Part shown: piece after piece, positions 1 through 64,000 of the stretch
Position numbering within the stretch: position 1 is the first letter of the stretch
How the letters are laid out: each line of letters opens with the position of its first letter
Origin: Rubrobacter xylanophilus
GTDB taxonomy: Bacteria; Actinomycetota; Rubrobacteria; Rubrobacterales; Rubrobacteraceae
NCBI RefSeq assembly: GCF_007164525.1
Contig: NZ_AP019791.1
Location: 2,219,501 to 2,283,500 of the forward strand
DNA: 64,000 nucleotides
Direction: 5' to 3'
Notes under the pieces: model-generated
The model's input: only the letters and a program-made list of their open reading frames with translations
Told to the model about the DNA's origin: nothing
Database searches by the model: none
Program-made: the position numbers and the translations under genes

Positions 1-476
1 GGCACGAAGCGAGCCTCAGGGAAGGGACCGAGCAGAGCCTTCAGGTACCCGGGTCCCACCGCTCCGGCGGGGAAGAGCTTGAGCGCCTCCACCCCGGAAT
101 TCAAAGCGCCCATCACCTCGCCGGGGGTGAGCACGCCGGGCAGCGCGGCGCACCCCGTACGGAGCATGGCCGCCGTCAGCTCCGGGTCGAAGCCGGGGCT
201 CACCAGGAAGGCGGCTCCGCTCGCGGCGGCCTCCTCCGCCTGTTCCGGAGCGGTCACCGTCCCGGCCCCCAGCAGGAAGTCCTCCCCGCGCCGCCGGGAG
301 AGCTCGCGGAGGGCCCGCCCGGCCTCCGGGGTGGTGTAGGCGACCTCGATGGCGCCCACCCCGCCCTCCAGGAGGGCCTCGGAGACCCCGACCGCATCCT
401 CCCACGAGCGCCCGCGCACCACCGCCACGAGCCCGAGACGCCCGAGCCGCTCCAGAATCTTTCCGCCGTCCGGCAT
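1..476 (-). CDS. eda: KDPG/KHG aldolase, C-terminus cut by window edge
   Basis: This is the N-terminal 158 residues of a 2-keto-3-deoxy-6-phosphogluconate (or 2-keto-4-hydroxyglutarate) aldolase; the family is about 210 residues and the rest lies outside the window. It would split KDPG into pyruvate and glyceraldehyde 3-phosphate in the cytoplasm. Visible blocks are VAVVRG (residues 17-22), EVAYTTP with the catalytic Glu, LLGAGTV, FLVSPGF, LPGVLTP and LKLFPA, whose Lys forms the Schiff base. The ATG at 476 follows a GGGAGG ribosome site and lies 15 bp after the KDG kinase stop, so the two are co-transcribed and form consecutive steps (KDG to KDPG to C3 products). Family identity is clear; exact substrate range is not. 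Confidence 0.9.
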   Translation of the reverse strand, partial: MPDGGKILERLGRLGLVAVVRGRSWEDAVGVSEALLEGGVGAIEVAYTTPEAGRALRELSRRRGEDFLLGAGTVTAPEQAEEAAASGAAFLVSPGFDPELTAAMLRTGCAALPGVLTPGEVMGALNSGVEALKLFPAGAVGPGYLKALLGPFPEARFV

Positions 477-491
477 GCCTCGCCTCCCTCG

Positions 492-1460
492 CTAACGCTC
501 CCGCCCCCGATGGCCGCGGAGGAGGGCGAACGCTTCCTCCGCGGCCGGCATGCTGGCCGCGTCCCCGGGGACGGCGACCGCGCACGCCCCGCAGGCGTTG
601 GCCAGCTCCAGGCACTCACCGGTCCCCCAGCCCCGCAGGAACCCGGAGAGGAAGCCCGCGACGAAGGCGTCCCCGGCCCCCACCGTATCCACGGCCTCCA
701 CCCTGTAGCCTTCCCTGCGGGCCACGCCCTCCCTGCCAGCGGCGAAGGCCCCGGAGGCGGAGTGCACTACCACGACGCCAGCCCCGAGCCGTCCGCGGGC
801 CCGCTCCACCGTTTCCGGATCGCTCCCGCCGAGCAGCAGCTCGGCCTCCTCGTCGGAGAGAAAGAGCAGGCCGACCCGCGGCAGGAGGGGGCCTATCACC
901 TCCCGCGGGTCCCGCCCCCCGAAGAGCCGCCAGCGGACGTTGGCGTCGAAGGAGAGGAGCACCCCCCGCCGCTCCGCCTCCTCCACGAGCCGCCGCACCA
1001 GCTCCTCGCAGCCCCCGGAGAGGGCCGGCGTGATCCCGGTGAGGTGCAGCACCCTCCCGGAGAGCAGAAGCTCCTCGTCCACCCTCCCGGGCTCCATCCG
1101 GCTCGCCGCCGACCCGGCCCGGTAGTAGTGGGCCCTGAGCCCTCCCGCCCGCCACTCCTTGAAGTACAGACCGGTCGGAGCCCCGGCATCCAGCACCACT
1201 CCCGAGACGTCCACCCCTTCGGCGCGCAGGAAACCGAGCACCTCCCGGCCGAACTCGTCGTCCCCGAGAGAGCCCGCCCACCCCACCCGGTGCCCGAGGC
1301 GGGCCAGCGCCACCGCAACGTTCAGCTCGGCGCCGCCCACCCGCTTGCGGAAGCCGGAAACGTGCCTGAGCGGTCCCCGTTCGACGGGGTCCATGACGAT
1401 GAGCGCCTCGCCGAGCGCCATCACCTCCGGCGCGCCGGTTGCCTCCAAGACCCTACGCAC
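492..1460 (-). CDS. kdgK: 2-keto-3-deoxygluconate kinase (PfkB family)
   Basis: A 322-residue PfkB/ribokinase-family sugar kinase that would phosphorylate 2-keto-3-deoxygluconate with ATP to give KDPG. The N-terminal block GGAELNVAVALARLG binds substrate, HYYRAGSAAS matches the YYR signature of KDG kinases, and DTVGAGDAF near residue 265 carries the anion hole and catalytic Asp. The GTG start at 1460 is preceded by GGAAGGGG; an internal ATG 13 codons in is a weaker alternative. It lies between an SDR gene and KDPG aldolase in one minus-strand operon. Context supports KDG rather than fructose or ribose as substrate; other PfkB substrates cannot be excluded. Confidence 0.87.
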   Translation of the reverse strand: MRRVLEATGAPEVMALGEALIVMDPVERGPLRHVSGFRKRVGGAELNVAVALARLGHRVGWAGSLGDDEFGREVLGFLRAEGVDVSGVVLDAGAPTGLYFKEWRAGGLRAHYYRAGSAASRMEPGRVDEELLLSGRVLHLTGITPALSGGCEELVRRLVEEAERRGVLLSFDANVRWRLFGGRDPREVIGPLLPRVGLLFLSDEEAELLLGGSDPETVERARGRLGAGVVVVHSASGAFAAGREGVARREGYRVEAVDTVGAGDAFVAGFLSGFLRGWGTGECLELANACGACAVAVPGDAASMPAAEEAFALLRGHRGRER

Positions 1461-1520
1461 CCCTTCCGGACGACATTGAAACGTCCCGTTCTCTTCCAGG
1501 GTAGCAGGCCCGGGAGGCTC

Positions 1521-2288
1521 TCACCGGGCGCTCATCCCCCCGTCGATGACCATGCAGGCGCCGACCACCGAGGCGGCCTCCTCGCTGGCCAGGTAGGCCG
1601 CCATCGCCGCAACCTCCTCCGGCCGCACAAAGCGCCCGTGCGGCTGGCGGGCCCGCATCTGCCGCCGCGCCTCCTCCGGGTCCGCATACCCGGCGGTGAT
1701 CTTCTCTATCCAGGGGGTTTCGGTGGTGCCGGGGGCTATGGCGTTAACGCGCACGCCCTCCTGTACGTGGTCTATGGCCGCGGCCCGGGTGAGGGAGAAC
1801 ACCGCCCCCTTGGCCGCGCTGTAGACGGCGCGCTGGGGCACCCCGACGAGCGCCGCGTTGGAGCAGATGTTTATGACGGACCCTCCTCCGGAGTCCCTCA
1901 TGGCAGGGATGGCGTACTTCATCCCGAGGAAGGTGCCCCGCACGCACACGTCCATGACCCGCTCGAAGTCCTCCTCGGAGGTCTCGGGGGTCGTGGCGGC
2001 GACGCCCACGCCGGCGTTGTTGACCATGACGTCGAGCCCGCCCCACTCCTCCACGGCCCGCCGCACCAGCGCCGCGACCTCCTTCGCCACCGTCACGTCG
2101 GCCCGCTGGGCGAGCGCCCTGGCCGGAGGGAGGGGCTCCGGGGGCCGCCGGCTGCGGTAGCCGAGGACCACCCGCGCTCCTTCCTCCAGAAACCTGCGGG
2201 CTATGGCGAGGCCTATCCCGGAGGCGGCCCCCGTCACGACCGCGCGCAGGCCCTCCAGACGCCCCCCTCCGACCCGGCCTCCGGTCAC
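1521..2288 (-). CDS. SDR-family dehydrogenase of the keto-deoxy-acid operon
   Basis: A 255-residue classical short-chain dehydrogenase/reductase. It has the Rossmann motif TGAASGIG, the NNAG motif, catalytic Ser in the NICSNAALVG region and the YSAAK (YxxxK) pair, and ends with the typical GACMVIDGG block. The GTG start overlaps the MFS stop as GTGA and follows GGGAGGAG, so the genes are translationally coupled. With KDG kinase, KDPG aldolase and a sugar-acid type transporter as neighbours, it probably oxidises a sugar lactone, uronate or keto-deoxy acid, in the manner of KduD or aldose dehydrogenases. The sequence alone does not fix the substrate. Confidence 0.85.
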   Translation of the reverse strand: MTGGRVGGGRLEGLRAVVTGAASGIGLAIARRFLEEGARVVLGYRSRRPPEPLPPARALAQRADVTVAKEVAALVRRAVEEWGGLDVMVNNAGVGVAATTPETSEEDFERVMDVCVRGTFLGMKYAIPAMRDSGGGSVINICSNAALVGVPQRAVYSAAKGAVFSLTRAAAIDHVQEGVRVNAIAPGTTETPWIEKITAGYADPEEARRQMRARQPHGRFVRPEEVAAMAAYLASEEAASVVGACMVIDGGMSAR

Positions 2289-3640
2289 GCGCTCCTCCCG
2301 TGCACGGGATCGAGCTCCGCTATGTCGAGGTCCTTGCCCTCGGCGGCGAAGTAGAAGGCGACGAAGGAGATGAGGGCGAGCAGGATCATGAACCCGGCCG
2401 CGAGCCACCACGCGTCTCCCGTGATGCCGACGAGCGCCGCGAAGATGAGCGGCGTGAAGCCGGCCAGCGCGGCCCCCAGCTCGCGCGAGGCGGCGAAGCC
2501 CGTGTAGCGCACCCGCGCGCCGAACAGCTCGGAGTAGAAGGCGCCCTGCACCGCGATCATCGGGGCCCACCCGAGCGCGGTCGCGACGATCAGGGCCAGC
2601 CAGATCAGGGCCGGCACCCCCGTGTTGATGAGCATGAAGAACGGGAAGGCGAACGCGGCCGAGAACACGACGCTGAAGATGTTGATCGGACGCCGCCCGA
2701 TGCGGTCGGAGAGCGCACCGTAGACGGGCTGCAGCAGGATCACGACGATCCCGTAGAGCACGACCCCGCCCAGCGCGACGCTCCGGGAGAGGCCGAGCTG
2801 GCCGGTCAGGTAGGAGACGGTGTAGGTCGCGTAGAAGTACGCCAGCGCGGTGTCGCAGATGTGCGCCCCGATCCCGATGAGGAAGTTGCGCGGATACCGC
2901 CGCAGAGCCTCCAGGACGGGCATGCGCACGGTCTGCCTGGCGCTCTCCATCCTCCGGAACACCGGCGACTCCTCGACCCGCAGCCTCACGTAGAGCGCCA
3001 CCGCGATGAGGACGAACCCGAGGAGGAACGGAACCCGCCAGCCCCACGAGAACAGCTGCTCGTCGGGCAGAAGCCCCACGAGCAGAAACATGAGCGTCCC
3101 GCTCACCAGCCCGACCTGTACCCCCATCTGCGAGAAGGAGCAGTAGAAGCCGCGCCTGCCCTGCGGCGCGTGCTCCGCGAGCAGGGTGGAGGCCCCTCCG
3201 AACTCCGCCCCGGCACCGAGCCCCTGACACATACGCAGCAGCGTCAACAGCACCGGCGCCCACACGCCGATCGCCTCGTAGGTCGGCAGCAACCCGATGA
3301 GCCCGGTCGAGAGCCCCATGAGCAGCGTGGTGACGATGAGCGTCTCCCGCCGGCCGATCCTGTCCCCCATGTGCCCGAAGATGAAGCCCCCAAGCGGCCG
3401 CACGAGAAACGCAACCCCGAAGGTGGCAAAGGCCGCCATGGTCCCCGCAACATCAGAGAACCCCGGGAAGAAGAGCTGCCCGAACACCAGCGCCGCCGCC
3501 GTCCCGTAGATGAAGAAGTCATACCACTCGAGCGCCGTCCCCACCAGCGCCCCGAAGACCACCCGACGAAGAGTGGAACCCTCGCCGACGGCCTTCGCCT
3601 CGGCAGCGAGACCACTGCGCCCCTCAGCCCCCGCAGACAT
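2285..3640 (-). CDS. MFS transporter, metabolite:H+ symporter type
   Basis: A 451-residue major facilitator transporter with 12 predicted membrane spans. N-terminal LEWYDFFIYGTAAAL and the loop GHMGDRIGRRETLI are hallmarks of the metabolite:H+ symporter group (KgtP, ShiA and ProP relatives), which import carboxylates, sugar acids or betaines. ALSDRIGRRPINIF repeats the loop in the second half. The ATG at 3640 follows a strong AGGAGGAGG site. It is the first gene of the operon that continues into SDR, KDG kinase and KDPG aldolase, so a hexonate, uronate or keto-deoxy acid is the likely cargo. An inverted-repeat operator lies about 40 bp upstream. Confidence 0.85.
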   Translation of the reverse strand: MSAGAEGRSGLAAEAKAVGEGSTLRRVVFGALVGTALEWYDFFIYGTAAALVFGQLFFPGFSDVAGTMAAFATFGVAFLVRPLGGFIFGHMGDRIGRRETLIVTTLLMGLSTGLIGLLPTYEAIGVWAPVLLTLLRMCQGLGAGAEFGGASTLLAEHAPQGRRGFYCSFSQMGVQVGLVSGTLMFLLVGLLPDEQLFSWGWRVPFLLGFVLIAVALYVRLRVEESPVFRRMESARQTVRMPVLEALRRYPRNFLIGIGAHICDTALAYFYATYTVSYLTGQLGLSRSVALGGVVLYGIVVILLQPVYGALSDRIGRRPINIFSVVFSAAFAFPFFMLINTGVPALIWLALIVATALGWAPMIAVQGAFYSELFGARVRYTGFAASRELGAALAGFTPLIFAALVGITGDAWWLAAGFMILLALISFVAFYFAAEGKDLDIAELDPVHGRSA

Positions 3641-3677
3641 CTCTCGACCTCCTCCTTTCCTCCCTGCCGCATAAATA

Positions 3678-3694
3678 TAGTACTTAGTACACTA
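3678..3694. promoter_or_regulatory. inverted-repeat operator upstream of the sugar-acid operon
   Basis: In an AT-rich stretch otherwise foreign to this GC-rich segment, TAGTACTTAGTACACTA contains nested dyads: outer arms TAGT/ACTA and inner arms GTAC-TTA-GTAC. The shape resembles TNGTNNNACNA-like sites of FadR-type GntR regulators, which often control hexuronate operons. On the minus strand TATATT next to the dyad could be the -10 box. No regulator gene is visible in the window, so assignment to GntR is inference. Confidence 0.5.
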
Positions 3695-3712
3695 ATATAG
3701 CCGAAAGGGGAA

Positions 3713-3732
3713 CCCCCGGTCAACACCGGGGG
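3713..3732 (-). terminator. stem-loop after lysA
   Basis: CCCCCGGT and ACCGGGGG form a perfect 8-bp GC stem with a four-base loop, 6 bp past the lysA stop on the minus strand. The following RNA (UUCCCCUUU) is only moderately U-rich. It separates lysA from the operator of the downstream transporter operon. Confidence 0.6.
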
Positions 3733-3738
3733 CGGTTT

Positions 3739-4989
<1,251 letters not shown>

Positions 4990-5105
4990 GAGCCTCTACC
5001 TCCTTTTCCCCCGTCTCGCACCGCCCCTCTCAACGGGACGGCCCACCTCCATGGTAATATTTCTGGCCGGCGAACGAAGACCGGACCTTAGGGGGACTAT
5101 ACCCT

Positions 5106-6278
5106 GTGAGGAAAACAGACGCGACCCCTCTCCTGCTCAACCCGGTGCTCGAGCGGCAGGGAGAGTACCCGCTGCTGCGCCTCGACGAGCGGCGCGAGCG
5201 GCTGAAAGAGCAGGGCGTCCGGCTCTTCGACTTCGGCGCCGGCGACCCCCGGGAGCCCACGGACCCCGGGATCCGGCAGGCGCTCATCGAGGCGGTCCCC
5301 GAGGTCAGCCAGTACCCCAGCGCCTCCGGCACCCGTGCGCTGCGCGAGGCCTTCTGCGGCTGGATGGAGCGGCGACACGGGGTGGAGCTGGACCCCGACG
5401 CCGAGGTGCTCCCGGCCTCCGGCTCCAAGGAGGCCATCTTCCACGCCCACCTGCCTTTTCTGCACCACACACACGAGCGGCGGGGCGTGGCCTACGGCAC
5501 CCCGGGATACCCCGTCTACGAGCGCGGGGCGCTCTTCGCCGGAGGGGAGGCGCTGCCGGTGAGGCTCAGGAGGGAGGACGGCTTCCTGCTCCCGCTCGAG
5601 GCGGTCGACCCGGAGAGGACCCGCATCCTGTGGATCAACTACCCCCACAACCCCACCGGGGCCCGGGCGCCGCGCTCCTACCTGGAGGAGGTCGCGGCCT
5701 TCTGCGAGGAGCACGACATCCTGCTCTTCTCGGACGAGTGCTACAACGAGATCTACTCCGGAGATCCCCCGCCCTCCGTGTTGGAGTTCCGCCGCAAGCG
5801 CACGCTCGCCTTCTGCTCCCTCTCCAAGCGCAGCGGGATGACCGGCTACCGCTCGGCGATGATGGCCGGGGACGCCGAGCTCATCTCCGCCCTCAGGAAG
5901 CTGCGTCCCTCGGTGGGGGTGGCCTCCCCCGCCTTCATCCAGGCCGCCGCCGCGGCCGCCTGGTCCGACGACGCGCACGTGGAGGAGCGCCGGCGCATCT
6001 TCGGCAGAAAACGCGAGCTCTTCGTGGAGTTCTTCCGGCGGGCGGGGCTGGACTTCCTGCCCACCGACGCCACCTTCTACCTCTGGGTCGCCGTCCCGGG
6101 CGGCGACGACGAGGCCTACGCCCTCCGGCTGCTGGAGGAGGGCATCGTCGTGGCCCCGGGGCGGGCGTTCGGTCCGGGGGGTGAGGGGTACATCCGCGTG
6201 GCGCTCGTCCCCTCCCTGGAGGAGTGCGAGGAAGCCATAGCGCGCTGGGAGGCCCTGGCCGCCGGGCAGCCCTGCTAA
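5106..6278 (+). CDS. dapC: class I/II aminotransferase, likely N-succinyl-diaminopimelate aminotransferase
   Basis: A 390-residue PLP aminotransferase. It shows NYPHNPTGA, FSDECYNEIY and SLSKRSGMTGYR, where the Lys forms the aldimine, and a C-terminal Arg in GYIRVALVPS. The GTG start at 5106 follows AGGGGG in the divergent region with lysA. It lies 45 bp before dapD and is read with dapD and dapE, which makes N-succinyl-2-amino-6-ketopimelate to N-succinyl-LL-DAP the natural reaction. Sequence alone could also suit another aspartate-type aminotransferase, so the specific name rests on context. Confidence 0.8.
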   Translation: MRKTDATPLLLNPVLERQGEYPLLRLDERRERLKEQGVRLFDFGAGDPREPTDPGIRQALIEAVPEVSQYPSASGTRALREAFCGWMERRHGVELDPDAEVLPASGSKEAIFHAHLPFLHHTHERRGVAYGTPGYPVYERGALFAGGEALPVRLRREDGFLLPLEAVDPERTRILWINYPHNPTGARAPRSYLEEVAAFCEEHDILLFSDECYNEIYSGDPPPSVLEFRRKRTLAFCSLSKRSGMTGYRSAMMAGDAELISALRKLRPSVGVASPAFIQAAAAAAWSDDAHVEERRRIFGRKRELFVEFFRRAGLDFLPTDATFYLWVAVPGGDDEAYALRLLEEGIVVAPGRAFGPGGEGYIRVALVPSLEECEEAIARWEALAAGQPC

Positions 6279-6323
6279 ACTGCCCCCGGAAGACCGGAGG
6301 GACGCGAGGAGGACCCTGCACTC

Positions 6324-7130
6324 ATGCAAGAGCTCATACGGGAGGCCTTCGAGAACAGGGAGCTGCTAGAGAGCGAAGAGCACCGCTCGGCCGTCTTGGA
6401 GACGATAGAAGCCCTGGACAAAGGCAGGCTCCGCGTCGCCGAGAAAAAGAACGGCGAGTGGCGCTCCAACGCCTGGGTGATGCAGGCCATAAACCTCTAC
6501 TTCGTCCTCGCCGAGATGAAGACCTTCGAGGTAGGCCCCTTCGAGTTCCACGACAAGATCCCCATAAAAAGAAACCTCGCCGCAGCGGGCGTACGCGTCG
6601 TCCCCCCCGGCACCATCCGCTACGGGGCCTTCGCCGAGCCGGGGGTCGTCCTCATGCCCGGCTACATAAACATCGGGGCCTGGGTGGGGAGCGGGACGAT
6701 GGTCGACACCTGGGCCACCGTCGGCTCAGGCGCCCAGATCGGACGCAACGTCCACCTCTCCGGCGGGGTGGGCATCGGCGGGGTGCTGGAGCCACCCGGC
6801 GCGATGCCCGTCGTCGTCGAGGACGGGGCGTTCATCGGATCTCGCGCCATCGTCGTCGAGGGGGTGCGCGTCGGGGAGGAGGCGGTGCTGGGTGCGAACG
6901 TGGTGCTCACGGCCTCCACCCCGATCATCGACGTGACCGGCGAGGAGGAGGTCGTCTACCGCGGGCGCGTCCCCGCCCGCTCCGTCGTCGTCGCCGGGAC
7001 CCGCACCAAGGAGTTCCCCGCCGGCTCCTACCAGCTGCAGGCCGCGCTCATCATCGGCAGGCGCCGGGAGTCCACCGACCGCAAGACCTCGCTCAACCAG
7101 GCGCTGCGCGAGTTCGGGGTGCCCTCTTGA
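6324..7130 (+). CDS. dapD: tetrahydrodipicolinate N-succinyltransferase
   Basis: A 268-residue left-handed beta-helix acyltransferase that uses succinyl-CoA to succinylate tetrahydrodipicolinate. The N-terminal helical part contains the IPIKRN segment, followed by hexapeptide repeats (GVVLMPGYINIGAWVGSGT, VGSGAQIGRNVHLSGGVGIG, ALIGSRAIVVEG-type coils) and the conserved GGVLEPP block. Length and order fit the Gram-negative-type DapD. The ATG at 6324 is 45 bp after the aminotransferase, and the stop overlaps the dapE start. Confidence 0.92.
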   Translation: MQELIREAFENRELLESEEHRSAVLETIEALDKGRLRVAEKKNGEWRSNAWVMQAINLYFVLAEMKTFEVGPFEFHDKIPIKRNLAAAGVRVVPPGTIRYGAFAEPGVVLMPGYINIGAWVGSGTMVDTWATVGSGAQIGRNVHLSGGVGIGGVLEPPGAMPVVVEDGAFIGSRAIVVEGVRVGEEAVLGANVVLTASTPIIDVTGEEEVVYRGRVPARSVVVAGTRTKEFPAGSYQLQAALIIGRRRESTDRKTSLNQALREFGVPS

Positions 7131-8203
7131 GGGAGAGGCTGCTCGAGGCGCTGCTCTTCTTCCTCGAGCGCCCGAGCGTGACCGGCGCCGAGAAGCGCCT
7201 GTGCGACGACCTGGAGGAGCGCCTGAGGGGGCTCTCGGGCTGGGAGGTGCGGCGCACCGGCAACAACCTCGCCGTCCGCCGCACCTCCCGCGACTTCTCG
7301 CGCCCCCTCCTCCTGTTCGCCGGGCACCTGGACACCGTGCCGGAGCCGGAGGGCGGTATCCCGGTGCGGGTGGAGGGAGATGAGGTCTACGGCCGCGGGG
7401 CCTCGGACATGAAGGCCGGCAACGCGGTGATGCTCGCCCTCATAGAAGATTTCGACTGGTCCGCCTCGTGGGCCGAGCCCCTCTTCGTCTTCTACGAGCG
7501 GGAAGAGGGGCCGCACGAGGAGAACGGCCTGGAGGCCGTTTTCGAGGAGATGCCGTGGGTGCTGGAGGCGGAGCTCGCGCTCGTGCTCGAGCCCACCGCC
7601 GGGGCTATCGAAGCCGGGTGCGCGGGGACGGCGCAGGTGGAGGTGACCTTCCACGGAAAGGCCGCCCACGCCGCCCGCCCCTGGCAGGGGGAGAACGCGA
7701 TCTCCAAGGCCGGACGCTTCCTCCAGGCGCTGCACGAGAGGAAGCCGGAGGAGGTCGTCGTGGAGGGCCTCACCTTCTACGACGTCCTCACCCCCACCAT
7801 GGCCCGCGGAGGGAGCGCCAAGAACGTCGTGCCCGCCTCCTTCTGGATCAACGTGAACCACCGCTTCCCTCCAGGAAGGGGTATCGAGCACGTCCGGGAG
7901 ACCTTCGAGGCGCTCCTCGGAGGGGAGGCATCCTTCGAGATCGCAGACTATGCCCCGAGCGGCCCCGTAGACCTCCGCAACCCCCTCTTGGAGCGCCTCC
8001 TCGCCACCGGCGTCGAGGTCCGTCCCAAGCAGGCCTGGACCGACGTGGCCCGCCTCGCCGAGCGCGGGGTTGCGGCGGTCAACTACGGCCCCGGGCTGCC
8101 CTCCCAGGCCCACCAGGACGACGAGCACGCCGAGATACCGCTGCTCGAGGAGTGCTACCGGCGCCTGGAGGGCTTTCTCAGCGCCAGCCGGACCGCCACG
8201 TAG
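7127..8203 (+). CDS. dapE: succinyl-diaminopimelate desuccinylase
   Basis: A 358-residue M20 metallopeptidase-family enzyme that hydrolyses N-succinyl-LL-DAP. Metal and catalytic residues are in AGHLDTVPE, GRGASDMKAGN, YEREEGPHEENG and the C-terminal HQDDEHAE; the dimerisation domain includes GKAAHAARPWQGENAI. The TTG start overlaps the dapD stop as TTGA, giving translational coupling; an in-frame upstream extension has no coding character. The last 49 bp overlap a small convergent minus-strand gene. Confidence 0.88.
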   Translation: MRERLLEALLFFLERPSVTGAEKRLCDDLEERLRGLSGWEVRRTGNNLAVRRTSRDFSRPLLLFAGHLDTVPEPEGGIPVRVEGDEVYGRGASDMKAGNAVMLALIEDFDWSASWAEPLFVFYEREEGPHEENGLEAVFEEMPWVLEAELALVLEPTAGAIEAGCAGTAQVEVTFHGKAAHAARPWQGENAISKAGRFLQALHERKPEEVVVEGLTFYDVLTPTMARGGSAKNVVPASFWINVNHRFPPGRGIEHVRETFEALLGGEASFEIADYAPSGPVDLRNPLLERLLATGVEVRPKQAWTDVARLAERGVAAVNYGPGLPSQAHQDDEHAEIPLLEECYRRLEGFLSASRTAT

Positions 8204-8394
8204 ACCACGAGCCCCAGCAGGGGCAAGGACAGCAGAGAGAGTAGGCCAGCCCGGTCAGGGCCGTCCTTGCCCAACCCAATACGGATGCCCTCGTTCAGCT
8301 CCTCCAGCAGCCGGCTGAGGCGCTCGACCTCCACCTTCAGTTCCTCGAAACTCTCGCGGAGCTCGCGCGCCGCCTCACGCTCCTTACCGCCCAC
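8155..8394 (-). CDS. small coiled-coil/membrane protein, unknown
   Basis: A 79-residue ORF with a GTG start. Residues 1-35 are charged and heptad-like (ELRESFEELKVEVERL, LLEELNEG), then comes one hydrophobic span (LLSLLSLPLLGLVVYVAVRL) and a basic tail. It overlaps the end of dapE by 49 bp and the upstream small membrane ORF by 11 bp, as in a string of small minus-strand genes. I do not recognise a family. It may belong to the tail of the bacteriocin-type island. Confidence 0.45.
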   Translation of the reverse strand: MGGKEREAARELRESFEELKVEVERLSRLLEELNEGIRIGLGKDGPDRAGLLSLLSLPLLGLVVYVAVRLALRKPSRRR

Positions 8395-8775
8395 CCTGGC
8401 TCTCCCTTCCTTGCCCGCTCTCGATCCGCAGCCGCCGGCGATCCCTCATCGCCCATACGAGCAACCACGTCACGCAAGCAGCGTACACCACCATCGCCCA
8501 GATGAACCATCCGTGCTCCTGCGAGAGCCAGAAGTGGAGAGCAAAGACGGCGAACCCGGCCACCCACGACACCCCTGAGATGCGGCGCAGAAGCTCGCCG
8601 GAGGCCATGCCGTGCCGGCACAGAGAGAGCACCCCAGAGAGCCCGTCCCCCCGAGCACCATGCAGAGCACCGAAAGTTCTAGGAGTAGTGGCTCATGGAC
8701 GTGTAGCAACAGGAAGAGCACCACAACCAGCAGCAGGATTTGGAAGAGGGACCGCCCTTCACCCCGACCGGCCAT
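8384..8775 (-). pseudogene. small multi-pass membrane gene split by a frameshift
   Basis: Two overlapping frames together read as one four-span membrane protein of about 130 residues. The first, from 8775, begins MAGRGEGRSLFQILLLVVV and loses membrane character after CMVLGG. The second, ending at 8384, carries ISGVSWVAGFAVFALHFW and WFIWAMVVYAACVTWLLVW. The switch fits a one-base change in the C6 run at 8647-8652. Alternatively the second frame is an independent 82-residue gene starting at 8632. No family recognised. Confidence 0.4.
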
Positions 8776-8846
8776 GAGAGCCCGCCGGATCTCCGGCCCA
8801 GATCTTCCTTACCCTCCGGCATACCCCACCCGAACCGCGCCGCGAT

Positions 8847-9071
8847 TCAGACCAAGCCTGGCACAACGATCGATGCGAGAGCAACGGCGAAGCAGACCCA
8901 TACGAAGTATTTGAAGATCCCTCCCCTCTCTTCTGCCCCAAAAAGATGAGAACCATTGACAGCGCAAAGGCGATCTGCGACAGGGCAGGCCAATACTCGC
9001 CTTCGAACGAAAAGTACAGGGCACCGATGACAAAGATAATCCCGGAAAACCCCTACCAACCGCCTTCTCAT
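8847..9071 (-). pseudogene. frameshifted paralogue of the 74-residue small membrane protein
   Basis: This 225-bp stretch has exactly the length of the gene at 10039-10263 and is homologous to it, but only when read in two frames. The start (MRRRLVG) and the end (GAEERGGIFKYF through VVPGLV) are in one frame; the middle (FVIGALYFSFEGEYWPAL, SQIAFALSMVLIFLG) is in another and matches VGALFCLLNGYYWLFL and SQIAFAAGLVLIFFG of the intact copy. Two opposite single-base indels, near GGGGTTTT at the front and TTTTTGGGG behind, therefore cancel. The continuous ORF remains open but its middle is scrambled, so it is probably non-functional. Confidence 0.65.
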
Positions 9072-9090
9072 GAGGGGAAACGTCAGCCTT

Positions 9091-9472
9091 ATAAGCTCAC
9101 GCAAACTGCGAGATCACCGCTGCCAGCACTCCTGTCCCTAGAGACACCCAAAACACAACGGCCAGAATACCTCCCTTTCTTTCCCCCCCAGCGGCTATAC
9201 ACCATAGCGCCACAGCGAAACCAAGACTGGAGAGAGAAAACCAGTAAGATACAGTGAACACACCTACAACGGCCGCGATGAGGAACCCCACCGACGCTGA
9301 GATCGCCCGCCGGTTCGTGGGGGTGGATTGTCGTCTGTTTCCCATGAAAGTATTATCTCACCCGCAAGGATTCCGGCAACAACGCCTTATGCCGACCGGG
9401 CATCCGACCAACGCACACGACAAACACACGCCGCAAGCCCATTTAGCGGGAGTGGCGACACACTCCGCGCAC
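9091..9472. repeat. direct repeat copy A (about 382 bp)
   Basis: Nearly identical to 10282-10663 (I found one difference, at about 9256), offset 1191 bp. It covers the 82-residue membrane gene and the last third of the cysteine-rich gene. Beyond 9472 the two copies remain alignable but diverged, to about 9600. Weak similarity also continues on the other side through the 74-residue gene. Confidence 0.9.
9097..9345 (-). CDS. 82-residue two-span membrane protein, copy A (candidate immunity protein)
   Basis: An 82-residue protein with a charged N-terminus (MGNRRQSTPTNRRA) and two or three hydrophobic spans (VGFLIAAVVGVFTVSYWF, LGFAVALWCIAAG, GILAVVFWVSLGTGVLAAVI). It is identical in translation to the gene at 10288-10536. 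It starts 12 bp after the cysteine-rich gene stop, so the two are coupled. Small hydrophobic proteins directly behind a bacteriocin-like gene are often immunity proteins; this role is inference from position only. Confidence 0.6.
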   Translation of the reverse strand: MGNRRQSTPTNRRAISASVGFLIAAVVGVFTVSYWFSLSSLGFAVALWCIAAGGERKGGILAVVFWVSLGTGVLAAVISQFA

Positions 9473-9780
9473 GACCTAGCGCAACCCACGCAGGCGGAAG
9501 CAACTGTGGCTACGCAGATCCAACTCCCCCTGCAGCATCCACATCCGCGGGGCTGGGTGTTAGAAGTAGCTCCGCGATAGAGGCAACGACGCTTCGCTGC
9601 CGACCGTCCACGCTCTCGGTCTCCTTCCAAACTCTTCACCAGACACACATCCGAGGAGCGTGGCTTCAGATCGGCAGGTCCCGATTGGCCAGTCGGTTTC
9701 GTAGTAGACGATGTTTTATCCTCGGAGATAGTCCAAGAGACGGCGGTCAAGACTGTACCGTTCTCAAGCGTGTGGCGCAC
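9358..9780 (-). pseudogene. N-terminally truncated cysteine-rich proprotein, copy 1b
   Basis: The last 140 codons of a gene homologous to 10549-11559. It lacks the DUF393 domain and the Tat-like segment; the frame opens after a TAG just upstream and GTG at 9780 is only a formal start. The middle part (RHTLENGTVLTAVSW) aligns with RYTYTDGNTVTSVSW of the full copy. The tail keeps all 15 cysteines, and its last 40 residues are identical to the full copy. It is probably the 3' part left by the tandem duplication. If expressed from elsewhere it could still encode the tail, but no export signal remains. Confidence 0.6.
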
Positions 9781-9987
9781 CGCGAACGTTCCCTTTGTCA
9801 GAAGTTCCGAGCCAGCCTAAAGGCTGCTCACATCTGGGCTGTTGGCAGCTGAACTCAAAGCCTTCCTCCGGTCCGCGACGGCCAAGATCACCCCGACCGA
9901 GGCCGAGAAGCCCAGTTGAGCGACAGCCAATACAGCAGGCCAACGAGCACACTCTAGTGCATCGATGCACGGCCCTTGCGCTCCGGC

Positions 9988-10036
9988 TTAACAAGCCCTG
10001 GAATAACACCGCCTTATGCCGAATGGCCACTCGACG
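9988..10036 (-). pseudogene. remnant of a third cysteine-rich tail
   Basis: Just past the 74-residue gene, the minus strand reads GIRRCYSRAC then TAA, clearly related to the GIRRCCRNPCG ends of the neighbouring genes. Only about 15 codons are recognisable. The following 200 bp to 9780 hold no frame I can support. Confidence 0.45.
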
Positions 10037-10038
10037 CC

Positions 10039-10263
10039 TCAGATTGAGGCTGCTACGGCGCTCGCCAAGATACCGACGATGAAGCAGGCTGACGTGAGAT
10101 AGTCGAGAGCACCCCCTTTCTCTTGTGCCCCAAAGAAGATCAGGACCAGACCAGCCGCGAAAGCGATTTGCGAGAGGAAGAGCCAGTAATAGCCGTTGAG
10201 CAAACAGAAGAGGGCGCCAACGCCGCAACCGATCCCCAAGATCCCCGGTAACAGCTTTCTCAT
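10039..10263 (-). CDS. 74-residue membrane protein, intact copy (candidate immunity or accessory protein)
   Basis: A 74-residue protein with three hydrophobic stretches (ILGIGCGVGALFCLL, YYWLFLSQIAFAAGLVLIFF, ACFIVGILASAVAAS). It follows the 82-residue gene by 24 bp and completes a three-gene unit: cysteine-rich proprotein, 82-residue protein, 74-residue protein. A frameshifted paralogue occupies the same place in the second unit at 8847-9071. No family recognised; immunity or export help is inferred from position. Confidence 0.6.
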   Translation of the reverse strand: MRKLLPGILGIGCGVGALFCLLNGYYWLFLSQIAFAAGLVLIFFGAQEKGGALDYLTSACFIVGILASAVAASI

Positions 10264-10281
10264 GAGGGGGACGCCAACCTT

Positions 10282-10663
10282 ATAAGCTCACGCAAACTGC
10301 GAGATCACCGCTGCCAGCACTCCTGTCCCTAGAGACACCCAAAACACAACGGCCAGAATACCTCCCTTTCTTTCCCCCCCAGCGGCTATACACCATAGCG
10401 CCACAGCGAAACCAAGACTGGAGAGAGAAAACCAGTAAGATACAGTGAACACGCCTACAACGGCCGCGATGAGGAACCCCACCGACGCTGAGATCGCCCG
10501 CCGGTTCGTGGGGGTGGATTGTCGTCTGTTTCCCATGAAAGTATTATCTCACCCGCAAGGATTCCGGCAACAACGCCTTATGCCGACCGGGCATCCGACC
10601 AACGCACACGACAAACACACGCCGCAAGCCCATTTAGCGGGAGTGGCGACACACTCCGCGCAC
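10282..10663. repeat. direct repeat copy B (about 382 bp)
   Basis: Partner of 9091-9472, offset 1191 bp and nearly identical. It covers the 82-residue gene and the 3' end of the full-length cysteine-rich gene. The high identity next to diverged flanks suggests recent duplication or gene conversion. Confidence 0.9.
10288..10536 (-). CDS. 82-residue two-span membrane protein, copy B (candidate immunity protein)
   Basis: Same translation as the copy at 9097-9345. It starts 12 bp after the stop of the intact cysteine-rich proprotein gene and is followed after 24 bp by the 74-residue membrane gene, so all three are probably on one transcript from the GGTATGA element upstream. The perfect conservation between copies may reflect gene conversion rather than selection. 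Confidence 0.62.
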   Translation of the reverse strand: MGNRRQSTPTNRRAISASVGFLIAAVVGVFTVSYWFSLSSLGFAVALWCIAAGGERKGGILAVVFWVSLGTGVLAAVISQFA

Positions 10664-11559
10664 TGCTTGGCGCAACTCACACAGGCGGAACCGACTGTGG
10701 CTACGCAGCCCCAACTCCACCTGCAGCATCCACATCCGCGCTCAAGTTGACTGTTAGAAGCCGCTCCTGCCGCGGCAACGACGCTTCGCTGCCGGCCGTT
10801 TACGCTTGTGGCCTTGAGAACGTAGGCCTCCTCCGGGATGACCTCTATGCGCATGGCCTGCGATCTGTAATTGCCGATTGCTCGCGCGGGCAGGAAATAG
10901 ATAAGCAACTGGCTGCCTACGACCCAGGAGACCGAGGTCACGGTGTTGCCATCGGTGTAGGTATAACGGGCGCCTACTATTCGGTCCGCGGCAGGAGGGC
11001 TCTCCGGCCAGACGTTCTTCACGTCCTTACTGGCAGTAGCCCTGGTTATGGCCTCCCGAAGATCTTCTCCTTTCAACGGCTCGGACGAAACCACCTTTTT
11101 GCGGTTTAAGGGATGCACCCATGCTGCAGCGTCGGCCATCCTGGCGAAGACTTCCGTGCCGGAGAGAACGGACACGGCGAGCGTCACGCCTCCCAAGCCC
11201 TTCAGGAAACGGGCACGACTGAAGCCGGGCCTGGCCTGGGTGGAAATCCCTTCAGGTTCCGTGTTCGCACCCAGCGCCTTCATGATCCGCCAGGTGCCAC
11301 GAATCCCCAGCCTCCGACTCAACGCCACTCCCATCCGCACACCCGTCCAGGCCTTCACGTGGCCGTTCTCCACCTCGATCAGCGTCGGCGCCCAAGGTGC
11401 ATCCTTGCCCAACGCCTGCTCCCGCCAGTGCTCGACCTGCGGGTCGTAAAGGCTTCTGACCTCCAGCCTCTCTCCGACCGCCTCCTCGATCCTCCGCGCC
11501 AGAGCGCTGCACGCCCCACATCCGGCGTCGTAGCCCAGAATGAGCCGCCTGCCCTTCAT
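10549..11559 (-). CDS. cysteine-rich proprotein 1: DUF393 domain, Tat-like segment, 15-Cys tail
   Basis: A 336-residue protein in four parts. Residues 1-97 are a DCC/DUF393 thioredoxin-like domain with C14-G-A-C17 and a PWAPTLIEV block. Residues 114-121 read SRARFLKG, a Tat-like motif followed by a hydrophobic stretch (VTLAVSVLSG). Residues 135-270 are a variable middle with RYTYTDGNTVTSVSW. Residues 276-335 are a tail with 15 cysteines, several as CxxC. The plan recalls halocin C8-type proproteins, in which a Cys-rich C-terminus is released after Tat export; that comparison is from family knowledge, not a search. The ATG follows an AG-rich ribosome site and the shared 33-bp element lies 85 bp upstream. 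Two small membrane genes follow. Confidence 0.75.
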   Translation of the reverse strand: MKGRRLILGYDAGCGACSALARRIEEAVGERLEVRSLYDPQVEHWREQALGKDAPWAPTLIEVENGHVKAWTGVRMGVALSRRLGIRGTWRIMKALGANTEPEGISTQARPGFSRARFLKGLGGVTLAVSVLSGTEVFARMADAAAWVHPLNRKKVVSSEPLKGEDLREAITRATASKDVKNVWPESPPAADRIVGARYTYTDGNTVTSVSWVVGSQLLIYFLPARAIGNYRSQAMRIEVIPEEAYVLKATSVNGRQRSVVAAAGAASNSQLERGCGCCRWSWGCVATVGSACVSCAKQCAECVATPAKWACGVCLSCALVGCPVGIRRCCRNPCG

Positions 11560-11644
11560 TCTCTGCTCCCCCTATGCTCCTCTCTTCCGCATCCTGTACG
11601 GAGAGCACCTTAGAGCAGGAGCTTCACGGGCACATCATCCTCGA

Positions 11645-11677
11645 GGTATGAATTTCGGTATGAATTTTTCTCATACC
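11645..11677 (-). promoter_or_regulatory. 33-bp GGTATGA element, copy 1
   Basis: The plus strand reads GGTATGAATTTC then GGTATGAATTTTT then CTCATACC: two direct boxes 12 bp apart and one inverted box. The same 33 bp occur without change at 16176, 23051, 25609 and 30681, each 76-85 bp upstream of a DUF393 start. It is a likely activator-binding site or promoter for the cysteine-rich gene family. The regulator is unknown. Confidence 0.7.
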
Positions 11678-11692
11678 ATTCTCTAGAGTGCA

Positions 11693-12121
11693 TCAGGAGC
11701 TCATGTGGTCGATGTAACGGTCCGTGTCGCCCGTGTCACGCAGATACAGCCCCACGTAATAGCGGACAAAAGCGCTTGTCTGACCAGCCCCAAACGCTGC
11801 ACCGTCTGAGAGCTCGACGACACCGGGCATGAGGTGTGCGCCCAAAGCCAGCGTCAGGGCAGTGACTATTCCCCCAGCGAAAGCCTCCCCGATACCGACC
11901 CACGCTTTGCTCGGTGTCAGGCGTCTCAAAGCTCGAAGTACGAATCCGTCGATCAGGAAATCAAAGAGGAGTACGGATGCCGTGGAGGCCATCACCACCA
12001 GCCACAGCAGACCCGATAGCCCGGTGCTGATCACCGCCTGCGGGTACAAGAAACCTATCGCCAGCAGCGCCACCCCCGAGGTGATGGCAGTTGCAGCGAC
12101 GAAAGCCGTTGCAAACATCAA
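11693..12121 (-). CDS. four-span membrane protein, unknown, N-terminus uncertain
   Basis: A 142-residue hydrophobic protein (TTG at 12121, ATG one codon later). Spans include TSGVALLAIGFLYPQAVI, LLWLVVMASTASVLLFDFLI and GGIVTALTLALGAHL. Membrane-like coding continues upstream in frame (a segment reading IVFGVLSIAPVLLATTAG) to a TAG near 12246 without a usable start codon, so the gene may be 5'-truncated or use a start I cannot see. Its last 84 bp are repeated exactly at 23099-23182. It ends 15 bp short of the GGTATGA element of the downstream cysteine-rich gene. Confidence 0.5.
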   Translation of the reverse strand: MMFATAFVAATAITSGVALLAIGFLYPQAVISTGLSGLLWLVVMASTASVLLFDFLIDGFVLRALRRLTPSKAWVGIGEAFAGGIVTALTLALGAHLMPGVVELSDGAAFGAGQTSAFVRYYVGLYLRDTGDTDRYIDHMSS

Positions 12122-12256
12122 AAAGACGCCGGCCGTGGTCGCCAGAAGTACGGGTGCAATACTAAGAACTCCGAAAACAATGAGCGCAGCGATGCAGGCT
12201 TTTAGTATGTACTCTACCGGAACGATGACGCTCTGTCTCCCTCGCTAAAAGCTATC

Positions 12257-12475
12257 TCATTGCTCTCTATCAGTACCTTCGAATTTCATCCTGACCAGAA
12301 TCCAAACTACCAGTGCCACGAGTGCTGCGATCAGTAATACGAACACCCAATCTGGGGCATTCAGCCGGTTAGCTACGAAGTTCAGCAGAACGAGAAGCGT
12401 TAAGGCGAGAAGCCTCTTGCCGTTATGGGTCTTTGGTATCGGTCTCAAAAAGAACCTTCCTTTCCGCACATCCAC
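12257..12475 (-). CDS. 72-residue two-span membrane protein, unknown
   Basis: A short ORF with a basic N-terminus (RFFLRPIPKTHNGKR) followed by two hydrophobic spans (LLALTLLVLLNFVANRL and WVFVLLIAALVALVVWILV) and a charged end. This topology is typical of small accessory or immunity proteins. It stops just upstream of the next minus-strand membrane ORF, with which it may be co-transcribed. No family recognised. Confidence 0.45.
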   Translation of the reverse strand: MDVRKGRFFLRPIPKTHNGKRLLALTLLVLLNFVANRLNAPDWVFVLLIAALVALVVWILVRMKFEGTDREQ

Positions 12476-12539
12476 AGTCCCAAAAGATTTACCGCAGATG
12501 GCCTACGGTGCGATATTACGTTTGTTTGGTGGATTTGTC

Positions 12540-12577
12540 GTGAGGCACACCGAGGCTATAGCCTCGGTGTGCCTCAC
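12540..12577. repeat. perfect 38-bp palindrome
   Basis: Arms GTGAGGCACACCGAGGCTA and its exact complement meet with no loop, giving 19 perfect pairs. There is no T tract on either side, so a simple intrinsic terminator is unlikely; a strong hairpin, a protein site or a mobile-element trace remain possible. It lies between a 72-residue membrane gene and an IS element. Confidence 0.75.
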
Positions 12578-12636
12578 CGCAACTAACCAGCACATGCCAA
12601 CGAACAGTAAAGTTTTCGCGACAGCGTACCTCCTAC

Positions 12637-14131
12637 TTAGTACTACAGTTGTAGATAATAGTGTGCTCTGGCATCATGCGCTCCTCAGGTAGAGGAGCAT
12701 AAGGGAGGGCCTCTGATGCCACAGACGGTGGATCGGAAGACGCTACGCTCGTGGAGTGGGGGGTTGGATGCCGTGAGCGAGCGGATCGCCCCGCGCTTCG
12801 CCCGCTCCGAGCTTCGCGAGCGAGCACGATCCTACCTGCTGGGGCTGCTCTCTGGCGCAGAGCGCAAGAACTCCTGGCAGTTGGCCGAGGTGGCGGGAGA
12901 CGCCACGCCCTACGGATTTCAGCACTTGCTGGGTCGAGCCAACTGGGATGCCGATCTCGTACGCGACGATCTCAGAGAATACGTACTCGAGCACCTGGGC
13001 GACGATGAGGGTGTTCTTATCGTCGACGAGACGGGCTTCATCAAGAAGGGAGAGATGAGCGTAGGCGTCAAGCGCCAGTACACCGGAACGGCCGGCAAGA
13101 CGGAGAACTGCCAGGTTGGGGTGTTTTTGTGCTATGCCTCCCGTAGGGGCCAGGCCTTCATAGACCGGGAGCTGTATCTGCCCGAGGAGTGGGCCGAAGA
13201 CAAGCAACGACGCAAGAGAGCCGGAGTACCAGAAGAGGTTGGGATGCGCACCAAGCCCGAGTTGGCCAAGGAGATGCTAGAGAGGGCTCTTGGTGCGGGA
13301 GTGGAGGCTGGGTGGGTGGTGGCCGACAGTGTCTATGGGGACAGCAGACGCCTCGGGATGTTCCTCGAAGAGAGGGAGCAGCCCTACGTGCTGGCCCTCT
13401 CGGGCAAGGCTCACGTGTGGGCCGGCTTCTACCAGCACCGGCTAAGCACGGTGCTCGAATCTTTACAGCAAGGAGACCCGGGGCTGGAAGAAGCCGGGGG
13501 AGGTTGGAAGCGCCTCTCGGCCGGAGACGGCTCCAAAGGCCCCCGCCTCTACGACTGGCTGAGACTCCCGCTGAACCCTCCCATGCAAGAAGGCTTCGAG
13601 AGATGGCTACTTGTGCGCCGCTCCATCGAAGATCCGGAAGAACCAAGCGCCTACACGGTCTTCGCTCCCAAGGGTACGCCGCTCGAAAAGCTGGCGAAGG
13701 TTGCCGGCATGCGCTGGCGGGTGGAGATTGGCTTCGAAGAGGCCAAGGGGGAGGTGGGCCTCTCCCACTACGAGGTAAGGAGCTGGCATGGATGGTACCG
13801 ACACATAACCCTTACCCTCTTCGCGCATGCTTTTCTCGCCGTCATCCGGGCCAAAGGGATAGACATCGAATCATCACAGGAAAAGGGGGCTCCGAAACCA
13901 GAGGGCACCGACAGCCTGCTGGCCTTCAAGAGAAAGCGAGGGCTCTCGTAGAGTTGACGGTCTCCGAAGTGCGCAAGCTCCTGTGGCGGTTGGTGCTGAG
14001 CCGACGACCGCCGCGCTGGGAAGAAGTGCTCTGTTGGTCGCAATGGCGTCGACATCATCAGGCTGTAGCCAGGCGCTGCCATTACAAGCGGAGGGGTGCG
14101 TCTCCGGCATGAACTACAACTGTAGTACTAA
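12637..14131. mobile_element. IS701-like insertion sequence, 1495 bp, intact
   Basis: Perfect 18-bp terminal inverted repeats (TTAGTACTACAGTTGTAG at 12637-12654 and its complement at 14114-14131) enclose one transposase gene. I could not see a convincing target duplication: the bases beside the two ends differ. The 163 bp between the transposase stop and the right end carry no further gene. Confidence 0.88.
12716..13951 (+). CDS. IS701-family DDE transposase
   Basis: A full-length 411-residue transposase. The DDE residues fall in LIVDETGFIKKG, VVADSVYGDS and the region GFEEAKGEVGLSHYEVRSW; KRQYTGTAGKTENCQVGVF is a family signature. Length fits the family and there is no interruption. The ATG at 12716 lies 62 bp inside the left inverted repeat. 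The gene is plus-strand whereas nearly all surrounding island genes are minus-strand, as expected for an insertion. Confidence 0.9.
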   Translation: MPQTVDRKTLRSWSGGLDAVSERIAPRFARSELRERARSYLLGLLSGAERKNSWQLAEVAGDATPYGFQHLLGRANWDADLVRDDLREYVLEHLGDDEGVLIVDETGFIKKGEMSVGVKRQYTGTAGKTENCQVGVFLCYASRRGQAFIDRELYLPEEWAEDKQRRKRAGVPEEVGMRTKPELAKEMLERALGAGVEAGWVVADSVYGDSRRLGMFLEEREQPYVLALSGKAHVWAGFYQHRLSTVLESLQQGDPGLEEAGGGWKRLSAGDGSKGPRLYDWLRLPLNPPMQEGFERWLLVRRSIEDPEEPSAYTVFAPKGTPLEKLAKVAGMRWRVEIGFEEAKGEVGLSHYEVRSWHGWYRHITLTLFAHAFLAVIRAKGIDIESSQEKGAPKPEGTDSLLAFKRKRGLS

Positions 14132-14198
14132 ATCCACGTTTGATGAGGACGATACAGCGGTCGAAATAGCCAAACTTGTCCGACACCCTACCTGCCCG

Positions 14199-14756
14199 TC
14201 AGCCGGCGAACCTCACCGAGATGTAGACGACGAAGGCCGCGAACGCCATGATGAGTGCCAGCACCAGCAGAAGTGCCAGCAGAATGCCGGCCACGATCGC
14301 CATACCGCGTACCACGGCCCTGCGCTGATCTACGGCCTCCTCCCACGTCTGCGGAGAGAAGAAGCCTGGGAATACGACCGTGGAGAGCACGATCCCGCCG
14401 AACCCCAGCGTAATGCCCAACGCGAACCTCTCGACGAAGGCCGGGATCTCCCACGGTATGGAAGGCGCCGCGGGCAACAACCACGCGGTCCACAGGTTGT
14501 AGGACACGACGAGCCCCAGGACCACTGTCGCCAAAGCTACCACTGCCAGCAGCGTACTGTGCCGTGCTGACCGGAGCGTCAGGTAGAACAGGCCGTCGCC
14601 CGTCAGGGCGCCCGCAAGAAACGGCAGCGCCCACGCGGCCGGGTCAAGTCCCACCAGCGCGAGCAAAGCACACAAGAGCGTCGCGCCGCCCAGGAAAACC
14701 AGACCCGCGTGATCCCAGAAGGTGGTTTCGTTCTCGGAAACGTGCCGCCGCTCCAC
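14199..14756 (-). CDS. 185-residue membrane protein, unknown
   Basis: A five- or six-span membrane protein (GLVFLGGATLLCALLALVG, LLAVVALATVVLGLVVSYNLW, FALGITLGFGGIVLSTVVF, MAIVAGILLALLLVLALIM). It is the next gene after cysteine-rich proprotein 2, about 240 bp downstream, and could be its immunity or export partner. No signature of a named family is visible. The right end of the IS701-like element lies 67 bp beyond its stop. Confidence 0.6.
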   Translation of the reverse strand: MERRHVSENETTFWDHAGLVFLGGATLLCALLALVGLDPAAWALPFLAGALTGDGLFYLTLRSARHSTLLAVVALATVVLGLVVSYNLWTAWLLPAAPSIPWEIPAFVERFALGITLGFGGIVLSTVVFPGFFSPQTWEEAVDQRRAVVRGMAIVAGILLALLLVLALIMAFAAFVVYISVRFAG

Positions 14757-14993
14757 TTCACCTTTCCCGACTCAACACTCTATCCTCCACGCCCGTGAAG
14801 GATACTGTACACTGTTCTTCCAGGGTATCCAGAAATCAGGGCTGATACCACAACACAACGCCGAAAAGCCGAGTACACGTTTCGCTTGCTAGCCAAGCAC
14901 GGACTCTGAAATCAACACCGCCGTGCTTCATCACCGGAACACACCTCTGGCAGTTTAGCAACAGAGTTTGCGGTAGATATGCTACCCAACCAC

Positions 14994-16091
14994 CTAACAA
15001 TAATCACGATAGCAAGATACCCGTGCGATAGCCTGACAACCGCTTCTCTTATCAGGGTAGAGCCAGCAAGCTATTATGCCAGCAATTCCAAAATACCTGG
15101 CGATAAAGCATAGACCATTCACGCTGTAGAAGCAGAAGTTGAAGCGGTCACGCACGCATCTCCTGTAACCTCTACGGCAGGTACTCGCAAGAGAAGCCTC
15201 AGATCCACTCCGATAAGAAGCACCGGAGCTTTGCTGAGCGCTTTCTTCCAAGTACTGATCGACGCTCATCTTTTTGCCGTTTGACTTCACGACCGATTCG
15301 CCGACCAGACTCACCTTGCCAACGACTTGTCCCTTCTCATATGCAACTATCTCTACGTAGTTGCTATCAATGACTGTCTTATCGCTGTTTCTTGGGCTCA
15401 TGGTCGCATAACGACAATACTGGACCCTGCCTGTACGCAGATCAACAAAGAACAAAGCAATTGCCGCCAAGCCGACGGAATCGCGCGTGCGCGCAGCTAC
15501 ACTAGCCATGCCTGTCTCCTCGAGAATTCCAAACCTAGCACTTGCGAAATCTATAGGCTTGTTCAGGTCACTCAGGATGTTCTTGTACTGGTAGGAATTG
15601 TGAACTATCTTCGCAATCCGTTGCCGCTGAGCTAGTGTGCCAGTTGTTATGAGTTGCGCCTGTGCAGTTGAAGCCACACCCCTCAGTGAAAGCAAGGGGA
15701 AAACAACTGCCAATCCACCCATAGCCTTGAGGAATCGCCCGCGGCTGATCCCGCTGGCCTCCTCCATGGAAGCCACCCCGGTCGAGGACGTTCCGGCCTC
15801 CCCCAGCGCCTGCATGACGCGCCAGGTGGCAGTCGGCCCGAGCCGCCGGGCAAGGGCCGCGCCCATCCATACACCCGTCCAAGCCCTGGCCTTATCCCCC
15901 GAAACTTCGATCAGCGTCGGCGCCCACGGGGCATCCTTGCCCAACGCCTGCTCCCGCCAGTGCTCGACCTGCGGGTCGTGGAGGCTCCTTACCTCAAGCC
16001 TCTCTCCGACCGCCTCCTCTATGCGCTGCGCCAGAGCGCTGCATGCCCCACACCCTCCGTCGTAGCCCAGAACGAGACGCCTGCCCCTCAT
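14994..16091 (-). CDS. cysteine-rich proprotein 2: DUF393 domain, Tat-like segment, 8-Cys tail
   Basis: A 365-residue member of the family. Residues 1-97 are the DUF393 domain with C14-G-A-C17 and PWAPTLIEV. SRGRFLKAMGG and a hydrophobic run ending in STAQAQ resemble a Tat signal with an AxA cleavage site. The middle (about 140-300) is unlike the other copies. The tail, residues 305-365, has eight cysteines, an even number fit for four disulfides, and a hydrophobic core (FIARYFGIAGIIACW). The start is ATG at 16091 behind a purine-rich site; a longer frame to 16139 lacks support. The 33-bp element lies 84 bp upstream. Confidence 0.72.
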   Translation of the reverse strand: MRGRRLVLGYDGGCGACSALAQRIEEAVGERLEVRSLHDPQVEHWREQALGKDAPWAPTLIEVSGDKARAWTGVWMGAALARRLGPTATWRVMQALGEAGTSSTGVASMEEASGISRGRFLKAMGGLAVVFPLLSLRGVASTAQAQLITTGTLAQRQRIAKIVHNSYQYKNILSDLNKPIDFASARFGILEETGMASVAARTRDSVGLAAIALFFVDLRTGRVQYCRYATMSPRNSDKTVIDSNYVEIVAYEKGQVVGKVSLVGESVVKSNGKKMSVDQYLEESAQQSSGASYRSGSEASLASTCRRGYRRCVRDRFNFCFYSVNGLCFIARYFGIAGIIACWLYPDKRSGCQAIARVSCYRDYC

Positions 16092-16175
16092 GCTCTCTCC
16101 CCCTTCTCTCCTCTCTTCCGTATCCTGTACAGAGAGCACCTTAGAGCAGGAGCTTCACGGGCACATCATCCTTTT

Positions 16176-16208
16176 GGTATGAATTTCGGTATGAATTTTT
16201 CTCATACC
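16176..16208 (-). promoter_or_regulatory. 33-bp GGTATGA element, copy 2
   Basis: Same three-box element as at 11645, 84 bp upstream of cysteine-rich proprotein 2. Its distal flank differs from the other copies (CCACACACG), so the module has been joined to unrelated DNA here. Confidence 0.7.
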
Positions 16209-16319
16209 CCCACACACGCAAGGAGCCGGAACCCTTGCTCTTTCGGGTCTCGGCGCGGTTCTCCGCTTGTGAGTGTTTCGCCGCGTGGGCAGGAACCATG
16301 AGGCTGCCGGGGGTGGGAT

Positions 16320-17194
16320 CTACAAGAGTTTCAGGATGTCAGATCCCGTCGGGCGAAGATGAGCACCGAGAGTGATGCAGCTCAGCGAGTAAGCAGCCAG
16401 CACGAGCGCGGCCTGCTGAGGTTCTACGAGCTCTGCAGGGAGAGGACCGGACTGCGGAGCCAGAGCGCCCTGACCGAAAGCTGCCGCGAGGTCTGTAGAG
16501 TTGCGGCCGGGCAGCGCTCCAACAAAGGTCTCCAGGCGATCGTTGAAAGCCGCAAGGCCGGTCAGAAGGCCCTCCACGACGAGCAGGTAGACGAGCCCGA
16601 TCCCAACGCTCAGGGCGCCGCTGCGAAGCAAGACGGCGAGGAAGAGGCCCATGTAGGCGTTGGTGGCGAGGATCAGCCAGCCCGCCCCGAGCGCTTCGAG
16701 CCACCGGCCTGCAGATGGCCAGCTTACGGGGGCTCCTTCGGCGAGGGAGACCGAGTAGCTGCACAGGGCGCCGAGCACCAGGCCGGCGGCAGCGCTGACG
16801 AGCACTACGACCCCGACCGCGGTTACTTTGCCCGCGAGCACAGAGAGCCTACCCGGACGCTGCGTCAGGACGATCTTCAGGGTATCCCATCCGTATTCGC
16901 CGCTGACAGACAGCGCGCCGAAGATAAGGGCCACCCCTGCGCCGATCCCTCCGAACGACCGCAGGGTGGTGGCCAGCACGTTTCGCGGGTAGAGCTCGGC
17001 GACAGCGCCCTTTGCCGCGACCGGTGCATCCTGCCGGGGTCCCTGCGAGGAAGCCCCGCCGTCCAGCGCCGTGAGCAGCAGATATGTAAGCAGATACCCC
17101 AAAAGCACGATCGAGAGCCCGAAGATCGTCCAGAGGATCCACGTCGCCGGGCGCTTCCTGAGCTTGAGCAGCTCCGCCGCGAAGCTCGCGAGCA

Positions 17195-17195
<1 letters not shown>
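16320..17195 (-). CDS. ABC-2 type permease, second exporter of the circular bacteriocin locus
   Basis: A 291-residue membrane protein with about six spans, starting LLKLRKRPATWILW as in ABC-2 permeases that pair with a free ATPase. Its ATG overlaps the stop of the upstream ATPase as ATGA. Circular bacteriocin loci such as that of enterocin AS-48 carry an accessory ABC exporter that adds to immunity; the same role is inferred here. It is the last gene of the run that starts with the precursor at 22012. Confidence 0.8.
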
Positions 17196-18097
<902 letters not shown>

Positions 18098-18103
18098 GCA
18101 GGA

Positions 18104-18982
18104 TCATCCTTCCAAGAACATCACCACAGTCGATATTAAGAGGAGAGCGAAGCCGCCGGCGGCTATGAACCTCAACGTCTTCGAGTCCCGAAGTGGTCTG
18201 GCGACAAAGGCCGCGCAAGGTCCGCCAAAGAGAAACAGCAGCACGAGCCTGGGCTCGAAGAACGAGACGACGAGAGCGGAGATCGCGCTGGCGGGTATGG
18301 CCAGTACCAGCAGCTTCTCCGATGTGTCCAGATCTCTGTCTCTCCCCTCTCGCATCAAGTTCTCCTCCTCAGAACGCTTCCATAAGCACGGGCGTCCGTA
18401 CGCCTCAACGGGCGCAGCGCAGATTATCAGCAGAGCCGCGAGCGCCAGGCCGACCAGGCAGTCTCCGAACGGGTTCTCCACTGACTTGCCTTTTATCGTC
18501 GCCAGACACCAGTGCAAACCCTTGAAACCAACGACACCAGCGAACAGCAGCCCGGGTATCTCGAGGAGACCGTGAGGCAGGACCCCCGCGGTGATCTCCA
18601 CCGGAGACCAGCCCTCGTTCAGCTTTGCGCCGACTGCTATACCGGCAACCATCCCGTTGCCGAACAGGAGAAGCGCCGCGAGGACGCCGAAGGTGACAGG
18701 GCCGAGCGCCACCAGCGCGACCGCTACAAGGTTATTGCTGGCGATCCCGAGCGGGTCGCCTGGTGCCCCGAACTGGTCTGCGCCGATCGTCTCACCTCCA
18801 GAGAAGCCGTTCACAGCCATTACGCCTCCCGCAAGGGCACCCGCCAGATAGCAACTCAGACAGAGAGCGAAGAGGATCGCATTACGCCGCAGGAAACGTC
18901 CTGCCAGGCAGGCGCCGGGGTAGAACACTGACTCCAACGGCCCGGGGGTGGTCCTGCTCTGTGACGGGTCGCGCTCGCTCAA
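18104..18982 (-). CDS. SpoIIM/DUF95-family membrane protein of the circular bacteriocin locus
   Basis: A 292-residue protein with about seven spans. GVLPHGLLEIPGLLFAG is the characteristic motif of the SpoIIM/DUF95 family. Members of this family are a near-constant component of circular bacteriocin gene clusters (for example AS-48C and its relatives), where they are needed for maturation or secretion; this is family knowledge. The start overlaps the upstream ATPase stop (ATGA). Sporulation use is possible in principle, but the ABC genes and precursor on the same transcript argue for the bacteriocin role. Confidence 0.82.
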   Translation of the reverse strand: MSERDPSQSRTTPGPLESVFYPGACLAGRFLRRNAILFALCLSCYLAGALAGGVMAVNGFSGGETIGADQFGAPGDPLGIASNNLVAVALVALGPVTFGVLAALLLFGNGMVAGIAVGAKLNEGWSPVEITAGVLPHGLLEIPGLLFAGVVGFKGLHWCLATIKGKSVENPFGDCLVGLALAALLIICAAPVEAYGRPCLWKRSEEENLMREGRDRDLDTSEKLLVLAIPASAISALVVSFFEPRLVLLFLFGGPCAAFVARPLRDSKTLRFIAAGGFALLLISTVVMFLEG

Positions 18983-19701
18983 GATGAGCCACCGGATCGA
19001 TCCATCGCGTTCAGCACCGACCGCTCGAAACCGGTCGCGTCTCCGTCGGTCTCACGCTCAAGGATTATCCTCCCGTCGGATATTATGCTCACGCGGTCGC
19101 AGAGGCCGTGGGCAAGCTCTAGGATGTGGGTCGACAGGAAAACAGCTCTCCCAGCGTCTGCGAAGGAGCGCAGAAAGTCTTTCATGAACCGGGAGCTTGG
19201 CGGGTCGAACCCGGTCAGAGGTTCGTCCAGAACGAGCACGGTCGGCCCCTGCAGAAGTGCTCCGGCCACGGCCAGCTTCTGGCGCATACCGAACGAGTAC
19301 GAGCCGATCACGTGTTGCGCGCGATCTGCGAGGCCAAACCGCTTCAAACCATCCTCGACGGCCTTTATCTTCTCATCCTCCGGAAGACCCCAGAGATCGG
19401 CGGCGAACTCCAGATACTGCCGCCCGGTCAGGTACCTGTAGAGGAAGGGCGAATCCGGTACGAAGCCCACGGCCCTGCGTGTTCGCCGTGGAGCGTCTCG
19501 CACGTTCAGACCCGCGATGAACACCTCTCCGGAGTCCTGCGGGACCAGCCCGGCGATGATGCGCATGAGGGTGGTCTTGCCGGCACCGTTGGGGCCCAGC
19601 AGGCCGTGGATCTCCCCTGCCCGCACCCGGAGCGACACTCCATCCAATGCCCGCACCTCGCCGTAAGACTTGGTGACCCCGTCTAGCTCTATCGGAAACA
19701 C
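18979..19701 (-). CDS. ABC ATPase of the circular bacteriocin locus
   Basis: A 240-residue ATPase with Walker A GPNGAGKTT, signature YSFGMRQKLAVAG and Walker B VLVLDEPLTGFDP. It follows the 620-residue membrane protein by 3 bp and overlaps the SpoIIM-family gene by 4 bp. In known clusters an ATPase in this place (AS-48D, CirD) works with the large membrane protein in secretion and self-protection. Confidence 0.88.
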   Translation of the reverse strand: MFPIELDGVTKSYGEVRALDGVSLRVRAGEIHGLLGPNGAGKTTLMRIIAGLVPQDSGEVFIAGLNVRDAPRRTRRAVGFVPDSPFLYRYLTGRQYLEFAADLWGLPEDEKIKAVEDGLKRFGLADRAQHVIGSYSFGMRQKLAVAGALLQGPTVLVLDEPLTGFDPPSSRFMKDFLRSFADAGRAVFLSTHILELAHGLCDRVSIISDGRIILERETDGDATGFERSVLNAMDRSGGSS

Positions 19702-19704
19702 GGA

Positions 19705-21567
19705 TCAGGCTCCTCCCCAATGCCGGTGCCCGCGCTGCCGGACCAACAGTGCCAATCCAAAAGTAACCAACGCGGCCGACAGGAGCACACCTGCTCCGGT
19801 GGCAAGGAGCATCGTGTCCTCTTCCAGGTAACCGAAGTAGTGCAGGATGCCGCATATCGCCGCGGCCTCCAGCGCCAGCGTCAGGTAGAGGCCCGAAGCT
19901 ATGCTGGAGAGCGTCGAGGCGCGTGGAGAGTTGCCGATCTCCCGGTGGTGCTCCCAGTCGAACCTGGGATAGACCGCGCTGCTCCCCACCTGACTCACCC
20001 CACACGCCAGCGCGGACGCGATTCCGATGCACAGCGCGGCACCGAACAACGCTGACGGATACCGCAAGAAGGCGTGAGAGGAAACCAACAAGGTTGAGCA
20101 GAACACCGTAAGGAGCACGACCTGAAGGGTCGCCTTAGCCGCGAAGATGCGCATCAGCGGCACCGACGCCCGACGCAACAGATCTATGGCTTCACCCTCC
20201 GCGTCGATCGCCGTCACGGGAAGCAGAGCCTCCCCGGCGAAAGAACACAGCGTATAAGAGAAGATCAGAAGAGGAAAAACAGCCTGCCACGAGTGAGCCT
20301 GGTAGGCGCCTCCGACACCGAGCCCGACCACGAAGCCGATTAAGGTAGCCATCAGGAACAGCATCGTCGAAAACCGTCGACGCACCACCGGAGTTGCCCG
20401 GGATAGAGCGCGAAGGTCTTTGGCAAGGATGGGACCAAACCTGCCAGCCACGGCGGACACGCCAGAGGCGACAAACCGGGTAACCCCGCCCTCCCGCATG
20501 GATCGCTCGTAGCCCCACTGGGAGCCCATCGGTATGAGGCGCGCAGTCGCCCACATGACAATGATGGCGACGGGAACGACAACCACGTACGCGAGGACAG
20601 TCCACCAGAAAGCCGACACGGCCCGTCCGGAAGCCGCGTCCGCCAGCGAGAAGACGAACCAGTTAGAAGGAAGCCAGGCCCGTTCGGCGAAGGTTTCCAC
20701 GCTGCGGCTCGCTAGAAAGGTTCTGATCGAAGCCACAACCTCCTGCGCCCCTCCCAACAGACGCGTAACGAGTAACGCAAGGACGCCTGCAAGCCCCGCG
20801 GCGACCCCGCAACCCAGCGCGATGCCGGCTGCAGAGGACCCGAAAGCCGCGTGCGTGGAGCTTTTGATGCTGTACCCGACCACCCCCCATGCGCTCCGAA
20901 GGGTGACCACAGCCGCCAAGAAGGGTGCGTACAGGGCCGCCCAGGCCAGAAATGCGAGCGGGGAGTTTCCGAGGATCCAGATAGAAGCGGCTACAGCGGG
21001 GCCGACCACGAAGAGCCATATCGAGGTCGAACGCACGGCAGCGGCGAGCAAGAAGCGGCACAGCACGAAGGCGCTCGCTGGTACAGGGCTCCGGTAGAGA
21101 AGCTCGTAGTCCTCCGGATGAGCCGCCCGCTCCAGACCCTTGACAGCACCTCTGGTCTCTCCCAGCAACACCGTGACCACGGCGATGGCACCTATCTCCT
21201 TCAGGTCCGCCATTCCCGCCCCCACCGCGATTTCGATGGCCTCGAAAACGGCGTCGAAGAGCGCGAACGCAACCGTCGCGATGAGCGCGGCCACGGCCAG
21301 CCCGACGATGAACCACCCGAGAGGTCGAGTCCGGAACGAACGTTCCCTGAGCGACGATTCCAGGGTCCCGGGAAGGGCTTCGAGCAGTCGATTGTACGCT
21401 CTATGGAAATCCACGAGCGACAGCGCGAGCGCCGCCCTCCAGGCACCGTCCCCGCCGAAACGGTGAGCACCACCAGCCGGGCCTCGTCCCGCGATTCGCT
21501 CAGCGGGCGAACCCTTCCGGAGAACTCGCTCAATACTCCGAAGCTCGATCCTTGGTTTGGGACTCAC
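19705..21567 (-). CDS. 620-residue multi-pass membrane protein of the circular bacteriocin locus
   Basis: A large hydrophobic protein with about 12-14 spans and a short charged N-terminus. Examples are PLGWFIVGLAVAALIATVAF, GIALGCGVAAGLAGVLALLV and the final LLATGAGVLLSAALVTFGLA. It resembles ABC exporter permeases in outline (LAKDLRALSRATPVVRRRFS precedes the second half). Its position between precursor and ATPase matches the large membrane proteins (AS-48B, CirB) of circular bacteriocin clusters, which take part in processing or cyclisation. The GTG start at 21567 has a weak ribosome site. Confidence 0.75.
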   Translation of the reverse strand: MSPKPRIELRSIERVLRKGSPAERIAGRGPAGGAHRFGGDGAWRAALALSLVDFHRAYNRLLEALPGTLESSLRERSFRTRPLGWFIVGLAVAALIATVAFALFDAVFEAIEIAVGAGMADLKEIGAIAVVTVLLGETRGAVKGLERAAHPEDYELLYRSPVPASAFVLCRFLLAAAVRSTSIWLFVVGPAVAASIWILGNSPLAFLAWAALYAPFLAAVVTLRSAWGVVGYSIKSSTHAAFGSSAAGIALGCGVAAGLAGVLALLVTRLLGGAQEVVASIRTFLASRSVETFAERAWLPSNWFVFSLADAASGRAVSAFWWTVLAYVVVVPVAIIVMWATARLIPMGSQWGYERSMREGGVTRFVASGVSAVAGRFGPILAKDLRALSRATPVVRRRFSTMLFLMATLIGFVVGLGVGGAYQAHSWQAVFPLLIFSYTLCSFAGEALLPVTAIDAEGEAIDLLRRASVPLMRIFAAKATLQVVLLTVFCSTLLVSSHAFLRYPSALFGAALCIGIASALACGVSQVGSSAVYPRFDWEHHREIGNSPRASTLSSIASGLYLTLALEAAAICGILHYFGYLEEDTMLLATGAGVLLSAALVTFGLALLVRQRGHRHWGGA

Positions 21568-21591
21568 GGGCCAATCTCTCTTCTCTGCGCT

Positions 21592-21633
21592 GCAGATCGG
21601 GGCTACGACCTAGCCGGCCGAGCCTCGATCTGC
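21592..21633 (-). promoter_or_regulatory. stem-loop between bacteriocin precursor and processing genes
   Basis: GCAGATCGGGGCT and AGCCTCGATCTGC pair over 12 of 13 positions around a 16-base loop, 32 bp past the precursor stop and 25 bp before the next start. There is no T tract. A processing or partial-termination structure here would keep precursor mRNA in excess over the membrane genes. Confidence 0.6.
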
Positions 21634-21664
21634 CGTGTACGCAATCGGCGACCCCGGATACCCC

Positions 21665-22012
21665 CTACCAGGCTGCCGCGTACCTCTCGCCGTAACGCAG
21701 CGCCAGCCTCTTGGCAATGGCGACGATGCCGGCAGTAAAGATGCCCGCTCCGACAACCGAAGCCAAAAGCGAGAGTATCAACGCTATATTGGAGAAGGTC
21801 ACGATTATATCGATGGCCTTTTTGGCCGCGTAGTAGCTGATGCCGAGGTTGGTCGCAAGATCGGCTATGCCGGCGGAGAGACCGTTCGTATTTCCTATAG
21901 AGGGCAGGCTTCCCGACGCGACCATGAAGTAGGTGATCGCCATCGCCACGACCAAGGCCAACGCAGCGACCAACCTAAACGCTAAGCCTCTGCTTAACTG
22001 CACAAACTGCAC
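21665..22012 (-). CDS. predicted circular bacteriocin precursor (circularin/uberolysin type)
   Basis: A 115-residue precursor. Residues 10-31 form a hydrophobic leader segment (LAFRLVAALALVVAMAITYF). The predicted core is L52 to W115, 64 residues: it opens LATNLGISYYAAKKAIDII, passes through helices rich in I, L, A, V and G, and ends RLALRYGERYAAAW with Trp immediately before the stop. A core starting LAxxxGIxxxxAKK and ending in an aromatic residue after a basic amphipathic helix fits uberolysin and circularin A as I recall them. The core has six Lys/Arg and two acidic residues, so it is cationic. The GTG start follows AAGGGAG. Membrane, ABC and SpoIIM genes follow. Cyclisation site and activity are predictions. 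Confidence 0.8.
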   Translation of the reverse strand: MQFVQLSRGLAFRLVAALALVVAMAITYFMVASGSLPSIGNTNGLSAGIADLATNLGISYYAAKKAIDIIVTFSNIALILSLLASVVGAGIFTAGIVAIAKRLALRYGERYAAAW

Positions 22013-22136
22013 GTAATCTCCCTTCTTCAGTCATGTCCGCTCACATCTTCGGGATCACGCAACCGCGCCTGATCCACGTTCACCAACTCACCTCATGCGA
22101 CCACCTCCTTCCTCAACTCCTCCCATGAGACTCCTT

Positions 22137-22817
22137 CTATACAAGCGCCCCTTGTGCAGCAGTTAGGGCAGCACTCATTGCCCAGCCGACTACGAATATT
22201 GAGAACGAGATACCAAAGGCTCTGACAATTGAAAGACCGTGAATCTTGGCGAGTCCCATCCCTAAGAGCAGGGCGGCCCATAGAGAAAAAGGATCAAATA
22301 GGGTGAGCAGCGCTCCACCGGAGTAGACGCCACCCGTGGTGAGTGGAACATTCTCTGCACCCAAGAGAAATGCCAATACAGCCACTGTAATTGCTTTGAA
22401 ACCGCTAGGTATCATTGCAAGGGCATAGCATGCCACCGAGCAGTGCGCATCGGCCGATCCACCCAACAGGCGAGCTACCGCATGGGTGATCAGCCCGGCG
22501 ACGAGCGTAAAGACCACAACCTGCACCAACCCGAAGACGCCACCTAAGCCCAGGACCAGCCACACCAACCGAGGTGTGGCCTCTATCCCGGCACGCTCGA
22601 GTGCCTCTAGAAGGCGGGTCTCGAACGCCGAACCGAGGGCGATGTACATGACGAGAGTCGCAATCACCACGAACAGCAGAGGAGGAAGTATCCGAGGGTG
22701 CTCAGCCACCCGCGAAAACGCTCGACGCGGGTTGATTATCGTGTCGAGCGCACTATCGATCAGGCCGAGATTTCGATGCGTTTTGCGTCGTACCACGTGC
22801 CCTGCAGTTCCACCCAC
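22137..22817 (-). CDS. YIP1-like membrane protein
   Basis: A 226-residue protein with a soluble N-terminus containing ALDTIINPRRAFSRVAEHP, a common opening of bacterial YIP1-family proteins, and five spans (LPPLLFVVIATLVMYIAL, GLGGVFGLVQVVVFTLVAG, ALLTLFDPFSLWAALLLGMG and others). It lies 124 bp upstream of the bacteriocin precursor on the same strand and may share its promoter. The role of such proteins near peptide loci is not established. The GTG at 22817 is chosen; GTG seven codons later is possible. Confidence 0.7.
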   Translation of the reverse strand: MGGTAGHVVRRKTHRNLGLIDSALDTIINPRRAFSRVAEHPRILPPLLFVVIATLVMYIALGSAFETRLLEALERAGIEATPRLVWLVLGLGGVFGLVQVVVFTLVAGLITHAVARLLGGSADAHCSVACYALAMIPSGFKAITVAVLAFLLGAENVPLTTGGVYSGGALLTLFDPFSLWAALLLGMGLAKIHGLSIVRAFGISFSIFVVGWAMSAALTAAQGALV

Positions 22818-22875
22818 GGATTATCTACCTCACTGACTTCGGCTTGCACGGACACTCTAGAGGAGGTTGTGGATC

Positions 22876-22974
22876 TCAAAACCTCTCTCCGACCGCCTCC
22901 TCGATCCTCCGTGCCAGAGCACCGTACGCCGCACATCCGGCGTCGTAGCCCAGAACGAGCCGCCTGCCCCTCAT
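22876..22974 (-). pseudogene. DUF393 fragment with mutated active site
   Basis: The first 32 codons of a cysteine-rich family gene (MRGRRLVLGYDAG...), ended by TGA after GERF. The CGAC motif reads CAAY, so the second cysteine is lost. The 5' flank with the GGTATGA element is intact, but nothing of the remaining gene is present; the YIP1-like gene begins about 60 bp further on. The element may therefore now serve as promoter for YIP1 and the bacteriocin operon. Confidence 0.75.
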
Positions 22975-23026
22975 GCTCTCTCCCCCTTTGCTCTCTGCTC
23001 CCTGCAGGAAACACCTTAGAGCAAGA

Positions 23027-23182
23027 GCTTCACGGGCACATCATCCTCGAGGTATGAATTTCGGTATGAATTTTTCTCATACCATTCTCTAGAGTGCATC
23101 AGGAGCTCATGTGGTCGATGTAACGGTCCGTGTCGCCCGTGTCACGCAGATACAGCCCCACGTAATAGCGGACAAAAGCGCT
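23027..23182. repeat. 156-bp segmental repeat of 11621-11776
   Basis: Identical, as far as I can read, to 11621-11776 (offset 11406). It contains the GGTATGA element and, at 23099-23182, the last 84 bp of the 142-residue membrane gene found at 11693. This shows that the element together with its upstream neighbour was copied. From 23183 to the hydrolase stop at 23417 I see nothing supportable. Confidence 0.88.
23051..23083 (-). promoter_or_regulatory. 33-bp GGTATGA element, copy 3
   Basis: Same element, 76 bp upstream of the truncated DUF393 reading frame. As that gene is broken, the element now faces the YIP1-like gene (start 22817) and the bacteriocin precursor (start 22012). Confidence 0.68.
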
Positions 23183-23416
23183 CATCTCTGACCTCGCTTT
23201 GGCCCGCGGAGAAGCACGTAGATTCCGGCGCGGTAAGCTCTCGATGACGCCAGAGCCTCAGCATCTACTCACTACTCTGCATAAACGGCTTTCTAGCGCT
23301 CCACGTTTTGCCAGCCAAGTCAGATACCGTACTTCAGACGATACTGCGTGAGGTAGGCTAGAGCGAAGGTGGGTCGTCGGAGCAACGGACTCCCGGCTGC
23401 GCAAAATCGAGGCCCG

Positions 23417-24325
23417 CTACAGATCGTCCAAGAAGTTAATGACGGTACGGTTGAACTCTTCCGGACGGTCCATATTTACGGTCGGGGAAGCGTCTGGCAT
23501 CGTCACCACCGTTGTCGGAGCTCCTATGCCCTCTGCCAGGGCTCGGTCAAGTTCGCTTACGTAGGGCGGACGCTCCCCGGTCAAGATGAGGAGGGTCGGT
23601 GCTTTGACGTCTTCGAGCCTCTCTCCGGCTGGGGGAGACATCCTCCGGACGTTGTGATCCCCGGGCATGAGGTTGGCAGAGGCGTTGTCGGCATAGATTC
23701 GTCGCAACCTCTGGCGCGTGGCCTCAGTGGAGGCCGCGTACGAGGGATCATCGAGCACCCACTCGACGATCTCCGTAACATCGACCTTTCCAAGAGCCTC
23801 TTCCAGCACGTCCTCTTGCAGCTCCGCTGCCTTGTGCAGGCCCCGCTCGGCCAGGTCCTCAAACTGCTGCGCGCTCCCCGCCGAGGGGACGACCGTGTCC
23901 ACCAAGACGAGACCGCCCACCCTCTGTGGGTATTCCAGAGCGAACTCCAGGGCCACCTCCCCGCCGTCGTGCAGGCCGAGCAGATGGGCTCGCACGATAC
24001 CGAGATAGTCGAGCAGTTCCCGCAGGTCCTCGTAAGGGGCAGGAGAAAGAGGCTGATCTTCGAGCCACTGACCCAGACTCTCGAGGTCACAGTCTTCCGG
24101 AGCAGCAGGGTAGCCCCAGCTTTCGACTTGAGATTTCCCCCAATGCCGGCGGTCGTAGCGAACGACCGTATAGCGCTTGGAAAACGCCGGACTTTGGTCG
24201 TCCCACACCCTCAGATCAACACCTCGCTGATGGATCAGCACGACGGGGTCTCCCGATCCTTCCACTTCATAGTAGATTTTCGCTCCGTCCACCTCCGCGA
24301 AACCCGACTTTCTTGCGCTCATCAA
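23417..24325 (-). CDS. alpha/beta-hydrolase-fold protein with altered catalytic residues
   Basis: A 302-residue protein with clear alpha/beta-hydrolase layout: VVLIHQRG after the first strands, VVRYDRRHWGKS, the nucleophile-elbow region LLGLHDGGEVAL, a cap region at about 135-230 and the end VNMDRPEEFNRTVINFL. In the elbow GxSxG the nucleophile position is His119 (G-L-H-D-G), and the usual terminal His before VN is Pro281. The oxyanion HG is HQ. It may therefore be a non-hydrolytic homologue. It is downstream of cysteine-rich proprotein 4 (stop at 24489), a place held by membrane proteins in other units. Confidence 0.72.
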   Translation of the reverse strand: MMSARKSGFAEVDGAKIYYEVEGSGDPVVLIHQRGVDLRVWDDQSPAFSKRYTVVRYDRRHWGKSQVESWGYPAAPEDCDLESLGQWLEDQPLSPAPYEDLRELLDYLGIVRAHLLGLHDGGEVALEFALEYPQRVGGLVLVDTVVPSAGSAQQFEDLAERGLHKAAELQEDVLEEALGKVDVTEIVEWVLDDPSYAASTEATRQRLRRIYADNASANLMPGDHNVRRMSPPAGERLEDVKAPTLLILTGERPPYVSELDRALAEGIGAPTTVVTMPDASPTVNMDRPEEFNRTVINFLDDL

Positions 24326-24345
24326 ACCTCCCGGACGCTCAGACT

Positions 24346-24375
24346 AGTGTCGCGCAGCTTAGTGTCGCGCAGCTT
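24346..24375. repeat. tandem 15-bp repeat
   Basis: AGTGTCGCGCAGCTT occurs twice in direct succession, 20 bp upstream of the hydrolase start. It may be a replication slip or a pair of regulator boxes; nothing else supports a function. Confidence 0.6.
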
Positions 24376-24488
24376 TGGCGAGGAGAAGGAGACCGAGACC
24401 CCATCTTGGCGCACACTCTGACTCGTGAACCTCCGGATGGAGCCCGGCTCCTCCCCAATCTCACCTCGCACGCCTCCGGGACCTTAGC

Positions 24489-25532
24489 TTACAGGAGTGG
24501 CCTGCACAGCCGAGCGCACCTCAATCCCGCCGAACCAGCGCAAGCCGCGCATTGGATGCAAGGCGGAGGTTCGGGAGGAGGTATGACGCAGTTTGCACAA
24601 GCTACGGCGCAGCCGACACTGACGCTGGCCCCGAGGCAGCCCACGAAGCAGCCGACGAACTCCCTTACGCCCCGCGGCTGCACGGCGTCTTGCGACGACC
24701 GTTCCGCCGGTCGCGCCTTGATCTTGCCGTCCTGCTCCTCGACCGTGGCTACGGGGGTCCCGTCCGGCAGATAATATTCAAGCGTGACCCGCCCCTCACC
24801 GGTCTGACGCACTCGCAGGGCGACGCTCTGTGCATCTTCTACGCTACCCTCATCTTCCGTGAAGAGTAACGTGACCCCCGCAGTGGCTCCCGCGGCCGTC
24901 GCCTCCGCCAGCCGGTAGGGGACCGTGTAGAACGCTCTTTCTACTCCGTCCTTGTCTTTGTATTTGGCCCTTGTGACGCCGCTCCAGTCTGGGCTACCGA
25001 ATCTACCGGCAGCAGCGCTCACGGCTCGGGAACGCTTTAGCCGGGCGACGGCAGCTGATCGGGACGAAACCCTGGTGACTCCGGAAGCGTTGACGGCTTC
25101 CTTGCCAGAGGCCAGAGCTTGCCCAGCCGGCAACACGGAGAGGGCGACCAATCCTCCGGTCAAACCTTTGAGAAACTGCCCGCGGCTGATCCCACCGGAC
25201 TCCTCCATGGAAGCCACCCCGGTCGAGGGCGTTCCGGCCTCCCCCAGCGCCTGCATGACACGCCAAGTGGCAGCCGGCCCGAGCCGCCGGGCAAGGACCG
25301 CTCCCATCCTCACACCAACCCACGCCCGCACTCTCTCACCTTCCACTTCGATCAGCGTCGGAGCCCACGGCGCATCGCTACCCAGCGCCTGCTCGCGCCA
25401 GTGCTCGACCTGCGGCTCGTGGAGGCTGCGGACTTCCAGCTTGTCGCCGACCGCCTCCTCTATGCGCTGCACCAGAGCGCTGCATGCCCCACACCCTCCG
25501 TCGTAGCCCAGAACGAGACGCCTGCCTCTCAT
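24489..25532 (-). CDS. cysteine-rich proprotein 4: DUF393 domain, Tat-like segment, 10-Cys tail
   Basis: A 347-residue member. It has the DUF393 domain with C14/C17, then SRGQFLKGLTGG and a hydrophobic stretch ending AGQALA as a Tat-like signal. The middle includes AKYKDKDGVERAFYTVPYR and VTLEYYLPDGTPVATVEEQ. The tail, residues 296-343, has ten cysteines with a proline-rich insert (CVIPPPEPPPC). Ten cysteines in about 50 residues is the number reported for halocin C8, which would allow five disulfides. ATG at 25532 behind a purine-rich site; the 33-bp element lies 76 bp upstream, and an IS982-like element sits 10 bp beyond that. Confidence 0.75.
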   Translation of the reverse strand: MRGRRLVLGYDGGCGACSALVQRIEEAVGDKLEVRSLHEPQVEHWREQALGSDAPWAPTLIEVEGERVRAWVGVRMGAVLARRLGPAATWRVMQALGEAGTPSTGVASMEESGGISRGQFLKGLTGGLVALSVLPAGQALASGKEAVNASGVTRVSSRSAAVARLKRSRAVSAAAGRFGSPDWSGVTRAKYKDKDGVERAFYTVPYRLAEATAAGATAGVTLLFTEDEGSVEDAQSVALRVRQTGEGRVTLEYYLPDGTPVATVEEQDGKIKARPAERSSQDAVQPRGVREFVGCFVGCLGASVSVGCAVACANCVIPPPEPPPCIQCAACAGSAGLRCARLCRPLL

Positions 25533-25608
25533 GCTCTCTCCCCCTTTGCTCTCTGCTCCCTGCAGGAAACACCTTAGAGCAAGAGCTTCATGGGCACATC
25601 ATCCTCGA

Positions 25609-25641
25609 GGTATGAATTTCGGTATGAATTTTTCTCATACC
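25609..25641 (-). promoter_or_regulatory. 33-bp GGTATGA element, copy 4
   Basis: Same element, 76 bp upstream of cysteine-rich proprotein 4. An insertion sequence lies in its distal flank (target TCTAGA at 25646), so anything upstream of the element that matters for expression has been displaced by about 1 kb. Confidence 0.7.
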
Positions 25642-25651
25642 ATACTCTAGA

Positions 25652-26626
25652 TGCGTGTTGCGTGGTTTGACGGTAAAACGGGGGCCATCCGAATCCCCAG
25701 CGAAAGGCACCTCGGATGGCCCACACCCAGCATACCCCCACTCTCGCCTCCCTTGAAGAGGCCGTGACCGTGCTTTTCTGCCTCATAGACGACGCCTACG
25801 CGTTGCTCAACCCTGACGGGCGAAGCCACGAGTCGCTCAAGAGGCTCTCGGACTCTGAGGTCTTGACGTTGGCGCTCTTCCAGCAATTGCGGGGTGTGGA
25901 GAGCGAGCGCTCCTTCCTGCGCGACGCCCAGCGCTTCTTCTCCCACCTCTTCCCGGGGGTGGCGGGGATGCACCCCTCCTCGCTGCACCGTCGCTTGAGG
26001 AAGCTGAGGCGTTTCCTGGAGCCCCTGCGCCGCTTTGTCCTGCCCGAGTTGGTTGGTGATCCCGAGACCCTTGTCGTCGACTCGACGCTGCTTGGGGTCT
26101 TGCACCCGCGCCAAGTGAAGCAGTCGGCAGCGGGTTTTGAGGGGGCGGCATGGGTAAAGTGGGGATCGTTCGCCGTCTACGGGGTGAAGCTGCACCTCAT
26201 CTGCTCCACCAACCGCATTCCCATCTCCTACGAACTCACCGGCGCCAACATCGCGGACGTGCTGCTGGTGCGGGAGCTTTTGGTCGGAGCCGGTCTCGAT
26301 GAGGCCAGCGTCGCGAGGAGACTCTTGGGGGACCTGGCTTACTGCAGCGGGGCGCTCGGGGAGGAACTGGCAAAGCGCGGCATCCTTCTGGCCACCGAGA
26401 AAGCGGACAGGCGCCCGCCGATCCGCCAGCAGGTGGAGGTGTGCTTCGCGGCCCTCAAGCGCGTTTTCGGGATGGATGGCACGCTGGCCAAGACGCTCAC
26501 CGGGTTGGCGACCAGGATTGCGGCGAAGGTGGCAGCCTATACCTACGGCTGCTACGTCAACCGCATCTTGGGCAGGCCGCAAGGGCGCATCAAGGAGCTG
26601 TGGGCCTGATGTCCTCGCAACACTCA
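25652..26626. mobile_element. IS982-like insertion sequence, 975 bp
   Basis: Imperfect terminal inverted repeats start TGCGTGTTGCGTGG (left) and TGAGTGTTGCGAGG (right, complement). The sequence TCTAGA flanks both sides (25646-25651 and 26627-26632). The unoccupied paralogous site near 30718 contains it once, so it is a target duplication. The element separated the GGTATGA element from a response-regulator fragment. Confidence 0.85.
25716..26609 (+). CDS. IS982-family DDE transposase
   Basis: A full-length 297-residue transposase. It begins with LEEAVTVLFCLIDDAYALL and LKRLSDSEVLTLALFQQL, has VVDSTLLGVLHPRQVKQS with the first catalytic Asp, and WGSFAVYGVKLHLICSTNR. It ends with EVCFAALKRVFGMDGTLAK, with the catalytic Glu, and RPQGRIKELWA. 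No interruptions are visible, so the element may still be mobile. Confidence 0.87.
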   Translation: MAHTQHTPTLASLEEAVTVLFCLIDDAYALLNPDGRSHESLKRLSDSEVLTLALFQQLRGVESERSFLRDAQRFFSHLFPGVAGMHPSSLHRRLRKLRRFLEPLRRFVLPELVGDPETLVVDSTLLGVLHPRQVKQSAAGFEGAAWVKWGSFAVYGVKLHLICSTNRIPISYELTGANIADVLLVRELLVGAGLDEASVARRLLGDLAYCSGALGEELAKRGILLATEKADRRPPIRQQVEVCFAALKRVFGMDGTLAKTLTGLATRIAAKVAAYTYGCYVNRILGRPQGRIKELWA

Positions 26627-26627
26627 T

Positions 26628-26737
26628 CTAGAGCTGCTCTTCTCCGTCTCCCGGAAGGAGATCCCTTCTGCCTGAGACTCCGAGTTTCTTGAGGATGTTG
26701 GTGACGTGGCTCTTTACGGTAGGGAGCTTGGCACCGA
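26628..26737 (-). pseudogene. 3' fragment of a LuxR-type response-regulator gene
   Basis: This 110-bp stretch matches the end of the response-regulator gene at 30719-31321, starting from the same CTAGAGCTGCTC junction and fading after about 26737. The stop codon is kept but there are scattered substitutions and a frame change. It shows that the block 'regulator end plus GGTATGA element plus cysteine-rich gene' exists twice. Confidence 0.78.
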
Positions 26738-27102
26738 ACATGACTCAAACATGACTGTATGACGAACTACCGTTAAACTGAAGATGTTCAATCGGATCGT
26801 GCGGACTCCGAGACGGAACGGACCTCAGTTGCGTCCATCTTCGTCATCGACTGTTTGCAGAGATGGTCCCTGGCTCCACCCAGAAGACTCGAGGTACAAC
26901 CGGTTATCAGATCTATCTGTGGTACGATCGCCAGAGTATTCATTTGTAAATGAGAGGCCCCAAGCGCAACTACGAAGCTTGCCGCACTGAGGAGTATGAT
27001 CCGACCAGTAGAATCGTCGGTCAGGATTGACTGTTGTGAGCGCGACAGCCAGGGCGAAACTCGTAGCGGAACTCAGAGCTTCATACAGAGTCAGACTAAG
27101 TG
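26738..27102. other. gap without supportable gene
   Basis: About 365 bp between the regulator fragment and the broken IS5-type element. The only longer minus-strand frame begins inside the IS inverted repeat and shows one hydrophobic patch but no family features. I see no promoter, RNA gene or repeat. Confidence 0.5.
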
Positions 27103-27946
27103 CGCCTAACATAACCGCTGCACGTAGCGCCAGCAGATCAGAGCGCACCCGAGATTGAGAAACGCCTGGTGAATGTCTGCTCGGCGCTCGTAACGCACCT
27201 TCAGCCGCCGGAAGCGATTCACCCAAGAAAGCGTTCGTTCCACAACCCACCGATACCGTCCCAGCCTCTCGCTGGACTCGATGCCCCGGCGGGCTATCCG
27301 CGGGGTTATACCTCTCTTCCTCAAGGCCTCACGGCAGCGAGGAAAGTCGTATCCTTTGTCGGCATGCAGCTTCTTGGGACGCTTGCGCGGTCGGCCACGA
27401 GGCTTGCGGATCGGAGGTATGGCGTCCACGGCCTCCTCCAGGACCTTCGAATCATGGACATTGGCCGCCGAGTGAATCACCGCCAGAGGTATGCCCCCTC
27501 GATCTACCACAAGATGGCGCTTTGAGCCCGCTTTTCCCTTATCTGTCGGATTCGCTCCGGTCTTTTGGCCCCCCCGGGGGCGGCCACGCTCGCCGAGTCC
27601 AAAGAAGCTCTCTCCCAGTCGATCTGATCCGCTTCCCCTAAACGGTTCAAGAGCTCCCGATGCAGCTGTTCCCACACGCCCGCTTCTTGCCATTCCTTGA
27701 GCCGTCGCTAAAGCAGGTCATGCCCGAGCCGCAGCCCATCTCCTGGGGCAGCATCTCCCAGGGTATGCCGCTCTTCAAGACGAACAGGATGCCGGTGAGG
27801 GCTGCCCGGTCGTCGATGCGGGGCCTGCCGCCCCTGGGCTTGGGTGGCTCTTCGGGCAGCAGCGGCTCGATCACTTCCCACAGTTCGTCGGTAACGAGTT
27901 TCTTAGCCATGTTTTCAGCATACCCGCCAGACGGTTTTGTTAGGCG
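27103..27946. mobile_element. IS5-family element, degenerate
   Basis: Terminal inverted repeats CGCCTAACATAACCG (27103-27117) and the complement of CGCCTAACAAAACCG (27932-27946) differ at one base. The single internal transposase is on the minus strand and broken. No clear target duplication. It adjoins an IS3-type fragment, whose orfA sequence breaks off at the right end. Confidence 0.75.
27106..27910 (-). pseudogene. IS5-family (IS427-like) transposase, split over three frames
   Basis: The N-terminal part from 27910 (MAKKLVTDELWEVIEPLLP and LKSGIPWEMLPQEMGCGSG) runs to about 27725. The centre (RRLKEWQEAGVWEQLHREL to LDSASVAAP) is in a second frame and is preceded by an in-frame TAG. The C-terminal part (RGGQKTGANPTDKGKAG, GIPLAVIHSAANVHDSKV, ending before 27106) is in a third. 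The second switch, at a C/G run near 27584, could be a programmed shift as in the IS427 group, but the first with its stop codon is damage. Confidence 0.75.
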
Positions 27947-27949
27947 TTG

Positions 27950-28210
27950 TTAAGGCTTTTTCAAGATTTCCCGCTCCTGTCGCAGAACCTTGTTCTCTTT
28001 ACGGAGCTTCCTCAGTTCCTCGCGTTCCTCGGTAGTTAGCCCCTCTCGTTTTCCCTGATCTATCTCTGACTGCTTCACCCAGGTTCTAAGGGCGTTATCC
28101 GAGACGCCAAGCTCGCGGGCTATCTGGGAGGCGGCTTGTCTGCGGAGCGGACAAGCCAAACGGCCTCTGCCTTGAACTCTGGTGTGTCCGTCGTCCGGGG
28201 TCAAGCCCAA
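27950..28210 (-). pseudogene. IS3-family orfA fragment
   Basis: The frame contains [21 protein letters not shown] and [20 protein letters not shown], the helix-turn-helix and leucine-zipper part of IS3-type OrfA. Its usual start ([16 protein letters not shown]) is present but in another frame, so a frameshift lies near 28140. The end breaks off after ILKK at the IS5-type element. No orfB is visible. Confidence 0.7.
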
Positions 28211-28213
28211 AGG

Positions 28214-28857
28214 TCAGCGACTCGACGGTCTTTCGGATGCTCAAGCGCCTAGGGTTCAGCCGAGAAAAGATCGCTGGGAGCGAGCGCGAGGAGTTTCTGA
28301 GGGCGCCCTGAAGGGCTTCGGTGGCCGACAGGATCGACGCGAGCCGCTTGGTGTTCGTGGACGAATGCAGCACGAACACCTCCTTACGACCGCTGTACGC
28401 CTGGTCGAGGCGGGGCGAGCGGGCGCCCGCTCGTGTCCCACGCAACTGAGGCAAGAGAACGTCACGCTGCTCTCGAGCATGACGCCATCGATGGCGGTGG
28501 AAGGGGCGACCACGAGGGCGGTCTTCGAGGCGTACGTGGAGGAGGCGCTCGCCCCGAACCTGCGTCCCGGGGCAGGTGGTGGCGATGGACAACCTCTCCG
28601 CCCACAAAGGCGAGATGGCAAGGGCGCTCATCGAGGAGCGTGGATGCGAGCTCGTGTTCCTGCCGCCCTACTCGCCAGACTTCAATCCCATCGAGCAGGC
28701 CTTCTCCAAGCTCAAGGCGTTGCTACGCAATGCCGAATCCCGCGCCCGCGGTGCCTTGATCGAATCCATGGGCGCAGCGCTCGGGGAGATCACCGACCAA
28801 GATGCGTTCGGCTTCTTCAGCCACTGTGGCCACTGGACATCCGCCCAATTGCTGTGA
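28214..28857 (+). pseudogene. IS630-family transposase, multiply frameshifted
   Basis: Successive plus-strand frames give the pieces of one transposase: STVFRMLKRLGFSREK, then RLVFVDECSTNTSLRPLYAW with the first Asp, then ENVTLLSSMTPSM, and last, from 28576, MDNLSAHKGEMARALIEERG with LVFLPPYSPDFNPIEQAFSK holding the other catalytic residues. At least three frame changes occur, the last at GGGG near 28569. Not functional. Confidence 0.75.
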
Positions 28858-28978
28858 CAGACGCTCTAGACAACCCGACCATAGCGGGGAAGGCTCCCTC
28901 TCTTCAACTACCTTCGTGCATTATTCGGGCTACGCGAACGTGCTGATCTCGCCCTGTAGCTCACGCCGACGACTACAT

Positions 28979-29281
28979 CTATGCAGCCGCTTCCGCGATC
29001 CGCGCCACCAAAGCTAAAAGCATCGCAACAGCGAATCCTATTCGCAATGTGCTGGCAAACTTCGTACGGTCGCCGGGTGCAAGCTCCGCTGCACTCAGGC
29101 ACAAGAGTGCCAGCCCGAAAAACAAATACACTAACCGGTTAAGTGCGCCCTCCTGGAAGAAGATAGTCTCAATGACGAACCAACATCCAGCCAGAGCTAC
29201 GATCCAGTAGCGCTTGCCGCCACGCGGCTCTCTGAAGATGTTCTCCCGAATTGTATGAACTCTGGAACCCTCTTCCTGCAT
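28979..29281 (-). CDS. 100-residue membrane protein (candidate immunity protein for proprotein 5)
   Basis: After a charged start (MQEEGSRVHTIRENIFREPR) come three spans (YWIVALAGCWFVIETIFF, LVYLFFGLALLCLSAAELA, LRIGFAVAMLLALVARIA). The ATG at 29281 has a GGTGAGG ribosome site; an in-frame ATG at 29374 would add 31 residues without coding character. It is the next gene after cysteine-rich proprotein 5. No family recognised; immunity is inferred from size, topology and place. Confidence 0.6.
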   Translation of the reverse strand: MQEEGSRVHTIRENIFREPRGGKRYWIVALAGCWFVIETIFFQEGALNRLVYLFFGLALLCLSAAELAPGDRTKFASTLRIGFAVAMLLALVARIAEAAA

Positions 29282-29428
29282 TTTCCTCACCACCTTGCTA
29301 TAAGTCGCGACAGAGCCTGACGCATATAAAATTATCGTCCCCTGAAGGCCTCCTCCCGAGCTTCGGCGACTCATGGAACGAGCATGTCACATCGCATCCT
29401 AAGGCGCCTCTATTTAATCCAATCTAGG

Positions 29429-30604
29429 CTACTGACAGAACCCGCAGCCCATACAGCCTGGTCCCCTCGTGCAGCATTGATTGGCGACGCCATAGCCGCA
29501 GATCAAGACTATGCAGCCCGCGCACAGTACGAGACCACCAAAGCAGGTAAGGGTGCAAGACCTGCACTGGTTGAAAGCGCATCCCCAGTCGATCGAGATA
29601 CAGGTATCAGAAGAGTACACTATATCGCACGGGCCGTTGCAACGAGTATCGTTGCAAGCTAGTTGCGCCGAGTACTCTCCCTCTCGGCGGAGAGCCCACG
29701 CCCTATGGTTCGAGCTACCCTTCTCCAAGCGCAGCTTCTTGTTCTCTACCCTGTAGAGTGTTGCCTCTGTATGAGTTTGCACCCCGGTCTTCGGGTGGAC
29801 TAGCGGTTTGTCGTACTCGTAGTAGACTGCGACTCGATTGCTGTTAAGTATAGCATACGAAATCGCCGTGGCCCTGTTGCCGTCTTCCAACTCATGCCTG
29901 GCGGCCTTGATTGCCACACAGTCCCCGGAGAAGCTGAACTCGCCGTTATTCCGGGATACCTGGCAGTTGCCGCAGTTGATGACGGTTATGCAGTTGCCGT
30001 TCTGACACTGCCTGATGATGTTGCCGGTCTGCAGCTTGTCCACTAACCCTGCGTCCATCACGTTCGCGACGTCCTGGCGGTGCACCATGGCGCGAGCTGC
30101 GCCGATCAGCCCTTCGCCCATTATCTCTTCGTATCCGAGCGACTTGGGCATCTCTGTGGTGGTGGCGGAAGCGAGGGAAGCTAGCTTGCTGGTTCCAAAT
30201 AGCAAGCTCATACCCACCGCTGCGCCTCCCACACCCTTCAAGAACTGGCCTCGGGTAAGCCCGCCGGCCGGCTGCGCAGCAAACTCGCTGGTTCGCGAGG
30301 AACCGCCTAGTTCTCCCAGCGCCTGCATGACACGCCAAGTGGCAGCCGGCCCGAGCCGCCGGGCAAGGGCCGCGCCCATCCATACACCCGTCCAAGCCCT
30401 GGCCTTATCCCCCGAAACTTCGATCAGCGTCGGCGCCCACGGGGCATCCTTGCCCAAAGCTTCCTCGCGCCAGTGCTCGACCTGCGGGTCGTAAAGGCTT
30501 CTGACCTCAAGCCTCTCTCCGACCGCCTCCTCGATCCTCTGCGCCAGAGCGCTACACGCCCCACACCCCCCGTCGTAGCCCAGAACGAGACGCCTGCCCC
30601 TCAT
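29429..30604 (-). CDS. cysteine-rich proprotein 5: DUF393 domain, Tat-like segment, 16-Cys tail
   Basis: The longest member, 391 residues. The DUF393 domain has C14/C17 and is almost identical to that of proprotein 2, also at the DNA level. TRGQFLKGVGG and a hydrophobic run ending ASLASA form the Tat-like part. The middle contains extra cysteines (QCQNGNCITVINCGNC) and RATAISYAILNSNRVAVYY. The tail, residues 317-390, carries 16 cysteines, many as CxxC, with a hydrophobic centre (CFGGLVLCAGCIVLICGYG). The 33-bp element is 76 bp upstream and the response-regulator gene ends just beyond it. Confidence 0.75.
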   Translation of the reverse strand: MRGRRLVLGYDGGCGACSALAQRIEEAVGERLEVRSLYDPQVEHWREEALGKDAPWAPTLIEVSGDKARAWTGVWMGAALARRLGPAATWRVMQALGELGGSSRTSEFAAQPAGGLTRGQFLKGVGGAAVGMSLLFGTSKLASLASATTTEMPKSLGYEEIMGEGLIGAARAMVHRQDVANVMDAGLVDKLQTGNIIRQCQNGNCITVINCGNCQVSRNNGEFSFSGDCVAIKAARHELEDGNRATAISYAILNSNRVAVYYEYDKPLVHPKTGVQTHTEATLYRVENKKLRLEKGSSNHRAWALRREGEYSAQLACNDTRCNGPCDIVYSSDTCISIDWGCAFNQCRSCTLTCFGGLVLCAGCIVLICGYGVANQCCTRGPGCMGCGFCQ

Positions 30605-30680
30605 GCTCTCTCCCCCTTTGCTCTCTGCTCCCTGCAGGAAACACCTTAGAGCAGGAGCTTCACGGGCACATCATCCTTTT

Positions 30681-30713
30681 GGTATGAATTTCGGTATGAA
30701 TTTTTCTCATACC
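30681..30713 (-). promoter_or_regulatory. 33-bp GGTATGA element, copy 5
   Basis: Same element, 76 bp upstream of cysteine-rich proprotein 5 and only 5 bp from the stop codon of the response-regulator gene. This direct adjacency is the best hint to the regulator that may bind it. Confidence 0.72.
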
Positions 30714-30718
30714 ACACT

Positions 30719-31321
30719 CTAGAGCTGCTCTTCTCCGTCTCCCGGAAGGAGATCCCTTCTGCTCGAAGCCCCAAGCTTCTTGAGGATGCTCGTGACGTGG
30801 CTCTTTACGGTAGGGAGACTCACGCCGAGCTCTTCTGCTATCCGGCGGTTGGGGTGGCCGAGCAGCAGCCGCTCGTAGACCTCCCGCTCCCGCTGCGTTA
30901 GCGCGGCGGGGCCCTCCTCGCCACCCCGCTCCCCGAGCAGCCACACCCTCTTGCCCGCGCAGGTCTCCCGGACGGCCTCCCGCAGCCTGGCCGGGTCCTC
31001 GCCTTTGTGCACGAAGGAGTCGGCCCCGCAGAGCATGGCCTCCTGAACGTCGGCCGGGGCGTTGTACGCGGTGTAGACGAGCACGCGCGGCGGCTCGGGC
31101 AGGGACTTCAGGCTGCGGCACAGCGGGAGGCCGTCGCCTCCCCTCAGGCGGAGGTCCAGGAGCACCAGGTCGGGGCGCAGCTCGGAGGCGAGATGTAGCG
31201 CTCCGGCGGCGTCCGAAGCCTCTCCGGCGATCTCGACACCGCCCTCCAGCCCGAGCGCCGTCCTGATGCCCAGCCGCATGGCCGGGTGGTCCTCCACCAG
31301 CAGAACCCGCGCTCTTTTCAT
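30719..31321 (-). CDS. NarL/LuxR-type response regulator
   Basis: A 200-residue regulator. The receiver domain has the acidic pair in VLLVEDHP, phospho-acceptor D56 in LVLLDLRLRGG, Thr in VLVYTAYN and Lys in SFVHKGED. The C-terminal LuxR helix-turn-helix reads LTQREREVYERLLLG and IAEELGVSLPTVKSHVTSIL. The ATG overlaps the kinase stop (ATGA), so it is paired with that kinase. The stop is next to GGTATGA element copy 5, and a 3' fragment of the gene lies near copy 4, which makes control of the cysteine-rich genes plausible. Confidence 0.92.
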   Translation of the reverse strand: MKRARVLLVEDHPAMRLGIRTALGLEGGVEIAGEASDAAGALHLASELRPDLVLLDLRLRGGDGLPLCRSLKSLPEPPRVLVYTAYNAPADVQEAMLCGADSFVHKGEDPARLREAVRETCAGKRVWLLGERGGEEGPAALTQREREVYERLLLGHPNRRIAEELGVSLPTVKSHVTSILKKLGASSRRDLLPGDGEEQL

Positions 31322-32913
31322 CCCTCCTCGAACCTCAACTGCACGGTGGTCCCTCTGCCGGGGGAGGAGATCACCTCCAGCTCTCCCCCGGCCCTCCGGG
31401 CCCTCTTGTGCATGATGGCAAAGCCCGTCCCCCGACGCGCCGCGCCCTCCGGAAGCCCCCGGCCGTCGTCCCTGACCCGCAGGATGAAGGTGGGTCCCAC
31501 CCTCCGGGACTCCAGCCGGACGTTCCTCGCTCCCGAGTGTTTGGCGGCGTTCCACAGGGCCTCGCTGGCCACCCGGTAGGCCGCGGCCCGTTCCTCCGGA
31601 CCGAGCTCCGAGAGATCGGCCCGCAGATCCTCGCGGGCTGAGATCGCGAAGTGCTCCCTCGTCTCGCAGAGCCTCTCCCGGAGCAGAGCGACGACGTCCA
31701 CGTCTCCGCCCTCCCCGCAGCGGGCCTGGATCTCCTCGATCGAGCGCCCCACCTGGTGGCTGGCCTCCCTGGAGGCGGCTATCGCCTCGTCGAGGATCCT
31801 CTCGGCGGCCTCCTCGCCCTCCTTCTCGCGCACCTCCCTGTAGGAGCCGATGAGCAGCGCCGCGGCGTGCACGTTCTGCTTGACGGTATCGTGCAGCTCC
31901 TCCGAGATACGGGCCTGCTCCAGGGCGGTTACGGCCTCGTCGCGCTGGCGGCGCAGGCGATGAACCGCGTAGGCGAAGGCGGAGACCCTCACGGCCAGGT
32001 AGAGCGCGAGCACGGCCCCGGCGAACGCCAAAAACGGGGGCACCGGCGGGTGCAGCGCCGACCAGACGAACGAGGCCGCGAACTGCATGGCCGGGGAGAG
32101 CGGCCCGAACCAGAAGGCCGCCTGACGCCAGGGGTGGACGCCAAGCTCCAGCGGCGAGCTCTCTAGCGCCGCAGAGTGCCGGGCGGCGAGGGAGACGAGG
32201 ACGGGACCGCAGAGCCAGAGGAGATGCTGCCACGGGGCCGGCGGCCCGCCGGAATAGCGCACACTCAGAAGATAGGCGAACTCGGCTGCGAAGAGCGCCA
32301 GCAACCCCCAAGCCAGCGGCCGCGCGAACGGTGGGCTCCCGTCCACCCCGACGAGCACGAGCCCCAGGTAGAGCAGCGCGGCCCCCGCCACCGGCCCGCA
32401 GAAGGCGGCGAGCGCCTCCGGCCATCCGCGAGCGGCCGCAAGCTCCGCCGGGGAGGCCCCGAACACCGAGAGGAGCACCCCCAGCGAGAGCCCGACGGCG
32501 AGCGCGTCGGCCCAGGCCACGTATCCCGCCCTCCTGCTGACCGTGAAGATGCCCAGCAGCAGCGCCCCGAAAAGCAGCAGGACCCCGGCCGCGTAACAAA
32601 CCGCCGAGAGGGGCGATCCGGGCTCGCGGGCCGGGCTCCATAGGGGGCTGCCCGCGAGGTAGAGGAGGACCCCGGCGCACATCGCCCCCCAGAACAGCCT
32701 CCCGCTCCCCCGGGACTCCGAGCAGGCCCCGGAGAGCGAGAAGGCAACCAGGAACACCACCGGGAGATACAGAACCGCCAGCGGCAGATCCCACCCGGCG
32801 AACCCGCCCTCCGCCCCGGCCAGCGCGCCGGCGACCGCCGCACCCCACAGGACGAGTGCGACCAGCGCCCGGCCATACACCGGCATCGAAAAGGCATTCC
32901 TGCCGTGCGGCAA
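31318..32913 (-). CDS. NarL-family sensor histidine kinase
   Basis: A 531-residue kinase. The N-terminal half has about nine membrane spans with little outside, so it probably senses the membrane or a small hydrophobic ligand. After a short coiled coil comes the HisKA_3 box ARISEELHDTVKQNVHAAAL with the phospho-acceptor His, then the ATPase domain with ASEALWNAAKHSGA (N box), VRDDGRGLP and GTGFAIMHKRARRAGGEL. It is translationally coupled to the response regulator. The signal is unknown; a membrane-active peptide would fit the topology. Confidence 0.9.
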   Translation of the reverse strand: MPHGRNAFSMPVYGRALVALVLWGAAVAGALAGAEGGFAGWDLPLAVLYLPVVFLVAFSLSGACSESRGSGRLFWGAMCAGVLLYLAGSPLWSPAREPGSPLSAVCYAAGVLLLFGALLLGIFTVSRRAGYVAWADALAVGLSLGVLLSVFGASPAELAAARGWPEALAAFCGPVAGAALLYLGLVLVGVDGSPPFARPLAWGLLALFAAEFAYLLSVRYSGGPPAPWQHLLWLCGPVLVSLAARHSAALESSPLELGVHPWRQAAFWFGPLSPAMQFAASFVWSALHPPVPPFLAFAGAVLALYLAVRVSAFAYAVHRLRRQRDEAVTALEQARISEELHDTVKQNVHAAALLIGSYREVREKEGEEAAERILDEAIAASREASHQVGRSIEEIQARCGEGGDVDVVALLRERLCETREHFAISAREDLRADLSELGPEERAAAYRVASEALWNAAKHSGARNVRLESRRVGPTFILRVRDDGRGLPEGAARRGTGFAIMHKRARRAGGELEVISSPGRGTTVQLRFEEG

Positions 32914-33025
32914 AGCCTGTAGCCTCCCCCCGAGAAGACGGAGCTCTCCGCCGGTAACAGGGACAGGCTAGGCCGTGCTGCGGGCCGGGTCAAGGTACAA
33001 TGCCTCCCGGAAGGGGTGAGGAATC

Positions 33026-33484
33026 GTGTTTGCAAAGGACCTGGCGGAGAAGATCGGGGGCAGCCGCCTCTTCGCCGCCGTCGCCTCGAAAGTGGCGCCG
33101 CCGGTGGACCGGGCGCTCTACCGCTGGCTCGGGGGCAGGACGCTCGGCGCCGGACCCCCCACCCTGCTGCTCACCACGGTCGGCCGGAGGACCGGCCGGC
33201 AGCGAACCGTCCCGCTGCTGTACGTGCGAGACGGGGAGCGGCTGGCGGTCGCGGCCAGCAACTGGGGGCGGGAGCGTCACCCCGAGTGGTCCGAGAACCT
33301 TCTCTCCAATCCTCTGGTATGGCTACAGGCCGGCCACACGAGGCGCCGCTGCCGGGCCCGTCTTGCAACATCCCGAGAGCGCGAGCGGCTCTGGCCGCGT
33401 TTTATCGAGCTCTGGCCCGCCTACGAGAGCTACCGGCGGCGCTGCGGGAGGGAGATAAGGATCTTCCTCCTCGAAGACGCCTGA
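33026..33484 (+). CDS. deazaflavin (F420)-dependent nitroreductase-family protein
   Basis: A 152-residue protein of the Ddn/DUF385 split-barrel family of F420H2-dependent reductases. LLLTTVGRRTGRQRTVPLLYV is the characteristic front part, followed by the NWGRERHPEWSENLLSNP motif and a late basic region. The GTG start at 33026 follows AGGGGTGAGG. It is divergent from the kinase and just upstream of the GH38 gene but not clearly part of that operon. The substrate is unknown; family members reduce quinones or nitro compounds. Confidence 0.8.
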   Translation: MFAKDLAEKIGGSRLFAAVASKVAPPVDRALYRWLGGRTLGAGPPTLLLTTVGRRTGRQRTVPLLYVRDGERLAVAASNWGRERHPEWSENLLSNPLVWLQAGHTRRRCRARLATSRERERLWPRFIELWPAYESYRRRCGREIRIFLLEDA

Positions 33485-33577
33485 TCCCCCCGCAGTACGT
33501 CGCCCGTGCTAGGATAATCTTCGTACAGGTGGATAGAGAGAGATAGGGGAAGCCGTCCGATCCAGAGACGGGGAGGC

Positions 33578-36391
33578 ATGAGCACCGCCAGGGAGATCGC
33601 CGGGCACAGCGAGGCCGGCCGGGAGCCTCTAAACATAGTAGTCATACCGCACTCCCACTGGGATCGGGAATGGTATGCCACCTTCGAGGAGTTCCGGTTC
33701 TACCTTGTGCGCTTCATGGACGAGCTGCTGGAGGTCCTGGAGCGGGACGAAGCGTTCAGGTGCTTTCTGCTCGACGGTCAGGTCTCGCTGCTCGAGGACT
33801 ACCTGCAGGTCAGGCCCGAGAAGTTCGAGCAGCTGCGGCGGCTCGTGCAGGACGGCCGGCTGGACATCGGGCCGTGGTACGTGCAGCCCGACGAGTTCCT
33901 CGTCTCCGGGGAGGCGCTGGTGCGCAACCTCCTGATCGGAGACCGGATCGGCCGGCAGTTCGGCCCGGTGATGAAGCAGGGCTACGTGCCGGACACCTTC
34001 GGGCACATAAGCCAGCTCCCCCAGATCCTGCGGGGTTTCGGGATCGGCACCTTCTACTTCATGCGCGGGCTCGCCGAGAGCGTGGACGAGCTGCGCAGCG
34101 AGTTCTGGTGGGAGGCCCCCGACGGCTCGAAGGTCCTCGCCCACTTCCTCTCCGAGACCTACTCCAACGCAGCGGTCCTGGGGCCGGACCCGGAGAAGAT
34201 CTCCTTCCGCCACGACCGGCTCGCCGAGCCCAGCAGCTACTTCGTCAGCTACGACTCGCTCTACGAGCTCAGGGACAGGCTCGCCGCGCGGGCGGCCGAC
34301 AGGACCATCCTGTTCATGAACGGCAGCGACCACGTCACCGTCCAGCCGGACTTCTCCCGCTACGTCTTCGCCCTCAACCAGGCCATGGAGGACCGGCTCT
34401 TCAACGGGCGCCTGGCGGACTTCGAGCGGCTGGTGCTGGAGGAGAACCCGCCCCTCAAGACCTACCGGGGCGAGCTGCGCTGGGCGCGCTACCAGCCCAT
34501 CCTCAAGGGGGTCTACTCCTCCCGGATGTACCTCAAACAGGAGAACGAGCGGACCCAGCAGCTGCTCGAGGGTTTGGCCGAGCGGGCCGCCGCCGTGGTC
34601 TACGCCCTCGGAGGACCCGACTACTCGCCCTTTCTGCGCCACGCCTGGAAGGAGCTGCTCAAAAACCACGCCCACGACTCCATCGGCGGCTGCTCCGCCG
34701 ACGCCGTCCACCGGCAGATGCTCGGGCGCTACGACACCGTCCGGCGCGTGGGGCAGAAGGTGGTGGACGAGGCCCTGGACTACATAGCCTCCCGGGTGGC
34801 CCCCGAGCCCGACGCCGGCTCCATCCCCATCGTCGTCTTCAACCCCAGCCCCTGGGAGCGGGGGGGCACCGTACAGGTGGAAGTCTCGCTCAACGTGGAC
34901 GTGCCTTTGAAGCGCCGGATCTTCGACTGGATCGGCCAGAAGGAGTTCGACGTGGAGCGCGCCGCGCTCATCGACCCCGACGGTCGGGAGGTGCCCTTCG
35001 CCATAAGGGGGCGGCGGCTGCACATAGAGGACGCCCTCTACCGACGCAAGGCCGTCCGCCGGGCCACCGTGGAGTTTCTGGCCGAGCGGATCCCGCCGCT
35101 CGGCTACAAGGTCTACCGTCTCGTCGAGACGCCCGAGCGGGAGCCGACCTCCGAGGAGCGGGAGGTGCCCTGGGAGGTGGCCCTGGAGAACGAGCGCCTG
35201 AAGGTGACCGTCGAGGGCGACATGACGCTCACCGTCCTGGACAAGACCACCGGGGAGCGCTATTCGGGGCTCAACCTCTTCGTGGACGAGGGGGACGCCG
35301 GGGACGAGTACACCTTCTGTCCGCCGCGCGAGCAGCGCAGGGTGCTCTCCTCGGAGGAGGACTGGCGGGTCGAGGACTCCGGAGACCCCCATACCCTGCT
35401 GCTCAGGGGGAGCATGCAGCTCCCCCGGAGCCTCACGCCGGGACGCACCGCCCGCTCCCTGCAGACCGTCCGCTGCCCGCTCAACGTCCGGCTGCGGCTC
35501 CTGCCGGGGGCGCGGCGGCTGGAGATCTCCACCGAGTTCTTCAACCGGGCCAGGGACCACCGGCTGCGGGTGGTCTTCCCGGCGGGGTTCCCGGCCCGGG
35601 AGTCGGTCGCGGAGACCGCCTTCGGCACCGTCCGGCGCTCCACGCGCCCGATGGAGAGCTCCGGCTGGCGCGAGAAGGACACCGCCACCTACGCCCAGCG
35701 GCGCTTCGTGTGCGTCGAGGATCCGGACACCGGGCGCGGGCTCGCCGTCCTCAACAAGGGGCTTCCGGAGTACGAGGTGACCCCGGAGGGGGAGGTGCAC
35801 CTGACGTTGCTGCGCGGGGTGGGCTGGCTCTCCCGCAACGACCTGACGACCCGCACCGGACACGCCGGGCCGGGGCTCGCCACCCCCGAGGCCCAGTGCT
35901 CCGGGCGTCACGTCTTCGAGTACGCCGTCGTCCCGTACACCGGCGACCACCGGGAGGCGGGCATCTTCCGGGAGGCCGAGGAGTACTGGCTGCCGCTGGA
36001 GGCCTGGGACGTCCACCGGGGCGAGCGGCCCCGGGAGGGCTCCCCGGCGGGGGCCCCCGGCTCCTTTCTGCGGGTGCACGGCAAGGACGTCGTACTGAGC
36101 ACCCTCAAGAAGGCCGCCGACCGGGACGGGATCGTCCTGCGCCTCTTCAACGCCTCCGAGGAGGAGAGCCGGGCGGCGCTCAACTTCGGCATCCCCATCG
36201 CCGCCGCCTACAGGACCAACCTCAACGAGGAGATCCTGGAGGAGCTCGCCCCCAAGGGCCACCGGCTGAGGGTGAGCCTCCGCCCCTGCGGCATCGAGAC
36301 CGTGCTCGTCAAGCTGCACCGGCCCGAAAGGTGGGCCGAGAGGATCAGGCGGACCGCCCCGGAGCGGACGAGAGGAAGGAGGACCGGATGA
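33578..36391 (+). CDS. GH38 alpha-mannosidase, possibly mannosylglycerate hydrolase
   Basis: A 937-residue glycoside hydrolase family 38 enzyme. Zn ligands are in PHSHWDREW (His25/27, Asp29) and NHAHDSIGG (His366, Asp367); PDTFGH holds the nucleophile Asp139. The C-terminal beta domains follow from about residue 420. There is no signal peptide, so it acts in the cytoplasm. Its stop overlaps the start of a sugar-binding lipoprotein (ATGA), and two permeases follow: an importer plus hydrolase unit. Because relatives of the suspected host accumulate mannosylglycerate, hydrolysis of imported mannosylglycerate or mannosides is likely, but the substrate is inference. Confidence 0.88.
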   Translation: MSTAREIAGHSEAGREPLNIVVIPHSHWDREWYATFEEFRFYLVRFMDELLEVLERDEAFRCFLLDGQVSLLEDYLQVRPEKFEQLRRLVQDGRLDIGPWYVQPDEFLVSGEALVRNLLIGDRIGRQFGPVMKQGYVPDTFGHISQLPQILRGFGIGTFYFMRGLAESVDELRSEFWWEAPDGSKVLAHFLSETYSNAAVLGPDPEKISFRHDRLAEPSSYFVSYDSLYELRDRLAARAADRTILFMNGSDHVTVQPDFSRYVFALNQAMEDRLFNGRLADFERLVLEENPPLKTYRGELRWARYQPILKGVYSSRMYLKQENERTQQLLEGLAERAAAVVYALGGPDYSPFLRHAWKELLKNHAHDSIGGCSADAVHRQMLGRYDTVRRVGQKVVDEALDYIASRVAPEPDAGSIPIVVFNPSPWERGGTVQVEVSLNVDVPLKRRIFDWIGQKEFDVERAALIDPDGREVPFAIRGRRLHIEDALYRRKAVRRATVEFLAERIPPLGYKVYRLVETPEREPTSEEREVPWEVALENERLKVTVEGDMTLTVLDKTTGERYSGLNLFVDEGDAGDEYTFCPPREQRRVLSSEEDWRVEDSGDPHTLLLRGSMQLPRSLTPGRTARSLQTVRCPLNVRLRLLPGARRLEISTEFFNRARDHRLRVVFPAGFPARESVAETAFGTVRRSTRPMESSGWREKDTATYAQRRFVCVEDPDTGRGLAVLNKGLPEYEVTPEGEVHLTLLRGVGWLSRNDLTTRTGHAGPGLATPEAQCSGRHVFEYAVVPYTGDHREAGIFREAEEYWLPLEAWDVHRGERPREGSPAGAPGSFLRVHGKDVVLSTLKKAADRDGIVLRLFNASEEESRAALNFGIPIAAAYRTNLNEEILEELAPKGHRLRVSLRPCGIETVLVKLHRPERWAERIRRTAPERTRGRRTG

Positions 36392-37686
36392 TGCAGACCA
36401 GGCTGAGCCGTCAGGAGTTCCTCAGGCTCGGCGGGGCCTCCCTGGCCGGAGCGGCCCTGCTGGGGGTCGCCGGGTGCGGCGGCGGGGGCGGCGGGGAGAA
36501 CACCATCGGCTGGCAGGCCATCCCCTCCTACTCCACCGAGCAGAACACCGACCAGGCCCGGGTGGATTACCTGGAGGAGGTCATCTCCAGCTGGGAGGAG
36601 CAAAACGGGGAGTACACCATAAACCCGCTGGTCACCTCGGCCGACGTAACGGCGGCGATGGCGCGGCTGCTGGAGCAGGCCTCCCAGAACCGGGCCCCGG
36701 ACGTCGCCCAGATCGACGGCTACATCCTGCCCCGCTTCTACGAGTACGTGCAGCCGCTCGACGACTACCTGGGCGACCTCTCCCTGGAGGACTGGTTCCC
36801 GTTCGCCCGGGCGGTGATGACCGACGGCGGCAGCGTGAAGGGGCTGCAGTTCACCACCGACGTACGGGTGCTCTACTACCGGAAGGACCTCATCGACGAA
36901 CCCCCGACCTCCTGGGACGAGCTGTTCCGCGTCGGGGAGGAGGTGAGCGGCGAGGTACAGGATGCCTTCCTCTTCCCCGCCGGACGCGGGGAGGCGACGA
37001 CCATCACCACCCTGCTGCCGCAGTTCTGGACGCTCGGCGGGGAGCTCGTGGACGACCGGGGAGAGCCCGTCTTCGGGGAGGGCGAGAACCGGCAGGCCAT
37101 GCTCGAGTCGCTCGGGTTCATCCGGGAGTGCGTCGAGCGGGGGATAACGCCGCGGCGGGTGACCGAGTTCACCCTGGAGACCGACATAAACGGGGACGCG
37201 GCCTCCGGGCAGACCGCGATGTTCCTGGGGGGCAACTGGCAGGTGAGCCTGCTCAAGGAGATAATGGGCGAGGAGCGGTTCACCCGGCAGTGGGGGGTCG
37301 CGCCGATACCCTCCCGCAGCGGCGAGGAGCACGCGACCACCGCCGGCGGCTGGGCCTGGGGAATCTTCGCCGAGAACGAGGACAAGCGCCGGGCGGCGGT
37401 GGACTTCCTGCGGGCGGTCTTCGTCGGCGACGAGGGGATGGCCCGGTGGTGCAACGTCGGTGGTTACCTGCCGCCGCGCGAGCCGGTCTTCGAGGTTCCG
37501 GCCTACAGGACCGACGAGTACACCGACGCCTTCCGGGAGCACCTGGAGAACTTCGCCAGAAACCGCCCCCCGGCCGAGTCCTACACGGACATCTCCACCG
37601 CGCTGCAGGTGGCGGTGACCCAGGTGGTCTCCGGCGAGGCCTCGCCGGAGCAGGCGCTCCAGACGGCCGTCCGCACCGTGAGTTAG
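36388..37686 (+). CDS. carbohydrate ABC transporter substrate-binding lipoprotein 1
   Basis: A 432-residue family 1 solute-binding protein. The N-terminus has SRQEFLRLGG and a hydrophobic run to the lipobox GVAGC, a Tat-like lipoprotein signal. The mature part shows a typical sugar-binder layout (APDVAQIDGYILPRF, VLYYRKDLI, AGGWAWGIF). ATG at 36388 overlaps the mannosidase stop. The two permease genes follow at 18 bp and then directly. It would capture an oligosaccharide or mannoside outside the cell for the enzyme upstream. Confidence 0.9.
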   Translation: MMQTRLSRQEFLRLGGASLAGAALLGVAGCGGGGGGENTIGWQAIPSYSTEQNTDQARVDYLEEVISSWEEQNGEYTINPLVTSADVTAAMARLLEQASQNRAPDVAQIDGYILPRFYEYVQPLDDYLGDLSLEDWFPFARAVMTDGGSVKGLQFTTDVRVLYYRKDLIDEPPTSWDELFRVGEEVSGEVQDAFLFPAGRGEATTITTLLPQFWTLGGELVDDRGEPVFGEGENRQAMLESLGFIRECVERGITPRRVTEFTLETDINGDAASGQTAMFLGGNWQVSLLKEIMGEERFTRQWGVAPIPSRSGEEHATTAGGWAWGIFAENEDKRRAAVDFLRAVFVGDEGMARWCNVGGYLPPREPVFEVPAYRTDEYTDAFREHLENFARNRPPAESYTDISTALQVAVTQVVSGEASPEQALQTAVRTVS

Positions 37687-37703
37687 GAAGGGAAGCCAGA
37701 GAG

Positions 37704-38624
37704 ATGACGGCAGCGAAGACCCGGGAGCCGGGGGGTTCCTGGCTGGAGTCGCTCGCGGGCTCGCCGTGGCCGTGGCTCCTGCCGCTCGCGGCCATCCTGC
37801 TGGCGACCTTCGTCTTCCCGATCTTCGAGATAGTGCGCCTGAGCCTCACCGACGCGAGCCTGGTGGGCGGCGGCTACGAGTACACTTTGGGCTCCTACGG
37901 GTCGCTGCTCACCTCGCCCTACTTCACGGACATGCTGACGGCGACTGCCGTCTTCGTCTTCTTCAGCGTCCTCTTCCAGATGCTCTTGGGCTTCCTCATA
38001 GCGCTCGCGGTGGACCAGGGGGCGCGGCGCGGGATGCGGGCCTCCATCGTCACCCGCACGGCGGTGCTCTCCGCCTGGGCCATCCCCGGGGTGATCATCG
38101 GGATCATCTGGAGCATCCTCTACCAGCAGTCCGAGGCGGGAGTCCTGAACTACCTGCTCGGCCTCGTGGGGTTGGGCCCCGTCCCATTCCTCTCAGATCC
38201 CGAGTTCGCGCTGGCCTCGGTCACCCTGGCCAACATCTGGCGCGGGACGGCCTTCAGCATGATCCTGATCTACGCCGGGCTGCAGACGCTGCCCGACGAC
38301 GTGCTGGAGGCCGCCAGGGTCGACGGGGCCAGCGCCTTCCAGAGCCTGACGCGCGTCGTGCTGCCGCTCCTCGCCCCCATACTGTTCATAAATTTGGTGA
38401 TCGTCTCCATAGAGACCTTCAACACCTTCGACATGGTGCTCGCGCTCACCGGCGGCGGCCCGGGGAGAGCCACCGAGGTCATAGCCCTCTCGATCTACAA
38501 CCAGATCTTCCAGCAGTTCGACCTGGGCCCGGGGGCGGCGACCGCGGTGCTGCTGCTGGCGGTGAACGCGGTGATGACGGCCGTCTACATAAGGCTTCTG
38601 CAGCGCGAGGAGGAGGTGGCCTGA
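37704..38624 (+). CDS. sugar ABC transporter permease 1 (MalF type)
   Basis: A 306-residue permease with six spans. The cytoplasmic EAA loop reads EAARVDGASAFQSLTRVVLP, which docks a shared ATPase; no ATPase gene is present here, which is usual for this family (an MsiK-like ATPase elsewhere is likely). TGGGPGRATEVIALSIYNQ is a MalF-type motif. Start ATG at 37704 follows AGGAAGGGAAG. Confidence 0.92.
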   Translation: MTAAKTREPGGSWLESLAGSPWPWLLPLAAILLATFVFPIFEIVRLSLTDASLVGGGYEYTLGSYGSLLTSPYFTDMLTATAVFVFFSVLFQMLLGFLIALAVDQGARRGMRASIVTRTAVLSAWAIPGVIIGIIWSILYQQSEAGVLNYLLGLVGLGPVPFLSDPEFALASVTLANIWRGTAFSMILIYAGLQTLPDDVLEAARVDGASAFQSLTRVVLPLLAPILFINLVIVSIETFNTFDMVLALTGGGPGRATEVIALSIYNQIFQQFDLGPGAATAVLLLAVNAVMTAVYIRLLQREEEVA

Positions 38625-38625
38625 G

Positions 38626-39477
38626 GTGATGCTCGGCAGCAAGGCTCGGGCGGAGCGGCTGACGCGGGCGGGGCTCTACGCGGCCTACGCGGTGATCACC
38701 GCGTTCTTCCTTTTTCCCATCTTCTGGGTCGTCTCGATGTCGCTCAAGACGGTCCCGCAGCTCTTCGCCACCCCGCCGGTGTGGTTCCCCTGGCCCCCGC
38801 AGTTCGGGAACTACGCCTACGTGCTCACCAGCACCTCCATCGGGCGATACCTTCTGAACTCGGCGTTCATCGTGCTGATGACGGTGATCCTCACCCTCAT
38901 CATCGCCACGCTGGCGGCCTACGGCTTCAGCCGGTTCTCCTTCCGCTACAAGCGGCCCTCGCTGCTGGCGGTGCTGGTCTTCCAGATGGTCTCGCCGGTG
39001 GTCATCGCGATCCCACTCTACCGCTTCTTCGCGGCGCTGGGGCTGCTGAACAGCTACGCGACCGTGATCCTGGTGTACGTGGCGATCGTGCTGCCGTTCA
39101 CCACCTGGTTTTTGAAGGGCTACTTCGACACCATCCCCCACGAGATGGACGAGGCGGCCATCGTGGACGGGGCGAGCCGCTGGCAGGTCCTGACCAGGAT
39201 CCTGCTCCCGGTGTGCGCGCCCGGGATCGCCACGGCGGCGATCCTGGCGGCGGTGCTCTCCTGGTCGCAGTTCGTCGTGCCGTTCATCCTGCTGGACAGC
39301 CGGGAGCTGTACCCTATCTCGGTGGGCCTGGTGGACCTGAAGAACACCTCGGACGCGATAACGCTGCACTACCTCTCGGCGGCGAGCGTGATCGCGATAG
39401 CTCCGGTGATCGCCGTGTTCGTCCTGCTGCAGCGGTACATCGTGAACGCCCTGACGGCGGGGGCGATCAAGGGCTAG
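38626..39477 (+). CDS. sugar ABC transporter permease 2 (MalG type)
   Basis: A 283-residue permease with six spans. The EAA loop is DEAAIVDGASRWQVLTRILLP and the front SMSLKTVPQLFATPPVWFP is MalG-like. GTG at 38626 (ATG one codon later) lies 1 bp after the stop of permease 1, so the two are coupled. It forms the membrane heterodimer with permease 1. Confidence 0.92.
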   Translation: MMLGSKARAERLTRAGLYAAYAVITAFFLFPIFWVVSMSLKTVPQLFATPPVWFPWPPQFGNYAYVLTSTSIGRYLLNSAFIVLMTVILTLIIATLAAYGFSRFSFRYKRPSLLAVLVFQMVSPVVIAIPLYRFFAALGLLNSYATVILVYVAIVLPFTTWFLKGYFDTIPHEMDEAAIVDGASRWQVLTRILLPVCAPGIATAAILAAVLSWSQFVVPFILLDSRELYPISVGLVDLKNTSDAITLHYLSAASVIAIAPVIAVFVLLQRYIVNALTAGAIKG

Positions 39478-39552
39478 GGGGCGCGGGGATATAAGGTCTC
39501 GGCTATCATACGCGGCATCCAGGAAGGGAAGGCGCGTCGGGGAGGGAGGAGG

Positions 39553-40860
39553 ATGCCCGGACAGAGGATCAGCCGGGGGAGGTTTCTGGCGACCGGCGGC
39601 GCGGCCCTCGCGGGGGTCGCGCTGCTCGGAGGCTGCGGAGGGGGCGGAGAGGGCGGCGGCGAGGTGCTCTTCTCCTGGGGTCCCGACGACACCGGGGTCC
39701 TGCCGAGGCTCATAGAGCGGTTCAACCGGGAGAACGGCTCCGGGGCGCGCGTGCGCTACCGGGAGATGCCCTCCGACACGGGCCAGTACTTCGACCAGCT
39801 CAGGACCCAGTTCCAGGCCGGAGGCGGGGACATCGACGTGATCGGGGGCGACGTCATCTGGCCGGCGCAGTTCGCGGCGAACGGCTGGATAGCCGACCTC
39901 TCAGACCGCTTCGGGGACCCGGAAGAGTTCCTCGACGGCCCCATGCAGGCGATGACCTACGAGGGCAAGATCTACGGGGTTCCCTGGTACACCGACGCCG
40001 GGCTCCTCTACTACCGCAGAGACCTCCTGGAAGGAAGCGGCTTCTCCGAGCCCCCGAAGACCTGGGAGGAACTCAAAGAGATGGCGCTCAAGGCGAAGCG
40101 GGACTCCGGGGTCTCCGCGGGTTTCGTCTTCCAGGGAGCCGAGTACGAGGGCGGGGTGTGCGACGGGCTGGAGTACATCTGGACGCACGGGGGGGAGGTG
40201 CTCGACCCGCAGGATCCCACGAGGGTCGTCATAGACAGCCCCGAGGCCGCCGCCGGTCTCGCCACCGAGCGGAGCATGATAGAGGATGGGGTGGCGCCGC
40301 GGGCCGTCACCACCTACAAGGAGGACGAGGCCCACGGGGCCTTCCTGCGGGGCGACGCCGTCTTCATGCGCAACTGGCCGTATGTCTACGCCCTCGTCGG
40401 CAACCCCGAGGAGTCGCGGATAGAGCCCGGACAGGTCGGGATCTCCGAGCTCCCCGCCGCCCGGGGGCAGAGGAGCTACAGCTGTCTCGGGGGCTGGAAC
40501 TTCTTCATCAACGCCGCCTCCGACCGGCAGGACGCCGCCTGGGAGTTCATCCGGTGGATGACCCGGCCCGAGCAGCTCAAGGTCAACGCCCTGGAGGGCT
40601 CCCGGCTGCCAACGCGCAGCGGCCTCTACGAGGACCGGGAGGTGCTGCGGAAGGTCCCCGTCGCCCGGCTGGGCAAGGAGGCGATCATCCGGAACTCCCG
40701 GCCGCGCCCCGTCACCCCGTACTACTCGGACATGTCGCTCAGGATGGCCGAGCAGTTCAGCGCCTCGCTCAAGGGTGAAATCCCGCCCGAGGAGGCCGTG
40801 GGTGCGCTGCAGAGGGAGCTGGAGCAGCTCATAGAGCGGGGCGAGGCTGCAACCGGCTAG
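39553..40860 (+). CDS. carbohydrate ABC transporter substrate-binding lipoprotein 2
   Basis: A 435-residue solute-binding protein. It begins with ISRGRFLATGG, a hydrophobic segment and lipobox LLGGC, a Tat-like lipoprotein signal. The sequence KIYGVPWYTDAGLLYYRRDLL and CLGGWNFFINAASD place it in the maltose/trehalose-binding group. It follows the permeases after 75 bp and has its own ribosome site (GGAGGGAGGAGG), so one permease pair may serve two binding proteins with different sugars. It overlaps the convergent AI-2E family gene by 4 bp. Confidence 0.88.
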   Translation: MPGQRISRGRFLATGGAALAGVALLGGCGGGGEGGGEVLFSWGPDDTGVLPRLIERFNRENGSGARVRYREMPSDTGQYFDQLRTQFQAGGGDIDVIGGDVIWPAQFAANGWIADLSDRFGDPEEFLDGPMQAMTYEGKIYGVPWYTDAGLLYYRRDLLEGSGFSEPPKTWEELKEMALKAKRDSGVSAGFVFQGAEYEGGVCDGLEYIWTHGGEVLDPQDPTRVVIDSPEAAAGLATERSMIEDGVAPRAVTTYKEDEAHGAFLRGDAVFMRNWPYVYALVGNPEESRIEPGQVGISELPAARGQRSYSCLGGWNFFINAASDRQDAAWEFIRWMTRPEQLKVNALEGSRLPTRSGLYEDREVLRKVPVARLGKEAIIRNSRPRPVTPYYSDMSLRMAEQFSASLKGEIPPEEAVGALQRELEQLIERGEAATG

Positions 40861-42014
40861 GCTGCATCGCGGGGAGGGGCGATCCTCAGGCGGACCCGGA
40901 AAAAGTCCACGAAGACCCGCAGGATCGCCAGCAGCGGCACGGCGAACAGGATCCCGACGATCCCCGCGATCTGCCCGCCCCCGATCACGGCGAGCAGCAC
41001 GATTATCGGGTGTACCTGCAGCGCGCGGCCCTGGATCCTCGGCGTCAGGAAGTTCCCCTCGAACTGCTGGATGGCGATGTAGGCGATCACCGTGAGCACC
41101 GCCGTGGTGGGGGTGGTGAAGATCAGGGCCACGATGATCGCCGGGATCGCCCCCAGAAACGGTCCCAGGTAGGGGACGATGGCCGTCAAGGAGACCCAGG
41201 CCCCGAGCAGGAGCGGGTAGGGCACCCCCAGCACCCACAGCGCCGCCGCCGAGAGGGCCCCCTGCACCACCACCACGAAGAGCAGCCCGCCCAGGTAGCG
41301 CGAGAGCGAGACCCCGAAGGCGTCCCACAGCTCGCGGGCGTCCCAGCGGTAGCGGTGCGGGATCATCCTGAGGTAGGCGGCCTTGACCTTCCGCACGTCT
41401 ATGAGCAGGTAGATCGCCACGAAGAGCACCCCGAGCACCCCCACCGCGAAACTGAACGCCCCGGAGATGAACCCGATGAGGTTCCGGATCATGCCCTCCA
41501 GGATCTGCTGGGCCCGGTCGAAGAGATCCCGCACCAGGTCCGAGACGAAGCTCTCCGGCAGCTGCAGCGGCAGATCCCGCCGGTTCAGCAAATCGTCCAG
41601 CGAGCCGAAGAACTCCGTGGCGCTCGCGGCTATGGCCGGCGTTATCCGCACGAAGTTCGTGAGCTGCTCTATGAGCAGCGGGATCAGGAACAGCAGCGCC
41701 AGCGTCACCAGCCCGAAGAGCCCCACCACGGTGATCAGGATGGCCAGCTCTCGCGGCACCACCTGCGAGAGCGCCCGCACCGGATAGGAGAGCACGAGCG
41801 CGAGCGCTATGCCGCCGAAGAGGATCTCGAAGATGATCGGGGCGAGGTACAGGACGATCCCCACCGAGAGCAGCAGGAGCACCACGAGCGCCGTGAAGGT
41901 CCTCCGGGAGACGTAGATGGGGGTCGGGGCGCGGCGCCGCGCCCCCGGTGAGGCCGGAACGCGGCGCACCTCCTTCTTTCTTCTCCTGGGCCAGCGCCGT
42001 CCGATGTCCATCAT
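40857..42014 (-). CDS. AI-2E family permease
   Basis: A 385-residue membrane protein with about eight spans and a central amphipathic region. YLGPFLGAIPAIIVAL and FLTPRIQGRALQVHPIIVLL are the family signatures. Members export small molecules or act as Na+/H+ antiporters; the autoinducer-2 name is historical. The basic N-terminus (about 40 residues) precedes the first span. It converges with the binding-protein gene and has no obvious operon partner. Confidence 0.85.
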   Translation of the reverse strand: MMDIGRRWPRRRKKEVRRVPASPGARRRAPTPIYVSRRTFTALVVLLLLSVGIVLYLAPIIFEILFGGIALALVLSYPVRALSQVVPRELAILITVVGLFGLVTLALLFLIPLLIEQLTNFVRITPAIAASATEFFGSLDDLLNRRDLPLQLPESFVSDLVRDLFDRAQQILEGMIRNLIGFISGAFSFAVGVLGVLFVAIYLLIDVRKVKAAYLRMIPHRYRWDARELWDAFGVSLSRYLGGLLFVVVVQGALSAAALWVLGVPYPLLLGAWVSLTAIVPYLGPFLGAIPAIIVALIFTTPTTAVLTVIAYIAIQQFEGNFLTPRIQGRALQVHPIIVLLAVIGGGQIAGIVGILFAVPLLAILRVFVDFFRVRLRIAPPRDAA

Positions 42015-42031
42015 CCCATTCTAAGCCCGAC

Positions 42032-42979
42032 CTAGCCGCGCACCAGCCGCAGGAAGACCTCGTCGAAGGACGGGTGGATCACATCGGCCGAGCGCACCTC
42101 GGCACCGCGCAGCGCCTCGAAGGCCCGGGGCAGAACGACGTCCGCGTCCTCCACCACCAGCCGTACGACGCTGGTCGCGGCCCCGTCAGCCGGGTTCTCC
42201 TCCCGCACCTCCACTACGTGTCCCACCCCCTCGAGAGCTCCCAGCTGCCGGCCGAGCCTGCCGGGTTCCCCCCCGAGCGTCAGCTCTATCGTCTCGCCGC
42301 CGAACGCCCGCCGGCGCAGCTCCTCCGGGGTGCCGACCGCGGCCAGAACCCCGCCCGAGAGCAGGCCCACCCGGTCGCACAGCTCCGCCTCGCCCACATA
42401 CTGGGTGGTGACGAAGATCGTGCGTCCCATGTCCCGCAGCACCCCGAACCCGTCCCAGAACTTGCGGCGAAGGATGGGGTCCAGGTTGGCCGTCGGCTCG
42501 TCCACGAACAACAGCTGCGGCTCGTGCACCAGGGCGGCGGCGAGCTGCAGCCGCCGCTGCATCCCCCCGGAGAGCTTCGAGGCGGCCTTGCGCCGGTCCT
42601 TCCACAGCTCGGTGAACTCCAGCACCTCCCGCACCCGCCGCCGCCTTTTTCCCAGCCACATCCCGTAGAGCCCGGCGGCGAAGTTCACGTTCTGGCGCAC
42701 CGAGAGTCCCTCGTACAGGACGAACCCCTGCGGCATGAAGCCGATCCTGCGGCGGTCGGCGGCGCCGAAGGAGGCCGGGTCCCGGCCGAAGACCCGTACG
42801 CTCCCCCGCGAGGGCCTGAGATAGCCGGTGAGCAGGCGGACCAGAGTGCTCTTCCCCGCCCCGGAGGGACCGATGAGGCCGAAGATCTCACCCTCCCCCA
42901 CCGCGAGGTCCACGCCCTTGAGAACCTCCTCGCCGCCGAAGCTCCGGGCCACTCCCTCGGCCTGGATCACATCCGTCAA
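42032..42979 (-). CDS. ABC exporter ATP-binding protein
   Basis: A 315-residue ATPase with Walker A GPSGAGKST, signature LSGGMQRRLQLA and Walker B LLFVDEPTANLDP, plus a C-terminal regulatory extension typical of DrrA-like exporters. The TTG start at 42979 overlaps the permease stop as TTGA and follows GGGGAGGGG. It pairs with the upstream permease. Substrates of this group include drugs and lipids; nothing here decides between them. Confidence 0.88.
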   Translation of the reverse strand: MTDVIQAEGVARSFGGEEVLKGVDLAVGEGEIFGLIGPSGAGKSTLVRLLTGYLRPSRGSVRVFGRDPASFGAADRRRIGFMPQGFVLYEGLSVRQNVNFAAGLYGMWLGKRRRRVREVLEFTELWKDRRKAASKLSGGMQRRLQLAAALVHEPQLLFVDEPTANLDPILRRKFWDGFGVLRDMGRTIFVTTQYVGEAELCDRVGLLSGGVLAAVGTPEELRRRAFGGETIELTLGGEPGRLGRQLGALEGVGHVVEVREENPADGAATSVVRLVVEDADVVLPRAFEALRGAEVRSADVIHPSFDEVFLRLVRG

Positions 42980-44454
42980 GATGCCCCTCCCCTGCGGGCC
43001 AGAAGCAGGCGGGCGCCGGCCGCCGAGACGCAGAAGATCGCGGCGAGCCCGAGAAGGTCCCCCAACGCCGGCCACCGCCCCAGGATCATCACCTCCTGCA
43101 GAGCCCTTATGCCGTAGGTGGCCGGCAGGAAGTAGGAGACCGCGAGCGCCGGCTGCTCCAGCTCCCTCAGGGGAAAGAGGAAGCCGGAGAAGAAGCCGCT
43201 CGCGATGAACACGAGCATCGAGACCTGTATCGCCTGTAGCTGGCTGCGGGAGAGCACCGAGAGCAGAAAACCCGCCGAGACGGAGGCCGCCGCCAGCACC
43301 GCCATCGCCGCCGCCAGCCGTCCGAAGCCTCCGCGCACGGGTATCCCCAGCGCCGCCGCCAGCACCCCGGCCACCGCCAGGTTCACCGCCACCACCAGCG
43401 CCAGATACGTCACGAATTTGCCCGCGAGCAACCCGCCCGGCCGCAGCGGAGAGACCTCGAAGAACTCGTAGGCGCCCGAGACCCGCTCGCGGACGATCGC
43501 CAGAGAGGCCAGGCTCAACGCGATGTGCTGGATGAGGAGCGCCAGGGTCGCCGGGGCGTAGAACTCCACCGCCGTCGGCTCGAAGGGCGCGAGGTTCTCC
43601 AGCTCGAGCCGGAACGGGTTGGCCAGCACCCGGGGCGGCACCCCGGAAGGCACCCTGGCCACCTGCTCCGAGAGCCGGTCGAGCGCCCGCTGCAGCTCGG
43701 TGATCCCGAGACGCTCCTCTATGCTCCGGGCGCCGGCCTGCTGCGCCGCTATGAGCTCGTCCAGAAGCTCCCGGGCTCTTCTCGCCCGCGCCAGGGCCTC
43801 CTCCGCCTCCCGTCCCTCCAGCCCCTCCAGGGCCTCCTCCAGCTCCACCAGCGCCTCCTCGAGCGAGGAGGTTATCTCGCGGGCCTCCTCGCTCGTCAGC
43901 GCCTCCGCCGCCTGGCTCACCCTCTCCAGCTGCCGGTTTATGGCCTCTATCTCCTCCACCGTCCCGCCGATGTTCTGCACCTCGGTGGCGATCCCCTCGC
44001 GGACGATGGCCCGGTTGAGGTCCAGCACCAGCCCGTTGGAGCGGTTGGGGACTGTGGTGCCCGCGATCGGGTTGATGCTCTGGTAGTGGACCTCGAGCAC
44101 CGCCTGTCGGCCCTCGGCGACCGCCCGAGAGGGATCGGGGGGCAGGATGATCACCGCGTCGGTCCTCCCCTCGCGCAGCATGCGGTCGGCCTCCTGCACG
44201 TCGCGGAGCACCCCCTGAAAGCGGGTCCGCTCCACGAACTGCCGCCGGAAGCGCAGGAAGATCTCCTCCCCCTCGCTTCCCTCCTCGACCACCACGACCG
44301 CCCGCGGCAGGTAGTTCTCCACCCGGAAGCTCAGGGCGAAGAGCACCATGATCACCACCGGCCCCAGCAGGAGCATCACCAGCAGCTGCGGCTGCCGGAC
44401 GAGCACCCAGAACTCTTTGGCCGCGACGGCCTTCGTCCTCAGCAGATACCCCAC
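42976..44454 (-). CDS. ABC-2 exporter permease with large external coiled-coil domain
   Basis: A 492-residue permease of the YhgE/DrrB type. One span near residue 30 (LLVMLLLGPVVIMVLFAL) is followed by an external domain of about 270 residues. This contains a long charged coiled coil (ITSSLEEALVELEEALEGLE, RARRARELLDELIAAQQ), and then five C-terminal spans. The GTG at 44454 is my start choice; GGAGGAG lies somewhat far upstream, and a non-standard start a few codons earlier is possible. Coupled to the ATPase gene. Confidence 0.8.
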   Translation of the reverse strand: MGYLLRTKAVAAKEFWVLVRQPQLLVMLLLGPVVIMVLFALSFRVENYLPRAVVVVEEGSEGEEIFLRFRRQFVERTRFQGVLRDVQEADRMLREGRTDAVIILPPDPSRAVAEGRQAVLEVHYQSINPIAGTTVPNRSNGLVLDLNRAIVREGIATEVQNIGGTVEEIEAINRQLERVSQAAEALTSEEAREITSSLEEALVELEEALEGLEGREAEEALARARRARELLDELIAAQQAGARSIEERLGITELQRALDRLSEQVARVPSGVPPRVLANPFRLELENLAPFEPTAVEFYAPATLALLIQHIALSLASLAIVRERVSGAYEFFEVSPLRPGGLLAGKFVTYLALVVAVNLAVAGVLAAALGIPVRGGFGRLAAAMAVLAAASVSAGFLLSVLSRSQLQAIQVSMLVFIASGFFSGFLFPLRELEQPALAVSYFLPATYGIRALQEVMILGRWPALGDLLGLAAIFCVSAAGARLLLARRGGAS

Positions 44455-44563
44455 GAGCAGATGATACTCCTCCGGCTGTCGTAGATGCAGCACCCAGGAT
44501 GCGCGAGCCGGCCCGGCTCCCTGCGGGGAAGCGGCCGCGGCACGAACCTCGTGCCTGAGCCCG

Positions 44564-45340
44564 TCAGCCGCTCCCGTCTCCGGCGCGGACCACCCGGTGC
44601 TCCGGCCCCACCCGGCGCGCGAGCTCGAGCGTCCGCCCGTCGAGCGGCACCCGGCGCGCCCCGTAGCGCGCCTCCGCCTCCCGGGCGAACGCCTCCAGCG
44701 CCTCCTCAAGGCCGCCGCCGTACCCGGCGCGCCGCAGGCTGCCCACGCTCCCCGGCCGGAAGGGAAGCCCCATGGCCCCGTAGACCCGCTCCAGGACCCG
44801 CGCCAGCTCCTCCTCGCCGCGAACGAGCACGATCCCTCCGACGCTCGCCGCCCGGCGGGTCACCCTCTGGGCTATCCCGCAGAGCTTCATCCCGTCCTCC
44901 CAACCGCCCGACCTGATGCTGTGATCCCCGGGACAGAACTCGTCCCGCACCTCCCCCACCTCCGCCCACACCCCCAACCGCCGGAAGGCCCCGAGCACCA
45001 GCGCGGCGGCCTCCTCATAGCGCTCCCGGAAGCCGCCGCGCGCGCCACCTTCCTCCCGCGGGCGGATGATCGAGAAGCCGAAGGTGCCCGGCCCGGCGGC
45101 TATCGCCCCGCCGCCCGCCCCGCGGACGAGCACCGGATACCCCAGCCCTTCCGCCTCCCGGACGGCGGCGGCGAACCCCTCCCTGCGGGTGTCCCGGCGG
45201 GTCATGCCCACGTGCCGCACGGAGGGGGCGACGGAGATCGTGGGCGGCCGCTCCCCGGAGGCCACCTGCTCGAAGAGCAGTCGGGTGTAGCCGTAGGCCG
45301 TGGCGGCGTCGGGGAGCCGCCCCGGCAAGAGAAGCTCCAT
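44564..45340 (-). CDS. lipoate-protein ligase A-like protein
   Basis: A 258-residue member of the biotin/lipoate ligase fold family. VLVRGAGGGAIAAGPGTFGF corresponds to the lipoyl-AMP binding RRxSGGG region, and GDHSIRSGGWEDGMKLCGIA holds the Lys that binds the carboxylate. Usual roles are lipoate ligation or octanoyl transfer to E2 and GcvH proteins. The ATG at 45340 lies 2 bp after the CorA stop; a GTG four codons upstream would overlap CorA. The divergent glycine-rich motif leaves the exact reaction open. Confidence 0.75.
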   Translation of the reverse strand: MELLLPGRLPDAATAYGYTRLLFEQVASGERPPTISVAPSVRHVGMTRRDTRREGFAAAVREAEGLGYPVLVRGAGGGAIAAGPGTFGFSIIRPREEGGARGGFRERYEEAAALVLGAFRRLGVWAEVGEVRDEFCPGDHSIRSGGWEDGMKLCGIAQRVTRRAASVGGIVLVRGEEELARVLERVYGAMGLPFRPGSVGSLRRAGYGGGLEEALEAFAREAEARYGARRVPLDGRTLELARRVGPEHRVVRAGDGSG

Positions 45341-45342
45341 CC

Positions 45343-46311
45343 CTAAAGCCACCCGCGACGCCTGAAGAGCGTGTAGAGCACGCCGGAGACGCCGAGCATC
45401 AGCGCCAGGGCGAACGGGTAGCCCAAAGGCCAGTGCAGCTCCGGCATCCGGTCGAAGTTCATCCCGTAGATCCCGGCTATCACCGTGGGGGCGAAGAGGA
45501 TGGCGGCCCAGGCGCTGATCTTCTTGACCTCGTCGTTCTGCTCCACGCTGACCAGCGTGAGGTTCACGTTGAGGATGTTGGAGATCAGCTCCCTGAAGCC
45601 CTCTATCTGCTCGTTGGTCCGGAGGGCATGGTCGTGGACGTCGCGCATGTAGCGCTTGAGCTCCACGTCCAGCGGCGGTCCCCCATCCGAGAGCATCCGC
45701 TCCAGCACCCCCGCCAGCGGCCGGGTGGCCCGGTGGAACTCCACCACCTCGCGGGAGAGCTCGTAGATCCGACGGGAGACGTGCGGGCTGCCGCCGAAGA
45801 CCTCGGTCTCTATCTCGTCGATGTCGTTCTCCAGGCCGTCGACCACCGGCCCGTAGTCGTCGACCACCCGGTCCATGATGGCGTAGAGGATGGAGGCCGG
45901 CCCCCGGCGCAGCAGCTCCGGGTCCCCCTCCAGCCGCTCGCGCACCCCCCGCAGGGCGGAGGCCTCGCCGTGGCGGACGGTGACCACGAAGTCCTCGCCG
46001 ACGAAGACGTGGATCTCACCGAACTCCACGGTCTCGGTCTCGTCCACGTAGCGGGCGGTCTTGAGCACCACGAAGTAGGTGTCGCCGTACTTCTCGAGCT
46101 TGGGCCGCTGGTGGGCGTGCACGGCGTCCTCGACCGCCAGCGGGTGCAGCCCGAACTCCCCCGCCACGGAGGAGAACTCCTCCTCGTCGGGCTCGTAGAG
46201 CCCGATCCAGGCCATCCCTCCCTTGCGGCGGCAGGCGCCATAGGTGTCCTCGACCGAGCCGGGCACCTCCGCCCGCCTTCCTTCGACGTATATGGCCCGG
46301 TCCACGATCAT
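45343..46311 (-). CDS. corA: CorA-type Mg2+/Co2+ transporter
   Basis: A 322-residue protein with a long soluble N-terminal funnel domain and two C-terminal spans. The signature GIYGMNFDRMPEL contains the GMN selectivity loop, followed by a second span and a basic end (FRRRGWL). The ATG overlaps the stop of the upstream alcohol dehydrogenase (ATGA). Length and motif order are normal for the family. Confidence 0.92.
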   Translation of the reverse strand: MIVDRAIYVEGRRAEVPGSVEDTYGACRRKGGMAWIGLYEPDEEEFSSVAGEFGLHPLAVEDAVHAHQRPKLEKYGDTYFVVLKTARYVDETETVEFGEIHVFVGEDFVVTVRHGEASALRGVRERLEGDPELLRRGPASILYAIMDRVVDDYGPVVDGLENDIDEIETEVFGGSPHVSRRIYELSREVVEFHRATRPLAGVLERMLSDGGPPLDVELKRYMRDVHDHALRTNEQIEGFRELISNILNVNLTLVSVEQNDEVKKISAWAAILFAPTVIAGIYGMNFDRMPELHWPLGYPFALALMLGVSGVLYTLFRRRGWL

Positions 46312-47351
46312 GCGCCAAATGATATCCCGTCCCCGGCGGGCGGGAAGCGCACCGCCGGTGTCTGCTGCGCGACCAGCACGGCCGACCCGGTGAGCCTCCC
46401 CGACCGCAGGTCGTCCAGCGCCTCGTTGGCCCTCTCGAGGGGGTAGGGTCTGACCTCGGTGCGCACCGGAACCTCCGGGGCCAGCGCGAGGAACTCCTCG
46501 CCGTCCCGCCGGGTGAGGTTGGCGACCGAGCGCAGTTGACGCTCGCCCCACAGAAGCTCGTACGGGAAGGAGGGGATGTCGCTCATGTGGATGCCCGCGC
46601 AGACCACCACCCCGCCCCGGGCCACCGCCCGCAGCGCGAGCGGCACGAGCGCCCCCACGGGGGCGAAGACGATCGCGGCGTCGAGCTCCTCCGGGGGCCG
46701 CCGCCCCGATCCCCCCGCCCACTCGGCCCCGAGCCTCCGGGCGAAGCTCTGGGCCGCCTCGTCGCCGTCCCGGGTGAAGGCGAAGACGCGCCGCCCCTGA
46801 TGCCGGGCGACCTGGGTGACGATGTGGGCCGACGAACCGAAACCGTAGAGCCCGAGCCGCTCGGCGTCGCCCGCCATCCTGAGCGCCCGGTAGCCGATGA
46901 GCCCCGCGCAAAGAAGCGGCGCGGCCTGCAGGTCCGGATACCCCTCGGGCACCGGGAAGCAGAACCGGGCGTCGGCGACGGTGTACTCGGCGAAGCCGCC
47001 GTCGAGCTGGTAGCCGGTGAAGCGCGCCTCGCCGCAGAGGTTCTCCCGCCCCGTGCGGCAGTAGCGGCACCCGCCGCAGGTCCACCCCAGCCAGGGAACG
47101 CCGACCCGGTCGCCGCGGGAGAAGCGCTCCACCCCCTCACCGGTTCTCTCGACGACCCCGACGATCTGGTGTCCCGGGACGAGCGGAAGCTTCGGCTCCC
47201 TCAGCTCCCCGTCCACCACGTGCAGGTCGGTCCGGCAGACGCCGCAGGCCCGGACCCGGACGAGAACCTCCCCGGGCCCGGGAGTCGGGACGGGCAGCTC
47301 CTCCGGATGGAGCGGGCCGCCCGGCGTTCTCAACACCATCGCCCGCAACAC
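46308..47351 (-). CDS. zinc-dependent alcohol dehydrogenase
   Basis: A 347-residue medium-chain dehydrogenase. The catalytic Zn site includes CGVCRTDLH and GHQIVG, the structural Zn site has four Cys in [15 protein letters not shown], and the nucleotide-binding part has [13 protein letters not shown] in place of GxGxxG. GHQ rather than GHE is typical of one AdhA-like subgroup. It is divergent from an epimerase gene, and its stop overlaps corA. Confidence 0.88.
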
Positions 47352-47369
47352 GACCTCCTTCCGGCGAGG

Positions 47370-47398
47370 ATTCTAGCAGCCGTCGGGCGTGCTAGAAT
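47370..47398. promoter_or_regulatory. 9-bp inverted repeat in divergent promoter region
   Basis: ATTCTAGCA and TGCTAGAAT are perfect complements 11 bp apart between the divergent alcohol dehydrogenase and epimerase genes. The right arm includes TAGAAT, a fair -10 box for the epimerase; the left arm could do the same on the other strand. It is either an operator or back-to-back -10 elements. Confidence 0.5.
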
Positions 47399-47484
47399 GC
47401 GCCGTTTGCGCGGGACGTTCGTCCCGCCCGGCGCGCAAAAGAAAACCACTCGGTGACACGACCGCGAAAAAGGAGCATGTCGGC

Positions 47485-48534
47485 ATGGAACAGCAGCGAG
47501 GGAAGGTGCTCATAACCGGGGGAGCAGGGTTTCTGGGGATAAACCTCGTCCGGCACCTGCTGAAGAAGGGCTACCAGGTGGCCTCGCTCGACATCGCGGA
47601 GTTCGACTACCCGGAGCGGGACAGGGTGGAGGTCATAAAGGGCGACATCCGCGACGCGGCGCTCGTGGAGCGGGCGGTGGAGGGCGCGGACTTCGTGGTG
47701 CACGCTGCGGCGGCGCTGCCGCTGTACAAGCCGGAGGACATCTACACCACTGACGTGGAGGGCACCCGCAACGTGCTGGAGGCGGCGCTGAAGCGCGGCG
47801 TCCGGCGGGTGGTGCACATCTCCTCCACGGCGGTCTACGGCATCCCGGACCACCACCCCATCTACGAGACCGACCGGCTGGAGGGGGTGGGTCCCTACGG
47901 GCAGGCCAAGATCCAGGCGGAGATGATCTGCCTGGAGTACCGGGCGAAGGGGCTGGTGGTCCCGATCCTGCGCCCCAAGTCGTTCGTGGGGCCGGAGCGC
48001 CTGGGGGTCTTCGCCCTGCTCTACGACTGGGCCCACACCGGGCACAACTTCCCGGTGCTGGGCAGTGGGAACAACCGCTACCAGCTGCTGGACGTGGAGG
48101 ATCTCTGCGAGGCTATAGAGCTGTGTCTGCGGCTGCCGGAGGAGCGGGTCAACGACACCTTCAACATCGGGGCGAAGGAGTTCTCCACCATAAAGGAGGA
48201 CTACCAGGCGGTGCTGGACGCCGCCGGCCACGGCAAGCGGGTGATCGGGTTCCCGGCCGCCCCGGCGATCTGGGCGCTGCGCATCCTGGACCGCCTGGGC
48301 CTCTCCCCCCTCTACAAGTGGGTCTACGAGACGGTCTCGAAGGACTCCTACGTCTCCATAGAGAAGGCTGAGCGGCAGCTGGGCTTCACGCCGAGGTACT
48401 CGAACAAAGAGGCGCTGCTCAGGAACTTCCGGTGGTACCTGGAGAACCTGGACCGGTTCCAGGACGCCTCGGGGGTCTCGCACCGGGTGCCGTGGAAGCA
48501 GGGTGCCATAGGGCTGCTGAAGAAGGTGTTCTGA
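47485..48534 (+). CDS. NAD-dependent epimerase/dehydratase family protein
   Basis: A 349-residue extended SDR protein. It has the Rossmann loop [12 protein letters not shown], catalytic SSTAVYG and the YGQAK (YxxxK) pair, so it should be active on a nucleotide sugar or similar substrate. The ATG at 47485 follows AAAAAGGAG; an in-frame extension to 47389 lies in the promoter region. It stands alone on the plus strand, divergent from alcohol dehydrogenase. Confidence 0.85.
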
Positions 48535-48622
48535 GCAGCCGGTGATCCGACCCGACCCCGAACCCGTATAACGGGATAGAGGGACGGGCCGGACACGCCT
48601 CAGTTGTTGCGCTTATCGCTCT

Positions 48623-49378
48623 TCAGCTGCTTTCACGCCAACCACCGGTCCGTCCCGGCCCTTTGCCGAGGGAGGCGGCGGCCGCCCGGTCGACGAGCCA
48701 GAGCGGCTCTCCATCCCCGGGCCGGATGAGCTTCGCCGGATACTGCCGGGGGTCCGCGGAGCCCTCCAGCACCTCGCGGAGCGCCTTCGCCTTGCCCCCG
48801 CCCGCGACCAGAAAGACGACGGCCCGGGCGGCGTTTATGACTGGCGGGGTGAGGGTGATGCGGACGGTGCCGAGCCTCTCGACGGGGTTGGCGACCACCA
48901 GGCGCTCCGTCTCGCCGAGGGCCCTGGTGTGGGGAAAGAGGCTTGCGGTGTGCCCGTCCTCCCCGAGGCCCAGCAGGATGAGGTCGAAGCGCGGCACCTC
49001 CTCCCCGGCGAAGAAGCTCCTCAGTTCCTCCTCGTAGCGACGCGCGGCCTCTTCGGGGGCTAGTTCCCCGCGTATCCGGTGGACGCTCCCGGCCGGAACG
49101 CAGGAGAGCAGGGCCTCCCGGGCCATCCGGTAGTTCGAGTCGGCGTGGTCGGGCGGGACGGGCCGTTCGTCCCCGAAGAAGAAGTGGACCCGTCCCCAAT
49201 CCACCTCGTCCACGTAATCCCGGGCGAGCAGTTCGTAGGCGGCTCTCGGGGTGGAGCCGCCGGCGAGTGCCACGGCGAACCGCCCGCGCTCCCGGATGGC
49301 TCTGGCGGCCCGCGCGGCGAACTCCCGGGCGGCGGCGGCCGCGAGCCTGGCGGGGTCCTCGAGAACGCGCAGCGTCAA
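48623..49378 (-). CDS. pgl: 6-phosphogluconolactonase
   Basis: A 251-residue DevB-type lactonase that hydrolyses 6-phosphogluconolactone. LAGGSTPRAAYELLA, FFFGDERPVPPDHADSNYRM and LLGLGEDGHTASLFPHT are the three family motifs. Its ATG overlaps the opcA stop (ATGA). Last gene of the pentose phosphate operon. Confidence 0.93.
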   Translation of the reverse strand: MTLRVLEDPARLAAAAAREFAARAARAIRERGRFAVALAGGSTPRAAYELLARDYVDEVDWGRVHFFFGDERPVPPDHADSNYRMAREALLSCVPAGSVHRIRGELAPEEAARRYEEELRSFFAGEEVPRFDLILLGLGEDGHTASLFPHTRALGETERLVVANPVERLGTVRITLTPPVINAARAVVFLVAGGGKAKALREVLEGSADPRQYPAKLIRPGDGEPLWLVDRAAAASLGKGPGRTGGWRESS

Positions 49379-50442
49379 GCCACCACCTCCGCCGCGGCGC
49401 GCAACGCCCGCTCGTAGGCCTCGTCGCGGCCCCGGCAGCGGAGCTCCTCGGCCAGCATCGCGCTCATGTCGAAGCGGCCGATGTACGCCACGCTCTCCCC
49501 CACTACCTCACCTCCTCGCGAGACGGTCGCCCGGGCTTCCGGGTGCTCCAGGCTGCGCGAGACGCAGAACTCGCAGTCCGCCGAGCGCAGGATCACCCGG
49601 GCGAGCCTGGCGGCCGGGGTTGCGGGCTGCATGCGGAGCCTCACCTCTCCCGGGGGTCCGGAGAAGCGCAGCTCGCGCGCGGGGGGTGGGCCGGAGGCCG
49701 CCTCGAGCCTCCAGCCGAGAGAGGAGGCCAGCCAGCCGGCCAGCAGCAGCGCCCGGCACTCGCCGTCGGGGGCGTGGTGGATCTCCACCTCCCCTATCCC
49801 GGCCAGCTCTCCGGCGAGCTGCGGGGCGGCGAACATCTCGGAGATCAGGGCGCGCCAGGGCGTGAGCGTCGCCCACTGCAGGTCACCCGCCGGCGGGAGG
49901 TCCTCCCGGGAGAGGACCCCCACCGCGGCTGCGAAGGCGCGGCCGCAGCCACCCCAGGAGGAGGAGTCCAGGATCAGGCGGTCCGCCAGCCGGGCGAGCG
50001 GGACGAACTCCGGAGAGCCGGGAGAGAAGCTCCCGGTGTAGAAGAGGAAGACCGGCAGGTCCGGGATCAGGAGCGGCCCGGCGATGCTCTCCAGGTGCCG
50101 GGCGGGCGGGCCCTCGGCGTGGATGGTGATCTGCTCGGCGCAGACCTGGGTTCCGCCGCCGCGGGGGGTGCAGAAGGCCGAGAGCCGCACGTCCATGCGT
50201 TCGGGTCCTTCGGGATCGGAGATCAGGAGCACCGTCCGGGAGGGATGCTCGCCGGCGAGCCGGGAGACGGCCTCCGCCACCTGCGGCGCGGTCTCCTCGC
50301 CGGTCACCGCCACGAGGTTGAGGACGCTGGCCCGCAGGCCGAGCTGCCCGTCCTCCCCCATCCTCAGGCGGGCCAGCTCCCGCTCGACCTCCTCGACGCT
50401 CATCCAGCCCCCGCCCTCCGCGCGGCGCAGCTCCCCGATCAC
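49375..50442 (-). CDS. opcA: glucose-6-phosphate dehydrogenase assembly protein OpcA
   Basis: A 355-residue OpcA-family protein, which activates or assembles Zwf in actinobacteria and cyanobacteria. Recognisable parts are VLNLVAVTGEE, HPSRTVLLISDPEG, LLIPDLPVFLFYTG and ILDSSSWGG. The GTG start overlaps the zwf stop (GTGA), with GGGAGGAGG upstream. The position between zwf and pgl is the classical one. Confidence 0.9.
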   Translation of the reverse strand: MIGELRRAEGGGWMSVEEVERELARLRMGEDGQLGLRASVLNLVAVTGEETAPQVAEAVSRLAGEHPSRTVLLISDPEGPERMDVRLSAFCTPRGGGTQVCAEQITIHAEGPPARHLESIAGPLLIPDLPVFLFYTGSFSPGSPEFVPLARLADRLILDSSSWGGCGRAFAAAVGVLSREDLPPAGDLQWATLTPWRALISEMFAAPQLAGELAGIGEVEIHHAPDGECRALLLAGWLASSLGWRLEAASGPPPARELRFSGPPGEVRLRMQPATPAARLARVILRSADCEFCVSRSLEHPEARATVSRGGEVVGESVAYIGRFDMSAMLAEELRCRGRDEAYERALRAAAEVVA

Positions 50443-51968
50443 GGCCTCCGCCACCTCCTCCCGTCGCGCCGCAGCAGCTCTTCGGCCTCCTCGGGTCCCC
50501 AGGAACCCGCCGGGTAGGCGGGGACGTCCCGGGCCTCCGACCAGGCGCGCAGCACGGGGTCCAGGATGGACCAGGCGGCCTCCGCCTCGTCCGCCCGGAT
50601 GAACAGCGTCGCATCCCCGAGCATCAGGTCCAGCAGCAGCCGCTGGTAGGCCTCGGGCACCTCCTCCAGAAAGGCGGTCCCGTAGAGCAGATCCATGTTC
50701 ACCGAGCCGACCTCGAACCCGGCGCCCGGGATCTTGGCCCCGATCTTCAGCGAGATTCCCTCCTCGGGCTGGATGCGGATCACGAGCACGTTGGGCTCGG
50801 CACCTGCGGCGCGGGCGAAGGGGGTGTGCGGGGTGGGCTTGAAGCGTATGGCGATCTCGGTGACCTTCTTGGGCAGCCGCTTGCCGGTGCGCACGTAGAA
50901 GGGCACCCCGGCCCACCGCCAGTTGTCTATGTAGAGCTTGAGGGCGGCGTAGGTCTCGGTGGTGGAGTCGGGGGACACCCCCTCCTCCTCCCGGTAACCG
51001 GCCACCTCCTCGCCCCAGATCCAGCCCCGCCCGTACTGCCCCCGCACCGCCACCTCCTCAACCCGCTCCTCCGGCAAGGGCCGGACGGCGCTGAGCACCT
51101 TGACCTTCTCATCGCGCACCGGCTCGGCGTCGAAGGCCACCGGCGGCTCCATGGCGGTGAGGCACAGCAGCTGCATCATGTGGTTCTGCACGATGTCCCT
51201 GAGGGCACCGGCCTCCTCGTAGAAGGCCCCCCGGCCCTCTATCCCGATATCCTCGGCGACGGTGATCTGGACGTGGTCCACGTAGTGCTGGTTCCACACG
51301 GGCTCGAAGATCCCGTTGGCGAAACGCAGCGCCAGGATGTTCTGTACGGTCTCCTTGCCGAGGTAGTGGTCTATGCGGTAGATCTGGTCCTCCCGGAAGT
51401 GCCGCAGGAGGTCGGCGTTGAGCCGCCGGGCGCTCTCGAGATCGCGCCCGAAGGGCTTCTCGACCACGAGCCGTACGTAGGAGCCGTCCTCTTCCCGGCT
51501 CAGCCCGGCCTCCCCGAGCCGCCCGACGGTGGGCGCGAAGAGCGAGGGCGAGGAGGCGAGGTAGAAGATGCGATTGCCGCCGGTCCCCCGCTCGGCGTCG
51601 AGCCGTTTGAGGAAGTCCCGGAGCTCCTCGTAGGTCTCCGGCAGCCGGGAGTCGCCGGGGAGGTAGAAGAGGCTGCGGGAGAAGCTCTCCCACACCTCCT
51701 CGCTGAAGTTTTGCGGGCGGTGGCGCTCGAGGGAGCCGCGCAGCCGCTCCCGGAACTGCTCGTGGCTCATCTTCGTGCGCGAGACGCCCACCACGGCGAA
51801 GCCCATGGGCAGTCTCCGGGCGGCGGCCAGGTCGTAGAGCGCCGGGACGAGCTTGCGGGCGGTAAGGTCGCCCGAGGCCCCGAAGATGACCATCGCGGCC
51901 GGCTCGGGCGGGCGCGGGACGCGCCGCTCGTCGGCCAGCGCGTCCCGCAGGTCCTCCCGGACGCTCAT
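50439..51968 (-). CDS. zwf: glucose-6-phosphate 1-dehydrogenase
   Basis: A 509-residue enzyme for the first step of the oxidative pentose phosphate pathway. FGASGDLTARKLVPALY binds NADP, RIDHYLGKETVQN is the substrate-binding active site, and EKPFGRDLESA is also conserved. The ATG overlaps the gnd stop (ATGA). Confidence 0.96.
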   Translation of the reverse strand: MSVREDLRDALADERRVPRPPEPAAMVIFGASGDLTARKLVPALYDLAAARRLPMGFAVVGVSRTKMSHEQFRERLRGSLERHRPQNFSEEVWESFSRSLFYLPGDSRLPETYEELRDFLKRLDAERGTGGNRIFYLASSPSLFAPTVGRLGEAGLSREEDGSYVRLVVEKPFGRDLESARRLNADLLRHFREDQIYRIDHYLGKETVQNILALRFANGIFEPVWNQHYVDHVQITVAEDIGIEGRGAFYEEAGALRDIVQNHMMQLLCLTAMEPPVAFDAEPVRDEKVKVLSAVRPLPEERVEEVAVRGQYGRGWIWGEEVAGYREEEGVSPDSTTETYAALKLYIDNWRWAGVPFYVRTGKRLPKKVTEIAIRFKPTPHTPFARAAGAEPNVLVIRIQPEEGISLKIGAKIPGAGFEVGSVNMDLLYGTAFLEEVPEAYQRLLLDLMLGDATLFIRADEAEAAWSILDPVLRAWSEARDVPAYPAGSWGPEEAEELLRRDGRRWRRP

Positions 51969-52882
51969 CCCCCGCCGCCCGGCCCGGCCTCCTTCACGGC
52001 GTGACCGCCGAACTCGCGGCGCAGCGCGGCGATCACCTTCATCGCGAAGGAGTCCTCCTGCCGCGAGGCGAACCGGGCGAAGAGCGCCCCGGCGATGGCG
52101 TTGGCGGGTACGTCCTCCTCGATGGCCTCGAGCACCGTCCACCGGCCCTCTCCGGAGTCCTCGACGTACCCCCGGATGCTCTCCAGATCGGCGTCCTTCT
52201 CGAAGGCCCGCTCGGCGAGCTCCAGAAGCCAGCTGCGCACCACGCTGCCGTGGTTCCACAGGCTGGAGAGGGCCCGCAGGTCGTAGCCGTAGGGGCTCTT
52301 CTTGAGGATCTCGAAGCCCTCGGCGTAGGCCTGGAGCATGGCGTACTCGACCCCGTTGTGCACCATCTTGGCGAAGTGTCCGGCCCCGGCCTCCCCCAGG
52401 TAGGCGTAGCCGTCGGGCGGGGCGAGGGTCCTGAGCGCGGGCTCGACGTGCTCGAAGGCGCTCCGGTCGCCCCCGACCATCAGGCAGTAGCCGACCTCGA
52501 GCCCCCAGATGCCGCCGGAGGTGCCGGCGTCCAGGAAACGCAGCCCCCTCTCACGCAGTGCCGCCGCCCGGCGCACCGAGTCCCTGAAGTACGAGTTGCC
52601 GCCGTCGATGAGGATGTCCCCCTCCTGCGCGAGCTCGGCGAAGCCCATGAGGGTCTTCTCGGTGGGATCTCCGGCGGGCACCATGCTCCAGACGACCCGC
52701 GGGGGCTCGAGCTTCTCTATCATCTCCTGCATGGAGTAGGCGCCCTCGGCGCCCTCCCCGACCGCCTCGTCCACCGGCCCCGGCGAGCGGTTGCCGGCGA
52801 CGACCCGGTGCTCCCCGCTCCGGAGGAGCCGGCGCACCATGTTGGCGCCCATCCTCCCGAGCCCGTAGATGCCTATCTCCAT
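51965..52882 (-). CDS. gnd: 6-phosphogluconate dehydrogenase, short decarboxylating type
   Basis: A 305-residue enzyme of the short GntZ/YqeC-like class (about 300 rather than 470 residues). It has GLGRMGANMVRRLL for the coenzyme, DGGNSYFRDS and DAGTSGGIWGLE for substrate, and HFAKMVHNGVEY with the catalytic Lys. The short form often prefers NAD over NADP; this cannot be read from the sequence. It lies 16 bp after transketolase. Confidence 0.93.
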   Translation of the reverse strand: MEIGIYGLGRMGANMVRRLLRSGEHRVVAGNRSPGPVDEAVGEGAEGAYSMQEMIEKLEPPRVVWSMVPAGDPTEKTLMGFAELAQEGDILIDGGNSYFRDSVRRAAALRERGLRFLDAGTSGGIWGLEVGYCLMVGGDRSAFEHVEPALRTLAPPDGYAYLGEAGAGHFAKMVHNGVEYAMLQAYAEGFEILKKSPYGYDLRALSSLWNHGSVVRSWLLELAERAFEKDADLESIRGYVEDSGEGRWTVLEAIEEDVPANAIAGALFARFASRQEDSFAMKVIAALRREFGGHAVKEAGPGGGG

Positions 52883-52898
52883 CCCGAGACCTCCTCCG

Positions 52899-54779
52899 CT
52901 ACGCCCGGCCGTCGAGCAGGGAACGCACGGCCTCGGCTATGTCGCCGAAGCCGATCCCCGCGGCGTCCAAGAGCTCCTGCGGCTTGCCGGAGCCCGGCAT
53001 GCCGCTCACCGCCAGGTGCCTGAGCTCGAGGCCGTCGAGGGCCCCGTTCTCGGCGAAGGCGGAGAGGACCGCCTCGCCCAGCCCCCCCTCCGGCCAGTGG
53101 TCCTCGACGACGACCACCCGGCCCGCGGTCTCGCGGGCGCAGGAGAGGAGGGTCTGCGCGTCGATGGGCTTCACCGAGTAGGCGTCGACGACGCGGATCC
53201 TCACGCCCTCCTTCTCCAGCTCCCCGGCGGCCCACAGCGCCTGGTGGACGGTGATGCCCGCGGCGACCACCGTCACCGCGTCCTCCCCCGAGGAGCGGAC
53301 CACCTTGCTGCCGCCCACCGGAAACTCCTCGTCGGCGGGGTAGATCACGGGTGTCGAGTCGCGGGTTGTCCTGAGGAAGCTTATGCCCTCGAGCCCGGCC
53401 ATCTCCCGCACCAGCTTCACCGTCTGGTTGGCGTCGCAGGGGTACAGGACGGTCGAGCCGTGCAGCGAGCGCATCATCGCCAGGTCCTCTAGCCCCATCT
53501 GGGAGGGGCCGTCCGGGCCGATGGAGACCCCGGCGTGCGAGCCGCACAGCCGCAGGTTCGCCCCGGAGATGGCGGCCATCCGGATGAAGTCGTGGGCCCG
53601 GGTGAGGAAGGCGGCGAAGCTGGAGGCGAAGGGCACGTAGCCGCGCACGCTCATCCCGACGGCTGTGGCGACCATCTGCTGCTCGGCGATGAACATCTCG
53701 AAGTACCGCTCCGGGTGGGCCTCGGCGAACTTCTGCGCCCGGGTGGAGTCGCTGACCTCGCCGTCCATGACCACCACGTCCTCCCGGGCGGCGCCGAGCG
53801 CCTTGAGCCCCTCGCCGTAGGCGGTGCGGGTGGCCTCGGAGTCGCCGACCTCCCAGCGCCTGGGCTCGTACTCCCCGACGAAGCCGCGCCTTACGGGGAG
53901 CTCCGGGCGGCGCTCCGGTCTTGCGACCTCGACGGTTATGCCGCGCTCGCCGCCGAGCTCCTCTATGGCCTGCTCCGCCTGCTCGGGGGGGACCGGCTTG
54001 CCGTGCTTGCCGAGCCGGTCCTCGAGGAAGGAGACCCCGCGCCCCTTCCTGGTCCGGGCGATCACCAGCACCGGCCGCTCCTGCTCGAGCGCCTCGGCGT
54101 AGGCCCGGTCGATCTCCTCCACGTCGTGGCCGTCGATCTGGATGGCGTGCCAGCCGAAGGCCCGGGCCCGTCCGGCGTAGGCCTCGCCGTTCCAGCCGTC
54201 CATGGTCTCGCGGGTCTGGCCGAGCCGGTTCATGTCCAGGATGGCGACGAGGTTGTCCAGCCCGTAGTGGGCGGCGTGCTGGAAAGCCTCCCACATCGAG
54301 CCCTCGGCCATCTCGGAGTCCCCGCAGAGCACCCACACGCGGTAGGGCAGCCGGTCGAGGTACTTGCCGGCGAGCGCGAGCCCCACCCCGATGGGCAGCC
54401 CCTGCCCGAGCGAACCGGTTGCGACGTCCACCCACCGGATGGCGGGGGTCGGGTGGCCCTGGAAGGGGCTTCCGAACTTGCGGAAGGAGAGCAGCTCCTC
54501 GTCCGTTATCGCTCCGGCCGCCTTGTACATGGAGTAGAGCAGCGGCGAGGCGTGCCCCTTGGAGAAGACGAGCCGGTCGTTGAGGGGGTTCTCCGGGTCG
54601 TCGAAGTCGTAGCGGAGGTAGCGCCCCATGAGGACGGCCATGAGATCCGCCGCGGACATCGAGGAGGTGGGGTGCCCGGACCCGGCGGTGGTGCTCGCGC
54701 GGATGGAGTCCACCCGCAGCTGCTGTGCGAGCTCGCGCAGGGCGGTCGCGTCCAAGGTCTTCTGGTTTACGTGCGCCAT
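52899..54779 (-). CDS. tkt: transketolase
   Basis: A 626-residue thiamine diphosphate enzyme of the non-oxidative branch. GSGHPTSSMSAADLM, the TPP motif GDSEMAEGSMWEAFQHAAHY, and FIAEQQMVATAVGMS with the catalytic Glu are clear. The ATG at 54779 follows GGAGGGAG; the long in-frame upstream region is a shadow of the transaldolase gene. It begins 26 bp after transaldolase. Confidence 0.95.
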   Translation of the reverse strand: MAHVNQKTLDATALRELAQQLRVDSIRASTTAGSGHPTSSMSAADLMAVLMGRYLRYDFDDPENPLNDRLVFSKGHASPLLYSMYKAAGAITDEELLSFRKFGSPFQGHPTPAIRWVDVATGSLGQGLPIGVGLALAGKYLDRLPYRVWVLCGDSEMAEGSMWEAFQHAAHYGLDNLVAILDMNRLGQTRETMDGWNGEAYAGRARAFGWHAIQIDGHDVEEIDRAYAEALEQERPVLVIARTRKGRGVSFLEDRLGKHGKPVPPEQAEQAIEELGGERGITVEVARPERRPELPVRRGFVGEYEPRRWEVGDSEATRTAYGEGLKALGAAREDVVVMDGEVSDSTRAQKFAEAHPERYFEMFIAEQQMVATAVGMSVRGYVPFASSFAAFLTRAHDFIRMAAISGANLRLCGSHAGVSIGPDGPSQMGLEDLAMMRSLHGSTVLYPCDANQTVKLVREMAGLEGISFLRTTRDSTPVIYPADEEFPVGGSKVVRSSGEDAVTVVAAGITVHQALWAAGELEKEGVRIRVVDAYSVKPIDAQTLLSCARETAGRVVVVEDHWPEGGLGEAVLSAFAENGALDGLELRHLAVSGMPGSGKPQELLDAAGIGFGDIAEAVRSLLDGRA

Positions 54780-54805
54780 CGTGCTGGAATCTCCCTCCTT
54801 CTCGC

Positions 54806-55903
54806 TTATCCCTGCCGGACGAGCCTGCGGCCCTTGTGCTCTATCTCCCGCAGGAGCTCGTCGAAGGAGTCGGCGAACTTCCTGACGCCCTCCTCCTCGA
54901 GCACCCGGGTGAGGTCGTCGTAGTCCACCCCGGCCTCCCGCACCAGCGAGAAGGTCCTGCGGGCTTCCTCGAGCCCCTCCTCCAGGGTGGGCCGGATGGT
55001 GGCGTGGTCCATGGTGGCCCGGAGGGTGGAATGGGGCATGGTGTTGACCGTCTGCGGGCCGATGAGCTCCTCGACGTACTTCACGTCGGAGTACTCGGGG
55101 TTCTTTGTGGAGGTGGAGGCCCACAGCGGCCGCTGGACCCGGGCGCCGGCGGAGGCGAGCCGCTCCCACTCGGGCCCGGAGAAGAGGCGCTTGAACTCCT
55201 GGTAGGCCAGCTTGGCGTTGGCAACGGCCAGGCGGCCCTTGAGCTCCGGATGCCCGGCCTCCTCCAGCCGTCGGTCGGCTTCGGTGTCCACCCGGGAGAC
55301 GAAGAAGCTGGCCACGCTGGCCACCCGGGAGGGATCGCCGCCGGAGCCCACGAGCCGCCGCAGCCCCCTGATGTAGGCGGCGGCCACCTCCCGGTAGCGG
55401 CCGAGCGAGAAGATCAGGGTGACGTTTATGGAGCGGCCGCGCGAGATCATCTCCTCTATCGCGGGCAGGCCCTCCCTGGTCGCCGGGATCTTGACGAGCA
55501 GGTTGGGCCTCTCGACCATCTCGTGCAGCCGCTGGGCCTCCTCTACGGTTCCTTCGGTGTCGTAGGCCAAATCCGGGGAGACCTCGAGCGAGACGTAACC
55601 ATCCTCCCCACCAGTCCGCTCGTAGACGGGCATGAGGACGTCGCAGGCGCCCCGGATGTCCTCGCGGGCGAGGCGGAAGAAGACCTCCCGGGGCTCCTCC
55701 TCCCCGGCGAGCTCCCGCAGCTGCTCGTCGTAGAGGGGGGAGCCGGAGATGGCCTGCTGGAAGATGGTGGGGTTGGAGGTGACCCCCGTGACCCCCTCCT
55801 CGACGAGCCGTCTCAGGTTCCCCTCCGCGACGTCCTCGCGGGAGAGCGAGTCCACCCAGACACTCTGCCCGATCTCCTGCAACCTCTTCAGCCGCTCGTT
55901 CAT
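54806..55903 (-). CDS. tal: transaldolase
   Basis: A 365-residue transaldolase of the long actinobacterial/cyanobacterial type. SVWVDSLSRED and GVTSNPTIF open the barrel, LLVKIPATREGLPAI holds the Schiff-base lysine and RPLWASTSTKNPEYSD is diagnostic. It is the first gene of the tal-tkt-gnd-zwf-opcA-pgl operon, so its upstream region (55904-56034) should carry the operon promoter, divergent from the MerR gene. Confidence 0.94.
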   Translation of the reverse strand: MNERLKRLQEIGQSVWVDSLSREDVAEGNLRRLVEEGVTGVTSNPTIFQQAISGSPLYDEQLRELAGEEEPREVFFRLAREDIRGACDVLMPVYERTGGEDGYVSLEVSPDLAYDTEGTVEEAQRLHEMVERPNLLVKIPATREGLPAIEEMISRGRSINVTLIFSLGRYREVAAAYIRGLRRLVGSGGDPSRVASVASFFVSRVDTEADRRLEEAGHPELKGRLAVANAKLAYQEFKRLFSGPEWERLASAGARVQRPLWASTSTKNPEYSDVKYVEELIGPQTVNTMPHSTLRATMDHATIRPTLEEGLEEARRTFSLVREAGVDYDDLTRVLEEEGVRKFADSFDELLREIEHKGRRLVRQG

Positions 55904-56034
55904 AGCCGCTCTCTGCCTCCCTGCTCGCGTTAAGAGAAGCCCAACCTCTCCAAGAGTCTACACCCGTGTGTCGTGGGAAGACCCCCGCTACAGAAGCTAC
56001 CATTTTAGAGGCCCCGGCAAACCTCCCGCACCCC

Positions 56035-56065
56035 TTGACCCTGACGCAACGTCAGGCCCTACACT
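56035..56065 (+). promoter_or_regulatory. MerR-type promoter with 19-bp spacer and dyad
   Basis: TTGACC at 56035-56040 and TACACT at 56060-56065 are separated by 19 bp. The spacer holds the perfect dyad CCTGACG-CAA-CGTCAGG (56040-56056). Over-long spacers with a central dyad are the hallmark of promoters twisted open by MerR proteins. The ATG of the MerR gene is only 8 bp after the -10 box, so the transcript is probably leaderless. Confidence 0.8.
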
Positions 56066-56072
56066 CGGGGCG

Positions 56073-56861
56073 ATGGGCGGCGAAAAGCTCACCATAGGGG
56101 AGGCCGCGCGGCTCCTGGGGATGACGCCGCGGGCGATCCGGCACTACGAGAGGTTGGGGCTTCTGGAGGAGCCGAAGCGCTCGGCGGCGGGCTACCGGCT
56201 CTACGGGGCCCGGGAGCTCTTGAGGCTGCGCCGGATAAAGCGGCTGCGGGAGCTGGGGCTTCCCCTGCGCAGGATCGGCGGGCTTCTGGAGGGGCCGGAG
56301 GACGTGGCGGGGCTGCGCCCGGTGCTGGAGACGCTCCTCGGGGAGGTGGAATCCCGCATCCGGGAGCTCGAGGAGCGGCGCGCCCTGATCCTGGAGGCCC
56401 TCTCCCGAGCGGAGCCCGAGGAGCCCGCCGGGCCTCCGCTCCTCCTGCGGCTCCTGGAGGAGCGCCTGGGCGCGGAGCTGGACGGGCTGGACCCGGCCCT
56501 GCTGGAGCAGGGCCGGCGGCTCTGGGCGCTGCTGGACGCCTTCGAGTGGCCGGAGGGCTACCGCGAGGCCCAGGAGGCGCTGGCGACCCACCTCGCTGAA
56601 CGTCCGGAGGCGCTGCGCGAGCTCCTCGGGCTGGAGGAGCGCCTGGCCCGGCTCGCCGCAGCCCCCGAGGACTCGCCCGAGGTGGAGCGGCTGGCCGAAG
56701 ACTTCGCCCGCTACTGGCGACGGCACCCCCAGCCGGGCTCCCCGCCGGGGTGGCCGGAAGCCGTGGCGAAAGCCTTCTCCGAGCTCGCCCTCTCCCGCCT
56801 CTCCCCAGCCCAGCGGAGGTGCCTGGAGCTGGTGCAAGAGAGGCTGGAGAGATCGGGATGA
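56073..56861 (+). CDS. MerR-family transcriptional regulator with large effector domain
   Basis: A 262-residue regulator. The N-terminal winged helix reads LTIGEAARLLGMTPRAIRHYERLGLL and GYRLYGARELLRLRRIKRL, followed by a dimerising coiled coil. Residues about 120-262 form a helical effector domain with no cysteine cluster, so it is more like drug-sensing members than metal sensors. It likely controls itself and the membrane gene that overlaps its stop, through the dyad upstream. Confidence 0.85.
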   Translation: MGGEKLTIGEAARLLGMTPRAIRHYERLGLLEEPKRSAAGYRLYGARELLRLRRIKRLRELGLPLRRIGGLLEGPEDVAGLRPVLETLLGEVESRIRELEERRALILEALSRAEPEEPAGPPLLLRLLEERLGAELDGLDPALLEQGRRLWALLDAFEWPEGYREAQEALATHLAERPEALRELLGLEERLARLAAAPEDSPEVERLAEDFARYWRRHPQPGSPPGWPEAVAKAFSELALSRLSPAQRRCLELVQERLERSG

Positions 56862-57715
56862 GGGGCGCGGTAAAGCTCGCCGCACCCCTACTGCTCCTCG
56901 CTCTTGTAGCCCTGGCGTTCCTCCACGCGGAGGCGCGGGAGGCCGCTCTCGCCGCCGTGGCGCTCGAGGCCCTCCTGCTCACGGCCGGTGCGCCGCTCGT
57001 GCTCCGGCGCTTCCGCGAGCGCCGGGCGAAGGGAGAGGAGTGGTGGCGGGCGCTCGAGGAGGCGCTCTTTACCGTGCTGCCGCGCCCGGCGGCGCGCCTG
57101 GTCGCCACCGAGCAGCTCATCCTCTGGTGCCTCCTGCGCCGGATCCTGCGCCCCGGGAAGCGCCACACCGAGCACGAGTTCGGCTACCACCGGCGCTCCT
57201 CCCTGCATACCATCCTCCCCGTAGTGCTCCTGCTCTCCCCAGCAGAGCTCGGGGCGGTACACCTGCTGGCGCACATACTCTCCCCGTGGCCGCCCCTGAA
57301 GTGGGTGCTCCTGGCGCTCGGCGTCTACGGGATCCTGTGGCTCGCTGGTCTGCGCGCCTCCCTGGAGCTCCTGCCCCACCGGCTGGAGGAGGACGGGCTC
57401 CGGCTGCGCTACGGGGCGCACGCGGAGGTGTTCGTCCCCTACGCCGGGATCCGCGAGGTTCTGATCCACCCCGCACGCCCTGCCGGTGAGCCCCTCTCCC
57501 TCTTCCCGGCCGAGGGCCTCAAATATTCCCCGGAGGGCACCCTTCTGCTGCCGGTCGGCGGGCGTACGGATCTCGCGCTGCACCTGCGCTCGCCCGTGAG
57601 CGCGCGGGGGATCCTCAAGCTCCGTGGCCCCGCCACGCGGGTATTCTTCGCCGCCGACGAGCCGGAGCGGCTCGCCGCGGAGCTGCGCCGGCGTCCCGGG
57701 ATCGGCTTCCCCTAG
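56858..57715 (+). CDS. membrane protein with C-terminal PH-like domain, unknown
   Basis: A 285-residue protein whose ATG overlaps the MerR stop (ATGA). It has two N-terminal spans, a basic loop, a pair of spans near residues 115-165 and a soluble C-terminal part (LEEDGLRLRYGAHAEVFVPY, GILKLRGPATRVFFAADEPE) reminiscent of bacterial PH domains. It is presumably the MerR target. It converges with ssb, overlapping by 4 bp. Family not recognised. Confidence 0.7.
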   Translation: MRGAVKLAAPLLLLALVALAFLHAEAREAALAAVALEALLLTAGAPLVLRRFRERRAKGEEWWRALEEALFTVLPRPAARLVATEQLILWCLLRRILRPGKRHTEHEFGYHRRSSLHTILPVVLLLSPAELGAVHLLAHILSPWPPLKWVLLALGVYGILWLAGLRASLELLPHRLEEDGLRLRYGAHAEVFVPYAGIREVLIHPARPAGEPLSLFPAEGLKYSPEGTLLLPVGGRTDLALHLRSPVSARGILKLRGPATRVFFAADEPERLAAELRRRPGIGFP

Positions 57716-58134
57716 AAGGGGATGTCGTCGAAGTCCGACTCGTTTATGTCCACCTCGTCGTCGCGCCGGCCGCGCCGGGCCTGGCCGCCGGAGGAGGTTC
57801 CCCCGTCGCCCGGGTCGCCACCGCGACCGAGGAACTGGACGTTGTCGGCGACTATGTCCACCTTGGAGCGCTTCGTGCCGTCCTGGGCCTCCCAGGTCCG
57901 GTACTGGAGGCGGCCCTCGATCAGGATCGGGTCGCCCTTCTTCTTGTAGTTAGCGATGGTCTCGCCGAGCTCGCGCCAGGCCGAGACGTCGAAGAAGTCC
58001 ACCTCCTCGTTCCTGGAGCGGACCCGGTTCACGGCGATGCCGAACGAGCAGACCGGAACCCCATCGCTGGTGAACCTGAGCTCGGGATCCCGCGTGAGGT
58101 TGCCCGCGAGTATCACCCGGTTGAAGCTGACCAT
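57712..58134 (-). CDS. ssb: single-stranded DNA-binding protein
   Basis: A 140-residue SSB with the OB fold (FNRVILAGNLTRDPELRFT, FFDVSAWRELGETIANYKKKG, LIEGRLQYRTWEAQDGTKRS), a glycine/arginine linker and the acidic tip DFDDIPF for partner binding. The usual rpsF/rpsR neighbours are absent, so this may be a second paralogue, for example for DNA uptake, since a ComEC-like hydrolase gene is next upstream. Confidence 0.93.
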   Translation of the reverse strand: MVSFNRVILAGNLTRDPELRFTSDGVPVCSFGIAVNRVRSRNEEVDFFDVSAWRELGETIANYKKKGDPILIEGRLQYRTWEAQDGTKRSKVDIVADNVQFLGRGGDPGDGGTSSGGQARRGRRDDEVDINESDFDDIPF

Positions 58135-58216
58135 GATCTTTCCTTTCTCCTCGCCTCTCCGCCCTCTCGGACCTTAAGTATCCAACAAGGACCGCCGGCC
58201 GGCCACGGGTATTTTC

Positions 58217-59149
58217 CTACGCGCCGGCCCGCACCGGCCGCTCCACCGCCACCTCCACGAGATCGCGCCGGATGGTGACGATCACGTCCCCGTGCAGGTC
58301 GGTCCTGAAGACCCGGGCCCCCGCCCGGCGCAGCCGCTCGAGCACCTCCGGGTCCGGGTGTCCGTAGGGGTTGTCCCGCCCGCACTGTATCACGGCCACC
58401 CGCGGCCTGAAGCGGCTGAGGAAGAGCGGCCCGGTGGAGGTCTCCGAACCGTGGTGGTTTACCTTGAGGACGGTGAGGGGCCCGGTGTACGGGCCGCTCG
58501 CCATGTACTCCTCGGCCCGCTGTTCGGCATCCCCGCCGAGCAGGACGCGCGCCCTGCCGTAGGTCAGCAGCAGCGCCACGGAGTTGTCGTTGGAGCCGGA
58601 GAAGAACCCTCCGGGCGGGGGGTTGAGGACGTCGACCCTCACCCCGCCCCACTCCGTCCTGTGACCGGCGCGCACCCGCTCCACCTCGACCCCCTCCTCG
58701 GCCCGCACGGCCCGCAGAAAGCCCGCGTAGGTGAGGGTGTCCTTGGGGTAGCCGGAGAGGTAGACCTTCTCTACCGGGAAGGCCTCCAGCACCTCGGCGA
58801 GCCCGCCGACGTGGTCGGCGTCCCCGCTGGTGGAGACCATCCCTTCGAGGTCGTCCACCCCCCGCTCCCGCAGGAAGTCCACCACGACTGGCCCCTCCTC
58901 CGGGTTACCGGCGTCCACCAGGTAGTCCTCCCCGCCGGCCTGCACGAGCACCGCGTCTCCCTGCCCCACGTCTATGAAGCTCACGGAGAGCGCCCCGGAG
59001 GGCGGCGGTCCGACGCCACTGAAATTCCTTCCGCCCAGAAAGTCTGGTCCACTGCACGAGAAAGCGAGAAGCAACGGGATCAGGAGCAGGGCGTACAGGA
59101 CGCCGCGAGCGATCCTGTGCCGCCCAGAGAATGCAGAAGAAATGCTCAC
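58217..59149 (-). CDS. ComEC-type metallo-beta-lactamase-fold lipoprotein
   Basis: A 310-residue protein with a lipoprotein signal (RHRIARG, hydrophobic run, AFSC with Cys32) and a domain like the hydrolase part of ComEC/Rec2. VSFIDVGQGDAVLV, LVDAGN, GDADHVGG and LKVNHHGSETST are visible. In the metal motif HxDxDH the first His is Ser108 (STSGDADH), so metal binding may be changed. GTG at 59149 follows AAAAGAGG. Membrane-anchored outside the cell, it could be a nuclease in DNA uptake; the ssb gene is the next gene downstream. Confidence 0.8.
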   Translation of the reverse strand: MSISSAFSGRHRIARGVLYALLLIPLLLAFSCSGPDFLGGRNFSGVGPPPSGALSVSFIDVGQGDAVLVQAGGEDYLVDAGNPEEGPVVVDFLRERGVDDLEGMVSTSGDADHVGGLAEVLEAFPVEKVYLSGYPKDTLTYAGFLRAVRAEEGVEVERVRAGHRTEWGGVRVDVLNPPPGGFFSGSNDNSVALLLTYGRARVLLGGDAEQRAEEYMASGPYTGPLTVLKVNHHGSETSTGPLFLSRFRPRVAVIQCGRDNPYGHPDPEVLERLRRAGARVFRTDLHGDVIVTIRRDLVEVAVERPVRAGA

Positions 59150-59342
59150 GCCTCTTTTCCCGCCCGCCGCACCGGAGAGAACCCACTCCCCAAAGCATCC
59201 CGGCAAGGTAGAACTCTGCCGTAAGGAGGAGAAAGCAACCCCGGCTGAGGATTGCCCCGGGGGCATCTGCCATAATCGGCCGGCCGTAGCAGCTCCTTCT
59301 CCAGAATCCCGGAAAGCTTCAGCCTTATCGCCCTCGCTGTCC

Positions 59343-59474
59343 TCAAACTCTCTCGGAGTGCGTACAGCTTAACATGCGGCTTCTGCAACAACGCTGGCTC
59401 AGGAACAGATGGGCGAACACGAAGCCGCCCATGAGCGTCGCCACCAGCGCGGTGACTATCAGGTTGCGTCTCAT
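59343..59474 (-). CDS. 43-residue single-span peptide, uncertain
   Basis: Directly after the copper ATPase stop (TAAATG) an ORF reads MRRNLIVTALVATLMGGFVF and continues with a second short hydrophobic part and three cysteines near the end (QRCCRSR, LSCTH). Its tight coupling to the ATPase favours a real small metal-related peptide, but the short length makes chance possible. The next 190 bp (59150-59342) hold nothing I can support. Confidence 0.35.
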   Translation of the reverse strand: MRRNLIVTALVATLMGGFVFAHLFLSQRCCRSRMLSCTHSERV

Positions 59475-61955
59475 TTACGCCGCGCCTCCTTTTCTGGTCA
59501 GCTCCGGGATCTGGCCGGAGCCGTCCACCTGGAAACCGCGTTCGACGGTCGCCTCCCGGATGCCGTCGGGGTTCGCCACGCCCTCGCGGTAGATGACGGT
59601 GACCTCGTGTTTCTCCAGGTCGCCGCTCACGCTCTCGACGCCCTCCAGTTTCGAGACGGCCTCGCGGATCGATTCCACGCAATGCTCGCAGCGCATGTTG
59701 GGCACCGTGAGCGTGAGTCGGGCCTCCCTTGCGCGGCCTCCTTGCCTCCCGTCCTCCCCGCGGCGGGCTCCGGACAATAGTTGTCCGGCGAAGGAGTTGG
59801 CAAGGACGGTGGTCACGCTGGCGGCCATGGCGATCATTGCCCACACCGGGTGCACCAGCCCCGTGACGGCCAGCGGCACCCCGATGCCGTTGAAGGCAAA
59901 GGCGAGCGTGATGTTCTGCACCGTCTTGCGGTAGGAGCTTACGCCTATGTGGTAGGCGTCAACCACCGCGCCGAGGCGCTCTCCTACCAGCACGATGTCC
60001 GCAGACTCTATGGCGATGTCGGTTCCGGCACCGATGGCGATGCCCACGTCTGACTGCATGAGGGCCGGGGCGTCGTTGATGCCGTCCCCGACCATGAGCA
60101 CACGGTGTCCCTGCTCCTGCAACTCCCGCACGACGTACGCCTTGTCCTGGGGCAGGACCTCGGCCCGGTACTCCTCGATACCAACCTCGCGCGCCACTGC
60201 CCTGGCTGTGCGCTCGTTGTCGCCGGTGAGCATCACAGGCTCCAGACCCGCGGCTTTGAGGCGCTCGACCGCCTCCACGGCGTCGTCCTTTATCCGGTCG
60301 GCGAGGGCTATGAGCGCGGCGGGCTCGCCGTCTACGGCCAGGGCCACCACGGTGTTGCCCGCCGCCTGCAAGTCCGCGAGCTTTTCGCGCGCCGGGGCGA
60401 GGTCTGCGCCTTCTCCCTCCACGAATCGGGGACTGCCGACGGCGAGGCGGTGTTCCTCGACCGACGCTGTGACGCCCTTGCCCGCCACAGCCTGGAAGTC
60501 CCGGACCTCGGGCACGGAGATCCCCCTCTCCGAGACGGCGTCCACCACGGCCCGCGCCAGCGGGTGCTCGGAGGAGGACTCGGCCGCGGCGGCCAGGCGC
60601 AGGACTTCTTCCTCGTCGTAGCCGTCCAGGGCGACCACCTCGACCACCGCCGGCTCGCCGCGGGTTATGGTGCCGGTCTTGTCCAGCACGACCTTCTTTA
60701 CGTCCTTGAGGACCTGGAAGGCTTCGCCCGAGCGCATGAGGATGCCCTGCCGGGCGGCCATCCCGCCGCCCCGGATCATGGCCAGCGGCGTCGCCATCCC
60801 CATGGCGCACGGGTAGCCCATCACGAAGACCGCCAGGGCCGCGAAGATCGCGCGCGTAAAGTTCGGCTCCCCGGTAACCGCCCAGGCCCCCAGGGTCCAG
60901 ACGAGTATGGCGAGGGCGGCGAAGGCGACCACGGTTGGCACGAAGACCGCGAGCACCCGGTCCACCAGTTGCAGGATGCCGGGCTTGAGCGCCCGCGCCT
61001 CCTCCACCTGGCGCGCCACCTGCGAGAGGAAGCTCTCATCGCCGACCCTAGTGACCCGCACCAAGAGCGTCCCGACCTGGTTGAGGGAACCCCCGATCAC
61101 CTCGTCGCCCTTCCCCTTCTGCTCCGGCATCGACTCGCCGGTGACCAGGCTCTGGTCCACGCCCGAGGAGCCCTCGACCACCTCGCCGTCCACCGGAATG
61201 GACTCGCCGGGCCTGACGCGCACCAGCTCGCCGGCCCGGAGCTCCCCGACCGGCACCTCCTCCTCGCGCCCGTCGCGCACCACGTGGGCGGTGTTCGGCA
61301 CCAGCTCCAGGAGCTTCCGCACCGCCTGCGAGCTGCGGGTCCTGACCCGCAGCGAGACGTACTCGGAGAGCAGGTGGTATGTCGTGACAAAGACCGTCAC
61401 CGCGAAGAAGTCCGGTATCGGGAAGCTCGGGAAGGCAAAGCCCAGGAAGCCGCCCGCCAGCCCAGCGAACGCCCCGAACTCCAGCAGCACGTGCTGGTTC
61501 AGGATGCCGCGCCGCAGCGAGGCCCAGGCCATCCCCAGGAAGTGCCAGCCCGGTCCGAAGACCGCCGAAAGGGCCAACGTCGGCATCAGCCAGAGCATGA
61601 AGGTCCGGGCGGCCTCGGGCAGCACGCCCAGCCACATCGGGATCATGGCGGCCAGAGAGACGCCCGTGAAGCCGGCGGCGAACAGCAGGTTCCTCAGGCT
61701 GCTGTTCAGCTCGGCCTCTCCCTCCTCGAAGGTGCGCACCTTCTCTGGGTCGCGCACAGTGTAGCCGAGGTCGCGGATGATCTCCTTCAGGTCGTCCGGG
61801 TCCACCTTGCCCGGCTCGTACTCGATCAGGGCTTCCTCGTGCGCCAGGTTGACGCTCGCCTTGTTCACGCCCTCCGTGCGTTCCATCGCTTTCGTGATGG
61901 AGGAGACGCAGAACGAGCAGCTCATGCCCCCGATCTTGAGTTGCAACTTCTCCAT
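59475..61955 (-). CDS. copA: heavy-metal P1B-type ATPase with N- and C-terminal HMA domains
   Basis: An 826-residue copper-type efflux ATPase. An N-terminal HMA domain has GMSCSFC (Cys13, Cys16), and eight spans surround the actuator TGES. In the intramembrane motif MGYPCAMGMATP the usual CPC is Y381-P-C. The phosphorylation site is Asp425 in DKTGT, followed by HP in SSEHPLARA and GDGINDAPAL. A second HMA domain (RCEHC, Cys756/759) is added at the C-terminus, like a fused chaperone. It follows a small HMA protein gene and is the target of a MerR-type promoter. Metal is copper or a related soft metal by family. Confidence 0.9.
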   Translation of the reverse strand: MEKLQLKIGGMSCSFCVSSITKAMERTEGVNKASVNLAHEEALIEYEPGKVDPDDLKEIIRDLGYTVRDPEKVRTFEEGEAELNSSLRNLLFAAGFTGVSLAAMIPMWLGVLPEAARTFMLWLMPTLALSAVFGPGWHFLGMAWASLRRGILNQHVLLEFGAFAGLAGGFLGFAFPSFPIPDFFAVTVFVTTYHLLSEYVSLRVRTRSSQAVRKLLELVPNTAHVVRDGREEEVPVGELRAGELVRVRPGESIPVDGEVVEGSSGVDQSLVTGESMPEQKGKGDEVIGGSLNQVGTLLVRVTRVGDESFLSQVARQVEEARALKPGILQLVDRVLAVFVPTVVAFAALAILVWTLGAWAVTGEPNFTRAIFAALAVFVMGYPCAMGMATPLAMIRGGGMAARQGILMRSGEAFQVLKDVKKVVLDKTGTITRGEPAVVEVVALDGYDEEEVLRLAAAAESSSEHPLARAVVDAVSERGISVPEVRDFQAVAGKGVTASVEEHRLAVGSPRFVEGEGADLAPAREKLADLQAAGNTVVALAVDGEPAALIALADRIKDDAVEAVERLKAAGLEPVMLTGDNERTARAVAREVGIEEYRAEVLPQDKAYVVRELQEQGHRVLMVGDGINDAPALMQSDVGIAIGAGTDIAIESADIVLVGERLGAVVDAYHIGVSSYRKTVQNITLAFAFNGIGVPLAVTGLVHPVWAMIAMAASVTTVLANSFAGQLLSGARRGEDGRQGGRAREARLTLTVPNMRCEHCVESIREAVSKLEGVESVSGDLEKHEVTVIYREGVANPDGIREATVERGFQVDGSGQIPELTRKGGAA

Positions 61956-62030
61956 ACCGTTTGCCCGCGCCGGAGCGTCCGGATCAGTTGGTCCTGGCCG
62001 CCGGGCCGTTCCTCTGAGGGTCTGTGGAGC

Positions 62031-62267
62031 TCACGCTGCGCCTCCCCCCGACTCGACCTCGTAGCCGAGCAGGTCCAGCCTCTCCCGGATCTCTTTCTCT
62101 CCGAGCTCCGCGGAGTCGTACGCGACCTCTATCTTCTGGCTCGTGTGATCAGCCTCCACCTCGCGCACGCCGTCCAAACGTTTCAGCGCCCTGCCGACCC
62201 GCTGCTCGCACCCTTCGCAATGGAGCTTCTCTTCACCGATGACGGTGAACTGGATGTTGTCGGGCAT
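62031..62267 (-). CDS. HMA-domain metallochaperone (CopZ-like)
   Basis: A 78-residue single HMA domain that would carry Cu(I) or another soft metal to the ATPase downstream. LHCEGCEQRVGRALKRLDGV contains the CxxC site. The ATG at 62267 is chosen because an extension to 62318 runs into the promoter region. It lies about 70 bp downstream of a MerR-type promoter and 75 bp before the ATPase. Confidence 0.85.
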   Translation of the reverse strand: MPDNIQFTVIGEEKLHCEGCEQRVGRALKRLDGVREVEADHTSQKIEVAYDSAELGEKEIRERLDLLGYEVESGGGAA

Positions 62268-62335
62268 AGCTCTCTGACCTTCTGTGTATCCGTGGCGGAC
62301 CCCTAGGGACCCGCACATCTAGCCTTATACAATTG

Positions 62336-62366
62336 TGTATACACCTTGTAGTTGGTATAAGGTCAA
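62336..62366 (-). promoter_or_regulatory. MerR/CueR-type promoter of the metal-efflux operon
   Basis: On the minus strand TTGACC (62361-62366) and TATACA (62336-62341) are 19 bp apart. The dyad ACCTT-N11-AAGGT (62343-62363) spans the spacer, close to the CueR/ZntR operator form. It drives the HMA protein and ATPase. The last 4 bp of the thioredoxin gene overlap it. A second short dyad TATACA-ATTG-TGTATA covers the -10 box. Confidence 0.8.
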
Positions 62367-62692
62367 GTGTCCGTAGCCCGGTCGAAAGTCGTCGTAAGGT
62401 CGCTCTCCCGTATCAGGCCGTCGAGGCGCTGTGTCTCTTCGCCGTTTCGCAGGACGAGCACGGTGGGGATGCTCATTACCCCGAAACGCTTGGCCACCGC
62501 GAGGTCGCGGTCCACGTTCACCCGGTAGACGGTAAGCCGGTCCACGTACCGCGCGGCCACCTTCTCCAACCGAGGCTCCAGGACGTGGCAGGGCGGGCAG
62601 CTCTCCTGGTAGAAGTCGAGCGCCACCGGCCCCGATGCATCGAGCACTCTGGTTGGGATTTCGTTGCCGGTGATGTTCTCTATGTTGGACAA
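62363..62692 (-). CDS. thioredoxin-like protein
   Basis: A 109-residue thioredoxin fold with active site SCPPCHVLEP (CPPC rather than CGPC) and cis-Pro in MSIPTVLVLRNG. The TTG start at 62692 follows GAGGAGG. It has its own MerR-type promoter and precedes the metal-efflux genes, so it probably helps to keep thiols reduced during metal stress. The CPPC site may shift its redox potential. Confidence 0.85.
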   Translation of the reverse strand: MSNIENITGNEIPTRVLDASGPVALDFYQESCPPCHVLEPRLEKVAARYVDRLTVYRVNVDRDLAVAKRFGVMSIPTVLVLRNGEETQRLDGLIRESDLTTTFDRATDT

Positions 62693-62727
62693 TGCCAGCC
62701 TCCTCGCTGCTCTCGCGCCGTGCGGAG

Positions 62728-62758
62728 AGGATAGACTCTGTAGTAGCTATAAAGTCAA
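62728..62758 (-). promoter_or_regulatory. MerR-type promoter of the thioredoxin gene
   Basis: On the minus strand TTGACT (62753-62758) and TATCCT (62728-62733) are separated by exactly 19 bp, with GACT/AGTC arms across the spacer. It lies between the divergent thioredoxin and MerR genes, so the regulator can control both sides. Confidence 0.7.
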
Positions 62759-62796
62759 GGCGGCATCCTGCTGTCACAGAAGGGGGTCATGAACGG

Positions 62797-63207
62797 ATGA
62801 GGATCGGAGAGCTTGCGAAGAGGCTAGACCTGAATCCCCAGACCATCCGCTACTACGAGCGCATCGGGCTTCTGCCGGAGCCGGAGAGAACGGCGGCCGG
62901 CTATCGTTCCTACTCGGGCGAGGACCTCAGGAGGCTTAAGTTTATAAAGAGGGCACGGAGTGTGGGATTCTCGCTGGGGGAGATCAAGGAGATCCTGGCC
63001 TTCCACGATCGCAACGAACCTCCCTGCGTCTACGTTACAGAGACCATTGCCCGCCGGGCCGGGGAAATAGAGCGCAGGATAGCCGAGCTGACAAATTCCA
63101 AGCGCGAGCTCGAGCGGCTGTACGAGCAGGCCATAAAGCAGCCGCCCAAGTCCGACGCGGACAGCTACTGCCACATAATTGAGCCGCGCGGCGGACAGCG
63201 TTCTTGA
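62797..63207 (+). CDS. metal-responsive MerR-family regulator
   Basis: A 136-residue regulator with the MerR winged helix (MRIGELAKRLDLNPQTIRYY, AAGYRSYSGEDLRRLKFIKR) and dimer helix. Metal-binding candidates are Cys in EPPCVYV and in SYCHIIE near the end, a pattern seen in soft-metal MerR proteins. It is divergent from the thioredoxin gene and likely binds the two 19-bp-spacer promoters in this locus. The ATG at 62797 gives the normal N-terminus. Confidence 0.9.
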   Translation: MRIGELAKRLDLNPQTIRYYERIGLLPEPERTAAGYRSYSGEDLRRLKFIKRARSVGFSLGEIKEILAFHDRNEPPCVYVTETIARRAGEIERRIAELTNSKRELERLYEQAIKQPPKSDADSYCHIIEPRGGQRS

Positions 63208-63366
63208 CGTCGGGTTCCTCGGCTTACCCACAACTTCGATGAGCCCGGGAAATGACCTCGCCGCTGATCCCCCCTCGGGCACAGGCGCTTCGCACACGAA
63301 ACGAGCCACCAGGCGGCCTCAAGAAGCCCAAAAACCCTGCCGATCTGGTTTACATCTCCGAAAAGT

Positions 63367-63381
63367 CCCGATAGCATCGGG
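63367..63381 (+). promoter_or_regulatory. short hairpin over the sortase ribosome site
   Basis: CCCGAT and ATCGGG pair around AGC, 3 bp before the sortase ATG, and would hide the weak GGG ribosome site. The 63208-63366 leader upstream shows no riboswitch I recognise. Confidence 0.4.
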
Positions 63382-63384
63382 TTT

Positions 63385-64000
63385 ATGGCGCTGATCGAAA
63401 GCCGGAGGAACACCAAACGTCGGAGGCGCAGGCGTTCGAGGAGTGAATTCACCTTCGACAGGAGACGAGCCGTCAGGAAGCGCCGGAGAAGTCGCGCCGC
63501 GTTTTTCTTTCTGTTCGTGCTTGCGGCGCTCACCCTGGCGGGTCTAGAGGCCATCGGCTCCTCTTCTTTCGGCAGCCTCTCACTGTCCGCTGGCCAGGTT
63601 TCTCTCCAGAAGGTAGAAGCCCCCACCGTTGCGCAAGCCCCGGAGGCGGTGTCCGAACCAGCGGCGGAGGAGAAGTCTCCCGGACGCAAGCGAGCCGAGC
63701 GGGACGGCGAGGGACCGGTTGCACCTCCGCCGGGCGATCCCACCATGTACCTCACGATCCCCAAGCTGGGACTTTACAAGAACACCGTATACAACGATTC
63801 CTCACCGGCGACGCTGGACCTTGGGGCGGCGAAGATCCCTTCGACTGGCTTCCCATGGCAGGACAACGCCAACACCTACATCGCCGGGCACAGGATCGGC
63901 TACGCTGGGACCGAGAGCTACTACCAGTTCTACGAACTGCCGAGCATGCAGCGGGGCGACGAGGTGATCCTGGAAGACGCCAACGGCTCGATCTACAAGT
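63385..64000 (+). CDS. sortase (class E-like), C-terminus cut by window edge
   Basis: The first 205 codons of a sortase. A very basic N-terminus (about 14 Arg/Lys in the first 35 residues) is followed by one membrane span (AAFFFLFVLAALTLAGLEAI), a low-complexity Ala/Glu/Pro linker and the catalytic domain starting MYLTIPKLGLYKN. NANTYIAGHRIGY contains the catalytic His; the TLxTC cysteine lies beyond the window. It would attach LPxTG/LAxTG-type proteins to peptidoglycan. ATG at 63385 directly follows a short hairpin. Confidence 0.88.
   Translation, partial: MALIESRRNTKRRRRRRSRSEFTFDRRRAVRKRRRSRAAFFFLFVLAALTLAGLEAIGSSSFGSLSLSAGQVSLQKVEAPTVAQAPEAVSEPAAEEKSPGRKRAERDGEGPVAPPPGDPTMYLTIPKLGLYKNTVYNDSSPATLDLGAAKIPSTGFPWQDNANTYIAGHRIGYAGTESYYQFYELPSMQRGDEVILEDANGSIYK

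Follow-up and report, generated by a model that had tools for sequence, protein, structure and literature searches.

HalC8, the halocin C8 peptide, is rich in cysteine. In haloarchaea it is made as the 76-aa C-terminal part of the precursor ProC8, which consists of HalI and HalC8 (PMC11509114). A second precedent is provided by the CDI/Rhs polymorphic toxins, in which a constant front carries a variable C-terminal tail, a cognate small gene lies downstream and modules are exchanged, headless orphan tail-immunity (CT/immunity) modules being known from CDI systems (PMC3150448). In Vibrio T6SS immunity gene arrays, new toxin-immunity units displace old toxins and the old immunity genes stay, with a homologous upstream region as the anchor (PMC5361080). 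Here we describe a Rubrobacteraceae locus, within a stretch of 64,000 nt (the window, whose positions serve as coordinates throughout), that is probably part of a polymorphic bacteriocin island with shuffled tails and cognate small membrane immunity proteins. Its precursors resemble halocin C8 in their putative Tat-type export, long precursor and C-terminal peptide of about 60–80 residues, but they have a thioredoxin-like head ahead of the Tat-like segment, and their tails are polymorphic and covary with a separate gene for a membrane protein; Pfam and NCBIfam scans of the precursors matched no curated halocin family, and the likeness is one of layout. With CDI/Rhs toxins the locus shares the conserved front and variable tail, a tail type that predicts the small gene, and orphan modules (unit B and lone partners, below), together with module exchange. 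However, the precursors are only about 290–420 aa long, contain no CdiA haemagglutinin/FHA or RHS repeat domains in Pfam/NCBIfam scans, have membrane proteins as partners, and bear tails that are often Cys-rich and probably released. As in the Vibrio arrays, immunity genes appear to have been left behind and a homologous upstream region may serve as an anchor, although the cargo here is a Tat-like exported precursor and we saw no secretion-system genes. Circular bacteriocins of the uberolysin/circularin family are encoded in the same island, but their precursor is of another type, making them neighbors of the units and not the same system. The logic of the locus is that of polymorphic toxins, a known kind of system; the tails and partners lie outside curated families, and a literature search with limited reach into subscription journals, and hence weak as evidence, returned no published description of these precursors.

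Proprotein A (11559–10549, minus strand, 336 aa) comprises a thioredoxin-like head with a CxxC motif (residues 1–95), a Tat-like segment, SRARFLKGLGG (residues 114–135), an alpha/beta middle domain (residues 155–255) and a 15-Cys tail (residues 274–336). The assignment of the head, about 95 residues long, comes from its predicted topology and from Foldseek matches to thioredoxin/PDI folds (probability 0.97, E = 0.01). By sequence it gave only weak matches to Thioredoxin_2 and DCC1-like families, the latter (PF04134; E = 0.043, 15.5 bits) falling under the family cutoff of 27.8, and a profile search found no solved structure. The Tat-like segment (SRxxFLK) comes after the head and has a single arginine in A (SRARFLK); a true twin-arginine motif, GRRTFLMS, is present in the outgroup precursor of genome G098, and Pfam TAT_signal matched locus L028 at E = 0.0023, below its cutoff. 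In the predicted structure of A, confidence is highest for the middle domain (pLDDT 80–92), and the AF2 model cannot be used for the tail (pLDDT about 22–36).

Among 397 sampled genomes of the phylum, we found the head in 15 Rubrobacteraceae genomes, with a patchy distribution in the family, and in one genome of another family (G098), whose precursor shares this layout and likewise has a tail that contains Cys. The window genome (G000) encodes four full precursors, A, D (14994–16139), F (24489–25532) and C (29429–30604), all on the minus strand, in addition to unit B and one head remnant. The heads of the window copies are 73–88% identical at the DNA level and their tails differ; at least five tail types occur across the family. 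The leader and head start of precursor C are 96.7% identical over 579 nt to those of the type E precursor of G003, a genome of a different genus, and shared leaders and heads are possible recombination anchors. One precursor (L041 6615–8423, genome G004) keeps the head and Tat-like segment and carries, in place of the tail, an M23 peptidase domain (Pfam match); a similar M23-tailed precursor in genome G063 (L113) was judged by eye. A leader of about 110 nt is repeated upstream of the heads at roughly 80–92% identity (11560–11690, 16100–16210, 22980–23100, 25540–25650 and 30610–30730), and it may act as a promoter and recombination anchor.

We next consider the genes that follow the precursors, scoring as a partner any gene on the same strand that encodes 55–200 aa with at least two hydrophobic segments and lies within 450 nt. 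A small multi-TM gene follows 18 of 20 same-head precursors across Rubrobacteraceae, compared with 1 of 83 other genes of the same loci, in a small and related locus set and with TM segments counted by a crude hydropathy rule. In the window, tail D is followed by a 185-aa membrane protein (14199–14756) and tail C by one of 131 aa (28979–29374), both on the minus strand. The remaining 2 of the 20 have no partner under the rule, and precursor F lacks a small multi-TM partner by it; an alpha/beta-hydrolase-like frame follows F (about 23900–24489, minus strand) and also a truncated G003 precursor (L034 reverse strand 6808–7638). Tail type predicts partner type: 8 locus pairs are alike in both, a number reached in 0 of 20,000 permutations, and at the level of sequence, tail and partner covary. 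Scans against Pfam and NCBIfam returned no above-cutoff family for the tails or for the 82-, 74-, 72-, 142-, 185- and 131-residue proteins, and neither tails nor partners matched a known bacteriocin or immunity family. That the partners are instead the second peptides of two-peptide bacteriocins might be proposed from their small size, hydrophobicity and close linkage, and the 115-residue circular bacteriocin precursor of the same island is of similar size. We regard this as very unlikely, given that the partners vary in length between 72 and 185 residues, have as many as 6 or 7 predicted membrane segments and show no obvious leader; retention of partners without a tail (see below) fits protection better.

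For tail A, the candidate immunity protein is the 82-aa membrane protein encoded next to it (10536–10288, minus strand, 3 predicted helices). Within the family, 82-like genes (E < 1e-10) were found only directly downstream of an A-type tail, twice in the window genome and also in G002 (a Rubrobacter MAG) and G032 (a Rubrobacteraceae MAG); matches elsewhere had E values of 0.01–1, many inside long ORFs, and were treated as noise. G001, from the same genus and with no detectable tail, has a decayed 82-like gene (E = 1e-15) and a tail remnant (recognized by eye) at the syntenic site, where about 0.7 kb separates the flanking genes. A fifth, more divergent tail (G036) has in the partner position an unrelated-looking 74-residue 3-TM protein that is not recognizably homologous to the 82-residue protein. 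The window's own 74-aa membrane protein (10263–10039, minus strand) is a distant homolog of the 82-residue protein (26% identity, E = 0.005), and its gene is absent at G032 and from the 295 nt available at G002. The initial annotation had suggested checking whether both small genes always accompany this tail type; the exclusive association was borne out for 82-like genes, and does not extend to the 74-residue gene or to the divergent G036 tail. This family association points to the 82-residue protein as the likeliest immunity protein for tail A, a reading we hold with reasonable confidence. The 74-residue protein is probably, with lower confidence, a divergent relative that serves as a second or displaced immunity gene.

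The same gene order recurs in unit B (about 9880–8847, minus strand), which is headless and frameshifted. It begins with a decayed middle domain (9880–9610) interrupted by an in-frame TAG and frameshifts, and continues with a 140-aa ORF (9780–9358) that ends in an intact 63-residue, 15-Cys tail, a second copy of the 82-aa gene (9345–9097) encoding an identical protein with one synonymous DNA change, and a second 74-aa gene (9060–8847) broken by a frameshift, all on the minus strand. We thus confirmed the initial annotation in finding the order proprotein, 82, 74 twice, far beyond chance, with the 82-residue protein unchanged and the 74-residue gene of unit B damaged. Its near-identical core, given there as 382 bp, measures 386 bp, and its statement that proprotein B has lost its front applies to the head and Tat-like segment, the decayed middle still running to about 9880.

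The core (9472–9087 versus 10663–10278, minus strand) extends from about the midpoint of the tail through the whole 82-aa gene, and its sole mismatch is synonymous (10453/9262, GGC/GGT). Its edges are sharp, the flanks being 54–91% identical between A and B, and a genome-wide search found only these two copies in the 3.02-Mb genome. To place unit B, we aligned the DNA of A, B and the two closest relatives, G002 and G032. Upstream of about 9620, unit B is mostly 82–98% identical to G002 and 33–52% to A, whereas from the linker GTCGGCAGCGAAGCGTCGTTGCC (about 9608) onward it is A-like (75–91%); in the 74-residue gene, A and B are 54–68% identical. By this alignment, unit B is a chimera of a G002-type middle and an A-type cassette of tail, 82- and 74-residue genes. 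Tail B is complete, with 63 residues and all 15 Cys; outside the core it differs from A by 6 replacement and 3 silent changes, and inside the core the tail DNA is as identical as the 82-residue gene, for which dS is 0.015 (one synonymous change). The sharp edges, the equally identical tail and the G002-like middle together indicate that, as read from these sequences, unit B is an old chimera that has recently exchanged DNA with unit A by gene conversion.

This bears directly on why the 82-residue protein is unchanged. The initial annotation took its preservation in a decaying unit as a sign of immunity, in line with a recent tandem duplication of which one copy decays and selection keeps the 82-residue protein. 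The protein is indeed identical in both units, but so are the silent sites, and so is the end of the tail; the flanks diverge abruptly to 54–91% and the middle of B comes from another lineage. Recent DNA exchange accounts for the identity without selection, and we give the duplication scenario very little credence. With silent sites undiverged between A and B, the identity of the 82-residue protein is no evidence of selection, and the argument from preservation fails. The immunity role remains the best-supported reading on account of the family association and not of this identity, and the locus offers a natural case of gene conversion, and not selection, leaving one gene unchanged within a decaying copy. 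Within the end of each tail, a promoter-like TTGCCG-16-GATAAT (consensus match only) closely precedes the 82-residue gene (10570–10543 and 9379–9352, minus strand) and could allow the two genes to be expressed on their own. Between the units lies a possible remnant of a third tail end, PFGIRRCYSRAC followed by a stop (10035–10005, minus strand), whose match is weak (81% over 31 nt, E = 0.003), and then a possible frameshifted 82-like remnant. Between unit B and a dapE-like gene are two small membrane-protein-like ORFs of 82 and 79 aa (8155–8775, minus strand), with no relatives in the fetched loci.

Evidence on partner function also comes from partners that have outlived their tails. Only G003 and G015 have type E tails, and in each case membrane genes of 72 and 170 residues come after the tail. 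No type E tail exists in the complete window genome, and both partner genes are still open there, as a 142-aa gene (12121–11693, minus strand, 78% identical to the G003/G015 partner) and a 72-aa gene (12475–12257, minus strand, 76–78%). G003 (L029) 1–6239 aligns with window 36677–30425 at 82% identity and 6935–7968 with window 12640–11597 at 83%, and the window has no counterpart of the type E middle and tail; this synteny identifies the 72- and 142-residue genes as the same genes that stand beside the type E tail. The retained partners are 83% identical, compared with 82% for flanking genes, and their dN/dS of 0.65–0.70 indicates weak constraint only. A remnant elsewhere in the window (22879–23187, minus strand) holds the 3' end of a 142-aa gene, the leader and the first 32 head codons. 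In G003, a truncated precursor without type B tail (C1) is accompanied by an intact type B partner (dN/dS 0.40), and a further type B-like partner (C3; 41% identity, E = 2e-23) also stands without tail B. Judged from these loci, partner genes persist intact after loss of their tail; under the displacement model of Kirchberger et al., immunity genes are expected to be retained in this way after toxin loss (PMC5361080).

The same observations weigh on the main alternative, in which the middle domain would confer immunity, like HalI of halocin C8, and the small membrane proteins would assist in exporting or processing the tail. The layout does recall ProC8, where a single Tat-exported precursor yields both the immunity protein, from its N-terminal part, and the peptide, from its C-terminal part (PMC11509114); the middle is also well predicted, and within the A group its type follows that of the tail. 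However, partners persist intact without precursor, middle or tail, where a dedicated helper would be useless, and unit B retains a complete tail ORF despite its broken middle; we consider this alternative unlikely.

Returning to cognate membrane immunity proteins, we propose the following model. Each precursor combines a thioredoxin-like head, which is constant, with a Tat-like export segment, a middle domain that varies and an exchangeable, usually Cys-rich C-terminal tail. By analogy with known families, we infer that it is exported by a Tat-type route, that disulfides form in the tail, possibly assisted by the head, and that the tail is cut off outside the cell and acts on the membranes or envelopes of competitors. 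The small multi-TM gene after each tail type would encode its cognate immunity protein, the 82-residue protein serving tail A, and the 74-residue gene is a divergent relative within the same immunity-like family, probably one that was displaced or that acts as a second immunity gene. On this reading, unit B is an older cassette, with a tail and immunity gene of the A type, that became fused to a G002-like middle through the conserved linker that encodes NGRQRSVV; it lost its head and decayed in its upstream part before conversion with A overwrote 386 bp (or the reverse). More tentatively, with the odds slightly against it, these precursors may form an undescribed bacteriocin class, Tat-exported and with a head of its own that aids tail disulfides, whose cassettes are shuffled between genomes by recombination at the shared leader/head and the linker, leaving orphan immunity genes in the manner of polymorphic toxins. 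If the model holds, large polymorphic toxins are not alone in their combinatorial logic: a fixed carrier, exchanged tails, and cognate and orphan immunity genes would also characterize small exported bacteriocin precursors in Rubrobacteraceae, and at least five tail-immunity pairs are at hand as candidates.

The units span about 8.2 to 33 kb of the window, in an island whose flanks are conserved in G001, G003 and G015. Within it lies a 115-residue circular bacteriocin precursor of the uberolysin/circularin family (21665–22012, minus strand; PF09221, E = 1.2e-11; closest solved structure NKR-5-3B, E = 5.6e-17), together with the SpoIIM-domain protein and ABC transporter genes of its operon (16320–21567, minus strand). 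This setting is relevant to the possibility that the precursors have a housekeeping or envelope-redox role, their Cys-rich tails being metal or redox modules and not antimicrobials. The thioredoxin/PDI-like fold of the head, its weak similarity to DCC1-like oxidoreductases and the 15 Cys of the tail would suit such a role; patchy presence, tail swapping, cassette decay, orphan partners and a bacteriocin neighbor would be unexpected for housekeeping genes, and we think it improbable. The circular bacteriocin operon is about 99% identical to those of G003 and G015, against 82% for the flanking genes (window 17419–21874 versus L029 8545–13001, 99.55% identity, in genomes assigned to different genera), a difference that points to recent horizontal transfer of the operon. 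Transposase-like genes, identified by eye, are scattered through the island.
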